From positions 46,543,962-46,607,961 of the forward strand of contig OY720349.1 in the NCBI GenBank assembly GCA_963082975.1: a DNA stretch of 64,000 bases. Reading direction: 5' to 3'. The DNA comes from Labia minor. Lineage: Eukaryota > Arthropoda > Insecta > Dermaptera > Spongiphoridae. A model generated the notes under the pieces. That model saw nothing but the letters and a program-made list of their open reading frames with translations, made no database searches and was not told the origin of the DNA. The translations under genes were made by a program, and so were the position numbers. This document shows positions 1-64,000 of the stretch, piece after piece; positions within the stretch are counted from its first letter, which is position 1; every line of letters starts with the position of its first letter.

Positions 1-55
1 AAAATTAAATTTGGTGATGATTACTAAATGTAAATTTTATTCATGGGAATAAAAA

Positions 56-583
56 CGAGGCCTGGTCAATAAGTCCGTGACTTTTTGAATTTCCCTACTC
101 TCAAATGAAATGACAACACTGCTTCTGTCAGCAGCCAACTATCAGCTAACTCCTGTCCTAATTTGAACCAGCTGGGTTTTTTTAGATTTTGCATGACACC
201 TATTAATAGCAAACTCCCTTGTGATTTGAGAAGAAAATAGAAAAAAGTGAATTCCGTGTGCTCATTAATGTTTGGCGTTGTTTAATCGCATAATGGACGA
301 GTTTTTGCGCTGTTTCGTAACCGAGGATGAAAAGTGGATGCATTACTACACACTAAAGACCAAACAGCAGTCAAAACATTGAGTTTTTCGGGGTGAATTG
401 GGACAAATACCTATTTTAATGTCCTCGACAAATCTTATATTTTGGAAGGGATAAAAAAAATTGGAGAAACGTTGGACGAAGTGTATAGAGCTCAAAGGAG
501 GCTACGTTGAAAAATAAAATAATTTTTTTATCCAAAAACTAGTGTTTCATTCAAAAAGTCACCGACTTAGTGCCCTGCCCTCG
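56..583 (+). mobile_element. Internally deleted mariner element with ~33-bp TIRs
   Basis: The left end (56-88) and right end (551-583) are imperfect inverted repeats. Both start CGAGG and end in GTGACTTTTTGA. A TA follows the right end; the left flank reads AA, probably a mutated TA. The interior at about 302-512 translates to a mariner transposase piece around the first catalytic aspartate (FVTEDEKWMHYYT), followed by the typical C-terminal KLEKRWTKCIELKGGYVEK. Stops and a large deletion remove the second and third aspartates of the DD34D triad. It is therefore a dead, non-autonomous derivative. The subfamily was not determined. Confidence 0.85.
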
Positions 584-1814
584 TAATTAAAATTAAAAAG
601 ATAAAAAGGTTCATGTGAACAATTGATATCCTTCTGGTTTGCAAACCTTATTCATGTCATTTTCATTTCGAATGTTGAACAGTAGAAATATTTAACTTTG
701 AAATTATTCAATTGAAAGGAACTTGAATTATAAAATATATATAGGAATTATAATACAAATAATTATTTACTGTCAGAGTTAAACGATAGGTTCTAAAAAT
801 AAGCCATTGTCACATATCTACTTAAATAATGTTTTTTTTTTTTTTTTTTTTTTTACTCAAATAAATATGTCTTCCTATTGTGCAATACTCTTGACAAGAT
901 TTCAAAATCAAAAATGACGTGAAGATAGACGCAAATGTTAACACAATTTTATTTCTTTACGTACACAGATGGAAAAGAAGGAGACAAGCAACTTGCAACA
1001 TTGATAAAGCAATAAAAGAAATAATAAAAATTCTATTCTATTATCTATGGTTGCATCTTAGAAAATTTCCAATCGATTCTTTGCAGTCACCTTGTCTTTT
1101 TTCTTTAAAATGTTATACTTTTGATACGTATTTTGTTTTATTTTTTATTTAAATTTACATTTTAAAACAAATTTTCGAAATAAAAATATAGTTTTCTTTT
1201 ATTATAAGGGAGATAAGATAAAATAAAATTCAACCTAAAAAGTGTGTGTATATTTAAAAAAAAAAAAAAATTATATTAAATTTCTATTCTAAAAATTCAT
1301 AATATTTTCAATCTTCTGTTTGATTTCAAAATCTGTATATCATAATATAGAAAGTCATTTATCTATAAAAATATAATTATAATAAATTAATTTTCTCATT
1401 TTTATTTGCCCTTGGGAAATAAGCCCGCCCACATTTGGTCTAAGTTTCCACATTGAATTAAATGTCAAATATTAAACTATACAATTGAGTTAACTTATTG
1501 TGGTTTGAACCCTAAAAAAAACTGCAGTTTTGATTCATTCAATTAAAATTTAATCAAAATTAAAGTTAAATACAAGTTTTTTTGAGAAATTATAGAATTA
1601 TTAAAATTATGGTATTATTATTATTGGTATAAAATGCATATGTGTTTTTTAAATATTATAATAAGAAATTAATTCAATAAATAATATACGATATATATAA
1701 GGTAACATATATATATGCAAACAAAGTAGGTGGATATTAAAGCATTGAAATTAATTTTAGCCAAAATGCAAAGTTGTGGTAGTATTTACAGGAAATTTAA
1801 TGTATTAGTGTATA
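584..1814. other. AT-rich DNA without recognised gene
   Basis: This holds homopolymer runs (poly-T near 832-854, poly-A near 1255-1270) and simple AT-rich sequence. The only reading frame of note (77 codons at 919-1152) has low-complexity composition and no recognisable domain. I do not call it a gene. Confidence 0.6.
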
Positions 1815-2040
1815 TTGGACTTGGTTGATTGGGATAAAGGGCTGGATGGAGTTCAGGCCCGAAGCCAAGAGTCCTCATAATTGCTGGCAAGTCTAAAGGG
1901 ACTTCCTGTTCCTGGTCAATTGCCGAGTCGTATGCAACCGACATTTGACAGCTGGCGGGCGCGTTAATTACGTAAGGGCCCAAGCGCACCCTCAAAGTCT
2001 CCCTTTCTACCCCTGTCTACATGCACAAGTAGACTATTTA
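1815..2040. other. Island of normal GC content, candidate conserved non-coding element
   Basis: The base composition changes sharply from the AT-rich surroundings. It includes the segment GGCGGGCGCGTTAATTACG near 1955, with a TTAATTA homeodomain-type core. A 69-codon minus-strand frame covers it but resembles no family I know and lacks clear splice signals. It could be a regulatory element or an unrecognised exon. Confidence 0.35.
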
Positions 2041-2719
2041 AATGACGATCTTCTCAAATAGGCTTTCAGAAAAGATTCGCTTCATTAAAAATATATTTCT
2101 TGAAAGTAGATCATTTCAATCCATTTGTTGAATTAAAAGCAGTTGACTATATGAATTGATCGGCTTTTACGGGATTTTGATTGATTTATATTAATCCCCT
2201 CTGGGTATAAAAATCAATATTTTTTTCAAACAAACAAAAAAAAAAAGCAAATGCAGATTAAGTTGATTGTTTATTGAATCAAATACTGAATTCATATGAA
2301 TATATATGTATGTACTATATATATTTACCAATAAAATACTTTCATATTTGAATATATATATATATATCAGAGAATTACTAAAGAATTTATTGTTTTTTAT
2401 TAAATTAATATTCATTTCTTTTTAAAATGTTTATTTGAATCAAAATAAAACAGAAGAATATGTTAATTCATTCACTCTCCATGAATGTATAATACTGGAG
2501 TTTATTCTAAGGTTTGGAATTTGGACTCTTTAAGTGATGAGATGATATTCATGTTAAGATAGAAATCATTTTTATGTTTAACTTTCACCAAATGAGTCAG
2601 TTCAGACTTTAAGAAATTTGGAAAATATTAAAAATTTACTCTTGAAGTAAGAAGCCTTTTACCCAAATTGTGCGAAATTCACGTGGAACATTTGGTACCT
2701 AACAAAAAATACCTTTTCA
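2041..2719. other. AT-rich DNA, nothing recognised
   Basis: Short AT repeats near 2300-2370 only. There is no coding or repeat-family signal that I can support. Confidence 0.55.
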
Positions 2720-2840
2720 ACACAGTTTGTAGATCAATTAGTGAAGCCTGTTCATGAACCTCGGTCGTAATTGAACAACCCGTTCACGTACTTTTCCAGT
2801 GCGTTTAATCGAAAGTATTGCTGTTGTTGTCTGAACAACC
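2720..2840. repeat. Dispersed repeat R, copy 1
   Basis: This shares an interrupted but clear similarity with 48365-48470, in the same orientation. Both have GATCAATT, then GAACAACCCGTTCAC, then CTTTTC, then a GTxCGTTxAATC block. No terminal structure or coding content was seen, so the class is unknown. Confidence 0.55.
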
Positions 2841-3134
2841 ATCAACATCAGCATCATTGAAATACAAATGTTACCATTCATGGCAATCGAAAATATTTGA
2901 AAAAATTGAGTTGATAGAATGACGTTTTGTAAAGCCATTCGAGGAAATCATTTAAAAGAAGTGGTATTCCATGTTTAAATGGAATGTTTTTTGCATGATG
3001 ATTTTTTCAACCAAATTAAGTTGGTAATTATAATTTAACATTTTAAAAACATAATATTTCCGGAAAGAAATATAATGAAAACGTATAAATTATTATATAA
3101 TGTATATTGTGTTTATTTTATCTCTATGAATGTA

Positions 3135-3252
3135 CAGTGACGGAAAAAAGTAAATGCTAGGTTGACGCTGACAGGTAATGACAATGCGCCTTCTTGATCG
3201 GTTGATTATCCAACAACAGCAACACCGTGGCGTTTACTTTTTTCTATCACTG
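3135..3252. mobile_element. 118-bp Tc1/mariner-type MITE
   Basis: The inverted termini are about 23 bp: CAGTGACGGAAAAAAGTAAA at the left, and the complement of CAGTGATAGAAAAAAGTAAA at the right. They are flanked on both sides by TA (3133-3134 and 3253-3254), the target duplication of Tc1/mariner elements. The interior is non-coding, so mobility would need a transposase supplied from elsewhere. Confidence 0.85.
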
Positions 3253-4638
3253 TATAGTAAGTATACTATACTTGATATTTCCTGTTCTTAGTCCCAACAA
3301 ACATGCCTCCAAATATTCCAATCCTAAGCTATTCGTTGCTATCTTATCCTAATTTTCATAAAGATATCTTCTTTCAGGTAATCATCAGATTTATTAAAAT
3401 AGGTATATTTATTACTTAGAAATGATTTAAAATATATCATTTCTAAAAAATGAAAAAACAGCATTAATATTCTACCAGTATAACTTAGTTGAAAAAAAAA
3501 ATACATTAAACTTTTCAACAAGTATATATCAACTCATCCAGGAGTTAATAATACTAAACTAGTTGTCATGGATATAACGAAAAGCAAGTTTAAAGTGACA
3601 TTTTAAGAAAAATGAAAAGCTATACAATGAAGATAAAGATAAAAATATATACAACTTAATAAATATAAATATATAAAATTAAATATAAATATATAAAATT
3701 AAAAAATGGCATTAGGAAAAATGATTAAATCAAAAATAAGAGCTTAAAATTTAATATTTTTATCTATTACCAATAAATTATTCTATTAGCGAGAAGAAAT
3801 TAATATGTATCACACACTTTAACATAATATTATTATCTATCCATTCCTAATAGAATTATGATTTTAACTTTGATCTAGATATTAAATTTGCTAGTTGCAA
3901 GGGTCGAGGGTGACTTTGCGGTTGACCAACGGACATCCTAGCTTTGACGAGAGAAAGGGTGTAGAGACCAATCCATCCCCAGTTCACTTACTGTTTCATT
4001 AGTAAACTACTCCCACCCTTTTGTTGAGAGGTTGCGTGTAATACCGTTCACAACTACCTAATCGAGTAAAATTGTACACTAACACATTGTCACACATTTC
4101 AACCATCTCTCTTAAAACATTAAAATTTTGAAAAGTACTGACGATCGCATGCATTATAAACATTTTTTGTTTTGTTTTAATAGGAATTCATATCTCTCAA
4201 GCCTTTCGTTTCTTTTGATATAGAATTCGCTCATAAACTAAAAAATTTGAGTATAGGGGGAGATAAAGTGTGATAATAAAAATGCAAGAGCATGTTTGAA
4301 AATCATTTTGAATTACTAATGTACATTTATAATTTATAGAAAAAATGACCTATTAGAAAAAGTAAAAAAAAAATACTAATATATAAAATTCATGAATACA
4401 AAAAAATAAATAAAACTATATTACTATTATAAGATTAAAATAATAAAGTAGTAAGTTTTTTTTGACTGATAAGCTTTTAATTGAATTTTCAATTGAAATA
4501 ATAAAATTTAATTTATTTTAATTATCTTAATTATCCATTTCTGTAAAGATTGGATCTATTTTATTTACTCAAATTTTATTTATACCTTTGAATTTCTTTG
4601 CTGATGTAATTCCCTTCTGCAAAATAATACTAATACTT
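3253..4638. other. AT-rich DNA with a GC-normal patch at about 3890-4110
   Basis: This is mostly AT-rich and non-coding. The patch at 3890-4110 has ordinary composition and no open frame. At 3362-3376 there is a splice-acceptor-like CTTCTTTCAG followed by GTAATC, which is too weak to call. Confidence 0.5.
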
Positions 4639-4770
4639 GATAAAAAGTAGCGCTCCCGTTTAAGAAAATCAAGATTAAGAATGAGTGGAAGGCGTTCTAC
4701 TGATCATAGAACTCCTTTATCCCGATTAAGCGGCAGCCGACTTGATAAGCTCTATCCTTGCGTAGATATA
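4639..4770 (+). repeat. tRNA-SINE family 1, 5'-truncated copy
   Basis: It matches the body of the complete SINE at 20356-20616 (minus strand). Shared blocks in order are AAAAGTAGCGCTCC, AAGAAAATCAAGATTAAG and the core GTTCTACTGATCATAGAAC. Downstream, CTTGCGTAGA is also present after the core in the copy at 61534. The tRNA head is missing. Confidence 0.7.
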
Positions 4771-4782
4771 CAAAAGGCAGAG

Positions 4783-4786
<4 letters not shown>

Positions 4787-4829
<43 letters not shown>
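4787..4829. repeat. (TA)n microsatellite
   Basis: An uninterrupted TA run of about 21 units. The minus-strand frame across it encodes an Ile-Tyr repeat and is an artefact. Confidence 0.95.
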
Positions 4830-4834
<5 letters not shown>

Positions 4835-5177
4835 TATATTTAATATATTGATCAAAATCAAAAATAGCATTTTATAAAAGAAATTAATTTCTTCTCTTTC
4901 TAAATGTAGAATTTGCAATACTATAATGTTAGTATAATTATATAATATTAAAATGACAGGTTTATATATTTATTTATGATTTATAATTAGATTTTAGTAC
5001 CTAAAATAAGATAATACAAACAAAAACTTAATCAAATTAAATCCTTTCCTTCAATACTAATAAAAAAACATCTGAGAATGCTAGGAATAATTATAATTAT
5101 AATGATACGATCGAATATGCGCTGAAAACATCGCTTATTTATAATTATTTTTATAATTTATAATTAAAAAATTATTA

Positions 5178-5490
5178 TCCCGGGAATTTCCCTAAGGTTC
5201 CCGGGCATTTTTTTAATGTTTACAATAATGTCTAAACATTTTTTCTTTACAATTTTACATTATAATAACACTAATTACAGTAGTTATAATATATGGGAAA
5301 TTTTCAACTTTGACCGCCGATTTGACCATGTTCCCAAACGAATTTTAAAAAACCAAGACCACGTTACATTTACACTTTTTTAAGCTCTACTCAAATCCAA
5401 AATCAAAATTTAAAAAATCGAAAATTTTTGGCGACAGACACACAGACATATAGATTTTATAAACGAACTAAAAGTTCGTTGAAAATCTTT
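5178..5490. repeat. Possible dispersed repeat with palindromic ends
   Basis: The left edge contains inverted CCCGGGAA and TTCCCGGG, 11 bp apart. The right edge has GAACTAAAAGTTC after a GACAGACACACAGACATATAG segment. Such CAGACA-rich tails are common in invertebrate interspersed repeats. Only one copy lies in the window, so the boundaries are uncertain. Confidence 0.35.
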
Positions 5491-6964
5491 TTTTTTAAAT
5501 TAACAGAGAAAAAAGAGAATGTTTGAAAATTTTGTTTTCCTTATTATTTTTAATTTTTTATAATTTTCATTTAAATATACGCATGTTATGTTTTGAGTTG
5601 ATGAGTTTAACAAAAGAGACATTTTTATTTTATTATTAATATTATATTGTTTCTCTCATAAACTGACATTAAAAAAACTATTATAAAATCGGAAAATGGG
5701 TAAAATTCATGTATAACATGAAGTTTTTCCTTCATGTTTTTAAATATAATGTTCAATCATAAAAAAACCTTCATCAATCTAATCTGACATTTTTTAATAG
5801 GTTTTTAATAATGATTGATCGTAACACTAAAAAGGTTGAGATATGTCAAATTGTTTTATTTTATATTAAATTTCATGGTTATCGATCTTATTTGTTTTCA
5901 ACTATGAAATTTATTATTATAAATTATTATAATAAAACTTAAAGAAAGAGATGTATATTAGCAAAATTCGAAGTTTATATTATTACTTAAATATATTTAT
6001 AATTTTGATTTTTTTTTTTATAAATTTATAATTTTTATAATTTATAAATGAATGATAGAGAATTGAATTAGTAGATATAAACGATATGTATGTGTACATT
6101 AAATGCAATAGATCTAATCTTAATCAATTTACAATTTTGTTACAAAAATAGATAAATAATTAATTTTTGTTTTTTCAATTATAAATTCAAAATTCAATGA
6201 AAAACTTATCAAGTAAAAAAATCATAATAATTTACATTATAATTTTCAACTTATAATATAAGTAAAAGCAGAGTCACATGCCTTTTCTTAACCCTCCCTA
6301 CCCCCTTCACTCATCCCTATCTCCATCACCAACAGTTAAAACCATTTTCAACATTTCCTCATCACTTCTCTTCACCATTAGAGTCAAGTATTCTGCATTT
6401 GTTTCCTAAATTAACAATTTCCTTGCAGAGTAGATTTATTATCTTCCCGTTGGAATTTTCACCCCATCTTCACGAGGTTCCAATTATACTGTCTCCGTCA
6501 AAGGACCTATCATTTAAACCAAAACAAAAAATATTGTTAACGCCCTTTTATTATATCACGTAACAATATTTCTATATTTATAAAAACCATTTTTTTAATA
6601 AGTGTATTTTCTACCTTTTTTTTAAATACATTCATTAGTATTCTTTGACATTAAATTTAATTAAAAAGTTATGCCTTTCTCTGGCCGTTAAGATAAAGGT
6701 ATATGCTATTAGAGCTGATGATAAAGTTTCACTCGAGATTCGATGCTTTCCAATTGCAAGATTTTAGATATCGTTCATTTTATTAAAAGACCATAAAATT
6801 AAATTATAATTCAGGTAATTCCATACAATTAGAAAAATTATCATCGCATCAAAAATTAAATAAATATTTAAATATTAAAGTTTTAATTTAATTTAATTAA
6901 AATGAAATTTAAATATTAAATTTTATTAAAGAATCTGATTAAAAAACTAATGTTTATGATTTAT
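5491..6964. other. AT-rich DNA with a pyrimidine-rich island at 6270-6510
   Basis: The island holds runs such as CCCTCCCTACCCCCTTCACTC and is compositionally distinct from its flanks, but has no open frame. The remainder is AT-rich and unremarkable. Confidence 0.5.
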
Positions 6965-6977
6965 TTTTATCTAAAAT

Positions 6978-7768
6978 TATTATTATTATTATTTGCGTTT
7001 GGACCATCTAGGATCACGCAAAGCGATGCTTGTTTTTGAAGTAGTCCTGCTGGTGCAGAGTTATATAGAACCAGGGCTTGTCAGTTCCTGGAGCCGGAGG
7101 CAGCTGATGTTAAATTGAATTTATTAGAAAAATCCGTTCTTGGTTAGAATCGGACGCTTCTTGTGTAGAAGGTTGCCACTAGGGTTTCTGGTTCGAATAT
7201 ATTCGTAACCGATATTTGCGAATAAATGCTCAAAATTCACTATTCGTTATTTGCGAATTGTTGTCAATTATGCATAATTCCTGGTTTCATAGCAAACTTT
7301 CAAATTTGATTAACAAGCGAAATCCTATTTTTATGAAGTTCTTTCGATATTACAAAAAATTCAATTTGAGTGTGAATTTGAATCAGATAGAATAAGAGCC
7401 AGACAACCGGGTAAAAAAAGGAAAGAAAATATGTTTTAGCTGATCAAAAAATTGATTCTCTTAAATTACAATTTATTGAGCGTATGTGTACTAAAGTATC
7501 CCCGCTAAATTTTGAATTCAAAAATTTTATCCGTTTGTAATTCACAACTATAAGTTTTATTTAATTTATAATAAGAAAACACGAGTAATAGAATAATTAG
7601 TGAAAAAAACAACCAAAATTAAAAAAAAAACTACAAAAACGAAACTATTCGAATATTATTTGTTATTTGCGAATAGTAAGGTTCTATTAACCGATATTTG
7701 CAAATAGTAAAAAGCTCGAATAATCAGAAACCCTAGTTGCCACGCTACACTCTCGGCCAAGCCACCTC
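6978..7768 (-). repeat. tRNA-SINE family 2, split by a hAT MITE
   Basis: Read on the minus strand, the element begins at 7768. Its tRNA-like head contains GGCCGAGAGTGTAGC (box A-like) and GTCCGATTCT (box B-like). The body ends in GCGTGATCCTAGATGGTCC followed by an (AAT)n tail. A 13-bp target duplication, TTTTATCTAAAAT, flanks it at 6965-6977 and 7769-7781. Without the inserted MITE and one MITE duplication the SINE is about 227 bp. A related copy lies at 53035-53167 with a similar GCGTGATCCT segment and AAT tail. The insertion is probably LINE-mediated. Confidence 0.8.
7180..7735. mobile_element. 556-bp hAT MITE inserted in a SINE
   Basis: The termini are TAGGGTTTCTG and its exact complement CAGAAACCCTA. 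They are flanked by a perfect 8-bp target duplication, GTTGCCAC, at 7172-7179 and 7736-7743. Near each end there are several copies of a TATTTGCGAATA-like motif in both orientations, which may be transposase-binding subterminal repeats. There is no coding capacity. The 8-bp duplication and TAGGG end indicate the hAT superfamily. Confidence 0.9.
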
Positions 7769-7781
7769 TTTTATCTAAAAT

Positions 7782-8639
7782 AATATATATTTTAATACTT
7801 AAAAGAAATTGGATAAAAAAAAGTTTTATTAATATCCAAATTTAAATTAATTATTTATTTTATAAATTTTGAGAAAGAAAATGGATATATTCCAATTAAA
7901 TTGTTTCTATTTTAATAGGACTAGCAGATTGTCTATTCTACATATGTTATAAATTTACAGAAATTTTATTAAACGGATTTGAAAAAAATTTAGAGTAAGT
8001 GAATAAATCATTAACTCCTAGAGGTAGTTCCTTAAAAATTAATCTCATTTATTGTTTTTAAACCTATGACCATATTTTATATTTATATTTATTTATTTTT
8101 AAATTAATAAAAATGATTTTTTGAAAATTTTTTTTTTTATGTATTCTTGTAGTTCTGTTATTTTCTTATACAAATACAAAACATCTTTATATATAGATGT
8201 AGCATATAGGTATATAAAATTTAATTAAAAAAAATTTATCATAATATTTATTGTGAATATAATGTTTAGGTTTATTATTAAAGGCTTTATTTGTTGAAAT
8301 TTGTTTTGCAAATAGAATTTTAGAGAAGATAGGCTTTAGTTTAAACAATATAAAAGGTAAATATTAGCTATAATTCTAGGATTGTTGCTAATTTTGTTCA
8401 GATATTAAAGGGTCTCTTTCTCTTTCTACATTGAGGGAGATAATAACAAGGACAAATAAAGCAAGGGTGTCAGTTTCTCTCCCAACTACATATTATACAT
8501 ATAATCTAAAAAGGATAAAATCTATTATAATTCTTCTCTATGCAAATATATAATCAAATAATCCAACAGTGAATTACTAATAAATGTTCAATACAATTTA
8601 TTTCAAATTCTAAAAATGTAAATAAGCAATAAAAAAGGC
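7782..8639. other. AT-rich DNA, nothing recognised
   Basis: No open frame of note, no inverted termini and no similarity to other parts of the window were seen. Confidence 0.55.
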
Positions 8640-8850
8640 TTTCTGCTTTGTTTAGGCATCAACAAGGAGCTTATACAAATTTAATAGGCTTCGGATGGAT
8701 TTGTATCAATTCGCTCCAGTGAGCTGAAAGCATTCCATGGATATCGAAAGAACCAATCCAATGGAGGATGGAGGGCCTCATTCCTTACAGCTCGAAATAG
8801 ACTGGAGAGTAGCTCATGGAAAGCTGGACTTCATCAGATGTCGTTAGAAA
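8640..8850. other. GC-normal island, candidate conserved non-coding element
   Basis: Ordinary base composition in AT-rich surroundings, with stops in all frames at exon-size scale. It contains GGAGGATGGAGGGCCTC and similar unique sequence. The function is unknown. Confidence 0.35.
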
Positions 8851-8863
8851 AACAACTTGAACA

Positions 8864-9250
8864 GTGAATACAAATACAAATACCACTTATTTTTACTATT
8901 TATATTCTTATTTTTCTATCATTTTTTACTATCTCTGGCGAGATAGTATTGCGATCATGAAAATTTTCGATGTTGAGATTTTGATGTTTTTATACGTTTT
9001 GAAGGTTTCTGAATCATTTTCACTAAGGTTGAGAAAAATGTCTGTGTGTGTGTGTGTGTATGTGTGTATGTATGTAGGCAAGATTACGCAAAAACGGTTT
9101 GAGCTAGAATGATGCAATTTGGTACATGAGCATTATTCAAAATTCATAGTTTTCTATCAACTTTTGAAAATGTAGCTCAACCGGAAGAGGGTCATTACCT
9201 ACAACGTTTTGATTTTTTTTCCTCTAAAGTGACCGTAAAAATAAAGATAT
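8864..9250. repeat. (TG)n tract with adjoining repeat-like sequence
   Basis: A TG/TATG microsatellite at 9041-9078 is followed by GATTACGCAAAAACGGTTTG and ATGATGCAATTTGGTAC. This arrangement resembles many arthropod interspersed repeats. There is no second copy in the window, and the reading frames on both strands here are shadows of the microsatellite. Confidence 0.45.
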
Positions 9251-9530
9251 ATGTTTGATAATTTTTCACATGATTAATAATTGTATAAAACTGCTATATA
9301 TAGAATTTCAGCTTGATTGAATCGCTGAAAGTAACAGAATTAATTTTTTAACACTGCAAATCTCACGCGCCAACACGTGCCATGGTGCCATCAATAAAAA
9401 GCCAAACATGCGCTGGTTTAATATTTATTACTTATAATTTATAATTAATTAAATTTAATTTAAATATAATATATTATGTTATTTAATCCAATTCAGATTG
9501 CAAGATAGTCGAGTGGAGACACTCCAGCTT

Positions 9531-10180
9531 ATTACCGACCGACGATAGTAAGGGAGGTATTGTTTTCACACCAAATTTCACATGTGGAGATTTTTACATA
9601 TCTCCACGAATCATGCATTTTCTAAACAGAAAAAAGTATTTTTAGCATGATGTCTGTCCGTCTGTCCGTCCGTCCGTCTGTCCGTCTGTCCGTCCGTATA
9701 GATGTGTACAGCCTGAACGGCTCAACCGATTTTGATGAAATTTGGTATATTTACTTAATGCATCAGTGGGATGAATTGATCAACTTTTGGTGCAATTCCG
9801 GAAACCGGAAGTGGTAGTATTAGCGATCAACGATAGGAAGGAAAGGGTTATTTTCACACCAAAGGAGATTTTTTTATATATCACCACGAATCATGCATTT
9901 TGTAATGGTTTTATCCTCGAAAAAAATCATATTTATTAGTTTTTTCTTGATTTAAAATTATATGACGTCATCCAGCCATGCATGACGTCACAGCCTGGTC
10001 TTGCATATATATTATAAATAAAATAAAATTAAAAATGTTTATATTTATTATTTATGTATCCATATCTGTTTTTTATTACATTAATAGATATATGAAAATT
10101 ATTTGAAATTGTTTCTGTAGCTGGAAATTAATTTATTTCAAACCGTCGGTCGGTTCGGACCTGGCCACAGGTCAACTTAT
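9531..10180 (+). mobile_element. HINE (non-autonomous Helentron), long form, copy H1
   Basis: The hallmarks of Drosophila DINE-1/HINE elements are present. A subterminal repeat ACCGACCGACG lies at 9534-9544, and its inverse CGTCGGTCGGT lies near the 3' end. A (GTCY)n array of 11 units spans 9652-9695. A 3' hairpin GACCTG-GCCA-CAGGTC at 10158-10173 comes just before the terminal AACTTATTT. The flanks are T-rich with no target duplication, as expected for Helentron insertion between Ts. Internally the 5' module (CGACGATAG...CACGAATCATGCATTTT) is repeated at about 9815-9915. It carries two TGACGTCA palindromes (9963-9970 and 9983-9990). It has no coding capacity. Confidence 0.85.
9652..9695 (+). 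repeat. (GTCY)n array in HINE H1
   Basis: Eleven tetranucleotides, each GTCT or GTCC. The equivalent array in H2 (16471-16498) has seven, so the length varies between copies. Confidence 0.95.
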
Positions 10181-10599
10181 TTTTTAATAATTTAACATTA
10201 ATTTGTATGAATTATGCTTTAGATAATTTTCATAAAATCACCTTAAAACATAGGTTCTTAAACTTATGTACTCCACGGACCCCCACTTGAAAAATTTTTT
10301 TTTGACGGACCCCCATCACAACTTTAGGTACTTTACGTCATTTTATTAATTAATTTCTGGCTTACGATCTCATAAGGACAAGGATATATGATGAATATTT
10401 CTAACAGTGATTGGTGAATAACGATTTTTTTGCATATTGTAGAACACATTTTATTAGAAATTATAATATTGAAGAAAGAAAATACAAACATTGTCATAGC
10501 AACAAATCTCACAAATTATAATGGGTACTTACATTAAATTCATATAAATATTTTATAATTTTTTTCAGAAAATATTAAATAAGAAATATTTTAAAAAAT

Positions 10600-10654
10600 A
10601 ACTGCATCTATCTCATTAAATATAACTTACATATTTAATGAGATGTATGCAGTT
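10600..10654. repeat. Hairpin spanning the transposase stop codon, copy 1
   Basis: Arms 10600-10622 and 10632-10654 are complementary at 21 of 23 positions, with a 9-base loop. The minus-strand TAA stop (10637-10635) lies inside one arm. The same structure is at 25356-25410 in the second copy. Confidence 0.9.
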
Positions 10655-12494
10655 GTTTTCTTGAAACAAGAATCTCAATATCTGGCTTAATATTGGAAAC
10701 TTTTAATCTAAGATCCGGCTCTACATTTAATTTGTTTCTATATTTAGACTTAATATAAAATAGTACCGAAAAAGCTTGTTCGCATAAATATGTTGTGCAG
10801 AATGGAATCAAGTGTTGAAGTGCTTTATTTGCAAGCGCAGGATAATCTGACCTGAGAAGTAACCAAAAGTTGCTCAATTCAGTTTTGTTAAATTTTAGTT
10901 TATAAGTTGTATCACATGATAATTCCACGAGAATATCTTGTTCAGGTGCAGATAAATGTTTAGCATTTGTAATTTCCATATTAAATGGATCTCTGATCCA
11001 GTTATTGCAAGGATCAGGAGTAGAAAAATACTTCCTGAAGTTGCTTTTCAAAGTAATTAAATGTTCAACAAATAATTGACGCGTTTGATTAAGCAATTTT
11101 TCACTGGAGCTTTCTATGAAATCATTGAGAGTTGGAAAAGACTCATATACACCGTTCTGGATGCGTTTCGACCACAAGTCGATTTTTTTAATCATTGCTT
11201 CTATTTTATCTTCAACTTTAAATATATTTACAACAGTACCTTGCAGGCTCAAATTAAGTTCGTTCAATTTTGTAAAAATATCAGTCAAGTAAGCCACCTT
11301 AGCTAACCAGATAAAATCATTGAAACATTCGGTCAGTTCAAAATGCGCATCTATTAAAAACAATCGTATTTCATCTCGAAGCTCAAAAAGGCGAATGAGT
11401 ACTTTCCCGCGGGACAACCAACGTACATCTGTATGTAATAATAAATGTGTATGTTGACTACCCATTTCCTCACACAAAATTTTAAAAACTCTGGAATTAA
11501 GTGGACGAGCCTTAATGAAATTGACAATTTTAACTACTTCGTCTAATGTTCTTTTCAAATCTGGTGACATATTTTTGGCTGCTAATGATTCTCTGTGAAT
11601 GCAGCAATGATTCCAAACAACCTGAGGCGCAACATTTTTAATAAGAGCAATCAATCCAGTTCTTGTACCTGACATTGCACGAGCACCATCAGTGCAAATT
11701 CCAACACATTTTGGCCACTCTATTTCATTTTCGGTTATAAAATTATTCAAACTGTTAAATATGTCATTAGCTGTCGTTCGTGAAGGTAGTGAATCACAAA
11801 ACAATACATCTTCTTGTATTTGATTTTCAAACTCATATCTAATGAAAGCTAACAAATTGGCATTATTAGTGACATCAGTACTTTCATCCAATTGTAATGA
11901 GTAATAGTGACTTTTGCGCACTCTCGATATTAATTCTTCTTTTATATTACATGACATGTCTTCAATCCTATTCTTAACCGTATCATTTGATAATGAAATC
12001 AAATTTATATCGTTTGCTGCTTTAGTTCCTAACATTATATTTGTAATTACTTTTGTAGCAGGAAGAATTAATTGCTCTGCTATATTATGCGGCTTTCCTG
12101 CTTTAGCAATAAGTAGAGCTACTTCATATGATGCCATTACTGCTTTCTTACTCATACCACCAGATCCCGTCTTTACCATCAATTTCTGACTTGAATTAAG
12201 TTCTTCTTTTTTCATTTTAAAAAATTCGATAGACTTACTAACATGCTCGCTGTGCTTTGTTTGTAAATGACGTCTGAGATTAGCAGGTTTCATACTTTCA
12301 TTGGATAAACTTTCCTGACATAGAACGCAGACTGGTCTTTCCACATCATTGTTGCAAATATAAGTAAATCCAAATGATAAATAATCATCCGAATATTTTC
12401 TAGTTTTGCGTTTCTTGGTAGAGTTTGCTGTTGATGCCTCATCATCTGATTCTTTCCGTTTCTGTGTTGAACCAGTTTGTAGCCAACGATCCAT
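10635..12494 (-). CDS. hAT transposase, ZBED/Buster type, intact 619 aa
   Basis: This should cut and paste the surrounding element in the nucleus by recognising its terminal repeats. Order of parts: a basic, probably nuclear-localising stretch at about residues 25-33; a BED-type zinc finger with C56-x2-C59-x16-H76-x4-H81; an RNase-H-like core with D203 (LQLDESTD) and D269 (CTDGARAM); a conserved CCIHRES at 297-303 and DVRWLSRG at 356-363; and the C-terminal hAT dimerisation region with E572 in CEQAFSVL. The length of about 620 aa suits ZBED5/FAM200/SCAND3-like relatives, all domesticated or active Buster-type proteins. The first Met (MDRWLQ) starts the conserved N-terminus, so I use it. No intron, frameshift or missing catalytic residue is visible. 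An identical translation is encoded at 25391-27250. Confidence 0.95.
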   Translation of the reverse strand: MDRWLQTGSTQKRKESDDEASTANSTKKRKTRKYSDDYLSFGFTYICNNDVERPVCVLCQESLSNESMKPANLRRHLQTKHSEHVSKSIEFFKMKKEELNSSQKLMVKTGSGGMSKKAVMASYEVALLIAKAGKPHNIAEQLILPATKVITNIMLGTKAANDINLISLSNDTVKNRIEDMSCNIKEELISRVRKSHYYSLQLDESTDVTNNANLLAFIRYEFENQIQEDVLFCDSLPSRTTANDIFNSLNNFITENEIEWPKCVGICTDGARAMSGTRTGLIALIKNVAPQVVWNHCCIHRESLAAKNMSPDLKRTLDEVVKIVNFIKARPLNSRVFKILCEEMGSQHTHLLLHTDVRWLSRGKVLIRLFELRDEIRLFLIDAHFELTECFNDFIWLAKVAYLTDIFTKLNELNLSLQGTVVNIFKVEDKIEAMIKKIDLWSKRIQNGVYESFPTLNDFIESSSEKLLNQTRQLFVEHLITLKSNFRKYFSTPDPCNNWIRDPFNMEITNAKHLSAPEQDILVELSCDTTYKLKFNKTELSNFWLLLRSDYPALANKALQHLIPFCTTYLCEQAFSVLFYIKSKYRNKLNVEPDLRLKVSNIKPDIEILVSRKQLHTSH

Positions 12495-12964
12495 TTTATG
12501 GAGTAATTTATTAACATTGAACTACAATAATATAAATATAATATAAATATAATATAAATATAACGAATTATTATTTACTAGCTATGTTTTAATATGATTT
12601 TAAATGAATGTTTTAATATCATTTTAAATGAATGTTTTAAATCATTTTAATAAATGTTTTAAATCATTTTAAATAAATGATTTAATATCATTTTAAATGA
12701 ATATTAATTTATATAATAAATATATTTCGTAATTTGATTCTAAAATATTATTAATTTCGTAATTTGATTCTAAAATATTATTAAAATAAATATTTTTTAT
12801 TCATAAAACTAACTTATACTTACTCTCAAAAACAGCCTTTCTGGGAAATTGCAAAATGTGTTTAGTGTTTTTATAAAATAATGATCATGCAAATTACACT
12901 AAAAATTAAAAAAAATTATTAGCTATAATAAACTATTATTAGCTATAATTTAATTATAATTAAT

Positions 12965-13082
12965 TAAATTAATAAAAATAATTTAAAGATACAACTCGTT
13001 GAGAAATGAACTTATAATTAACATTAATAAAAATAATTTAAAGATACAACTCGTTGAGAAATGAACTTATAATTAACATTTG
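12965..13082. repeat. Tandem duplication inside hAT copy 1
   Basis: Two adjacent copies of a ~58-bp unit containing AAAGATACAACTCGTTGAG and ATGAACTTATAATTAACAT. The same duplication is at about 27721-27838 in copy 2, so it predates their separation. Confidence 0.9.
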
Positions 13083-13553
13083 CTTTAAAACTGTTTAAAA
13101 CCCCAGAGTGGACGCTGACAATTTGGGTTTTTCCGGGTAAGACTGTCCCCTCCCCTGGTTTTCCCCAATAACAAAGTGAAAGAAAATTCCCTTATATGCC
13201 TCCCCTTCCGAGCCCCTAAGAGGGGTTATTTTAAAGGAACAATCGAAAAATGATTTTAAATGAATGAATGGATGAAAATTCAAATTTTATATATAGTTTT
13301 TTATATATGTTTATTTATTCACAAAAAATTAATTGACATAATTATCAATTTAATAAAATAAAATAGTATTATTAATAGTATTAAATTATAGCCGTAATTC
13401 TCTAGGAGGATATAGTTAAACAATGAACTTTAAATATTTATATATGTATATATTTTTACGATGATTTTTTTCCGAGGACCGCGGACCCCTAGTAAAGGCT
13501 TCGCGGACCCCCAGGGGTCCGCGGACCACAGTTTAAGAACCACTGCCTTAAAA

Positions 13554-15990
13554 GATTGAAAAATTGATCGTTATTTCACTTCAAAAGTCAAATTGTGAAT
13601 TTTAAAATAGTTTATTCAAGTGGTTATGATATTCAAATATGAAAAAGTGTGCCTGATTAGATTGAATAATTTTATAATCCAATATTATTATTTTATCTAT
13701 ACTATACTCTTAGATGATTTTGAATAATTTATTTGAAAATGGTTAATTCAATAATTTTAATGTAAAAAAAATTGAATTAATTTTAAAAACAAAAAAATTT
13801 GGAGAATAGAGAAATAACCATATTCATAGATATTTAATTTAAGCTATAAAAGATTAGAGAAGATAATAACAAAAATTAATTAATTATCTAAGAAAATTTA
13901 AATCTTTCTTAAACTATAAAATTTTCAAAATGAAATAAAAATATTTTTTATTTTAAGTTTTAAAAAAATTGAAATAACATTTGATATATTATTTAGCTTC
14001 ATATTTATTTACTTCTAAATATTTTGTCATAATAATGATTTATTTGCTCTGTCATTAATTATTATTTTAGTGTAGTATAATAATACACTAATTGGCAATA
14101 TCCAATTTAGGTGTGTGTTCATTGATTTAATTTATAGACTGGATATAAGATAATGGATAATATATTATAACAAATAGTATCTTGTTTCCTTTATAAATAA
14201 ATTTCAAATCAATTTATTAACACTTACAATTAGAGTATTAAATTTATTGAGTCGAATAAACAATTATTGAATTCAATTTTCTAAGCAAATTAATTGATTT
14301 CATCAAAAAAAGGAACAAATGATTTAGTTATGGATGCTATTCTTGTAAATTTTCGTTTATATTAAGAGAATATTTCTTAATATTGACTAGTGAAATAATA
14401 TAAATAAAAAAATAAATTTTTTAAATTAGAAATAAAGGTAAACTTATTTAGAAAATTTATCAAAATTTGAATTATTCATTATTTGTCATGGGAATTTTTT
14501 ATATAAAGTAAGGGTTGAATATATATAACTTTATATATATATATATTAAAAAGGAATATTTTCTGAGATGAACGAATTCATTTACATGTGTTAATTAGTT
14601 TATTTTAGTTGGTTTAATTCATATTATTATAATTTTAAAATTTAAATATATAAAAGGTTGCCAAGAATTAAATTTATAGATGAGAATATTAACTTTAATA
14701 GCTTAATATTTTTTACACAATGCATTTGTTTAAAGTAGGTCCAGGTGGACCCCTAGGGGGTCTATGAAGATTTGAATACGGTCAACAAACTACAAAGTAG
14801 CTCTACTACTATTACTACTAATGAAATAAAAATCCTTATTTTGTTGTAAAATTGTTAAAAATTTAGTTTATTATAAATACCCATAGTTTTATGCTAAACA
14901 ATTATTAATTTATTTATATTGGGTCAAAGATAGGGGTGTATTAACCAAAAAGAAAGTTTAAATAGGACTGACAAAGAAAAAAAAAAGCTTGTGGAACGTT
15001 TGTTTAATGAAATCATTCTAATCTGTAAAAATATTCAAAAGTTTTTCTAATAATTTTTTTTTTTTTTAAATGGAACGATGGGAGATTTTAACTATGATGA
15101 CATATGAGTTCTTTTAAATGTATGGCATGTAACATTAATAGTGTTTTTGTTCCAATGCTACTTATATTACCAAGCAATAGTTGATATCAAATTGGTTCGT
15201 CAAATTTCCTACAGGTAAATGTGACCTCATCAATGAAACTCCTTCGCTCAGAATCAAAGATCAATATTGACAAACTAAAGGCCAACTTTGATCTGACCTA
15301 GCTTAGAGTGACTATCAATTATCATTGAATAATCTAATAAAATAATTTCTTAAATCTATAATTTATAATCCAAATTTGATTTTAATCTACGAATTTCAAC
15401 CTTCTCGACATTAAATATCCTACGAATCTAGTTTTTACAAAAAAAAAAAAAAATTCTAAATGTTTGTTCTATGATAATGAATCGATTTGTATTCGTATTG
15501 AATAGTATAGAGGATTTATTTTCATAGCAAGATGTTAATCTAACTGAATAATTAAGATAATTTGAAAAGCGTATCCGACCCCGAGTCGAGTCAATTACTC
15601 GGAGGCGATTTTCGGGGTAATTATGATAGCTATTTAATGCCAGTCGCCCACCTGGCCGGGAAACACTTTTTAAAATTATAATCGAAATTGTTGGTTGAGA
15701 TAACAAATTGAAGATAGACGTTATTATAAGTTAACTCCATTAAATTCGTCTGAGTATTTGTAAATAGCACAAGAGAGAAAATTTGTCTCCAATTTAATTC
15801 GATAACCTATAGACGTTTAGAAATTTAAATCATACCATTAGAATATCTTAAAATAATTTTAATTCTAATTATTTTTTGAATTTTAAATTAAAATAAATAA
15901 AATAAAAATTATTTTTATAAGAAAAGAAGATAATCTATTTATGAATTGTGAACTAAATAAATAAATCACTTATAAAATGTTTTCATATTT
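13554..15990. other. AT-rich DNA with small GC-normal patches
   Basis: Mostly AT-rich with no supported gene. Patches of ordinary composition lie at 14735-14830 (contains GGTGGACCCCTAGGGGGTC, a short palindrome-like block), 15180-15310 and 15565-15670. A 92-codon minus-strand frame at 15428-15706 has no recognisable domain. Confidence 0.5.
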
Positions 15991-15992
15991 GT

Positions 15993-16987
15993 TTACCGAC
16001 CGACGATAGTAAGGGAGGTATTGTTTTCATACCAAATTTCACACATGGAGATTTTTACATATCTCCACGAATCATGCATTTTCTTAACAAAATAAGTTGA
16101 CCTGTGGCCAGGTCCGAACCGACCGACGGTTTGAAATAAATTAATTTCCAGCTACAGAAACAATTTCAAATAATTTTAATATATCTATTAATGTAATAAA
16201 AAACATATAGGCATATAACATAAATATTTTTAATTTTATTTTATTTATAATATATATGTAAGACCAGGCTGTGACGTCATGAATGGCTGGATGACGTCAT
16301 ATAATTTTAATTAAGAAAAAACTAATAAAGATGATTTTTCTCGAGTATAAAACCAATGCAAAGTGAATGATTCGTGATAATATGTAAAAAATCTCCTCAT
16401 GTGAAATTTGGCGCGAAAACAATACCTCCCTTACTATCGTCGGTCGGTAAAAAAGTATTTTTAGCATGATGTCTGTCCGTCCGTCCGTCCGTCTGTCCGT
16501 ATAGATGTGTACAGCCTGAACGGCTCAACCGATTTTGATGAAATTTGGTATATTTACCTAATGCATCAGTGGGATAAATTGATCAACTTTTGGTGCAAAT
16601 CCGGAAACCGGAAGTAGTAGTATTAGCGATCGACGATAGGAAGGGAAGGGTTATTTTCACACCAAATTTCACATGAGGAGATTTTTTAAGTATTTTTAAG
16701 AATCATGCACTTTGTGGTGGTTTTATTCTCGAGAAAAATCAACTTTTTTAGTTTTTTTCTTAATTTAAAATTATATGACGTCATCCAGCCATTCATGACG
16801 TCACAGCCTGGTCTTACATATATATTATAAATAAAATAAAATTAAAAATATTTATGTTATATCTATATCTGTTTTTTATTACATTAATAGATATATTAAA
16901 ATTATTTGAAATTGTTTCTGTAGCTGGAAATTAATTTACTTCAAACCGTCGGTCGGTTCGGACCTGGCCACAGGTCAACTTATTTAT
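15993..16987 (+). mobile_element. HINE long form, copy H2, interrupted by H3
   Basis: The outer copy consists of 15993-16089 plus 16450-16987. It aligns throughout with H1: the same 5' ACCGACCGACG, a (GTCY)7 array at 16471-16498, an internal repeat of the 5' module near 16625-16700, paired TGACGTCA at 16776-16783 and 16796-16803, the 3' hairpin GACCTGGCCACAGGTC at 16961-16976, and the terminal CAACTTATTT. A shorter member of the same family sits between its two parts in reverse orientation. Confidence 0.88.
16090..16449 (-). mobile_element. HINE short form H3 nested inside H2
   Basis: Read on the minus strand it begins TTACCGACCGACGATAG and ends with the hairpin (16114-16099) and CAACTTATT. 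It lacks the (GTCY)n array and everything between the two 5' modules of the long form. It therefore has one module plus the tail. Its TGACGTCA palindromes are at 16292-16299 and 16272-16279. It sits in an A/T run with no target duplication, as HINEs do. Confidence 0.88.
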
Positions 16988-17639
16988 TTTAATTTTATGG
17001 TCGGAATTTATCTTGTCATTTCTTCTTTTGGAATTAAAATTAAACTAGATTCTAGAATATAATTGAATAAATTTAATATAAACATAGTGATAGATATACT
17101 CATAAATGAGAATATGATTTCAGTTAAAAGCCTATTTCATAGAAATTATCTAAAATAAAATATGATATCTATTCATAAAGAGAAATTAGAAGTAATTTCA
17201 TTTAATTTCTCCAGCTAATATCTATATAATGAAGATAGTTCAACAAAGTTCACATTCTAACGATCCATTTGCTATAATAGCAACACAAATTAACAATACG
17301 TAAGAGAAACTCAATCCATTTAGAAATTTAATATAAAAAATATTTTTCTAATTCTTTCACAGAATTTCTTTAGTTGAATAAAAAAAAAGAAAAAATTAAT
17401 CAACATTTACATACATAATAAGAATTAAGTATAAAATCTTTTTTAAAATTATAATTTCCCGTCATTTCATTTAATTTTTTTAATCATTATTTTTAACTCC
17501 ACGTTCGAGTAAACTATGCACTTTGTGACTTTTTTAAGATTTATTTTTATTTATTTTTTTTTTTCATTTTTCATTATATTTTATATTTTTATTTATATTT
17601 ATTTATTTATTTATTTATTTATTAACAATTTTTTTAATT
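16988..17639. other. AT-rich DNA, T-rich tract at the end
   Basis: The stretch 17515-17635 is almost pure T/A with ATTT repeats. The frame beginning at 17516 is a low-complexity artefact. Nothing else was recognised. Confidence 0.55.
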
Positions 17640-18640
17640 TAGTTATGAGGGTGATTTTTCGCTATATAGTATGTGGGTACTCCCTTTGGATTCTCACCTT
17701 TAAACTTGTCTGGCTTATTAATTTTTACCTAGATGTTCCTTCTCTCTCCCTCACATTTTTACGCTCTTGAGTCAATTTGTTTCTAATCCCTAAAAGATAG
17801 GCAACCAATCTCGACGTCGCTCGTTTGCATTGCGCTGCTCGTTCCATGTTTCGCCTCTCTGTCTTTTTCACTTTTTCTCTTTCTCTTGACAACTGCTCTC
17901 TTTTTCAAACAGAAGGCATTTTTTCTTGATATTGTTTTAAGATGACTAGATATAATTTGCAGATTCCAATCTCAACCAATTCTTATTCTTACGATAATGT
18001 GCAATTTTTGAAAAAGCGCTTCTTATCAGCAAGAATTCTAAAATGGCGGTTACGTTTGTAAGAACAAAAAAAAAACACTTTATTCTCGATCATAAAAACT
18101 AACTATAATAGACAGAATATATGAGAGCATTTCACTAACGTCGACTCATTATTATAAAATTTTATTCTAAAAGTGCTAATGAAATTTTTCAACTCGTTAG
18201 AAGCAAAAGGAGTTTTCAAAAAATCAATATTTACTTTTAAACAAATTTGAAGTAAAATTCTAAATGATTAAGTAATTTTTTTTTTTTTGTTGATAAAAAG
18301 TGAATACTGATTAATAAGAGTTGATTAGATCATCAAATAGAAACTCATCCCCTACTCCCATCCCTCGAATTCATTCAAAATCATTTCTCGTATTTCTTCT
18401 GACTGTGAAGGGCATTCCACTGTTAGAGCTAAAGGGAGGGGGTTATCTACATAGGTAATATATGTTTAATGGTAATGAAGTTGTAGACCGTGCAAGAACA
18501 ATCGCGATGGTTGTCCGTTGATTGCAGTTCGTTAATTAAAAGCCCCGAGTGCTCGTAAAACTGACGTAGGGGGCAAAGAATCTCCGCTACCAATCTCACC
18601 CTATGAATCCAAAACAACTCACTCACCCCTTACAATCATT
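17640..18640. other. GC-normal islands at 17640-17900 and 18340-18640
   Basis: Two blocks of ordinary composition are separated by AT-rich DNA. The first has CTCGACGTCGCTCGTTTGCATTGC-like sequence and pyrimidine runs. Near 18040 there is AAAATGGCGGTTA, which resembles a YY1/Pho-type site and recurs at 54125. The second holds CAGTTCGTTAATTAAAAG with a homeodomain-type core. No coding frame is supported. They are candidate regulatory elements. Confidence 0.35.
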
Positions 18641-19288
18641 CACCTGTGTAGATTAATTAATAATAATCATCATCATGACATAAATACGAATACAAAATAT
18701 ATTTGAAGATTATTTGAATTCCAGTTTTGATTTTTATGGTAACTGAGAAAGAAAAATCTTAATTAAAATTCAAATATACGAGAAATTATCTGAACGTCCA
18801 TTCTAAATAAAACAAATGAATATAAAATATATTGGATAATAAATTCATTTTTAATCCGAAATCAAATGATTCAAGTTTGATAATTTAAAACAAGAATAAA
18901 TTTATTCTTTATTATAATAATATGATATTTTTTATATTATAGATATTGGCTAGATGACCATTGAACAATGTAAATAATATATTTTATATGATATTACAAT
19001 AATATACAATATAATATCTCATTAAACTTGAAAAAAGAAAAATTTAAAAATGTTGAGTTTTTCTTTTAAATATAAATATAACTTCACGAATTGTGTCTAT
19101 TTCAGTGTAAGATCGAGGGTTAAAACTTTAATTAGAATGCGTGGTCAAAGCCGAGTAATGGAAAGGAGGGAGCTTTCACTTCATTCATTCACTTTACAAA
19201 CTTCTGGGAATTCGTCTAACCCTTAATCTCCGAGTATATCTAACTGTTCCTTTATTAAATGACATTCACCATTACGATTTATATAATA

Positions 19289-19323
<35 letters not shown>

Positions 19324-20340
19324 AAATAGAAGGTATTAAATTATGTTTAAATCCAATAAGAATAAAATACAAGAATTTAATCGTGACTGGAGGAATTGTG
19401 GAAAAATGGAGGGAGAAAATCTCATTGGATTTAGTACTTGGAAAGGTAAAGTTAATTAAACACGGCAGGTTGTTTTAGTGGAACTAATTATATGTGAACA
19501 ATTAAACATTTATTGCAATAGACACTTTAGCTAACAACCAAAATCAGGAGGTGACTACGATATGAACATGCTAACGGTGAATGGGTGGCTTGGAAAAAAA
19601 GAACGGGTGGTGGGCAGTGGTCTGTTCTCATACTGAAATCGACATTATTTTTTTTTTTTTTTTTTTTTGCTGCATTCAAAATATGTTCCACTGCATATGT
19701 TCAATTTAATTAAAAGGGTTTAGAGACAAAGTACTCAGTTGACCACTCGAAAAGTTCGAAGGGACATTCATTTATTGAGGGGAAAAAGTTTTTTTTTAAA
19801 TATTTTTTTTTTATACCATTGAATAATCAACGTCAATTAAAGATTTTTATTTTAGTAAAACGGCATGAACTCAAATCACTGGCACATGACGTTTCAGCGT
19901 CAGTTGTTTTTCGAGTTTTATTCATGTAATAAATGAATTAATGATTATGATTAAAAAATAATTTTTAAGTTTTTTTCATTATTAATTATTTATATATATA
20001 TATACCTTCATATTTATTTTTAAATAAATAATAAATTTAAATTATTATTATGAATTAAATAGAAATTATAAAATCAATCACAATCGACGTCTGTTGGTTG
20101 TGTTGAATAATATATTTCCGTTTATGAAAAACATTTAAATTAGAAAAAAACATTTTTAAATAATTGAAATTTAAAAATTAAATAGTATTTTGGAATTAAT
20201 CAATTATTTATTTCATTGAAAGAAAGTGACAAAGGGAAAACATAATTTTGTATGTGGCTCAGATAAATTTAAAAAGAATTTTCAAAATTAATCATATCAA
20301 TTTCTTAGAAATATTTCAATTAAAATTTCAATATACACTA
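18641..20340. other. AT-rich DNA with islands at 19130-19250 and 19370-19760
   Basis: No gene was seen. An (AAT)n microsatellite is at 19286-19322 and a poly-T run is near 19649-19668. The islands have ordinary composition and no exon-like frame. Confidence 0.5.
19286..19322. repeat. (AAT)n microsatellite
   Basis: About twelve AAT units. Confidence 0.95.
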
Positions 20341-20355
20341 TCTTTTAATGATTAT

Positions 20356-20616
20356 TAAAAAAAACCTCTGACTTTGGACGTCCTATCAAGCCGGTTATAT
20401 CAAAGAGGTGTCCTATGATCAGGAGAACGGGGCCTCTCAACCCCTTTACCTTGATTTTTCTTGATCGGAGGCGCTATCAAGTAGCTTTTCCCCAATGTTG
20501 TTCCCGGAGGCTGGGTTGACTCCCTCGCATAGACCCCAGCTAGGGAAATTCCCTTGCCAGGACTTGAACCCGGGACCATTTGAAGGTTCGCTACCCACAC
20601 ACCCAATGGCGCCTTC
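20356..20616 (-). repeat. tRNA-SINE family 1, complete copy with target duplication
   Basis: On the minus strand the head begins near 20615 (GGCGCCATTGGGTGTGTGG). It has a box A-like TGGGTGTGTGGGTAGCG and a near-canonical box B GGTTCAAGTCC, the internal RNA polymerase III promoter of tRNA-derived SINEs. The body contains GATAGCGCCTCCGATCAAG and the core CGTTCTCCTGATCATAGGAC. It ends in AGAGG plus a run of Ts rather than poly-A. TTTTAATGATTAT occurs on both sides (20343-20355 and 20619-20631), consistent with LINE-type target-primed insertion. The open frame across it is incidental. Confidence 0.85.
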
Positions 20617-20632
20617 TTTTTTAATGATTATA

Positions 20633-21275
20633 GCAGCTTCAAATTAAGTGGTGAATAGTATATACAGTCTTTAAAGCTTAAATATTTCTAATAAAATTTT
20701 TTAAATAGTAATATTTATATATCACTACATATTATTTTATTATTACATAATTTTGATTGTAAAAAATAAAATTATTATTTATTTAGTGTTTGTTACAATA
20801 TTAAATTTATCTATATTTGCATGATATTAAAACTTGCAACAGTTATAATTAATAAGTATGATGAAAAAGATAACAATAAATTAATAATGCGTTAATGATT
20901 ATTTAATCAATTTGGTTTTATATATGTTCAATTTTGGATCACTAGTCTAAAGATGAAAAAAATAAATCAAATATAATCTCACCAATGATTTATGTCATAT
21001 TTATGTTATAGATTATATCATAATTGGATTATACTTTTTTTGATTAAAAATATGAATAAAATGTAATATTATATTAAAATTATAAAATCCAAACGAGATA
21101 AAAAGAAATAATAAAAAAGGAATATATATATATATTCATTTGAAAGAAATTATTACATTATATTTATAATATAATGTAATATTTTTTGCGATTGTAATTA
21201 ATTATTTTATTTAAGTTATTCTCATAAAATTTATAAAAAAAAAATAATTTGTCTCATTTTATACTATTTATAAAA
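20633..21275. other. AT-rich DNA, nothing recognised
   Basis: No coding, repeat or structural signal that I can support. Confidence 0.55.
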
Positions 21276-21545
21276 TGATAGTGAAGGCACCATTTTTCAA
21301 TCTTACAGTATTTGCGGCACAGTTTTTAATCATATTTTTAATCGTGCCTTCTCCTCCCTTAAAATGTAGTTTTTTGGTCGTTTTATATTATTTTTCACTA
21401 ACGGCCAAAACAAAAGTTTTTCTATGTGTATATGAAAAGCATTTGTTTCAGTGACAGGTAATAAATATTTTTATGCAATATTTTCTTTTAAATATTCTTG
21501 CGCGCCCTCCAAGGAAGGCGCGCCCCCAGGTTGAGAACCTCTCTA
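21276..21545. mobile_element. hAT terminal remnant with GC-rich hairpin
   Basis: The right edge reads GCGCCCCCAGGTTGAGAACCTCT. Its complement AGAGGTTCTCAACCTGGGGG is a typical hAT terminus. Just inside is a hairpin, GCGCGCCCTCC (21500-21510), AA, GGAAGGCGCGC (21513-21523), pairing at 10 of 11 positions. I could not find the matching left terminus or a target duplication, so the left boundary is a guess. Confidence 0.5.
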
Positions 21546-21739
21546 GATCAATCGGAAGTTTTAATTTAAAAAATCTATTTTAATTCTGGTTCTTTTAAGA
21601 TATTGATATTTGACATTAACAGAATAAAAAAAAAATAAATATATGTAAAATATGCTATATAAAGTAATATTTTATTCTTAGAAATTCATTATTTTCCTAA
21701 AGTCAGCATCGTTCCTTTTTAATTTCATTTTTTCCTGAT

Positions 21740-22130
21740 GTGTTTTGAATATGTTAATACTTTATTTCAAAGGAAGAGTTAATAATAATAGACTGAAACG
21801 AATAGATGAATTGAAAAATGAGTGAAATTCCCACCGGAAAGCAAAATCTAATGGGGAGAAATTGAATGGAACCCTGGACTAATTACAATTAGTATCAGGT
21901 TGGTTATCCATAATGCAAAAGTGTACCATATTTGCCACAAAAAGTTATAATGGAAATACATCTAGAATTTCTTTTAATGAGCTTTTATTGAAAACCATCC
22001 AAGCTGTGATTGCGTTATGATGACCTTTATGCGTGTCTGGCAAAAGAAATGGCTCAATCCAATTAGCGAACTTTGCTCTAGCAATAATAATTTAATCCTT
22101 AATCAAATCGGGGAAAAATGATTTATCTCT
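21740..22130. other. GC-normal island with homeodomain-type palindrome
   Basis: This contains CTAATTACAATTAG at 21879-21892 (6-bp inverted arms, two ATTA-class cores). There is no coding frame. It is a candidate enhancer-like conserved element; conservation cannot be tested here. Confidence 0.4.
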
Positions 22131-23254
22131 CTATACTCGTTGCTATATGATTTTCGATAATAAATAAAATAAAAATCTTCCTGGTTTGTTCAATGAATTT
22201 TTTATGAGTACTCTCCGAGTGCAAGATTATGTAGTTGTTTATTCAATATTTTATTTTATTTTATTGAAATTGATTGGGCGGGTAGAAACACATCAAGGGA
22301 GTTTTCAAAAAATAAAAATAAAAAAAAAAATTACTCATAAAATCTCGTTAAATTAAATGTAGCATATCGGCAATTGTAAATTTTCTTCCATGCATTTTTA
22401 TACATCCCTTCATTAATAATGATTTAATTGATCAGCCCAGACCAAATGGAAATTATTCATTGAAGTCCCTGATTGATTTCGTAATGCCCATTTCATTTAA
22501 TTCATTTATTATATATTAATATACCAAATAAAATTCAGGAATAAATATAATTATTATCATTAAAAACAAAGAATAATCTAAATATTTGTTAAAAAATATC
22601 ATTATATTAAATAATATAATTTTATACTAAAATATATTATAATTTTATTTATTTATTTTTACTATATAGTTTAAAGTATTGACAAGCATCTTTTAATTCC
22701 GAATCACAAATTTATTAAATATTCTTTAATTGCGACTCTATTATTTTGATTGCACTACAGATATATCTAGCATATTTATTAAAAGCACCTTTAGAGAAAA
22801 CAACTCTAAGACGATTAGTTTATTTGTGAACCTAAATCGGTTTATTAAGTTAAATTTATTATCTTACAATAAAATTTTTAAATATTTTTATTTAATAAAC
22901 AAAAAAAAAACAATTTTATTAATAAGGTGTAATTTTAAATGATTAATTGCTACTAATTATTAAGTGCAATTTAATGTGATTTTCAATTATACAAGTTATT
23001 TAATCTGATTTTTTTTTGTATTTTACATTAGAGATTAATATGGGTTACTTATAAAGATACAACAAAACACGATTATATTGTTGGTGGATATTCGGTGATT
23101 TATAGTAGATAGAACATGTTGTTTAAATATATAATATTAGATTGTTAAATTCTAAATTATTTTTATATAACTTATAAAATAAAGTTACGTTATGATTAGT
23201 AAAAACAATCACATTTTTAGTGTGTAACATTAAAATTTTTTCTTCTTTAATTAA
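22131..23254. other. AT-rich DNA, nothing recognised
   Basis: The 70-codon frame at 22730-22942 has an unremarkable AT-driven composition. No repeat family was recognised. Confidence 0.55.
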
Positions 23255-23976
23255 AGACATATCTATCTATCTATCTACAGGGGTTGGACAAAAAATATGG
23301 AAACCCCTTATGAAATGCATGTTTGAAAAGAAAGAATGATTTTAATGAAATATGTAGGTGCCGCTGACGTTTTTGACTACTGACGCCACCTATACAACGT
23401 CGTAAATGTGCTAAACAGTTCAGTTGTTGTCGGAGTACTGTTATGTGAGGTAGTCATTGCATTATATCAGAGTAAATAGACTTCGAACGTGGGCAAATTG
23501 TTGGAGCACGTATAATTGTGACGAAAAATAAGAAGACCACAGCTGCAAAAGTTACTGCTGAAATGAATGTTGTGCTACCGAATCCTGTGAGTACCAAAAC
23601 AATTAGAAGGGAGCTTCATAAACAGGGAATTGCTGGCCGTGCTTAAGCAAAGAAACATGTTTTTTTAAAGGTGTTTCCATATTTTTGTCCAATCCCTGTA
23701 TCTCTGTGACTCTACGGAACTCAAAAGTACTTACCAGCAGCAATCACATTTCTCCTAGTGTCTCTATTCTAACCCACAACCATCAAATATCCATCCTAAT
23801 AGTCCACCCACAGCGGCTTTGGTCTTCCAAGCAGAAGTTTCCCCAATCTCTCTACCAATATATTTTTCGCCCATTCTTTCCTTTCCCATTCTAGCCACGT
23901 CCCTTGCCCAACACAGCCTTCTCAATTTTATAACCCTAACTATGTCAGGAGATGCATAGAGGTCATGTAATTTCAC
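23255..23976 (-). pseudogene. Non-LTR retrotransposon 3' fragment L1, split by Tc1
   Basis: The coding part at 23701-23976 (minus) gives HDLYASPDIVRVIKLRRL and RDVARMGKERMGEKYIGRE. These match the C-terminal region of animal endonuclease/reverse-transcriptase proteins, usually written (E/H)LY..PDIV..IK..RLRWAGHVARM. The element is strongly 5'-truncated and frameshifted. Its 3' tail is the (TATC)n tract at 23261-23277, now separated from the body by the Tc1 insertion. The microsatellite tail suggests the RTE group but does not prove it. Confidence 0.8.
23278..23698 (+). mobile_element. Internally deleted Tc1-like element in a LINE tail
   Basis: The ends CAGGGGTTGGACAAAA and (complement of right end) CAGGGATTGGACAAAA form the inverted repeats. 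They continue as ATATGGAAAC, and TA flanks both sides (23276-23277, 23699-23700). The interior at 23479-23659 translates on the plus strand to the N-terminal helix-turn-helix part of a Tc1 transposase (GQIVGARI, TKNKKTTAAKVTAEMN, NPVSTKTIRRELHKQG) with a stop soon after. The DDE catalytic region is absent. On either side is the microsatellite-tailed 3' end of a non-LTR element. Confidence 0.9.
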
Positions 23977-24090
23977 AAAAATATTTGAACATTTAAAAGA
24001 GGGGCTTTTTATATAAATAATAAATGAAAATTATTTATTGCATTGATGTGGCAAGTATCCAACGAATACTCACTTATCAATGATAATTAT

Positions 24091-24095
<5 letters not shown>
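23977..24095 (+). repeat. Repeat E, uninterrupted copy (empty-site paralogue)
   Basis: About 118 bp, nearly identical to the sequence split by hAT copy 2 (24943-25004 plus 28302-28365), with about four differences. It contains ATTTATTG once (24035-24042), followed by CATTGATGTGG. This is exactly the pre-insertion target of that hAT. Confidence 0.9.

Positions 24096-24121
<26 letters not shown>
24093..24121. repeat. (TA)n microsatellite
   Basis: An uninterrupted AT dinucleotide run of about 14 units at the end of repeat E. Confidence 0.95.
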
Positions 24122-24124
<3 letters not shown>

Positions 24125-24359
24125 TTATATTTGATTATATAATATTTAATTAAAAAAAAACAATTATAACTATTAGATGTATGTCAATCAATTTTCAAAA
24201 GACAGTATGTGATAAATTCATCATCATAGTGAAAGATTGTAAAGTTCTCATCTTTAATTTATATTTCTTCCCAATGATTTAAAATTTATTTTATTAAATT
24301 AGAACAAAAAACTTTTATTTAGATTTTGAAATTCAGTAAAAAGAAAGGTAATTTTTTCT

Positions 24360-24700
24360 CTTAATTTCAACAATTATCACTGAAATATTCAGGAAATGTT
24401 GTCAGCCTGAAGATAAATGTTTAAGTTCATTTCCAAAAAGCCAGCCAAGCTGCAAATGACATTAATTTGCAATGGGGTTGATTTAGTAGCCGTGGGTGCA
24501 ATTGTCCAGCTTAGAAACTTTCCCTCAAATGCTCCACTGTTTACCCCAAATCCCCTCTCCACCCCAACAAATTTCCCTCTGGCAATTCTTTCAAACGAGA
24601 CCCAGTGAATAGATGGAGAGTATATCATAGATTCTAAAAATGTCGCCTGTTCCTTCTTTCTTTTCATTTCGAATGTCATCTCGTCTCTTCTTTTCTACTT
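24360..24700. other. GC-normal island, candidate conserved non-coding element
   Basis: It has overlapping open frames on both strands (63 and 96 codons) with no family resemblance, which argues against real coding. It includes GACATTAATTTGCAATGG and a CCCCAAATCCCCTCTCCACC run. Confidence 0.4.
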
Positions 24701-25355
24701 ATCGGTTTTTGCTTTAGCTGCTATTTTGGCACAAGCTTCCTTTTATTAAATTTTCATATTCCTTTTTTAGCCGAATTAAATTATATAATTTCAATATGTG
24801 AACATTTATATACAATTAATAAAAAGAATTTAATAAATTTATAAATAAAAGAATTTATTTATTTATTTATTATAAAATACTAAATTAAAAAATATTATTA
24901 AACAAAATCTTATAAAAATAATAGGTTAGTTTTATGTGAGAAAAAATATTGGAACATTTATAGAGGGGCTTTTTATATAAATAATAAATGAAAATTATTT
25001 ATTGCATAGGTTCTTAAACTTATGTACTCCACGGACCCCCACTTGAAAAAATTTTTTTTGACGGACCCCCATCACAACTTTAGGTACTTTACGTCATTTT
25101 ATTAATTAATTTCTGGCTTACGATCTCATAAGGACAAGGATATATGATGAATATTTCTAACAGTGATTGGTGAATAACGATTTTTTTGCATATTGTAGAA
25201 CACATTTTATTAGAAATTATAATATTGAAGAAAGAAAATACAAACATTGTCATAGCAACAAATCTCACAAATTATAATGGGTACTTACATTAAATTCATA
25301 TAAATATTTTATAATTTTTTTCAGAAAATATTAAATAAGAAATATTTTAAAAAAT

Positions 25356-25410
25356 AACTGCATCTATCTCATTAAATATAACTTACATATTTAATGAGAT
25401 GTATGCAGTT
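25356..25410. repeat. Hairpin spanning the transposase stop codon, copy 2
   Basis: The same 23-bp arms (21 matches) and 9-base loop as at 10600-10654. Confidence 0.9.
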
Positions 25411-27250
25411 GTTTTCTTGAAACAAGAATCTCAATATCTGGCTTAATATTGGAAACTTTTAATCTAAGATCCGGCTCTACATTTAATTTGTTTCTATATT
25501 TAGACTTAATATAAAATAGTACCGAAAAAGCTTGTTCGCATAAATATGTTGTGCAGAATGGAATCAAGTGTTGAAGTGCTTTATTTGCAAGCGCAGGATA
25601 ATCTGACCTGAGAAGTAACCAAAAGTTGCTCAATTCAGTTTTGTTAAATTTTAGTTTATAAGTTGTATCACATGATAATTCCACGAGAATATCTTGTTCA
25701 GGTGCAGATAAATGTTTAGCATTTGTAATTTCCATATTAAATGGATCTCTGATCCAGTTATTGCAAGGATCAGGAGTAGAAAAATACTTCCTGAAGTTGC
25801 TTTTCAAAGTAATTAAATGTTCAACAAATAATTGACGCGTTTGATTAAGCAATTTTTCACTGGAGCTTTCTATGAAATCATTGAGAGTTGGAAAAGACTC
25901 ATATACACCGTTCTGGATGCGTTTCGACCACAAGTCGATTTTTTTAATCATTGCTTCTATTTTATCTTCAACTTTAAATATATTTACAACAGTACCTTGC
26001 AGGCTCAAATTAAGTTCGTTCAATTTTGTAAAAATATCAGTCAAGTAAGCCACCTTAGCTAACCAGATAAAATCATTGAAACATTCGGTCAGTTCAAAAT
26101 GCGCATCTATTAAAAACAATCGTATTTCATCTCGAAGCTCAAAAAGGCGAATGAGTACTTTCCCGCGGGACAACCAACGTACATCTGTATGTAATAATAA
26201 ATGTGTATGTTGACTACCCATTTCCTCACACAAAATTTTAAAAACTCTGGAATTAAGTGGACGAGCCTTAATGAAATTGACAATTTTAACTACTTCGTCT
26301 AATGTTCTTTTCAAATCTGGTGACATATTTTTGGCTGCTAATGATTCTCTGTGAATGCAGCAATGATTCCAAACAACCTGAGGCGCAACATTTTTAATAA
26401 GAGCAATCAATCCAGTTCTTGTACCTGACATTGCACGAGCACCATCAGTGCAAATTCCAACACATTTTGGCCACTCTATTTCATTTTCGGTTATAAAATT
26501 ATTCAAACTGTTAAATATGTCATTAGCTGTCGTTCGTGAAGGTAGTGAATCACAAAACAATACATCTTCTTGTATTTGATTTTCAAACTCATATCTAATG
26601 AAAGCTAACAAATTGGCATTATTAGTGACATCAGTACTTTCATCCAATTGTAATGAGTAATAGTGACTTTTGCGCACTCTCGATATTAATTCTTCTTTTA
26701 TATTACATGACATGTCTTCAATCCTATTCTTAACCGTATCATTTGATAATGAAATCAAATTTATATCGTTTGCTGCTTTAGTTCCTAACATTATATTTGT
26801 AATTACTTTTGTAGCAGGAAGAATTAATTGCTCTGCTATATTATGCGGCTTTCCTGCTTTAGCAATAAGTAGAGCTACTTCATATGATGCCATTACTGCT
26901 TTCTTACTCATACCACCAGATCCCGTCTTTACCATCAATTTCTGACTTGAATTAAGTTCTTCTTTTTTCATTTTAAAAAATTCGATAGACTTACTAACAT
27001 GCTCGCTGTGCTTTGTTTGTAAATGACGTCTGAGATTAGCAGGTTTCATACTTTCATTGGATAAACTTTCCTGACATAGAACGCAGACTGGTCTTTCCAC
27101 ATCATTGTTGCAAATATAAGTAAATCCAAATGATAAATAATCATCCGAATATTTTCTAGTTTTGCGTTTCTTGGTAGAGTTTGCTGTTGATGCCTCATCA
27201 TCTGATTCTTTCCGTTTCTGTGTTGAACCAGTTTGTAGCCAACGATCCAT
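25391..27250 (-). CDS. hAT transposase, ZBED/Buster type, intact 619 aa, second copy
   Basis: The translation is identical to the protein at 10635-12494. It has the BED finger (C56, C59, H76, H81), D203, D269, the CCIHRES and DVRWLSRG motifs and E572 in CEQAFSVL, with no stop or frameshift. The upstream region (27251-28301) and the hairpin across the stop codon are preserved too. Each copy could supply active enzyme if transcribed. Whether either has a working promoter cannot be told from sequence alone. Confidence 0.95.
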   Translation of the reverse strand: MDRWLQTGSTQKRKESDDEASTANSTKKRKTRKYSDDYLSFGFTYICNNDVERPVCVLCQESLSNESMKPANLRRHLQTKHSEHVSKSIEFFKMKKEELNSSQKLMVKTGSGGMSKKAVMASYEVALLIAKAGKPHNIAEQLILPATKVITNIMLGTKAANDINLISLSNDTVKNRIEDMSCNIKEELISRVRKSHYYSLQLDESTDVTNNANLLAFIRYEFENQIQEDVLFCDSLPSRTTANDIFNSLNNFITENEIEWPKCVGICTDGARAMSGTRTGLIALIKNVAPQVVWNHCCIHRESLAAKNMSPDLKRTLDEVVKIVNFIKARPLNSRVFKILCEEMGSQHTHLLLHTDVRWLSRGKVLIRLFELRDEIRLFLIDAHFELTECFNDFIWLAKVAYLTDIFTKLNELNLSLQGTVVNIFKVEDKIEAMIKKIDLWSKRIQNGVYESFPTLNDFIESSSEKLLNQTRQLFVEHLITLKSNFRKYFSTPDPCNNWIRDPFNMEITNAKHLSAPEQDILVELSCDTTYKLKFNKTELSNFWLLLRSDYPALANKALQHLIPFCTTYLCEQAFSVLFYIKSKYRNKLNVEPDLRLKVSNIKPDIEILVSRKQLHTSH

Positions 27251-28365
27251 TTTATGGAGTAATTTATTAACATTGAACTACAATAATATAAATATAATAT
27301 AAATATAATATAAATATAACGAATTATTATTTACTAGCTATGTTTTAATATGATTTTAAATGAATGTTTTAATATCATTTTAAATGAATGTTTTAAATCA
27401 TTTTAATAAATGTTTTAAATCATTTTAAATAAATGATTTAATATCATTTTAAATGAATATTAATTTATATAATAAATATATTTCGTAATTTGATTCTAAA
27501 ATATTATTAATTTCGTAATTTGATTCTAAAATATTATTAAAATAAATATTTTTTATTCATAAAACTAACTTATACTTACTCTCAAAAACAGCCTTTCTGG
27601 GAAATTGCAAAATGTGTTTAGTGTTTTTATAAAATAATGATCATGCAAATTACACTAAAAATTAAAAAAAATTATTAGCTATAATAAACTATTATTAGCT
27701 ATAATTTAATTATAATTAATTAAATTAATAAAAATAATTTAAAGATACAACTCGTTGAGAAATGAACTTATAATTAACATTAATAAAAATAATTTAAAGA
27801 TACAACTCGTTGAGAAATGAACTTATAATTAACATTTGCTTTAAAACTGTTTAAAACCCCAGAGTGGACGCTGACAATTTGGGTTTTTCCGGGTAAGACT
27901 GTCCCCTCCCCTGGTTTTCCCCAATAACAAAGTGAAAGAAAATTCCCTTATATGCCTCCCCTTCCGAGCCCCTAAGAGGGGTTATTTTAAAGGAACAATC
28001 GAAAAATGATTTTAAATGAATGAATGGATGAAAATTCAAATTTTATATATAGTTTTTTATATATGTTTATTTATTCACAAAAAATTAATTGACATAATTA
28101 TCAATTTAATAAAATAAAATAGTATTATTAATAGTATTAAATTATAGCCGTAATTCTCTAGGAGGATATAGTTAAACAATGAACTTTAAATATTTATATA
28201 TGTATATATTTTTACGATGATTTTTTTCCGAGGACCGCGGACCCCCAGTAAAGGCTTCGCGGACCCCCAGGGGTCCGCGGACCACAGTTTAAGAACCACT
28301 GATTTATTGCATTGATGTGGCAAGTATCCAACGAATATTCACTTATCAATGATAATTATCCTATC

Positions 28366-29610
28366 AAAGATAACATTTTGGATTAAACTTTTAATACGAA
28401 AAACGAAAACTGAAAAAAATTTCAGATAATATCTAATATTATTCTGAAATTGCTCTGAATTTTTTTTTCTAATATTAAGGGCACATGATTATTAATAATC
28501 CAGAGATATTTATATAAATTATAGAAATAAATATTTTTTATTAATTAAAAATTATTATATTAAAATCTATAAAATGAAGTAGTATTACTAGAAATATAAT
28601 AAAAGTTAAAATAAATTTAAATAGGTCTTTTATACTTTACATTCAACAGAAAAATTATGGATGCTGAAGTAAATTGTGGAAATAATATATGAATGTTCTT
28701 GACATCTGCATTATCTACTGTGGGGGTCTGTTGGGTGCTATGAGATCTGTTTTTAAGAACTTAAGCTTTAATAAGCTCTCCTCGTACGACGCTTATTCTA
28801 ATTAAATGTATAAAATTTTCTCTGTTACATATATTTATATATAAATGTTATATAAACTGTAAAGAAAATCCCAAAGGGCTTTTATTAAAGCTTCTCAAGT
28901 ATTCTTAATAATAATTATATTGTATATATATAATATAGTATATACATACGAATAGGAATTTACAATAAATTTATATATTTAATATAATTTTATTTCTAAG
29001 TTAGTAAAATAAGGATAAAAAAATCAAATGAAATATAAAGATTAAGTAAATAAATATATGTGAAAGATTTTTAATTTTATTTAAAACTCAAAAAGTAATT
29101 TTAACTAAAAAAGTGAAAATTCTAAACATTTCTAATTATGATTTAAAATTAATATTTAGGTTTATATATATAATAATATAGATTAGTCAATTCTAAATTT
29201 TAAAAAATAAATATATTATAAAAAAACACAACATAAATGTTTCACTAATGATTATGATAGATTATATTTTTTGATGATTTACATTCTCTTTAGAATATAA
29301 ATTAATTAAATTAATACAAAATTTGGAAAACATTAAAAACATTTAATTTGTAAATAAATCCTTGTTTATCTGATTCATTGACTTGAAAATTTGATTTTAA
29401 AATATATTTTTACTTTATTTATACCATATTCTCAATTACTTTTAAGCAGGATTTAACAATTTTAAAAATTTAACGATTCATAATTGTATTACATATTAAA
29501 TTATAAAAAATCCAAAAAAAGATTATTAACCAAAACTAAAAGTATATTTATTATAATATTTTTAAAATTAATATTAAAACAAATGCAATTTAATGATCTA
29601 GAACAAATGT
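28366..29610. other. AT-rich DNA with a GC-normal patch at about 28640-28790
   Basis: The patch contains CTGTGGGGGTCTGTTGGGTG and has no open frame. The rest is AT-rich and unremarkable. Confidence 0.5.
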
Positions 29611-29653
29611 TTTGACATATAATTATGAAAATGTTTCATAATTATATGTCAAA
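29611..29653. repeat. Perfect palindrome, 20-bp arms
   Basis: The arm TTTGACATATAATTATGAAA (29611-29630), a 3-base spacer, and its exact complement (29634-29653). No flanking element was recognised. Confidence 0.95.
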
Positions 29654-31839
29654 TACAAAATGAAATAATATTTCTAATTTATTCAAAAGGAATCCATTAG
29701 TGGTTTAACTCCTATTGTTTTTCTTAAAAGAACATTCCTTAAATTAGTTCAGGTAAATCCCTATTCTCGAGTTCACTTTAAACAAGAAATATACATATAC
29801 TATTCATGACAGATGGAATGTAACACATGGAGCAAATAGCCTGAATAAGTCGATTTACAATTAGAAGTGAAAAGGGGATACCTTTAAGAAATTCTTACCT
29901 AATCTAGAAGAGGAAAGTTTCCCTTTTGTCTTAAACAGAGCACCTTGGTAAATAATTATTTCCAACAAATGATTCCTAAATAATAAATTAACTAATAATT
30001 TTACTTTATATATTAAAGAATTGATATCTACTTATATGTTTTAGAGAAATAATGAAAAAAAATTAATCGAAGAAAAAATGTTAATTTTATTTTTATTTAG
30101 TCTACTCTAAAATTTAATAATTTATTTTATTCAGATTTAAAAATAATAAATTTCATTCTTAGAATTTGACATTAGCATATTTTATACTTAAATTAAATAA
30201 AAAATACATTCAAATGATTATTCAATTTTATTAAATTTTAGAAATTGATGAGATTTAATAATATTTTATTATATTGTTTAATTTACTCAATCAATCATGC
30301 TAATTTAAATCTATATAAAATCTATACTTATTAAATATTATTTTTATTATTATAGTACATTTTAGAGGTTGACGAAATAGGAATTTAAATGTCTTTATGA
30401 AACATATAATATATATATATTATATGTATATACAATATTTACTATTATGTATAAAGTACGCCCTCATTGTAATTTAATTAAATATTGTTTATTAATTTTT
30501 ATGCTAAAAAAGATTAATTTATATAGGTATTTAAATAAATATGAAGCTAAATATATTGCATATTTCGTTTTAATTAATGTTTAACTACTTCATTATTTAC
30601 AATAATGTTATTAGTTATTTACATATTGAAAAAAGTTTTAATATACAGATATATTAAAAAGTTTTTTGTAAAATCATTTTATTTTTTATTTTTCCAAATA
30701 TAGCTATAAAAATATTATTAATTTCAAGTCGTATTAGAAATAGTATCCAGGGCATTGAAAGAGATTCAGTGATTTCCAAAATAAAATCTTTTATAATATT
30801 TATAAACACAAATTAGTCGAAAATACCCAGAAAGAAGGAGGTTGCATAATAAAGAATTGTTTGATCCCAATATTAAAATATTCTAATTTCGAAATAGTGA
30901 TAGGAAAGTTAAGCGAACAATTTATTTATGGAATAACCATTTGGCACAAGACTAGGTAACAAAAAAATGCGTTTAGGGAGACAATATAAATATCGATAAA
31001 AAAAAATGATGCGAGAGATGTGGTTCCTATCTTCAAGAATATTCAAATTGACAAATTTAAATTTATAATGATAATTATTTTGATTCATTAAATATAATTC
31101 TTATATTAATTAAATATTCAAATTAAAAAATATTAAATAAATAAATCAAATAAACAAACGGTGAATAAATAAAAAAATGAATTTTAGTAATTATATTAAA
31201 AATTACTCTCTGTTTGTGTTTGTATGTGTACTCCTTGTTGTTATTGTTATTGTTTTTTTCCCGTTCTACTTTATATACTAATTTTAATCAAAATTATTTA
31301 TTCTTACCACGATATTAAACCAAAGTAGAATTATTCCTCTCAATCTCATGGATGCTCAGGTCACGTAATGCATCGAGACGAGACATTCATTTCCATTTAC
31401 CCAGAAAATTTCTTCTATATTTTAAAATTAAATCGATTGTCAGCTACCCGCGCGTATTCTCCATTCAAATATATAACAACGAGGTTAAGAAAAAAAAAAT
31501 CATAAATATAATAATAATCATAAATTTGAATGATTACATATATATACATATAAATGTTATTTTTTATAATTCTCAAAAATAGAAAGAAAGTGAACAAAAG
31601 AGAAAAACAAATAAATCCAAATTTCCAGATTGTTATCGATGATGTAATAATATAAAAAATAACCTTCTAAGGAAAATGTTATTTTACTTAAGTAAAACTG
31701 GAATATATAAATCAGGTTTTAGTATATTTTTAACAAAAAAAACAAAATAAAAAACTTGATATTGCATTACTTAATAACAATAACCTTGTAAATTTCTATA
31801 TCTATTATAAAGGTACATCTTTGTGTAAAAGAAAGGGCT
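29654..31839. other. AT-rich DNA with weak GC-normal patches
   Basis: Patches lie at 29690-29960, 30740-31040 and 31200-31480. No gene is supported: the overlapping short frames at 31352-31597 lie on opposite strands and are AT-driven. Confidence 0.5.
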
Positions 31840-32411
31840 TTATAACGGAATTTTGTAAATTAAACCACATATTGATATTTGTTATTGTAAATTTATTAAA
31901 AAAAAAAAAAAAAATACAAACATATACACAACGTTTCGATTGCTACTTCTGTAATCGTTATCAAGCGACTGCACTGTTCGAGTGTCCAGTGACAAGTGAC
32001 CAATGATCCTTAATATAAGACCTAAGTCACCAACCAGATGGCGCTCGGAACGTGCTTACAAATTCAAAATTACAGAAGAAAAAATAATTATTCTTAAACA
32101 ATTAAATTAAAAATTATAAACAAAACGTGAACAACAATTATTTTATGAATAAATTGAGTTCTTTAATTTTACATTATTTATTATATTAATATTAACTTAA
32201 ACAAAAGATTTTTGGCGGGAAACAAGCCAGTTGTATTTGCCAAAAGATGATTCTCAACAAATGGAAAGTGTTTAGATAATTATATTTCAACAATAACGAT
32301 TGCAGAAGTAGCAATCGAAACGTTGAGTATATATTTGTATTTTTTTTTTTTTGAATAAATTTTCAATAACAAATATCAATATGTGGTTTAATTTACAAAA
32401 TTCCGTTATAA
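31840..32411. mobile_element. Long inverted repeat, possible Penelope-like terminus
   Basis: Arms 31840-31961 and 32293-32411 are inverted copies with a few indels (poly-A/T lengths, single substitutions). The inner edges have CGATTGCAGAAGTAGCAATC followed by GAAACGTTG, a stem-loop plus GAAACGTT block like that in the terminal repeats of Penelope-like elements. The arms enclose about 330 bp of non-coding AT-rich DNA. No reverse transcriptase or GIY-YIG sequence is present, so the class is inferred. Confidence 0.55.
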
Positions 32412-34160
32412 ATAAAAACAACCACCAAAGCTTTAATAATTTAAGAAAGGGCTTATTCAATATACTTTCTAAACACTATTTATATTTGAAATAAACCTGA
32501 AAATAAATTTCACTATAATATTTATTTAATTGATTTAAACTGAAAATTTATAAGTTACGTTAGAATGTATTCTATATGTGATTTTAGACTACATTATAAC
32601 TATTAATTTATAAAATTATAATTGAAATGATGTATCCTTGTTGTATAAAGCAAATAAGTTTTTTCTAAAATTGATTAAAACTAATATCTTAAACATAATA
32701 CACTTATTAAATAAAAATAAATTTAATTTCTTATCAAGTATTAAAAGATTTCCATTCTTTTCAATTTTGTTTGCTTGTTCGATTGAATTCCCTTATCTAA
32801 ATATATCTATTCATTTTGCAAAAGCAATCATTGTAACTAGATTCTTTCTGTTGGTCACCGCCCCACCAGACGGTGTTATTGTACCCATATGTTTGCAACT
32901 GTTGTAATAATAGTAAAGAGTCCGGTCTGAATGGATTTTCTTTCTCGTTAATGAACTCCAATTGGATTTCGGGAATAGCAGGGCGAGTCCGCACCTAATC
33001 AGAAAATGTCCTCGGGACACAAATGGACACCTCCTTCCCCCCCAAACTTGGTAAAATGGCCACTGCCGAGTTGTCCAAATGCAATTGCTTCGACAATAAA
33101 ATGCCCAATCGGTCCTCGGGGATGCAACCTCCGCCCCCGATTGCTTTTCTACCCGCATCCTGCCTCCAAAGAACTAACTAAATCACGATGGTGCTCCTCC
33201 CCCTCCCCGCCATTCCCCCTTACCGTTTCTAGACCAACAACGATTTGGACAAATTAAAGTGTTCCACCAGGAAGGAATTGACTAAGGAAAAACAAATCAC
33301 CATCTTATCAAAGGGAACGAACCAAAATGTAATTTGTTTATAGAGCAGACAGCCAGGTAGGGAAAAAAATAAGCCGGCTGGATAATGGAAATGTTATTAG
33401 GAAAAGAATAACGAGGTTTTACGCTTCTTCAGGCAAACATCGGTAGAAGCTTTTTTAATAAAAAAAAAATCCGATATTATTCCTTAATGCAACCGCCCAA
33501 GAAAATGAATGATTAAATTAAAATGCGAGGTAACATCCTAAATTAAAAACATCTCCATTTTATACGAGAGAAAATAATAAAATGTAACCCTAAGAATTAG
33601 ATATTTTAAAATGAAAAACTTATCACAAACAGCAACAAACAGCCACGTTGAGTTCAATCGGAAAATTGAAAAGAGATTTAAGTAGCGGTGAAAAATAATC
33701 TCTAGAAATCTCTAGAAAGATTTATGGAGAAAAATTAAATGGAAAAATAGAAAGGGGCAAATACATTCGAGATGCAAGCTCTTCTTCAAGACGTTGGACA
33801 GTTTTTATGGATCAGAGGATCAAGTTAGATAGGCAAAGGGAATAGGGATATGTTTCAGTGACGAAGGAAATGAAAGATTTATTATACATTACCAAATGAA
33901 TGTAGAACTGCAGGTTCTTTCAAAAAAAAAAAATAAATAAAATGAATACCTGAAACAAAAGAAAAATATATCTATATTAGAAAAGTAATCTTATTTAAAT
34001 GTTAATAATTATTATATAAAATGTTTTACATAAAAAGGAATGATTAATTAAAACGGAGTATATTTTTAACATTATCATTATTTATTTTGTAATTTCATAA
34101 TAAAATTATAAAACAATTGAAAACGTTTTTATGTTAGTTTATTTTATATTTATATGCTCT
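32412..34160. other. AT-rich DNA with a large GC-normal island at 32780-33560
   Basis: The island has overlapping frames on both strands (83, 89 and 115 codons), none with a recognisable domain. It includes CCTCCTTCCCCCCCAAACTT and CCCTCCCCGCCATTCCCCC. Open frames on both strands reflect composition and not coding. It is a candidate conserved non-coding element or promoter-like region. Confidence 0.4.
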
Positions 34161-34164
34161 CCGC

Positions 34165-34270
34165 ACCTGGTATAAAGTTTCTACTCTCTGTACCCCCAAA
34201 ATGATATAAAATATTTTGTTTAAAAGTCTGTATTTAATAGCAGTACATTTATTTTGTTTCACTCAGTATA
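34165..34270 (+). repeat. Repeat T, truncated copy
   Basis: This aligns with 43680-43812. The shared order is GTACCCCC, then AAAGTCTGTAT, then CATTTATTTTGTTTCA/CATCCATTTTGTTTCA, then CAGTATA. Only the 5' portion of the repeat that surrounds the MULE is represented. Confidence 0.65.
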
Positions 34271-34740
34271 TTAAAAATATAATTTTCTCTGTTTTCCTTT
34301 TTGAAATATAATAAATAAATTAATAATATTATGACTGAATGTGTGTGTGTGTATTCCTTAATATTCATTTTACAATAATTTTTATAAAATAATATAATTT
34401 GGCATTCATAGAATTACGATGCTTTTGAATAATGAAAAGTAAAGAAATTCAATAAAATTTGAGCTCCTATTTTTTTTTTTTAACATTTTATAAAACTAAA
34501 ACCAAACACATAAAAAAACAAATGAATAAAATAAAAAATAAACACGATATTTATTTTATTCCGTTAAATTTTAACGAATATTTATATACTATTTCTTCTT
34601 CTATATAATATTTAAATTTAAAAAGAAACTTAAGATATAAAGTCCAAGGTAAAAAAAAGAATCGAAGTAGAGTAAAAAATCTGGATATTACTCGTATATT
34701 GAAATTAAATATAATAATAAATAAAATAACACATAATTAA
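34271..34740. other. AT-rich DNA, nothing recognised
   Basis: A short GT run near 34340 only. Confidence 0.55.
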
Positions 34741-34998
34741 CAGTGATGAATTGGTAAATTAAGAAGTAAGGGAACGCATAGTGGGAGCAAAAAAGTCCTA
34801 TTTTCAGCAAACTATTTTTTCCATATAAGTTTTTATTTTTTCTTATTCTTATTACTATACAAAATATTAAAAAAAAAATTATATCAGTAAATTTAAGTGG
34901 GAGTTGTCGGGACATGAAAAAGTACTGGTACGCGTTCCGGTTCTGAAAAAAGGTAAGGGAACGTCGTTCCCCCGCGTTCCCCTCCCTATACACCACTA
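34741..34998. mobile_element. 258-bp hAT MITE
   Basis: An exact 8-bp target duplication ATAATTAA lies at 34733-34740 and 34999-35006. The left end starts CAGTGATGAATTGG; the complement of the right end starts TAGTGGTGTATAGGG. Both ends have GGGAACGC farther in. The inverted repeats are imperfect. The 102-codon minus-strand frame over it is incidental. Confidence 0.7.
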
Positions 34999-35006
34999 AT
35001 AATTAA

Positions 35007-36739
35007 TATTGTAATTGAAAATGAATGATATAAATAATGCTTGAAAAATCAATTATTATTTTTTAAACAAACTAAAAAAATCAAGTTCACTTTTTTATAA
35101 TTATAATAGAATAAATTATAAAAATCTTTGATTTATTAATTTTATTAAGAAACATCAAACACATGGTCAATATATATTATTATTTATTATAATATTCAAT
35201 TAACGAATTTGCAAAAATATGAAAGATAGTAAGAAAAAGAAATAAAGGAATAAAAAACGAATTTCTCAAAGCGGTTCAATCCTTATTGAAGCCTACAAAG
35301 TTCGTTTGAAGGGATCTTGGTGCCGTTTCAAGGGAAGAAATATCGACAGACAAACCTCGGGGTCTTTTTGAAGCTATTCGTTTACTAACTTAAGAATTAG
35401 TTTTTGACAGAGAATGTGATCTTACTTTCATTCCAGTTAAAGTAAACAAATCTCGTTTTACTTAGAAAATAAATAATTCAATTTGAAAAATGATTTTCTA
35501 CAAAGATGGACTTTGAATTCATTTTCACTTTAATTTAAACCAATATTCAAATCAGTTGATCTTTTCAGGTAGATATGTAAATTAGTGAATTTGGTTGATT
35601 TAAAAGAAAAATTTATATTTTATTTATTCAATCATTCAAATTTGATTCATTTTTTTTATATTAAAAAATTAAAAACAATTTTTATTGTACTTATAAACCA
35701 ATTAAATATTTTTTTATTAATTTATATAGTTATGAAATTGTAAATATTTAAAAAAATAATAATTTATACAAAATAAGAAATCGATCAAAAATAAAAATAG
35801 AATAAATTTATCTTTCAAAGATTATAAAAACCCACATGATAATAAATTTTGAAAAGGCATTTATTATCGAAGGCGAGTTCTGGATTTCCCCATCTGAGAT
35901 GTCAGTCGAACATAAATTGAGAAGAGCCCCTCTGGTACCCTCTGCTCGTCATCAACCTTCATGATCATACGTTCCAGATGACCCTTCGTTTCGAATTAAG
36001 GCATCTGCAGTTTTATGACAATCTGATACAGTACCGTTTGGTTTAAGGTCCTTTCAGAGAATCGATCTTGTTCATCCTTGCTGATAATGTCACGAAACAT
36101 AAAACGCATCTCGTTCTAATATCAGAGTATTGAACGTATATCCATCAAGGAGAAAGTTTTAAAAAAAATACTTTTTCAGTCTAATGATATTATAATAGGA
36201 ATTAAAAGACAATTTAAAAGATGAGGTAAATAATATAATTAAAAAAAACTTGATAAGATTTCGGATAATTATCGCTCAAATATTCAGTCATCAAAGTCCT
36301 TGGTCAAAAGCTTTAGTAAATAGTGAATTACGAGTGATTAATTACTTTAATGAAGTATACTTTGTCAGATAGGTATTTTTCACCCTATTAATCACTACTC
36401 GATAAATGTTTTAAATGTCAAGTTAAACCTCAATGTACTTAATTAGAGAATATTTGAAAATATATTAAATTACTATCCCCTAAATATATAGTATATAATA
36501 ACAAATTAATATTTTAAAGTAAATTATTACTATCATAAATAAAAAAATATAAATAAAAATAAATGTTTATATAATATTGAAAGGAATTAATTTGTTTCAG
36601 GAGAAAATAAAAAAAATTGTACAATAAAATAAAGGATCTAAAAATTTTTTAATAGTGTAAAGAGTGTATAAGATAATAGGCTAATTTTGTTGTATGTGTG
36701 TTGAGAAAATGAAGTAAAATGATTATAAATTATACTGAA
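35007..36739. other. AT-rich DNA with islands at 35268-35430 and 35860-36145
   Basis: Both islands have unique sequence of ordinary composition and no exon-like frame. The second includes CATCTGCAGTTTTATGACA and TTCATCCTTGCTGATAATG. They are candidate conserved elements. Confidence 0.4.
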
Positions 36740-38080
36740 AAGGCAGCGTTGTAATTCAGTTAAGTTACTACTTGGCAAGAACTGCTCTCGAGCACTTGCC
36801 TCGACAAAATTTCATCAAACCTTGGATAGAAATTCACTTTACGCGGTTGACGCCGTCGTTCATTCACTGCGGCTTCTGTTCTAAACTCTGTGAGTCTGTG
36901 GCTTTTATCAGAACACCACTCCGATTCCTTCAATTACGGTGTTGCCGTCTAGCTAGAAATGGGGAAGGGTGATAGATAGATAGGACAAACATCCATTACA
37001 TTTATCAAAAACCTCAATATCGATCAGGATCATTCGATTGCAAATAGGATCTAGCATTTGGTGTGATGGGGTATGTATCTGTCAATGGAGGAAGAGGTGC
37101 TTTGAAATATTCAATATATGATTTATCGATTCATCAGATATTAACTTTTATCTGGGGAGGAGGGGTGGCACTGAAATTAATTAGGTAGGATATGAGTAGG
37201 AAACACTCATCAGCAGCCTATCCTAGTACCCTCAATTTGCTGGAAAAAGTAGCAATTAAATGCAAAATCGAAAAGCTAATTGATTTGAATCCGTAGGAAG
37301 GGAATATGGGGCAGGATTAAATTTAGAAATTTTATAATTAAAATTAAAACATTTTAATAGGATATTTAAATGTATTTTTATTCTTATAAATTATTAAATA
37401 TTTGGTTAATGATTATAAAATTTATTACATTATTTGACAAAACAAAAAAATATTTGGTTAAGCAAATTAAGGATAAAACTTTATTCATTTAAAATAAAAA
37501 CTGTCTTCTTCTGATCTTTCTGATCCTTAGGCAATTTTAAATAGTAATTTTACTTCAGGGAAAGTATTCCATTGGGGAAAACATTTAATGATATTTGCAA
37601 TGAAGAAGGGAAGAAGAAGACTAAGTTGTCCTTTACTACCCTAAAATTGACATTCATTGTCATGATTTTTACATTACAACAATGCCTTTTCCAGATCCAA
37701 TACCCCTAATTTAAAATAGAAATCTTATTTGTTTAACCTGCAGGTTTCGAGGTAGAGGTCCTTAATGTCAAAAGAATCATTTTTTGTGAGGGAAATTTTT
37801 TAAGGTCCGCTGGGAGTGTTACATTTCCGTCACAAGTTTCTAAAGAGAGTCTTTGATGTCATTTAATTGAAATGCAAATCGGTGTACTGAATAGGATTGG
37901 TCAGGCTGGGGTGGCGTTAAAAGAAACGGCATTGGTGGTCAGGCGTGAAATTCCCTTTGAATGGAGCTCAAGCATTTTACTGGTCGCTCCAGGAGACGAA
38001 AAAGTACGCAGGCTGGCAATTAGTAATTAGTGTTACTGGGAGCTATTGACATGAGTTTGGAATTCAAAGGTTACAAATCA
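36740..38080. other. GC-normal islands, candidate regulatory cluster
   Basis: Islands at 36760-36970, 37040-37320 and 37500-38080 are nearly continuous. The last contains ATGCAAAT (octamer-like, near 37872) and AATTAGTAATTAG at 38018-38030, two ATTA-class homeodomain cores. No convincing coding frame was found. Confidence 0.4.
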
Positions 38081-39384
38081 CAAAAAACTTGTTCATACAT
38101 GAATGTTCTAGTCTGATTTTCTAAGGATATTTATTAAAAAGTATCTCTCAATGTTGTTTCTCAAATATATATTTTTTTTACCTGTTTTTAAATATTAAAT
38201 CATTGAAAATCCCATTGAAAATAATTCATATTATATATATGTATATAAATTTATATTAATTTTTGTTTAAAAAAATACTTATTCATTAAAAAAAAATGTT
38301 TATTGGATAGTTACTATTTTACTATATAAATTATTAATCACGTTTATGTATTCAGAGTTCAATAAAAGCAAGAATTTTTAAATAGTATTGATTTTAATTA
38401 AAAACTTTCTTGTAAGTGCAAAACATATACATACAGTCCGAATCAAAAGATAATTTTTAAAAAATTAAATATTTCATTAATAAAAAAAAAAATATATTTC
38501 AATATTTGTTTAAACATTGTAGAAACTTAATGGTAATATTTCACAATTTTTTATTTATTTTGGCAAAAAAATTACAGTATTAAACGAGCCTCACAAAATA
38601 TGAACAAACTTAGATATTAGGCAAATGAAATCATTCTATCAGGAAAAGATCCATGTTGAGTGGACCTAATTCCCAGGATCATGAATAAGATTCAAGAAAC
38701 GTTTCCAATGGGATGTAATTAACATGGCTAGATTTTAAGAGCTTATTAAACTTAGCGGTTGAAGTTTTCCAGACTCAGTTGAAAAAAAAATAAAAATTGT
38801 TTTGCTTTTAAAGGAAGTTGGGTAATTTATTAAATATTCAGAATTTCTCATCGAGTAAAAAACGAAATATTTTTTATTGAAATATTGGTAGAAAATGCTT
38901 TAATTAAAAATAAATATTATTTATTAAAAAAATAAATTTTAAGAGATTATTTTATAACATATAGTTAATTAATTATTACTATATAAAATAAATATTTTAT
39001 TCTCATTATTTTTTTTATTCTTGTATATCATAATAATAATAAAAAAATAAGTAGAATAAATGGCTATATAAATAAAAAGAAATAAATAAATATAATTATT
39101 CCAAATTTGATAAAATGCAATTTTGAGAATATTTATGTAAAATATAATTACCTAGAGATAGAATATACAATTTATTTTTTTTTACTTGCTTTATATTTCT
39201 CTCTCTAACTTTAGATAAGTTTAGGGGTTATTATTTTATACTACGATATTTCTTAAAATTTTCTATTTGCTCATATTTAATGTAAAATTGAATTGTTCTA
39301 AAAGAAAAATTGTTACCATAATGTATTAATATTATTCCAATAATATCACCGATTACTAAAATAACCTTATTATATATATATATA
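38081..39384. other. AT-rich DNA with a small island at 38590-38770
   Basis: No gene or mobile element was recognised. A (TA)n tract (39370-39384) abuts the next element. Confidence 0.5.
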
Positions 39385-39659
39385 CACGAGGGCAATTCAC
39401 AAAGTAGGTTATGTTTTGGAATTAAAACAAAACTAGTACAGCGGCCGTGACTGACTGGCTCAACACTCAGGCGGCGGATTTCTATAAGGAACGAATTTCG
39501 AAGCTCTTTCACCGCTACGATAAATGTCTCAACTTTTTTGGCGATTATGTAGAAAAAAAGTATTTTAGTTGTTCTTTCAAATATATATAATAAAAAACAT
39601 TTTCCTGTACTAGTTTTGTCTTAATTCCAAAACGTAACCTACTTTGTTAATTGCCTTCG
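39385..39659 (+). mobile_element. Mariner-derived MITE with ~55-bp inverted repeats
   Basis: The left end runs CGAGGGCAATTCAC...ACTAGTACA and the right end is its near complement. TA lies on both sides (39383-39384, 39660-39661). The interior encodes the C-terminal end of a mariner transposase on the plus strand (DWLNTQAADFYKER, KLFHRYDKCLN, GDYVEK). The rest of the gene is deleted, so it is non-autonomous. Confidence 0.88.
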
Positions 39660-39661
39660 TA

Positions 39662-40203
39662 TATATGTAACTATGTATGAATTTCAGATCCTAAAAATTG
39701 TAAACAGTATTTTGATGAAATTCATGTATTCCATGGTTTTTAAGGGGAAAAATTGTTCATTATAAGTTGTTTCATTTAAATATAAAAATAATTTTAAATT
39801 TTTTAAATAAAGTAATAAAGAATAGATATCACATGCACTCACAGTAAATACCCAAATCAAAAAACAAACAATCAATTTTTCAAAGGAGTTTATGAAAACA
39901 AACGAATATTATTATTATTATGCGAGTATTCACACTTACTCAGCATAAGTGATGGTAAACTTTGACCTACCCCAGTCCTTTTTCTTTTTTGTTTATTATT
40001 ATTATTAATATATATAAGATGTTTTAAAAACTATCTCTTTTTTAATTGATATTTATTTAAGATGATAATTATTTCCAATAAAACAAATTAATAAATTTTA
40101 TCTAATAATATTAATAAATTAATTTAAATAATATTTAGTTATACAAAAAATTGAATTAAAATTTTATATATATTAATTATGTGAATTGTTTGATTTATTT
40201 TAG
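39662..40203. other. AT-rich DNA containing repeat D copy 1
   Basis: Apart from the repeat at 39917-40006, nothing was recognised. Confidence 0.5.
39917..40006 (+). repeat. Repeat D, copy 1
   Basis: About 90 bp, matching 50482-50571 with about three mismatches. It includes CACACTTACTCAGCA, GTGATGGTAAACTTTGACC and TACCCCAGTCCTTTTTC. Both copies end in a (TTA)n run, as in the tail of a SINE or LINE. Confidence 0.85.
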
Positions 40204-40235
40204 TATTTCTTTACCGAAATGGCCTCCTACGCAAG

Positions 40236-41831
40236 GTATGCATCGGATGAACAGTGCAGTGCTTTACATAAATACTTATTCAAGCTTTTATATCAAAAAT
40301 TAATTTTTCGAACAACATAAATTGTCGATTTATGCTCGATTTGAGGTAAGAATAATAATAGCGGTTGCTCGTAGAACAAAGTATTTAATATTATTAATAC
40401 AACATTAAAATAGAATCATTAAGCCATAAATAAATATTAAATTACTAAATCTGTTTTATTTTAATTTTAACAGAACCAAAATACGTTTAAAAAATTATTT
40501 AAAACAAAAAATTAAATTAAACTTTCTTAAAAATTGAAGAAATCAAAAAATAAATCCGTAATTTGTTTTTTTTTAAAGTGCTAAAGAGGGGAAGAAGTCT
40601 ACAAAAGTATATGTCGATTAAGATTAAGTTACTTAATCCCCTTTTCAATCTCAGGCGAATTATGTTAAACCTTCTTGTTTGGTTAAAATAAAGATGGATA
40701 GAACATAATTCGTTTTTCTTTTTAAAAGAGTTTTTATCATTTGGGATGTGGTATTGTTTAGTAGTATTGTTTATCATTGAGACAAAATTATTATTTCATT
40801 CTCGAATGAAAGGAAACGTTAAATTAATTTGAATGAAATGACATATATTTATATCAAAATGATATTTTATTAGATATGTCAGTATAAAGAATTTATTTAA
40901 AATTTACACATTATATTCAGTTTTAAAAATGTTGTAAAAGTTGGATGAGAGAAAAACAAAGTCTCAGTTTCTGTAAAAAGAAAGTGAAAACTTGTTTTTA
41001 AGTTAACTAAAGAGGCAAAAATTAAATTTGGTTAACTCCAGGTGTGATGGTTAACGAACAGCAAACTATTCACCTTCATTTAGCGATGCAATTTGATTAG
41101 GTTTAATTTTAAGGGAGCAAACGAAGTGACCCTGCGATCCAAGTGTAAATTCATTTCAATCATATTGATTAATAGTATCAGAGAGTTGAGGGCAATCGTT
41201 GTCTTTTCTAAAGCACAATTAATCTATTAACAAACAATTGGTAGGTTTCAATCCAATTCCATTGAATAGAGAATCCCTTACCAAAGGAGAAGTCAAGACG
41301 CGAAGCCCTTTGATTATAACCTTCAAGTTCTCTCTCTCTCTCTCTCTCCTTCCCCCTTCACAATAAATGTTCCATTTCATTTCTCATTAGAATTTTATGT
41401 GATATTTAAACGAAGAGATATTAATGAGAGGGAAACTCCTTTAACCTTTTCGAATATACATTATTATAATATTCTGAGAATAGTTTTGATAGTTCAAATT
41501 GTATCCCCTTCTTGTCTACATACGAACCAAAAGGTCAAAAATTGAACAAATTCCAAATATAAAATAAAAATTATACCACTAAATTAAATAATAATAAATT
41601 ATACAATATAAATGTTTTTATAATTTTGAATTCATTTTTATTTAAATTATTGGAAAGTGAGGGAAGAATAAGTTGATTTTAATAAATATACAAAGACAAC
41701 ATCTTTCAACTTTGAACTTATTTAATAGAAATTTGTAAAATAAATACTTTTACAGTTATACTATAGTTTTAATATAATTTAACATACAAAATCTAGAATT
41801 CGAAAACATGAAAAAACTTAAATACTTAGGA
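40236..41831. other. AT-rich DNA with an island at 40980-41370
   Basis: The island ends in a (TC)n run at 41329-41349. The 86-codon minus-strand frame at 40517-40777 has no known domain. No gene is supported. Confidence 0.5.
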
Positions 41832-42403
41832 TAATAATATTCGAGAAGAATTTAAAGCGAGATCGCAAACGGGAAACGTCTGTTTTCATGCAGTAAAGGG
41901 GCTTATCTTGTCAAAAATATAATCAAAGGGGATCAAAATTAAAATATATAAAACAATTATTTTGACGGTTGTGTTATATGGGCGTAAGACATGGTCTATG
42001 ACCTTAGAAGACGAGAGTAGATTTAGAGTATAGGAGAATAGGATTCTTCGCAGCATTTAGAAAGATAAGGTCACCGGGGAATGGCGGAGACTGTAAAACG
42101 AGGAATTGCATGACCTCTATGCATCTCCAGATATAGTTAGAATTATAAAATCCAAAAGGTTGAGATGGGCATGGCTCGGGGCTAGAATGGGAGAGGAAAG
42201 AATGGCGAAAAATCTATTGGTGGGGAGACCGAGTGGAAAACGTCCGCTTGGAAGACCAAGGACGCGGTGGGTGGATAATAGGAAGAGACGTGAGAGAGAT
42301 GGGAGAGGGTAGGGATTAGAGGGTTGTGGCTCAAAATAGGAATACTTGGAGAAGTGTGGAACTTTCGAGTTCCGCAGAGCCACAGAGAGAGAGAGATAGA
42401 TAT
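41832..42403 (+). pseudogene. Non-LTR retrotransposon 3' fragment L2
   Basis: The translation over shifting frames gives VVLYGRKTWSMTLEDESR, GEWRRL, NEELHDLYASPDIVRII, KRLRWAWLGARMGEERM and GRPSGKRPLGRPRTRWVDN. This is the post-RT C-terminal region of animal endonuclease/reverse-transcriptase elements (compare LYGxETWTL and GRLRWAGHVARM). It is the longest of three fragments here, with internal stops and frameshifts. The 3' end is CCGCAGAGCCACAGAGAG followed by an (AG)n/(AGAT) tail, a microsatellite ending seen in RTE-type elements. Confidence 0.85.
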
Positions 42404-43648
42404 ATTTATTATAATAGAACACATTATAATAAACAAAAAGTTTATAAATACATAAAGTGTAACGAGTCATATACCTCTTCCTTTTGTCTATGGGTTTATT
42501 AACTTTTTGTTTTAAATATATAATTAAGAAATCATTAATATTAAAAATAAATATTTATAAAACATAGTTAAATTTTGAATTGAACCAAGAACAAATTACT
42601 TTATTTAATTATTTATTTTATAATTAATTAGTTGTTATTCTGTTATATTTGCTTTAAAAATTTGCCCTTTTTTTATAATTGTTATTTTTGATCTACTCAA
42701 TTGTTAATTGTAAGTCTAGTCAATTAACTTAACGAAAGAAGAATTTCACCTGTCCGTTAACTTCTTGTACAATCCCAACAGCCCTTATTCGAGTTGAGAG
42801 AGAGAGAGGTATATACAATAAAAACTATAGCATCCTGTTGTTGATGTTGTTCTTGTTTTTGCTCGAATGTAATAACACAGAAGCAAATAATCTAACACCA
42901 TCAAAACAGACATTTTAGATAATAGTGCTTTTTGCACTTGGAAATTATACGGAATAATAGGAACATATAATAAAAGTCACCGTTCCATAGATAAAGTATA
43001 CATTTATGAATTGGAGATGTTAATTAAAATATATACATTAATAAAAGTTTAAATACTAAAAAAAAAATTATTAGTCCTTCAAATTTGAACTAAAAAATAT
43101 TAAAAAAATAATACAATCAATATTTATTGGCTTTTAGAGATATATTCGATAAACTCTTATGACTATAATAAAATTCATCTAAATGAACCTTTGAAAAATT
43201 CAATTTTCTATTATATTTGCTATAAAGAGGTGAATAGGATCATCATAAGAGTTATATGAGTTTATAGAACCTACCTTTTATTACTCAGAAAGAAATGAAA
43301 GGGAAAGTGAATAAAAATCATCCTTATTATCACTCAATCAACTTAAAAACCGTTTTCTTTTAGATTTTTTTTTTCAATTTTTTTTCTTTCAACTTTATAA
43401 AACATTCATAATTCCTAAAATAAAAAAAAGAAAGAAAATTGTGCATTTTTTTTCTTTCTCTCTCCTTCCCTCGATCAAATCTTCAAATTTAAAAAAAGGG
43501 TGAATCCTCTACAAGTGAAACTGGAGATAATTTAAAAGACATCTGATTTTCTGAGATTGTTCCTGTTGGAACGAAAAATTATGTAATATGAATTTTTATT
43601 GCTTTAGTACTTAGAATAGGGGAACAAAAACAAAGTTGGGATAATATA
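42404..43648. other. AT-rich DNA, nothing recognised
   Basis: A short (GA)n run near 42799 and pyrimidine tracts near 43450 only. Confidence 0.5.
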
Positions 43649-44714
43649 CTTATATATATATATATATATATACTAGCTGCTCCGAGCGCCTTCCAGGCGC
43701 TCTTCACAACTAGACGGGTGCTCCGACCCGGTACCCCCGAGTGATACATAGTATTTGGTTGAAAGTCTGTATGTAAAAGGTTTTCATCCATTTTGTTTCA
43801 ATCAGTATAAGTAGATAAGACATATATTTGTTTTCTTGGAAAATATATTTTAATTTAATCAACAACAAATTTTCCTAGTATAATAAGTAAGATTTATTGA
43901 CTATTTCATATTATTATTTATTATCTTATCTTATTAGTAACTAAATAACTAAATAGTATATCTAATGGTTTTCAATTTATAAAATCTAATTTACCTAACC
44001 TTAACACACAACAATTCCGTCTCATTATTGTAATACAAAGTTAGAAATATTAAGTTAAGATAATTAATATTATTTATTTATTAATACCAATTAATAATAT
44101 TAATTACTTATAAATAATTCATAATAATAATAAATTGTGATACCAACTTATAGGAATATTAAAATAATATAATTATTATTTTACATATATATATTAATAT
44201 AATATAAATATTTTTAATTTTATTTTAAGAATAGATATATATCTAAAAGGCGGTAACTGTGACGTCACATATATCAGTGGCGCAACCAGGGGGGGGTTTT
44301 GGGGGTCAAAACACCCCCCAGGAGAGAAAAAAATATACATTGCTGTATATCATGTACTATATTACAAATAGAAAAGAAAAAATATAATCCTTCTTTTTAT
44401 TTGAAAAAAAAATAACTCATAAAGTATAATTTAGTGTATAATAAGTAAGTTTATTTTATTTTAAAATAATTTTAACAAAAATAAAAATTGCTTATTTTTT
44501 CGTACAGAATTAAATATAAGAAATAAAAAATTATTTATTATTTCTCCTAAATCACATAAAAAACAAGACTTAATATAAGATTACTAGATGATTGTGAAAT
44601 TTTCCAATTTGACTATTATTTAAATATAAAATAAATAAAAATATTACTCAAATTCTAAATATTTCATAAAAATTATGAAGCGAAGACTAATTTTTTCAAA
44701 ATGGAAACGGGTAA

Positions 44715-44870
44715 AAATCCCTAAAGGAAAAAATCCATAAAAGTCAAAACTCTCTCTCCCTAAAACCAAATATCCCTAAAAAGAAAAATCCTTAAAACCG
44801 AAAATCCCTAAATAAAAATATCCATGACTCAAAAAATCCCTAAAAGAAAAAATCACTAAAAACAAAATTT
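44715..44870 (+). repeat. Degenerate CCCTAAA-type tandem array in the MULE
   Basis: Repeated ATCCCTAAA-like units about 15-20 bases apart (at least six). Near 45827-45868 the complementary TTTAGGGATTTT appears about three times, giving an inverted arrangement around the transposase relic. Confidence 0.6.
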
Positions 44871-45124
44871 TTCATTTTTGTATTAATTTTAATTGTGATT
44901 AAGAAAATTTAATTACAAGGTGAGCTTGACACCCAGTTGCCTGAGACACGAGCTCCCAAGGAGGTAATCGAGCCTGGACCGAAAGTAGGGCAAAATAGGT
45001 AAAAAAATACATACATATGGCCCAGACACGTGATTTTTTCAAAAAAATAGGGGTGTCAAATTCGTATGTAAAATAAAGGGAATTTACTCAAATTTCGTTT
45101 ATTAGCATACGTTTTAATAGCTTA

Positions 45125-45812
45125 ATGATTCCAAATACAAAATACACCATTTGCACCGTATATTTCACCAGGGCATATATAACGCAATTTGTGAAATTTA
45201 CAATCAGAGGTTGTCTTTTTCATTTTGCTCAATGCATTTATAGAAACATCAAATCAATGCCAGAAGTTTTGAAGCTCTATAATGATATAGATAATCCTGA
45301 CAACTCCACTCATTTACAAACTCTTGCAGCTTTGATTTTGGTACCACCATCAAAAGTCATTGTAGCCTACCAAGCATTAGCTGGACGACCAACAGGGCAA
45401 AACTTTGTGATCTTTTTTCTTCCTTCGAGCGCACTTGGCTAGTTAACAATTTTTGGCTGGCTTTTATGACCCCGAATTCAACATTGGAACATTGGAACAT
45501 CTACGATGCCACTTTGATGGGTTTACCTCGAACAAACAATGCATTAGAAGGTTATAAGACATCAGTATGGGTCACCTGATTAAGCAAATCCATATTGAGC
45601 ATAACCTTATCTCTTTGGAAATCTGTCGTGATGTTCTTGGTAAGAAGCCTGATCCACCAAGGAAACGATTCAGCGACTCGCATGATGAGCTTCTGACCAT
45701 AATGAAGGCAAACCATGAAAAATGGGACGCTAAAAAACCAGATGGAACAGATGTGATGACACCAAGCATAACTACCTCATTCAAGTCTCTTCGGCTTTTC
45801 ATTATTAAATAA
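45125..45812 (+). pseudogene. MULE transposase C-terminal relic
   Basis: The reading frame is broken by stops and shifts but gives GCLFHFAQCIYR (the C-x2-H motif of MULE transposases), LAALILVPPSKVIVAYQAL, LEHWNIYDATLMGLPRTNNA and LEGY. The order is characteristic: CxxH, then the ...VPPxxVxxAF... helix, then W(N)xY...LPRTNNxxEG with the final catalytic Glu. The continuation at 45567-45812 resembles the family's tail (GHLIKQIH, LEICRDVLGKKPD). The N-terminal half with both catalytic aspartates, and any FLYWCH or zinc-finger region, is missing. Confidence 0.8.
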
Positions 45813-45933
45813 GTACAAAAAAATTAGGGACATTTTTTTATTTAGGGATTTTTTCTAAGGGATTTTTACATGATTTCTTTCAAAATATCCTGCCACTACG
45901 GGCGGACGAAAAGCTTTCGAAATCTTAAAGTAC

Positions 45934-47107
45934 TTGGGGTGTCCCATAAGTTTCTTCGCTTTTTTTGATGCGAAATGAATACACGATATTTGTTGGTTAA
46001 GGTTGATTTATTATGTTATGTATGAACCATTCTGTTCTATAACCTTCTTCCATCTCCCAGGAAGCCTGATTATGCCCTCTTTCCAAAATAGTTGAGGCTT
46101 ACTTTCAAAATATTCATTTAGGTGCGTTTTTATTTCGATTATGGATTTGAAAGATTTACCACGGAGAGAGGTTTTTAAGGAGAGGAACAAGTAATAATCG
46201 GATGGAGGAAGGTATGGGGAGTATGGAGGATGAGGTAGAACATCCCAATCAAACTGTAATAATATTTGCCTTACGATCAACGCAATAAGGTGATGGAATA
46301 CTACACCTCGTCGGTTCGCCAATTCTTGCCGTTTTTCTGCTATGGCGGTTTTTAGTTAATTCAGTTGATTGCAATATTTGTCAGCATTGATCATATCACC
46401 TTCAGGAAGGAGCTCGTAGTACAGTACACCCTTCCAGTACCATCAAATGCACAAAAGAACCTTCTTCGGAAGAAGCCCAGACTTCGCAACAGTTGAAGGT
46501 CTATTTTCTTTAGACCAAATCCGTTTTCGATCCACATTTTGATACAAAATCCAAGTCTCGTCTCCAGTGACAAGACTCTTTAAGAAATTATTTCTTTTGT
46601 GTCGCTGTAGAAGCAAATCGCACGTAGGGACGCGCTTTATAAGGCCGGTCTCCGTCAATTGGTGTGGAACCCAAGCTTCATATCGACTCGCATATCCCAT
46701 TTTGATTAAATGCTTATGTGCCGTTGTTTTGGGAATGTTAGTTTCACCTGCTATCTCGCGCACACTGTATCGTGGATTTTCAGCATGCACAGTCTTGATA
46801 ATATCCGTCGTTGCTGGGTGACCAGCTCTAAATTTCTTAAACCAATTGCGGACGGTCCTAATAGTCGAAGCACCAATCCCGTAAACGGTGCAAATCTCTT
46901 CTGCCGCAAATGATCTTTTGGCTCTCCATAGTAGAAAAATTTTAAAGAGACTTTGTCACCAACGAAACGAATTCTGAAAAAGCTCTGGGATGATTAAATA
47001 AGATGCCATAAACGGCTAAGAGATAAGCCTGCATGTTTATATATATAAACATAGGCAGTTAGATTCATTCATAGCGTGACGCGGAAAAAACTTATGGGAC
47101 AACCTAA
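45934..47107 (-). mobile_element. Nearly full-length mariner inserted in the MULE
   Basis: It is about 1.17 kb with ~28-bp termini. The right end, read inward, is TTAGGTTGTCCCATAAGTTT; the left is TTGGGGTGTCCCATAAGTTT. TA lies at the right flank (47108-47109); the left flank is one base off (TAC). The body encodes a broken mariner transposase on the minus strand. Confidence 0.9.
46011..46985 (-). pseudogene. Mariner transposase pseudogene
   Basis: Order on the minus strand: the first helix-turn-helix (EEICTVYGIGASTIRTVRNW), the second (NPRYSVREIAGETNIPKTTA), the first catalytic Asp in LVTGDETWILY, then a frameshifted middle (RIWSKENRPSTVAKSGL), and the last block HPPYSPYLPPSDYYLFLSLK with the third Asp. 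The second motif, normally HDNAxPH, reads HHLIALI, so the middle catalytic Asp is lost. At least one frameshift separates the halves. It cannot encode an active enzyme. Its TIR sequence and DETW context fit mariner (DD34D). Confidence 0.9.
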
Positions 47108-48082
47108 TAGTTTTTTTATAAATAACTCCTTTATTATTAAGATTAGGTAAAAATGAATATAATGAAACTTTTAGTAAATTCGATTCCCTATAAATTTAAT
47201 ACGATAGTATGATAATTCTCATAAAAATCGGTATTTATTGAGAAAATCAATAAAATATGCTTTGACACATCTTTAAACTACCCTTACTTATGGTCCGATC
47301 TTGTCCAACAACAATCCAATCCCCGCCCATCATTCCCAAAAAAAAAACATCTAAATATCAAATTTCAATACAATATCTCATTTTGTTTAGACGTAATCTC
47401 GGTAACGAGCCGGTTCAAAAAATTTTTTTTGCAATTTTGGATTCAGAACCGTCTGAAAAGTGAAAATCTCAAAGAATCTCGGAGCAAAAATTTTCAAAAT
47501 TTTCCGATCATCGTATAAGCTATCCTTATTTCATGAGGAAAGCTAAAATAATTTACTAATAGCTGGAAAAAAATATTTTCTTTCTAAAACTGTGAATATG
47601 AGTAAATAAAATACAAAATTAAATTTTTTTGCCAGATTTTGTAAAATCAGTGTTTCATTTACAAAACTTTTTTAAATATTTAATATAAAAAAAAAATCTT
47701 AATGAATATTTGTCTTTGAGAGAGCCCGGGGGGGGGGGACGCCATAGGAAGGTGGAGCGGCTAGTCAAAACCCCCCCCCAGGATCAAATCCTGGTTGCGC
47801 CACTGCATATATACATTTAAATTAAAAATATTTGAATGTTTAAGTTTTTATGTAGCGCCATCTGTCGATAGTTTTGTGACACTACAGACTTTTACCAAAA
47901 TATTACTAATTAAATTAATTTTGTATAAATTAATTTTGGATTTAACTACACTAAAACCTTCCCTGGGATGCCCACAACAATCCCTGAAAGTTTCACCGTA
48001 ATCGGACGGGTAGTTTTTGAGTATTTGACAGACACAAACACACACACACACACATTGCCGTTTATATATATATATATATATA

Positions 48083-48364
48083 CGAGCGGAATTTCCTAAA
48101 AGATTCGACTATTCAGCCTTTTTTATAAATGAATTATGTGGTATTTTCAAGTAAACCTCTACGACGTCCAACTACCTTGTGAAGTTTAGTTTGAAAGGTA
48201 TGATGGCATACATTGGGAAACAGAAAGTTACATTTATGTTTGACGTTTATGAAATGGGTCGTTTTATGCTTGAAAAAAATGGGAAAATATTGAAAAGATA
48301 TTATTTATACTTTTATCCAAACTTTTGAAATTTATATCAAACATGTAGCAAAATTACAATGCTT
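48083..48364. other. Unassigned AT-rich sequence after repeat T
   Basis: It begins TACGAGCGGAATTTCC next to the TA run, which resembles the start of a mariner-type terminus, but no matching right end was found. Confidence 0.3.
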
Positions 48365-48470
48365 TCAACATGGTTTGAAGATCAATTTGTGAACAACCCG
48401 TTCACAATCTTTTCGAGTACGTTCAATCTAAGGAATTGTTCATTTTGTTACCATTCCGTTGCAATTTTAG
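48365..48470. repeat. Dispersed repeat R, copy 2
   Basis: Homologous to 2720-2840: GATCAATTTGTGAACAACC, CCGTTCACAATCTTTTC, GTACGTTCAATC. Confidence 0.55.
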
Positions 48471-49499
48471 TTTATTAGATTGTTTTCAATGTAGAGCTGT
48501 TAAGGATCAGTGTTATTTTAATCATCAAATGCCTAATGTGTTTAATTTCAAAGTATACACTTCCCAATAAAATTGTATTTATTTTAACAAAAAGTTGTAT
48601 ATTTACACATAAATTAAATCGCCATGTACTTAAAGGTAAATAATCATATTGAAAGTTTATTTAAATGGAAATATCAATCGTAGTTATCATTTAATACATT
48701 TGAATCTGGAAATTAAGTACTAATTATAAACGAAATTTAAAGCATCTTTATGGTTCTCTTAAATTAAAACAAAATTGATTAAATAATGAAAGGGAAATTT
48801 TAATAAGATTTACTCTTCATCTAATATCTAATTCAATTAAAAAAAAGAAGAAAAATCAAAATAAATTAAAATATTTTAGTGGGCTTATGGTAATAAAGTG
48901 AAGAGGTGCTTTTTATCTTATATATTGGATTTTGGTAATTTTTAAAATTCATTATCCGTTAATATTCGACCGTCATTTCTTGTGCTTTGCATACAAAACA
49001 CCCTGTTAATTGGCTTTTTATAGATCAATTACGGAAAAAAGGGAAGAGCGAGGCGGGCTACGTTCCTCTAAAACAAGCCGGGATGCCTCCGATAGTCTTT
49101 GCTAATTAACCAAACCCTGAGCGAGGTGGGGTATATTCTTCGGAGATCGCTATTTGGTGTAGGGAAAAGAGGGTCTCGGCAAAGACGAACAGCTCGGGGG
49201 AAAAGGAATGAGGGGATTAGTACGCGGTTGGCATGACAACGGACTGACAGCAACACGTGGCCTCCACAACGAATACAAAAACTTATTTACATTTTCTTTT
49301 TCATTTCTCCAAGAGGAATAGTAAAATAAAGTATAAAGAGCTACGAATAACAAATATAAATATACAATGGATTTAAGCAATGACTGAAATTCTTAATTTT
49401 CAAACATTAACATAAAATCACTAATATATTGTAGTAAAACTATAGACCTGAGCCCCAAAATAGACTCAAATCTCATACTATTTCCTTATAAGGATATAA
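48471..49499. other. AT-rich DNA with a GC-normal island at 48940-49270
   Basis: The island includes GAGCGAGGCGGGCTACG and GCAACACGTGGCCTCC. It has overlapping frames on opposite strands and no known domain. GGCTTTTTATAGATCAATTA near 49012 holds a TTTATAG Abd-B/Caudal-type motif. It is a candidate conserved regulatory element. Confidence 0.4.
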
Positions 49500-50045
49500 G
49501 ATTTATATATAGAAAGGGCGTCACAAACTCAAAGAAATTTGAATCCGAGAAAGTACTTAATAATTCCCCGTAACTCAACTTTCCCTGACACCGGTGAGCG
49601 ACAGTCCGCATCAGGTTATGTGGATAATGATGAATGATTGGCTATGCTAACCTCACTTGAAGCAGGGAGATCGTGTGGCCCCTCGTCGCGTGTGGTCGAC
49701 CAAGCTCGAGAAAAAGACTTGATGAGAGGACGCCCAGTGAGAAACAGTTCTACACCACATACCCGGAATTTCATTTTGGCTTGGTTTCGACACCCTGCAT
49801 CGGCTATCTTTGCTACCAATCTTTGCCGAGAAGTGCCTGGGTTTTTGAGAAGGAAGAACCGTGCTTGCATGATCAGTTTTGACGGCTTCAGATCATCCAC
49901 TGGCCGGCAAATTGACCATATTCTCGCAAAAACATCTGGCATCCGCTCGAGAATTCATCGAGGACCCGCCGTTCAACCACTTCAGATCACGACAGAGGTC
50001 CAATTTGTTTGTGCCACCTTCCGGACTTGGTTTTTTATATATTTT
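49500..50045. other. Sharply bounded GC-normal block of unknown nature
   Basis: About 545 bp of near-balanced composition ending abruptly in AT-rich DNA near 50030. Open frames of 108 codons (minus, 49616-49942) and 139 codons (plus, 49638-50057) overlap, and none resembles a protein I recognise. It could be a decayed transposon or retroelement piece, transferred sequence or a conserved element. The coding potential is probably compositional. Confidence 0.3.
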
Positions 50046-50762
50046 TCTTTTATTTAAAAAATAGAAACAAACTTTAATTTGCATAATTATTAATAAAGAC
50101 AATTTTTTTTATCCATTTTCATAGTTCATAAAAAATAACTTTTAAATATTGTAAATATAAATTTTTCATAGTTATAAGGAACATTTTTTCAAATATATTC
50201 AAATTAACTTTAATTTTTTTCTACTATAAATTTAATTTTTTTATTTCAATTTCTAAACCAGAAACAATAATTTTTTGTTCAAATATTTATTTAATTAAAA
50301 ATAATAATTAAATTACTAATTAAAGCATTTCTCTCTCTCCTAGATCGATTCTAGAGCTAGATTCAATTCCATTTCCCATATTTTTTTATCCAGAGTGCTC
50401 TTTTTCCTAAAATCAACCAATTACATTACACCAACATAACCCTCTTAAATTTCATTTTTTCCCACGGCCCCTCCCCTTATAATTATGCGAGTTTTCACAC
50501 TTACTCAGCACAAGTGATGGTAAACTTTGACCTACCCCAGTCCTTTTTCTTTTTTGTTTGTTATTATTATATATATTTTGGTTATTCACAATATACATAC
50601 ATTGATAGATAAAAAAATAAAAATATAACAAAAGATATAAAATGTAATGCCTGTTGGAAGTTGTCAAATTGTCGCAAATGTACTTTGTATAGAAAATTGA
50701 AATTTAATTACCATCAATTTAGAAAAATAGGTTAAAGTAATAATTCTTTTAAATGCATACAT
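50046..50762. other. AT-rich DNA containing repeat D copy 2
   Basis: Apart from repeat D (50482-50571), nothing was recognised. Confidence 0.5.
50482..50571 (+). repeat. Repeat D, copy 2
   Basis: It matches 39917-40006 with about three mismatches and also ends in (TTA)n. Confidence 0.85.
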
Positions 50763-51105
50763 TTCCATCTCTATCTCTGTGGTTCTGCATAACTCGAATA
50801 TTCTTGGCCGCAGCAACCACATTTCTCCAAATGTCCCTATCCTGAGCTACTCACATCCAACTCCTATTTTATCCCCATCTCTTTTACGTCCATTTTTACA
50901 TTGGTCTTCCAATCAGTCGCTTCCCAATCGGTCTGCTCACTAATATATTTTTCGCCAGTCTTTTATCTCCCATTCTTGCCATGTGTCGTGGACATCGTAA
51001 TCTTCTCGATTTTATGACTATAACTATGTCTGAGGATGCATAGAGATAATGCAATTTTTCGTTATGTAGTCCCCAGTATTCCCCGGTGACCTAATCTTTC
51101 ATTGC
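50763..51105 (-). pseudogene. Non-LTR retrotransposon 3' fragment L3
   Basis: The minus-strand translation gives NEKLHYLYASSDIVIVIKSR, RHMARMGDKRLAKNILVSRP and VAQDRDIWRNVVAAAKN. It is the same C-terminal region as in the fragments at 23701 and 41832, with several stops. It extends slightly further 3' in readable form, including the QDRDxWRxxVxAAK end typical of the family. The 3' edge is CAGAGATAGAGATGG. Confidence 0.82.
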
Positions 51106-52798
51106 ATATATTTAATTAAAATATTTTCTTTATTTTACTTGGTTTAAAATGATTATACTTATTTGAATTTTTTTCTTGTCAGATAATATTTTATGTTATT
51201 ATATTCTAATTAATTTTGAATTTTAAAACACAGCAAACATAGCTTATTTTATATAAAATCCTTAAACAGTGAATTTATTGTAAATTTAATTTTAATGAAA
51301 TATTTAATACATTTGCTGAACCTGCACTATGAAAATGAAATATTATTCACTTAATATTATTATATATGTTTCGTCAAGAAACATACTAAAATACAAATTA
51401 ATTATTTCCGTATAAATAATTAAAAAAATTTATTTTACTAATTTTTAAATTAAAATTATTGATTCTTTTTTTTATTTCATTAATGAATATCGACATTCAT
51501 TTTTATTTAAAATGATTGATAAGTCATCCAGGGGTATATGATATACTATATAAATGTAAATTAGATATTGATTTTGAATATTCTAGAAGAGTTCAACATA
51601 TACATTATTAATATTTGAACTTGTTGTAGATTGAATTTTTAGGAATATATTAGTACGAATTGCTATTATTTTTGAAAAAATGTCAATTCCTAAACAAATC
51701 AAAAAATATTTAACGGTTGTCAATGTTCCTATTACCATTGGTCAAAATTTGGTCTCCAGCATTACATCCAAATTCTAATTAATGTCATATATATATATAT
51801 ATATATTAAACCTTTGCTATTAAAAATAATATTTTTAAAAATATATTATATTAATGGTATAGATAAACTAAGTTTAATAAAAATGTAAATAGAAATCTTA
51901 ATCAATTTCAAATTTTTATAAGAGTCTGATTTTTGTTATTTAAAAATTTAAAATATAAAGTTTCTAGAAATCTCTAGAATTTATTTCTTGATATTGATGT
52001 TTCAATTTTATTTTATAGAAACAAAACATAATCTTTTCTGGTGGATGTTAAGTGGGATAAAACGAAAACATCTCGGAGATGCCTTTGAATACTAATTTTA
52101 AAATAAACAATATTTCATAAACAAATACTTTGAAAAAACACACGACGGTTGATAGAATTATTTATTTGAGAGAAATATAATAGTTATGTAGATTAGGTGA
52201 AAAAACATAGGTAATCGTAAATCGACAGAGTGGGTCTCCTTTTAGAATATTATTTATTTATTTATAAAAATTCAATTTTAAGTAATAGAATAACAAATAT
52301 ATATTTTGTGGATAACTTTTAATAATAATGATGGAAATAAAATAATAATAATGAATAATAATGATAAATAAATAATAATAATAATTATAATGAAAAAGCA
52401 TAAAACGTAATTTCCTTCCATCTCAATTTATAATTTTATCAGATAATCTATAATATATATATAAACTTATTTTGCATAAATTCCAGAAAACATAATTATG
52501 ACTATTTGAATTTCCCGCGTGAGGCGACAAGAATTGTTAGTCAGCTAACGACTCCCCCTCAATTCCCTGTCCATATGCAATGTTTATTTGTTTATCGATT
52601 ATTTGTCTTGACTATAAATTTTAATTAATTACTTTTGTAAAGTTAATTTGAAAAATAGTCTTAATAATTTTAAAAAATATTTATTTTATTTGTCATAATC
52701 AACGTTAGTTTCTAAATGAATATCACTTTTTTGAACAACTGTTATAAATGGATATACAAAAAACTAAGTTAATCAATTTTTTTTTTGGTTATTTAAAA
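51106..52798. other. AT-rich DNA, nothing recognised
   Basis: A (TA)n microsatellite is at 51786-51806. Trinucleotide ATA/AAT runs are near 52320-52385. No gene was seen. Confidence 0.55.
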
Positions 52799-52968
52799 TG
52801 CCACAAATTACACGAACCAGTGTAGGCCGCAGAAATAGCAATGCTACAAGTCAAAGATTAATCCGAACAAGTCAAACTGACTAGCAACACGAACTGCGAA
52901 ATGAAGTTGAATGGAATACATAGAATCAAGGTGATGTTGAGTTCAATCAACAAGCATTGCGAAAATAA
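52799..52968 (+). pseudogene. Possible Helitron/PIF1-type ORF N-terminal relic
   Basis: A start-like ATG opens MPQITRTSVGRRNSNATSQR, followed by LIRTSQTD, a stop, then QHELRNEVEW. Charged, repetitive N-termini with GRR(x)NNAxxQR and TxEQxxxRxE patterns are common in arthropod Helitron-associated proteins. There are two in-frame stops and only about 55 codons. The match is from memory of the pattern and weak. A HINE 3' end lies 200 bp downstream. Confidence 0.3.
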
Positions 52969-53034
52969 GACATGGAAATAAAATTGTTATGGATGTAAAA
53001 TAATATATATATATATATATTATTAACATAGTCT

Positions 53035-53167
53035 CTTCAGAGGTTTAGTGGTTAGCAAGACTGTCTACAACAGATTCAAGTTCGGGTCTAGTGAAATTCA
53101 ATTATGAATACTTTCTCTTTAAAGCTCTGCGTGATCCTCAGAGTCTATCTGCAAAAAATAATAATAA
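53035..53167 (+). repeat. tRNA-SINE family 2, second copy
   Basis: The tRNA-like head has TTTAGTGGTTAGCAAGAC (box A-like) and AGTTCGGGTCT (box B-like) about 40 bases apart. The body ends GCGTGATCCTCAGAGTC, close to the segment in the SINE at 6978-7768, and the tail is AAAAAATAATAATAA. Confidence 0.65.
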
Positions 53168-53388
53168 AATTATATGACGTCACCCAGCCCTTCATGAGGT
53201 CACAGCCAGCTCTTACTTATATATTATAAATAAAATAAAATTTAAAATATTTATGTTATATCCAAATCTGTTTTTTATAAATTTTTAATTAATTTAGATA
53301 AATTAAAATTATTTGAAATTGTTTCTGTAGCTGGAAATTAATTTATTTCAAACCGTCGGGTGGCCACTGGTCAACTTATTTATATTTA
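53168..53388 (+). mobile_element. HINE 3' fragment, copy H4
   Basis: It begins at AAAATTATATGACGTCA, inside the family's tail, and runs to CAACTTATTT. Only the first TGACGTCA is intact; the second has become TGAGGTCA. The 3' subterminal repeat and hairpin are damaged (CGTCGGGTGGCCACTGGTC). It is the oldest-looking of the four copies, with the 5' half missing. Confidence 0.85.
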
Positions 53389-54716
53389 ATAAAATAAGAT
53401 ATTTATTTAAAGAAAATAAAAGAACACAAATTCTATGATTCCGAATAAATTAAGTATTTTCTATTTTACTTCTTTGCTTTATTTTTAAATTTTATTAGTG
53501 AGAGATATAAAAATGAAGAAAGAAGAATGAATGAATCTTTTATACCATGGATATAAGTAGCTATGAATTTTTTTTTTAACTTTCCATCAGAATTAGATAT
53601 CTTTCTTTTTTCATTTAGTAAAGTATATATTCTTAAATGAAGATAAAAAAAAAATAAAAAAATAAATTTTTTTTTTTAAAAAATAAACTAAATAAACACA
53701 AAATTAACACAACCAATAAATTTCTTAATAGTACTTTTCAAATGCTTTTTTAATTAAAAAAAAATTTTTATGTAGAATTTTATAATTATTTAGGAGTCTT
53801 CTTTAATGTGATCCATTAAATTATTTATATGATATAAGTAAAGTTAAAAATATATTCTCTTTTTGGAATTTTAATAATTAATATCAATAATTCTAGGGCA
53901 GAATTTAGACTGTTTTAATGATCTTGGCTTGTGAGGCTGAACAGGGTGGAGGAAGGTATATTTTGTTGCCTTGGGCATTGTTTGTCAAGACTCAAGGCAA
54001 ACGGGGAAGAGGATGCTGGATAAACATTCTCTTGGGCAGTTCGTGTCCAACCAACATTGCCCCTTTATCTTCACCCTCGTTATTTGCAAAAACAACCACG
54101 ATCCTCGATTCACTGCGTCAACTAAAAATGGCGGTTATTTTCGGTCATCTCCCCTGTTGCACGTTACGCAAATGGGTTCTAACTCCAAAGTTCCTCAGCC
54201 TATTATTCGTCTTTCCATTTATTTCTATATTTAAGTATTGATTTGTTTAAGAAGAAGATAGGAAATTTCTAAGCTTCGCAGAGAGATTTCAAAGTTAATG
54301 GAGAGACTTTGCTGACAGATCAGCTCGATATAAACTTTAATTTCTTTTGATTGACAAGCCGTTATAGAAAGGAAGGTACAGGGATGATATATTGGTAAAT
54401 AAAAAATCACTCAAAGATTACAAGTTAACGTGATATGTCTTAATAATTTGAAATGAACAAAAAAAAATTAATAAAATAATATTTCAATAAATTTTAGAAG
54501 ATTAAATACAAAAGTTTACTTCCTTGGTATTGAAAAATTAAAAATTATTGAATTTTAAATAAATTATTAATCTATTCTTAAATAAATAATGTTCTAATTT
54601 ATAATAAGTAATATCTTTAATACCATAATTGTTGTTATTATAATATTGTAAATTTTTATTGATCATCATCTGAAATGTCAATATTTTTTTTTATTTAAAG
54701 CATTTAAATAATTGCA
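53389..54716. other. AT-rich DNA with a GC-normal island at 53910-54310
   Basis: The island has two overlapping plus-strand frames (87 and 107 codons) with no recognisable domain. AAAATGGCGGTTA at 54125-54137 repeats the motif at 18040-18052 and resembles a YY1/Pho site. It is a candidate conserved element. Confidence 0.4.
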
Positions 54717-55091
54717 TTGGAACATTTTCCTTTTACAATACTTTTCTGTAAAATCAGTGTAAAATATACTGTGAGCTCAAACCATGCAATTTCATCTATC
54801 ATTCGAATAGTAGAACGAATGACCATAGCCGTGTTGACAATATTTATTTATACAAATGGAATATCAAAATTTACGATGTCACTGTATACGTATTGGTCTG
54901 ATTTTCTGCTAAAGAATAGGGTGATATCAATATTTGTCAGGGCAAAAGGCCAGATATCTAAAATTAACTCGTTCACAAATGAGGTCTGGATTCAAATATT
55001 ACATGATGGGAGTTTTGTCTTCAGGTCAAAAATCAATCAAGCAAGGCTTTCATATAAAAAAAATAAATGCATACCAAAATTAATCCATTAA
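54717..55091 (+). other. 124-codon open frame of doubtful status
   Basis: This is the longest frame outside mobile elements. The predicted product is rich in Ile, Ser, Phe and Lys, with no signal peptide, domain or repeat I recognise. Composition follows the AT-rich surroundings and no splice or polyadenylation context supports it. Probably a chance frame. Confidence 0.15.
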
Positions 55092-57327
55092 CCTAATATA
55101 AACAAATTGCTCTGCTTTTTTTATTAGCATTATAGATATATATAATTCTTCTTTTGATAAAATTAATAGTCAGAATGTTCGTCGATCTATTTTGAATGTA
55201 AAGAAAGGTCTTTTATTTGTGTTACACATGTTAAGATCAATGAGTCTGAGGGTGATTTGAGTAAGCATGACTATTATGGAAACAAGCCAAAAAGTTCATT
55301 CTTTGATGAAAAGTTTCATCTTGGTTTATTCCTATTCTACTTTTTCTTAATCAGTAGCACTGGATATATTCTAAAATTGAAAGTTTGACTTTTTAATTAG
55401 AACACAGAAAATTTGTTAAAAAATTAAATTATATTATATATTTTTGTTTTGAATTATTATAATATAAAGATATTTAGTAATTATGATGTCGAGGGTCGAT
55501 TTCCTACAATTTAAAAGCTCTTTTTTTTGTTATTTTATTAAAGTCCTATATAATTAAATGAATATACAGATAAATTTTTGAATTTTATAAAATTATTTAC
55601 TGTCCCCTTGAAGAAAAAATATAAATAAATTCAGGTGTTTAATGTAATACCAATTAATCAATTAATTTGATAACAAAGCAATTATTTCATTGAAAATAAT
55701 AAAAAAAACTTTAATTAAATTTTGATGTAATTCTAAACGAATGTTTGTTCATCATGGTGTTCTGTAATATAACCTTTCAATTTATTTCCACTTATTTTAA
55801 TTATTTCTCGCCTTAAATTACTAAAGTTGACTTGTTTTAGTGCTAGGACATTCACTTTGTTAACTTTCCACGGAAAGCTATTGTAAAAATTCAGTGAATA
55901 GTATTTCTAAATGAATTTATGGTTCTCAAGTTCCCATTCAAAAGGGTTTTGTTCTTGCAGGGTTGAAGAGGAAATTTCGGATGACTTATATTCCTTTTTG
56001 CACAAGTACTTGAAAACAAAACTTATTTAAAGCAGGAAGGGTTTTCAAATAGTCTTTTATCCGTTCTCGTGTTCAAATAAATAGCTTGTTTCGATTCTTA
56101 TTCTTAAGATAATATTGTAATTTGTTTATTCTTCTTTGAGCAGTTTTTGAATAGTTTTTTCTCTCTTTCCGTAATTCTCTTCCTGGTATAGTCTGAATGC
56201 GGCTAACTCCTTATGACAGGCTAAGTGTAGCAAAAGGGGTGCAAACTTTGTCTTGGCGGATTCGTAACCCTCGTCGCTTGTGATTTATTTATGAGAAAAA
56301 CAAGAATCTTCTGTCTCTTCCATTCAGGCTTCCCTTCTCTCTCCCACAATCTTGATATCTCCATTAAAACCTGCAGGAACATCAAAAATCCAGTTGGTTT
56401 CTGAAGGGAAATCTTAAATCACAAATTTTCTACCAAAAAAAACCTTTTTATCACTCTCTTTGAAATTCAATTGATTTCCCTCGCCCTACGATCAACGAAG
56501 AGAAAATGATTTCCTCTCAAGAAATCAGATACAATTTTATAAAAATCCAAACTGTTTTATAACCGGGAAAGAAATATAAATAAATCAAAGAGAAATGCCA
56601 CTTTCAGTGTTCATATAATTTAATATCTTATCAGTTAGCAATTTAGGAGTGCTAAAATAATATATGTAGATAAGATTTTATTATTTTGTACAATGAATAT
56701 GATAATGTTATTGTTAAAATAAAATTATAAATGTCCTTTTCTCTATTCAATATTATTTTAATACTGTTTAGAATATCACAATAAATTTTAACTGTGGTAT
56801 ATTTTATTAGAATAATTATGAAATTAAAGTAAATTTTATTGTAGATTTCCAAGAAGAAAATATTAAATTTCATTTCTATAAAAGTAAATGAGATGTGTGT
56901 GAAAATGAAAAATCGCCTCGCTTGGTATTCTTTATAAGACTAATATAAAAACTTTAATTATTCGTGTCTCTCATTCTTTCTGAAGAGGGTCGAGGTTTGA
57001 ATTTTGCTCATTCCTTCGGGCTTTGTATGGAAAGCAGGGTGAACTCAATACGACAACTTTGAAAAGGAGATGAAATGGATAAAAAGCTGGATGACATCTC
57101 GGTGTAATCTAAACCAGGATGGAGACGAGAGCGAAAGACAAAGGGGCAGTGAAAAGGAAAGAGAAGGGGAGAGGGGAGTTTTTCATCTTTCTTCATGGAA
57201 GGATTTATTAAACATTTCCAATGTCCAGTGAAGATTGGGCGTAAAATAATTTAGAAAAAGTAATGTCTGGGTATATATAAACATAAGAAGAAGCTATCAA
57301 TAAAATAGAGAATATTTATTATCTAAT
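55092..57327. other. AT-rich DNA with islands at 55760-56560 and 56890-57240
   Basis: The islands have ordinary composition, pyrimidine tracts and no recognised frame. The second carries purine-rich runs such as GGAAAGAGAAGGGGAGAGGG. No gene is supported. Confidence 0.45.
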
Positions 57328-58098
57328 ACATCGGTTCGGCGGATTTTGTGATTGTTAAAAATGACTGAAAAACAAGATCAACGAATTTGAATCAAATTTT
57401 GTTTTCAAGTCGAAAAAACGAGTTCAGAAACTATTCAGATGATGCAGAAGGCCTTTGGGAATGAGTGTATGAGCAAAACACGAATAAAAGAGTGGTATAA
57501 TCGTTTCAAAGGAGGCCGCAATTCTGTTGATAGTGATTCTCGTTCTCAAGCAGTGTGAAGTCGATGTTGATTGTTTTATTCGATTGTGAAGGTGTTGTGC
57601 ACCACGAATATGCACCGACAGGTTAGGCAATCAATAAAGAATACTACATTCAAATTTTGAAACGTTTGCGTGAAGCAGTGAGAAGAAAACACCCGCACTT
57701 TTGGTCAAGTGGTGACTGGCTTGTCCATCACGATAATGCGCCAGCGCATTCATCGAATCTTGTGCAGCACTTTCTGTGTAAACACAGTATCTCATTGCTT
57801 CGACAACCTCCGTACAGTCCCGACATAGCCCCTTGTGACTTTTGGCTGTTTCCAAAACTCAAAAAACCACTCAAAGGACAGCGATTCGATGACAAAACGA
57901 CGGTTCAAAATAATGCGACGAGCGTACTCAAGATCATCCCTAAAAGCAAGTTCCAGGATTGTTTCGAGAAGTGAAAACATCGCTGGAACCTGTTATTCAA
58001 TCAAGTGGGGATTACTTCGAAGGATGCCACCCGCCCGGTGATCCAGAATCCAGCGCGAAGATATAAAGGTAGGCCCGATACTTTCCGGACAGACCTCG
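57328..58098 (+). pseudogene. Mariner transposase pseudogene with right TIR only
   Basis: Starting at the leader and MTEKQDQRI, the frame gives KTSSETIQMMQKAFGNECMS and TRIKEWYNRFKGGRNSVDSD. It then jumps by deletion to KSMLIVLFDCEGVVHHEYAP, KRLREAVRRKHPHFW, LVHHDNAPAHSS and SPDIAPCDFWLFPKLK. The second and third catalytic aspartates are both present with exactly 34 residues between them, the mariner DD34D spacing. The first Asp (GDExW block) lies in the deleted part, and stops and frameshifts are present. The right terminus reads, inward, CGAGGTCTGTCCGGAAAG and is followed by TA (58099-58100). The left terminus is missing. Confidence 0.9.
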
Positions 58099-58439
58099 TA
58101 TATAATATATAATGAAAGTATAGATGATGAACTTAGACTAGTATAATATATACGTATTACCAAATATACTAATGTAAATAATCTACAAGAAATTAAATTT
58201 AATATTATAGTAAATTAAATTAAAATGTATAAATGTTAATAAATTTGGTTGTAAAGTGAAATTAAATATACTTGGAAAAAAGAAAATATATTAATTAGAG
58301 TTGTGTGTAAATATAAATAATAAAAATATAAAATAATATTTAAGATTTTGATAAAAAGTATAAAGAAAAAATTTAAAATGACAATTTGATGTGAGTTTTT
58401 AGATCTTTTGAATCCCATGTTGAACATTTTTCCATATCA
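58099..58439. other. AT-rich DNA, nothing recognised
   Basis: The 63-codon minus-strand frame is AT-driven. Confidence 0.55.
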
Positions 58440-59080
58440 AATCATCGTTACCCCCACCCACCCTCATCTTCTCACCCTCTCCTGAGAATACTTTGTTACT
58501 TTTTCTACTCGTTTTGAATTTTAATGATTTAGCAATGTTTTGTTTATTTAGCGACGTGTTTTTGAAACAAGCTTCGAAAAGAAAAACGGATCGATCTTCA
58601 AAGTCGGATAGCTTTCCTTTACCAACCGCATTCCAAGCTCAAATTTCAAGCCTTGGCGAACGGAGTTAATTATCACCGTGAGATTAAACTCATGTCGAAG
58701 AACTTGATGAGAACAACGACAACAGATCGACGACAACTCACCTGAAACAAACAAACAACAACAACGAATTAGAATGGAAACAAATATTAGCCAAGTTTCG
58801 GTAAGAAAGAGGAATGGAGGAGTGTGGTGGGGGTGCTACGCGCAGCCGAGGTCGTAATGTAATAAGAAAGGCTCAAGATAAATCGTGGCCTTTTGGGGTT
58901 GATTGAACGCGGGGCAAAATTCGCTCCCTGGTCTTTCGAAGCCTTAATGGTCCTGGTTTAAAAAAAGAGAAAGTAATAATTGCAGGGGAAAACTTTAATC
59001 AAGATGAAAAATTTAAAAAAATGTGTGTGCAAGTTGAGTCGAAATTATTTGATGAGGGAGGTGATTACAGCAACTTCTTA
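58440..59080. other. GC-normal island containing splice-like signals
   Basis: Ordinary composition throughout. On the minus strand a 68-codon frame (58754-58548) runs through a strong acceptor-like site and ends before TAAATAAAC. The predicted product (GELSSICCRCSHQVLRHEF..., ending SKLVSKTRR) is not one I recognise. Either a terminal exon or, more likely, a conserved non-coding island with a recursive splice site. Confidence 0.4.
58736..58775 (-). other. Candidate recursive splice site
   Basis: The minus strand reads, 5' to 3', a possible branch point CTAAT, a T-rich tract TTGTTTGTTTGTTTCAG, then immediately GTGAGT. The junction lies between 58742 and 58741. An acceptor fused to a consensus donor is the hallmark of recursive splice sites in very long introns. 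Confidence 0.4.
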
Positions 59081-60537
59081 AGGTTAAAGTTAAAAGCTTA
59101 AATTACTCGAAAAAGGAACTTATGAATTATATTAATGTTTTCAAAATAAAAATCAGAAAAAAAACTTTTCAAATAATCAACATCTTAAAATTAATTAATG
59201 GAGAAGGATATTAAATTACTTTTTTTTTCAAATTAATTATTCTTGGATAAATTTTATAAAATAAATCATTATATGAATGAAATTTCTTTTAAACTTTTTT
59301 ATAATAAGTAAATTATAATAGTGATTTTGCAGATTGTAATTGAGATAGAGCAATTTACAAGTTAAATCTAAATAGAAATGGTAGCTTAATTGCCGAAATA
59401 TGTAGCTTCTCAATTATGATTTATCCAAACAAATAGACCTGTTCCAAACATACATTTATATAATTTACATTGTAAATAGTACTTTGTTACCTTAATAATG
59501 GATATAACATAATTCATATTCTTGATATTCATCAGAAACATGAAACATTTGACATCTTTTGTAAGGTAATTACTCAAGATTATAGAACAAAAAAAAATAT
59601 ATTTATAAAAAAACAGATAAATATATGTGGTAGCCCCCATATGACTTTTCAATCGATATATATATAGTAGTTTAAATATATTATAATCAACTGGCTATCC
59701 TCTTTTGAGATATACATACTTAAAAAATGTTTAAAATAAAGTACAAATAGTAAAATATTTGACAATAAAAAATTAATATTATTTAAGTTTTAAAAAATTA
59801 AAAACCATTAGTTTTTATTAAAGCTGACTAAAATGTAAAAAAAATATTATCTATCAAAAGAACTTTGAAAACCATTGAAAACAGAATCGAATTTTGTTAT
59901 AAAAATAATTGAAAAGGGAAAAAAGTGTAAGCGATTAAAAGTCACATAAGCATGCAAGGTTGAGTGGAATAGGAAGGTAAGTAGGGGAGGGGGTGGACAA
60001 ATACACACATGTGTCAACGATAAACCCACTTTTTTGAAATCAGAATGGTTTGAAAAGTGGACATCTGTGAAAAAGGGTTACGGGAAATGAATTGCCATTA
60101 TAGTACTTGATTCTCGAAAAACTTAGAAATTTTTCCAATTGAAAAGTAATAAAAATAAAAATAGTCAACATTCAACATTCATAGTTTATAATAATCCTGA
60201 TGTTAGTAAAAAATATTTTAAAAAATAATATTCAAAAAATTCGTACTTTTCCGATATTTTTAATCCTTGAAAAACAAAGAAAATATTATAATCCCTTTTT
60301 CTTTATGAATACTCCAAATAATATGAGCTACAGGAACTTTTCTTTGCGCCCAAGCCAATTGAGGTAATTTAAATATTTTTTTTTTCTTTAAGTGTCCTTA
60401 GATAGCTCAGATAAAAATAAAAATGCGTAAATAAAATGGCTTTCCACCTGTTTAACAAGATTATTCCAAAACATAAATTTTTAAATAGAGATTTCCTTTT
60501 TTAAGTTTAATCTTAAAAGAAAAGTTGTGGGTAGACA

Positions 60538-60568
<31 letters not shown>

Positions 60569-60589
60569 GTAAAAGTAAAAATCCCTTCA
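59081..60589. other. AT-rich DNA with an island at 59930-60120
   Basis: The island includes GTAGGGGAGGGGGTGGACA. A (TA)n/(GATA)n microsatellite is at 60536-60568. No gene is supported. Confidence 0.5.
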
Positions 60590-60960
60590 ACTTGGTAACT
60601 TAAAACTTAAAGGGAGGTGTGAGATTGCACAGCATTTTAGACTCGAGGGTCGCCATCGACCACAAAACGAGGGGTGTATAGTATAAAACTTGATTAGAGA
60701 ACTGGATGCGGAAGCTCACACTGAATTTTAAAACAGTGCCTAGCAACCACAAAAATCTCTCACTCCATAAAATTCAGTGGAGGTGGCTAACGAGCTCCCG
60801 ATCCACCCAATCCATTCGTAAACAGACAGGTGGATAGACATGTTATTGGAACGTGCAGCTCCAAGAGAAATTCGCTGACCAGTTTGTGAGCTCTATTTCT
60901 AAGTGAGGTAGTAGATTTCAATGTGTAAATTGACATTTGAAATGAGATAGAGGTAGATAG
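60590..60960. other. GC-normal island, candidate conserved non-coding element
   Basis: Unique sequence of ordinary composition. The 90-codon minus-strand frame beginning at 61059 extends into AT-rich DNA and has no known domain. Confidence 0.35.
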
Positions 60961-61247
60961 AATATATAGAAAACGTGAGAGAGCAAATATAATATCTAAA
61001 AGGGCAGACCAAGCAAAAAAAAAAAACAAGAAAAACAAATCCAAACAGAAATTGTACAAAAAGAGGAAGAAATTTATTTAAGATTCTATATTTTCAATCA
61101 AATTATTAATAAAAATTAAATATTTTCAAATTAAGTAGGAAAGAAGTATATTAAGAAAATTATAATTATATTTAGATTTGATTGGTGTGACAAAAAATTG
61201 AAAAATATAATAAAATGTTAAAAATAAATTATAATATATATATATAT

Positions 61248-61330
61248 AAGTCTGGCAAGGGTATCAAAATTTGAATACCATTTGAAACAAAAAAGTAGCG
61301 CCTCATATCAAAGAAATCAAAATAAAAGTG
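61248..61330 (+). repeat. tRNA-SINE family 1, middle fragment
   Basis: It starts just after box B (AAGTCTGGCAAGGG) and ends at AAATCAAAATAAAAGTG. It is an 83-bp near-identical direct repeat of 61534-61616. Confidence 0.7.
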
Positions 61331-61533
61331 ATATATATATTGTATTTTTGTATTCACACAAATCCATTAAAAAAATATAGATCAAATAAATATTTTCAAA
61401 TTGTCTTGAATAATTAAATTGAAAATATTCAAACTTATGATCATTTATTATAGAAAGAAACTTTAAAACAATTTTTTTTAATTTTTTTAAAAAGTTTCTT
61501 AATTTTATATGTAGTAGTAGTATATAGTGTCCT

Positions 61534-61700
61534 AAGTCTGGCAAGGGTATCCAAATTTGAAAACCATTTGAAACAAAAAAGTAGCGCCTCATATCAAAGA
61601 AATCAAAATAAAAGTGAAAAAGGATCCGTTCTACTGATCATAGAACACCTTTACCCCACAACTGAATTTGCAAGAGTTGTCTTTGCGTAGAATGTACAGA
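61534..61700 (+). repeat. tRNA-SINE family 1, copy lacking the tRNA head
   Basis: It contains AAGTCTGGCAAGGG, GTAGCGCCTCATATCAAAG, the core CCGTTCTACTGATCATAGAA and CACCTTTACCCC, in the same order as in the complete SINE at 20356-20616. TTTGCGTAGA follows, as in the copy at 4639. Confidence 0.75.
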
Positions 61701-62955
61701 AGTCATAGTTAGTACAAGATGTAGAAGATGATTCTTTGAATATAGTGAAATTGAGCTGATAAAATAATTTAATATATTATAACTTGATTTGTGGTAATAT
61801 TTAACAATTCAGATAGTGGTTGAATTGTTTTTTTATTTGATAAGGGTAAAATTATTTAATTTAGGATCATAAAAATATTTTCTTATTAATATAGTATAAT
61901 TAAGAAATACATTTTTAAAATATATGAAGATTTTGTGTGTTTATATAAATATATTTTCCCAAAATATTCATACTATCGTATTATATAATTTTCAACAGAT
62001 ATACAAAAAGAAGCAAAGAGTTATTAATTTGCTTTTTCATAAAAAAATAATATAGAATAAAACTAAATCTTTAATAATTTTCTTAAATTACTTAAATATT
62101 TTATTAGGAAATTCATAACTTACCTATACCAATCTGTATTTACAAATAGGATAAATTTTAAATTAAAAAAAAAAAAATCAATTGATCCTTTCGTCAAAAT
62201 GAAATTACAATATTCAAAGACTAACAAAGAGTTAATCAAATTTTTCCAGAAGTAAGCCAGTAAAGATTCAGGAGACGAAGTTGCTCTTTAACTTAAATAA
62301 GCATCTCCAATATATTCTTGACACGCCTGAGTTTAGAGAGGCGCCTAATCAACAGCAACGAAATATTTGAGAGAATGAGAGACACCTTCTCCTTCTATGT
62401 ATACAAACTTCAATTAACTTCAAATATTTCACAAATTATTTTCTCAATAGTGTATAGCCGATATCACTCAAATATTTCCAATATTATTAATAAAATTAAA
62501 AAATTATTTACTTATCTAAATTTAGAAAGAAAATTGAGGTGTTTAGCGATAGTATTCAACATACCTCTAACATCAATAATAAATATTTGTTAATTTAATT
62601 AATAACTTTAATGTTAAATATTTGTTAACCTGACAACCAATTTTAAAAATCTAGAATAATTAAATATAGAATATTTATAAATAATTTATAAAACTAACGA
62701 TTAAAGGCATATTTGAACTAAACAATTAAAAATAAGGTATATTTTTTAATATTTCATTTGGAATGAATATAATTTTCTTTTGCTTTATCAATTAGATCCT
62801 CTTAATTAAGGTTAATCATTAGTCTACGTTGTTCAGAACTGATATTCAGAGTGTTCAATTTAATTGAAATCGATAACAAACATTTATTGGTTTATTTATC
62901 TCTTTGAAACCACTTATAAATAATTGATGCTCAATAACTAATTAATAAGATAGAT
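61701..62955. other. AT-rich DNA, nothing recognised
   Basis: The 91-codon frame at 62318-62593 shows no domain. No repeat family was recognised. Confidence 0.5.
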
Positions 62956-63050
62956 CAGTGACTCCCAAACTTATTTGGCCTAGTGCCGTCTTTTCAGATA
63001 AAATATTACTCACCGACCGCTACAAATTCATTTTTTTTTTTTAAATGTTA
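62956..63050 (+). mobile_element. hAT left-end remnant
   Basis: It starts CAGTGACTCCCAAACTTATT, followed by GGCCTAGTGCCGTCTTTTC, a typical hAT terminus. No right end or target duplication was found, so the extent is unknown. Confidence 0.6.
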
Positions 63051-63060
63051 ATATCAATTT

Positions 63061-63543
63061 CACAAAAAGAATAAATTATGTATTTATATTTCTATATTTT
63101 TCATAAAATTTAGTAAAGAAAGGTTTAAGTTAGAAACATTGTTGTTTGAAATTATGAAACAATTGTATTTTTTCAACTACCATTAGAAAGGAAATACAAT
63201 AAATGAGGTAAAGTTAATACAGAAAGGTAATACAAATGTCTGCCTAAGTTCAAATTTTGTAAGAGGAATTGTCAAAGTATTCCTTTTGAGAAAATCTTAT
63301 TTATGCTTGTTAAATATTTTTGAAAAAATTGAATATTTATGTTTAAAATTAATTTTTTTTTTGTTTCATGAATTTATTTTAAAAATTAACTAAAATATAT
63401 TATTAAGTATAATAATTAAATGTAAGAAAATTCTGTTTTTAGATTTTATTTAAAATTAAAAATTAGAATAAATGTATACATCGATATTTTTAATTAAGAT
63501 TTAAAATTATTTTTTGAAAAAATAATCGTTCTATATCCTAGAG
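63061..63543. other. AT-rich DNA, possibly interior of the preceding hAT
   Basis: No coding frame and no matching terminus. Confidence 0.4.
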
Positions 63544-63798
63544 CAGTGATTCTCAACTTTTTTTTTTTACCGGGGCACACTTTTAACGGTTTAAAAATTT
63601 GGCGGCACATAAAGAAAAAGATAAGTGTAAAAGTTTACCATATTGAAAAAAAGTGGTCCCAAAAATGGTTTACTTTTGTTTTTGTTTTTTACAACCAAAT
63701 TGAAAAAATTTAGAAAAAAAAGCCTCATAATCTCGCGGTTCACTTTGAAAATCTCGCGGCACACTAAAGTGGCGCCGAACAGTGATTGAGAATCACTG
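63544..63798. mobile_element. 255-bp hAT MITE, Buster-type target
   Basis: The ends are CAGTGATTCTCAA and the complement of TTGAGAATCACTG. The target duplication is TCCTAGAG on the left (63536-63543) and TCTTAGAG on the right (63799-63806), with one mismatch and the form nnnTAnnn. Subterminal GCGGCACA/CGCGGCACAC blocks occur near both ends. It is non-coding. The termini match those of the intact hAT elements at 11 of the first 13 positions. Confidence 0.88.
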
Positions 63799-64000
63799 TC
63801 TTAGAGGTTATGTAGAGCTACAAATAATAATTTTCATTGATAAATATTATTTATAAATAGAATAATTTTGGGATTATATCTCTTTTAAAATAGGATAGAG
63901 TTAAAAAAAAGCAAAATTTCTCTTTTTGTAAGTTATCTTATACTCTATAGTATATATATATAGTTAGTTGGCTTTAGAATTGATTAAAGGAGGAGTGTCA

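What the first reader, a model, noticed from the sequence alone, without database searches (positions are those of the whole stretch)
10249..28301. Two nearly identical, intact Buster-like hAT transposons 14.8 kb apart
Both copies are 3,297 bp and encode the same 619-aa transposase with all catalytic residues. Each has its own perfect 8-bp target duplication (CCTTAAAA; ATTTATTG), both fitting nnnTAnnn. I found only two substitutions by eye. This means independent, very recent insertions and a family that may still be active, in a window where every other transposase is dead.
Basis: partly seen in the sequence, partly recalled or inferred. Interest (0 to 1): 0.75.

Follow-up and report, generated by a model that had tools for sequence, protein, structure and literature searches.

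The report
Young jumping-gene invasion, mostly intact copies
The two matching elements belong to a TcBuster-like DNA transposon (jumping gene) that has recently filled this genome with well over a thousand almost identical copies, and most of the copies sampled still carry a complete transposase gene.

Summary
Copies A (10249-13545) and B (25005-28301) are both 3,297 bp, differ at two sites, encode the same 619-aa protein, and have perfect 8-bp nnnTAnnn duplications with unrelated flanks. They are part of a larger event: the 604-Mb genome holds 1,555 exact copies of each terminal sequence and 1,382 of a 200-bp stretch of the gene, or roughly 1,400-1,600 elements. Of 39 elements read from one chromosome region, 33 keep the full frame and 32 also the three catalytic residues. 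Mean pairwise difference is 0.15%, and changes in the gene look neutral, so copies are intact because they are young. TA centres 41 of 41 left 8-mers. About 1,464 further ends with 1-3 mismatches remain mostly unexplained. Verdict: a new member of a known kind (Buster hAT) in a very recent burst dominated by autonomous-length copies.

The parts
10249..13545 (-). Element copy A, 3,297 bp; strand given is that of its gene
   Evidence: two private changes against 39 other aligned copies
25005..28301 (-). Element copy B, 3,297 bp; has the majority base at every variable site among 40 aligned copies
10635..12494 (-). Transposase ORF of copy A, 619 aa, single open frame
   Evidence: BED finger and hAT dimerisation region below Pfam cut-offs; 45% identity to recalled TcBuster
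25391..27250 (-). Transposase ORF of copy B, 619 aa, identical protein
13514..13545 (-). CAGTGG end of copy A, upstream of the gene
   Evidence: exact 32-mer found 1,555 times in the genome
10249..10284 (+). CATAGG end of copy A, downstream of the gene
   Evidence: exact 36-mer found 1,555 times in the genome
28270..28301 (-). CAGTGG end of copy B
25005..25040 (+). CATAGG end of copy B
10241..10248 (.). Target duplication of copy A, left (CCTTAAAA)
13546..13553 (.). Target duplication of copy A, right (CCTTAAAA)
24997..25004 (.). Target duplication of copy B, left (ATTTATTG)
28302..28309 (.). Target duplication of copy B, right (ATTTATTG)
12527..13080 (.). Tandem repeats (11-, 24-, 30- and 55-bp units) in the leader of copy A; the number of 30-bp units is the commonest length difference between the aligned genomic copies
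27283..27836 (.). The same tandem repeats in copy B

Best explanation
A and B are two insertions of one autonomous, TcBuster-like Buster hAT transposon in the middle or the immediate aftermath of a genome-wide burst. The 619-aa protein is the transposase. Its BED finger probably binds the terminal and GGGGTCC-type subterminal repeats, and its D203/D269/E572 active site cuts the element out and joins it to staggered breaks 8 bp apart centred on TA, giving nnnTAnnn duplications. Copy number rises when the element moves during replication or when the gap left behind is refilled from a sister copy. Shown here: ends, duplications, target motif, intact frames, copy number, low divergence, changes in the gene at the neutral expectation, and a copy with a nested element found at two places. 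Suggested by the data: exchange between copies. Inferred: the chemistry, expression in the germline, and that movement continues today.
For: Structure of A and B. Copy number: 1,555 exact CAGTGG ends, 1,555 exact CATAGG ends, 1,382 exact 200-bp gene segments, no hit for the reversed control patterns. Autonomous length dominates: 92 of the first 100 CAGTGG ends on contig C1 pair with a listed CATAGG end within 8 kb, and 88 of the 92 are 2,995-3,968 bp. 33 of 39 fetched elements have the 619-codon frame, 12 encode the window's protein exactly, 32 keep D, D and E; the 71 matches that were scored in the protein search are all 100% identical and all on C1. Youth: mean pairwise difference 0.150% over 780 pairs, maximum 0.45%, 57 singletons in 40 copies or 0.043% per base. 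Neutral expectation: 31 distinct changes in the gene, 21 missense, 3 stop, 7 synonymous, against 20.5% synonymous expected. Duplications perfect in 35 of 38 elements with both flanks read; TA at positions 4-5 in 41 of 41 left 8-mers. Derivatives: L045 and L073 carry the same 638-bp insert at the same place with different left flanks; one copy sits inside another with its own duplication (L075).
Against: No RNA, small-RNA, population or excision data, so present activity is inferred. Pfam matches to hAT dimerisation and BED finger are below the curated cut-offs (19.5 against 21.4 bits, 16.7 against 20.6). The TcBuster comparison uses a recalled sequence. No solved structure matched by sequence and the single-sequence model is useless (mean pLDDT 34.1). 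6 of 39 fetched elements lack the full frame and one more (L047) has lost D269. L049 has unlike flanking 8-mers and L043 and L056 one mismatch each. The fetched sample is 40 consecutive exact CAGTGG ends from the first 15.2 Mb of one contig; choosing by an exact end favours young copies. About 1,464 ends with 1-3 mismatches are mostly unexplained.
Confidence: 0.9

Rival explanations
1. Assembly or segmental duplication: B is a copy of A made by duplication of DNA, or by haplotype duplication in the assembly, not by transposition.
For: Near identity and closeness of the two copies. Gaps under 20 kb are in excess: 11 against 4.7 expected in one list, 6 against 1.2 in another.
Against: The match stops exactly at the element ends, flanks are unrelated, and each copy has its own perfect target duplication; the same holds for most other copies read (35 of 38 perfect duplications).
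Confidence: 0.02
2. A burst that has already ended: the family expanded recently but is now silenced (for example by piRNAs), so the copies are intact only because there has been little time to decay.
For: Changes in the gene fit the neutral expectation and include three stops, two frame-breaking deletions and loss of D269. Private differences average 1.4 per copy.
Against: Some copies show no private change (WB, L065, L048 and others), and a 442-bp non-autonomous relative is also young. Neither shows activity today.
Confidence: 0.4
3. A host-domesticated multicopy gene kept by selection rather than a selfish transposon.
For: Buster-family proteins have been domesticated, as in ZBED5 (PMC3606216, passages read), and the frame is open in 33 of 39 fetched copies.
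Against: Transposon ends and target duplications on nearly all copies read, more than a thousand dispersed copies, and a missense to synonymous ratio at the neutral expectation.
Confidence: 0.01

Closest known systems
TcBuster (red flour beetle; Buster family of hAT)
   Same: Transposase 45% identical (269 of 598 aligned positions, 64% positive) with all three catalytic residues aligned (TcBuster sequence recalled); 8-bp nnnTAnnn duplications, as reported for TcBuster (PMC3499496, passages read).
   Different: A separate family at 45% identity; a repeat-rich leader of about 1 kb; roughly 1,400-1,600 young copies in one genome. I have no copy count for TcBuster in its host to compare with.
Mar (Buster MITE of Drosophila willistoni)
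   Same: Buster-type nnnTAnnn duplications and signs of recent mobilisation (PMC3517528, passages read).
   Different: Mar is a 610-bp non-autonomous family whose potentially full-length copies are relics; here autonomous-length copies dominate the sample.
Hermes (Ac-family hAT with solved transpososome)
   Same: BED finger plus hAT catalytic layout; in Hermes the BED domain binds short subterminal repeats (PMC10368747, passages read), and this element has GGGGTCC/GGACCCC repeats at both ends.
   Different: Ac family, duplication consensus nTnnnnAn (recalled), which fits only 14 of 41 sites here; no sequence match to any solved chain at E up to 1.
ZBED5 / Buster1 and other domesticated Buster genes
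   Same: Same transposase family (PMC3606216, passages read).
   Different: Those are host genes; this one has transposon ends, target duplications and changes at the neutral expectation.

Membership tests
hAT superfamily | 8-bp target duplications | tested here: met
   Perfect in both window copies and in 35 of 38 elements with both flanks read, the two window copies included.
hAT superfamily | Short terminal inverted repeats and length of about 2.5-5 kb (PMC3942097, passage) | tested here: met
   Imperfect ends sharing GGTTCTTAAAC at both termini; 88 of 92 paired ends are 2,995-3,968 bp.
hAT superfamily | BED finger and C-terminal hAT dimerisation region | tested here: inconclusive
   Pfam Dimer_Tnp_hAT E 8.5e-4 and zf-BED E 0.0074, both below the curated cut-offs.
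hAT superfamily | D-D-E catalytic triad | tested here: met
   D203, D269, E572 align with TcBuster D223, D289, E589; the TcBuster sequence and these assignments are recalled.
Buster family of hAT | nnnTAnnn target duplications | tested here: met
   TA at positions 4-5 in 41 of 41 left 8-mers.
Buster family of hAT | Transposase falls with Buster transposases rather than Ac or Tip ones in a tree | tested here: inconclusive
   45% identity to recalled TcBuster, E 2e-180; no tree was built because no reference set of hAT proteins was at hand.
Ac family of hAT | nTnnnnAn target duplications (consensus recalled) | tested here: not met
   14 of 41 sites fit.
Active transposon | Transposition or excision observed | not testable with these tools
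   Needs individuals, RNA or a cell assay.

The most novel reading that the evidence does not exclude
This is an ongoing invasion caught early: a TcBuster-like element, probably acquired recently from another species, has reached more than a thousand copies while most of them are still autonomous, before internally deleted copies and silencing take over. Close pairs may mark local hopping. The host would then be a natural system in which to watch how a DNA transposon escapes control at high copy number, and its transposase a ready-made candidate gene-transfer enzyme.
Probability: 0.45. Interest if true: 0.68.

Novelty: new member of a known kind. Interest (0 to 1): 0.5.

Why it matters
As I recall the field, DNA transposon families in animals are usually seen after the event, as fields of deleted copies and MITEs around a few damaged autonomous ones. 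Here 33 of 39 sampled copies keep the full gene and exact ends occur at about 2.6 per Mb. That makes the early phase of an invasion, its rate of decay, exchange between copies and hand-over to non-autonomous elements directly measurable. TcBuster is being developed as a gene-delivery enzyme (PMC11184336, passages read), so a relative with many naturally near-identical intact copies is a natural candidate to test.

Tried and rejected
Relatives of the transposase were sought in viral contigs, prokaryote genome contigs, plasmids and phages: none found. tRNA and Rfam scans of the window gave nothing. A solved-structure search by sequence found nothing at E up to 1. The structure model made without an alignment has mean pLDDT 34.1 and was not used. 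No remnant of the element was found elsewhere in the window by blastn or tblastn; a decayed-looking GGTCC/GGACC stretch near 14740 was seen by eye only.

Local hopping was tested and left open. Gaps under 20 kb are in excess in both position lists (11 against 4.7, p 0.005; 6 against 1.2, p 0.0004). In the first list the excess is gone at 50 kb and 100 kb (15 against 11.4, p 0.16; 25 against 21.5, p 0.20), in the second it persists (9 against 2.8; 12 against 5.5). The 11 pairs under 100 kb in the fetched sample are not more alike than random pairs (4.9 against 5.0 differences, p 0.47). Domestication was rejected because changes in the gene fit the neutral expectation. Horizontal transfer could not be tested: no other animal genomes are held here. 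The host was not identified.

The roughly 1,464 further CAGTGG-type ends with 1-3 mismatches (3,019 minus 1,555) are mostly unexplained. From the measured divergence only about 40 should belong to the young family (1,597 expected against 1,555 exact). A 442-bp non-autonomous relative has 149 places by an internal stretch, but I did not see how many of their ends fall in this group; at least one (L062) has an exact end and is counted among the 1,555. The rest I could not see.

Literature: seven full-text searches, of which I saw the listings and starts of abstracts, listed no paper that I recognised as describing this element or a comparable autonomous Buster burst. The paper that defined the Ac and Buster families is not held.

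Full report
What is in the window. Copies A (10249-13545) and B (25005-28301) match over exactly 3,297 bp with two substitutions and no gaps, and the match does not extend into the flanks. The substitutions are at 10295/25051 and 13490/28246, both outside the gene. A lies between two CCTTAAAA, B between two ATTTATTG. Each holds a 619-aa frame on the minus strand, the only ATG frames of 150 aa or more in 64 kb, and the proteins are identical. The ends are imperfect inverted repeats: CAGTGGTTCTTAAACTG... upstream of the gene and CATAGGTTCTTAAACTT... downstream. GGGGTCC/GGACCCC repeats follow, three near the CAGTGG end and two near the other.

Scale. The window lies on contig C6 of a 604-Mb, 71-contig genome that carries no name. 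In it the exact 32-bp CAGTGG end occurs 1,555 times, the exact 36-bp CATAGG end 1,555 times, and an exact 200-bp stretch of the gene 1,382 times; the reversed control patterns gave 0 in each. Corrected for the measured divergence these become 1,597, 1,602 and 1,631. The last figure may be too high, because I chose a stretch without variants in the fetched copies, and a few of the CAGTGG ends belong to non-autonomous elements. I therefore write roughly 1,400-1,600 copies. The protein search scored 71 of 3,641 first-look candidates, all on C1 and all 100% identical with an open frame, which is a lower bound.

Autonomous length dominates. I paired the first 100 listed CAGTGG ends of C1 with the first 100 CATAGG ends (both reach 41.0 Mb). 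92 pair within 8 kb and 88 of the 92 are 2,995-3,968 bp; the others are 1,782, 2,742, 6,019 and 6,658 bp. Eight ends on each list stayed unpaired. I fetched the first 40 CAGTGG places (0.25-15.2 Mb). One of them (L076) covers only part of the outer copy of a nested pair and was dropped, which leaves 39 elements. Of these, 33 have the 619-codon frame, 12 encode exactly the window protein and 32 keep D203, D269 and E572. The six without the frame are L040, L059 and L063 (stop codons), L061 and L075 (frame-breaking deletions) and L062, a 441-bp non-autonomous element. L045, L050 and L073 run to or beyond the end of the fetched stretch on one side, so their right flanks were not fully read.

Age and decay. 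I aligned 40 elements: 38 fetched (without L062) plus A and B. Mean pairwise difference is 0.150% over 780 pairs, with nearly the same median and a maximum of 0.45%. There are 57 singletons, 1.4 per copy or 0.043% per base. With a recalled insect mutation rate of about 3e-9 per base and generation this is of the order of 1e5 generations. That is an upper bound, since sampling few of many copies inflates singletons and assembly errors add to them. In the gene there are 31 distinct changes, two of them shared between copies: 21 missense, 3 stop and 7 synonymous, against 20.5% synonymous expected by chance. So there is no sign of selection after insertion. B has the majority base at every variable site; A has two private changes. 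Ten of the 36 pairs among nine shared sites show all four combinations, which points to exchange between copies or recurrent mutation. Exchange is expected if gaps left by excision are repaired from other copies (inference).

Target site. Both flanks were read for 38 elements, the window copies included: 35 have perfect 8-bp duplications, two have one mismatch (L043, L056) and L049 has unlike 8-mers, perhaps from recombination between copies. All 41 left 8-mers have TA at positions 4-5, while the Ac-type pattern fits 14. Around the duplication there is a palindromic preference, AAT one base before it and ATT one base after it: T in 29 of 35 and A in 29 of 35 at the inner bases (binomial p about 2e-8 and 3e-8), weaker at the others (p 2e-5 to 0.003). 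The positions were chosen after seeing the counts. I do not know whether this wider motif has been described for Buster elements; searches listed no paper that I recognised as saying so.

Derivatives. L045 and L073 carry the same 638-bp insert (no difference over the compared stretch) at the same element position but have different left flanks, so an element carrying cargo seems to have transposed again. One copy is inserted in another with its own duplication. L062 represents a 442-bp non-autonomous relative: its left 65 bp are 98.5% and its right 212 bp about 92% like copy A. Forty of 1,148 candidates were scored, all 98-100% identical to it, and 149 places match an 80-bp internal stretch with up to 3 mismatches, the 100 listed all exactly. 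That relative is young too, and could be moved by this transposase (inference).

What speaks against a simple story. CAGTGG-type ends with up to 3 mismatches number 3,019, so about 1,464 are not exact; the young family explains about 40 of them and I could not characterise most of the rest. Related, perhaps older, elements therefore probably exist, and a pure arrival from outside is not shown. The fetched sample was chosen by an exact end on one contig and favours young copies. Gaps under 20 kb are in excess, but neighbours are not more alike and in one of two lists the excess is gone at 50 kb, so local hopping is open.

What it is. The protein aligns with TcBuster over 598 positions at 45% identity, including the catalytic residues (recalled sequence; PMC11184336 passages bear out only two of its residues). 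Target duplications are of the Buster type as reported for TcBuster and Mar (PMC3499496 and PMC3517528, passages read). Pfam gives only sub-threshold hAT dimerisation and BED matches. I file it as a new Buster hAT family in an unnamed, AT-rich genome, probably an insect (inference). The mechanism is standard hAT cut-and-paste; what is unusual is the timing and scale.

Verdict. The kind is known; the state, a young burst still mostly of autonomous length, is what deserves follow-up.

Noticed in passing
9668-10193, 16084-16450, 16471-16995, 53162-53359: A repeat family at 85-92% identity within the window; at 16084-16992 two copies face each other as a large inverted repeat. Copy A begins 56 bp from the end of one of them.
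   Followed up: no
8928-9527: About 91% identical to the 638-bp element nested inside genomic copies L045 and L073 of the transposon.
   Followed up: partly
46446-46955 and 57627-57971: Short mariner-like pieces: a Mos1-type HTH domain and a DDE_3 fragment, no long frame.
   Followed up: partly
about 14725-14765: A GGTCC/GGACCCC...GGGGGTC stretch that looks by eye like a decayed end of a related element; blastn with the whole element did not find it.
   Followed up: partly
L062:3303-3743: Young 442-bp non-autonomous relative, 149 places by an internal stretch; its inner part is unlike the window element.
   Followed up: partly
L049: A copy with a full frame whose two flanking 8-mers differ at four of eight bases, possibly a product of recombination between copies.
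   Followed up: no
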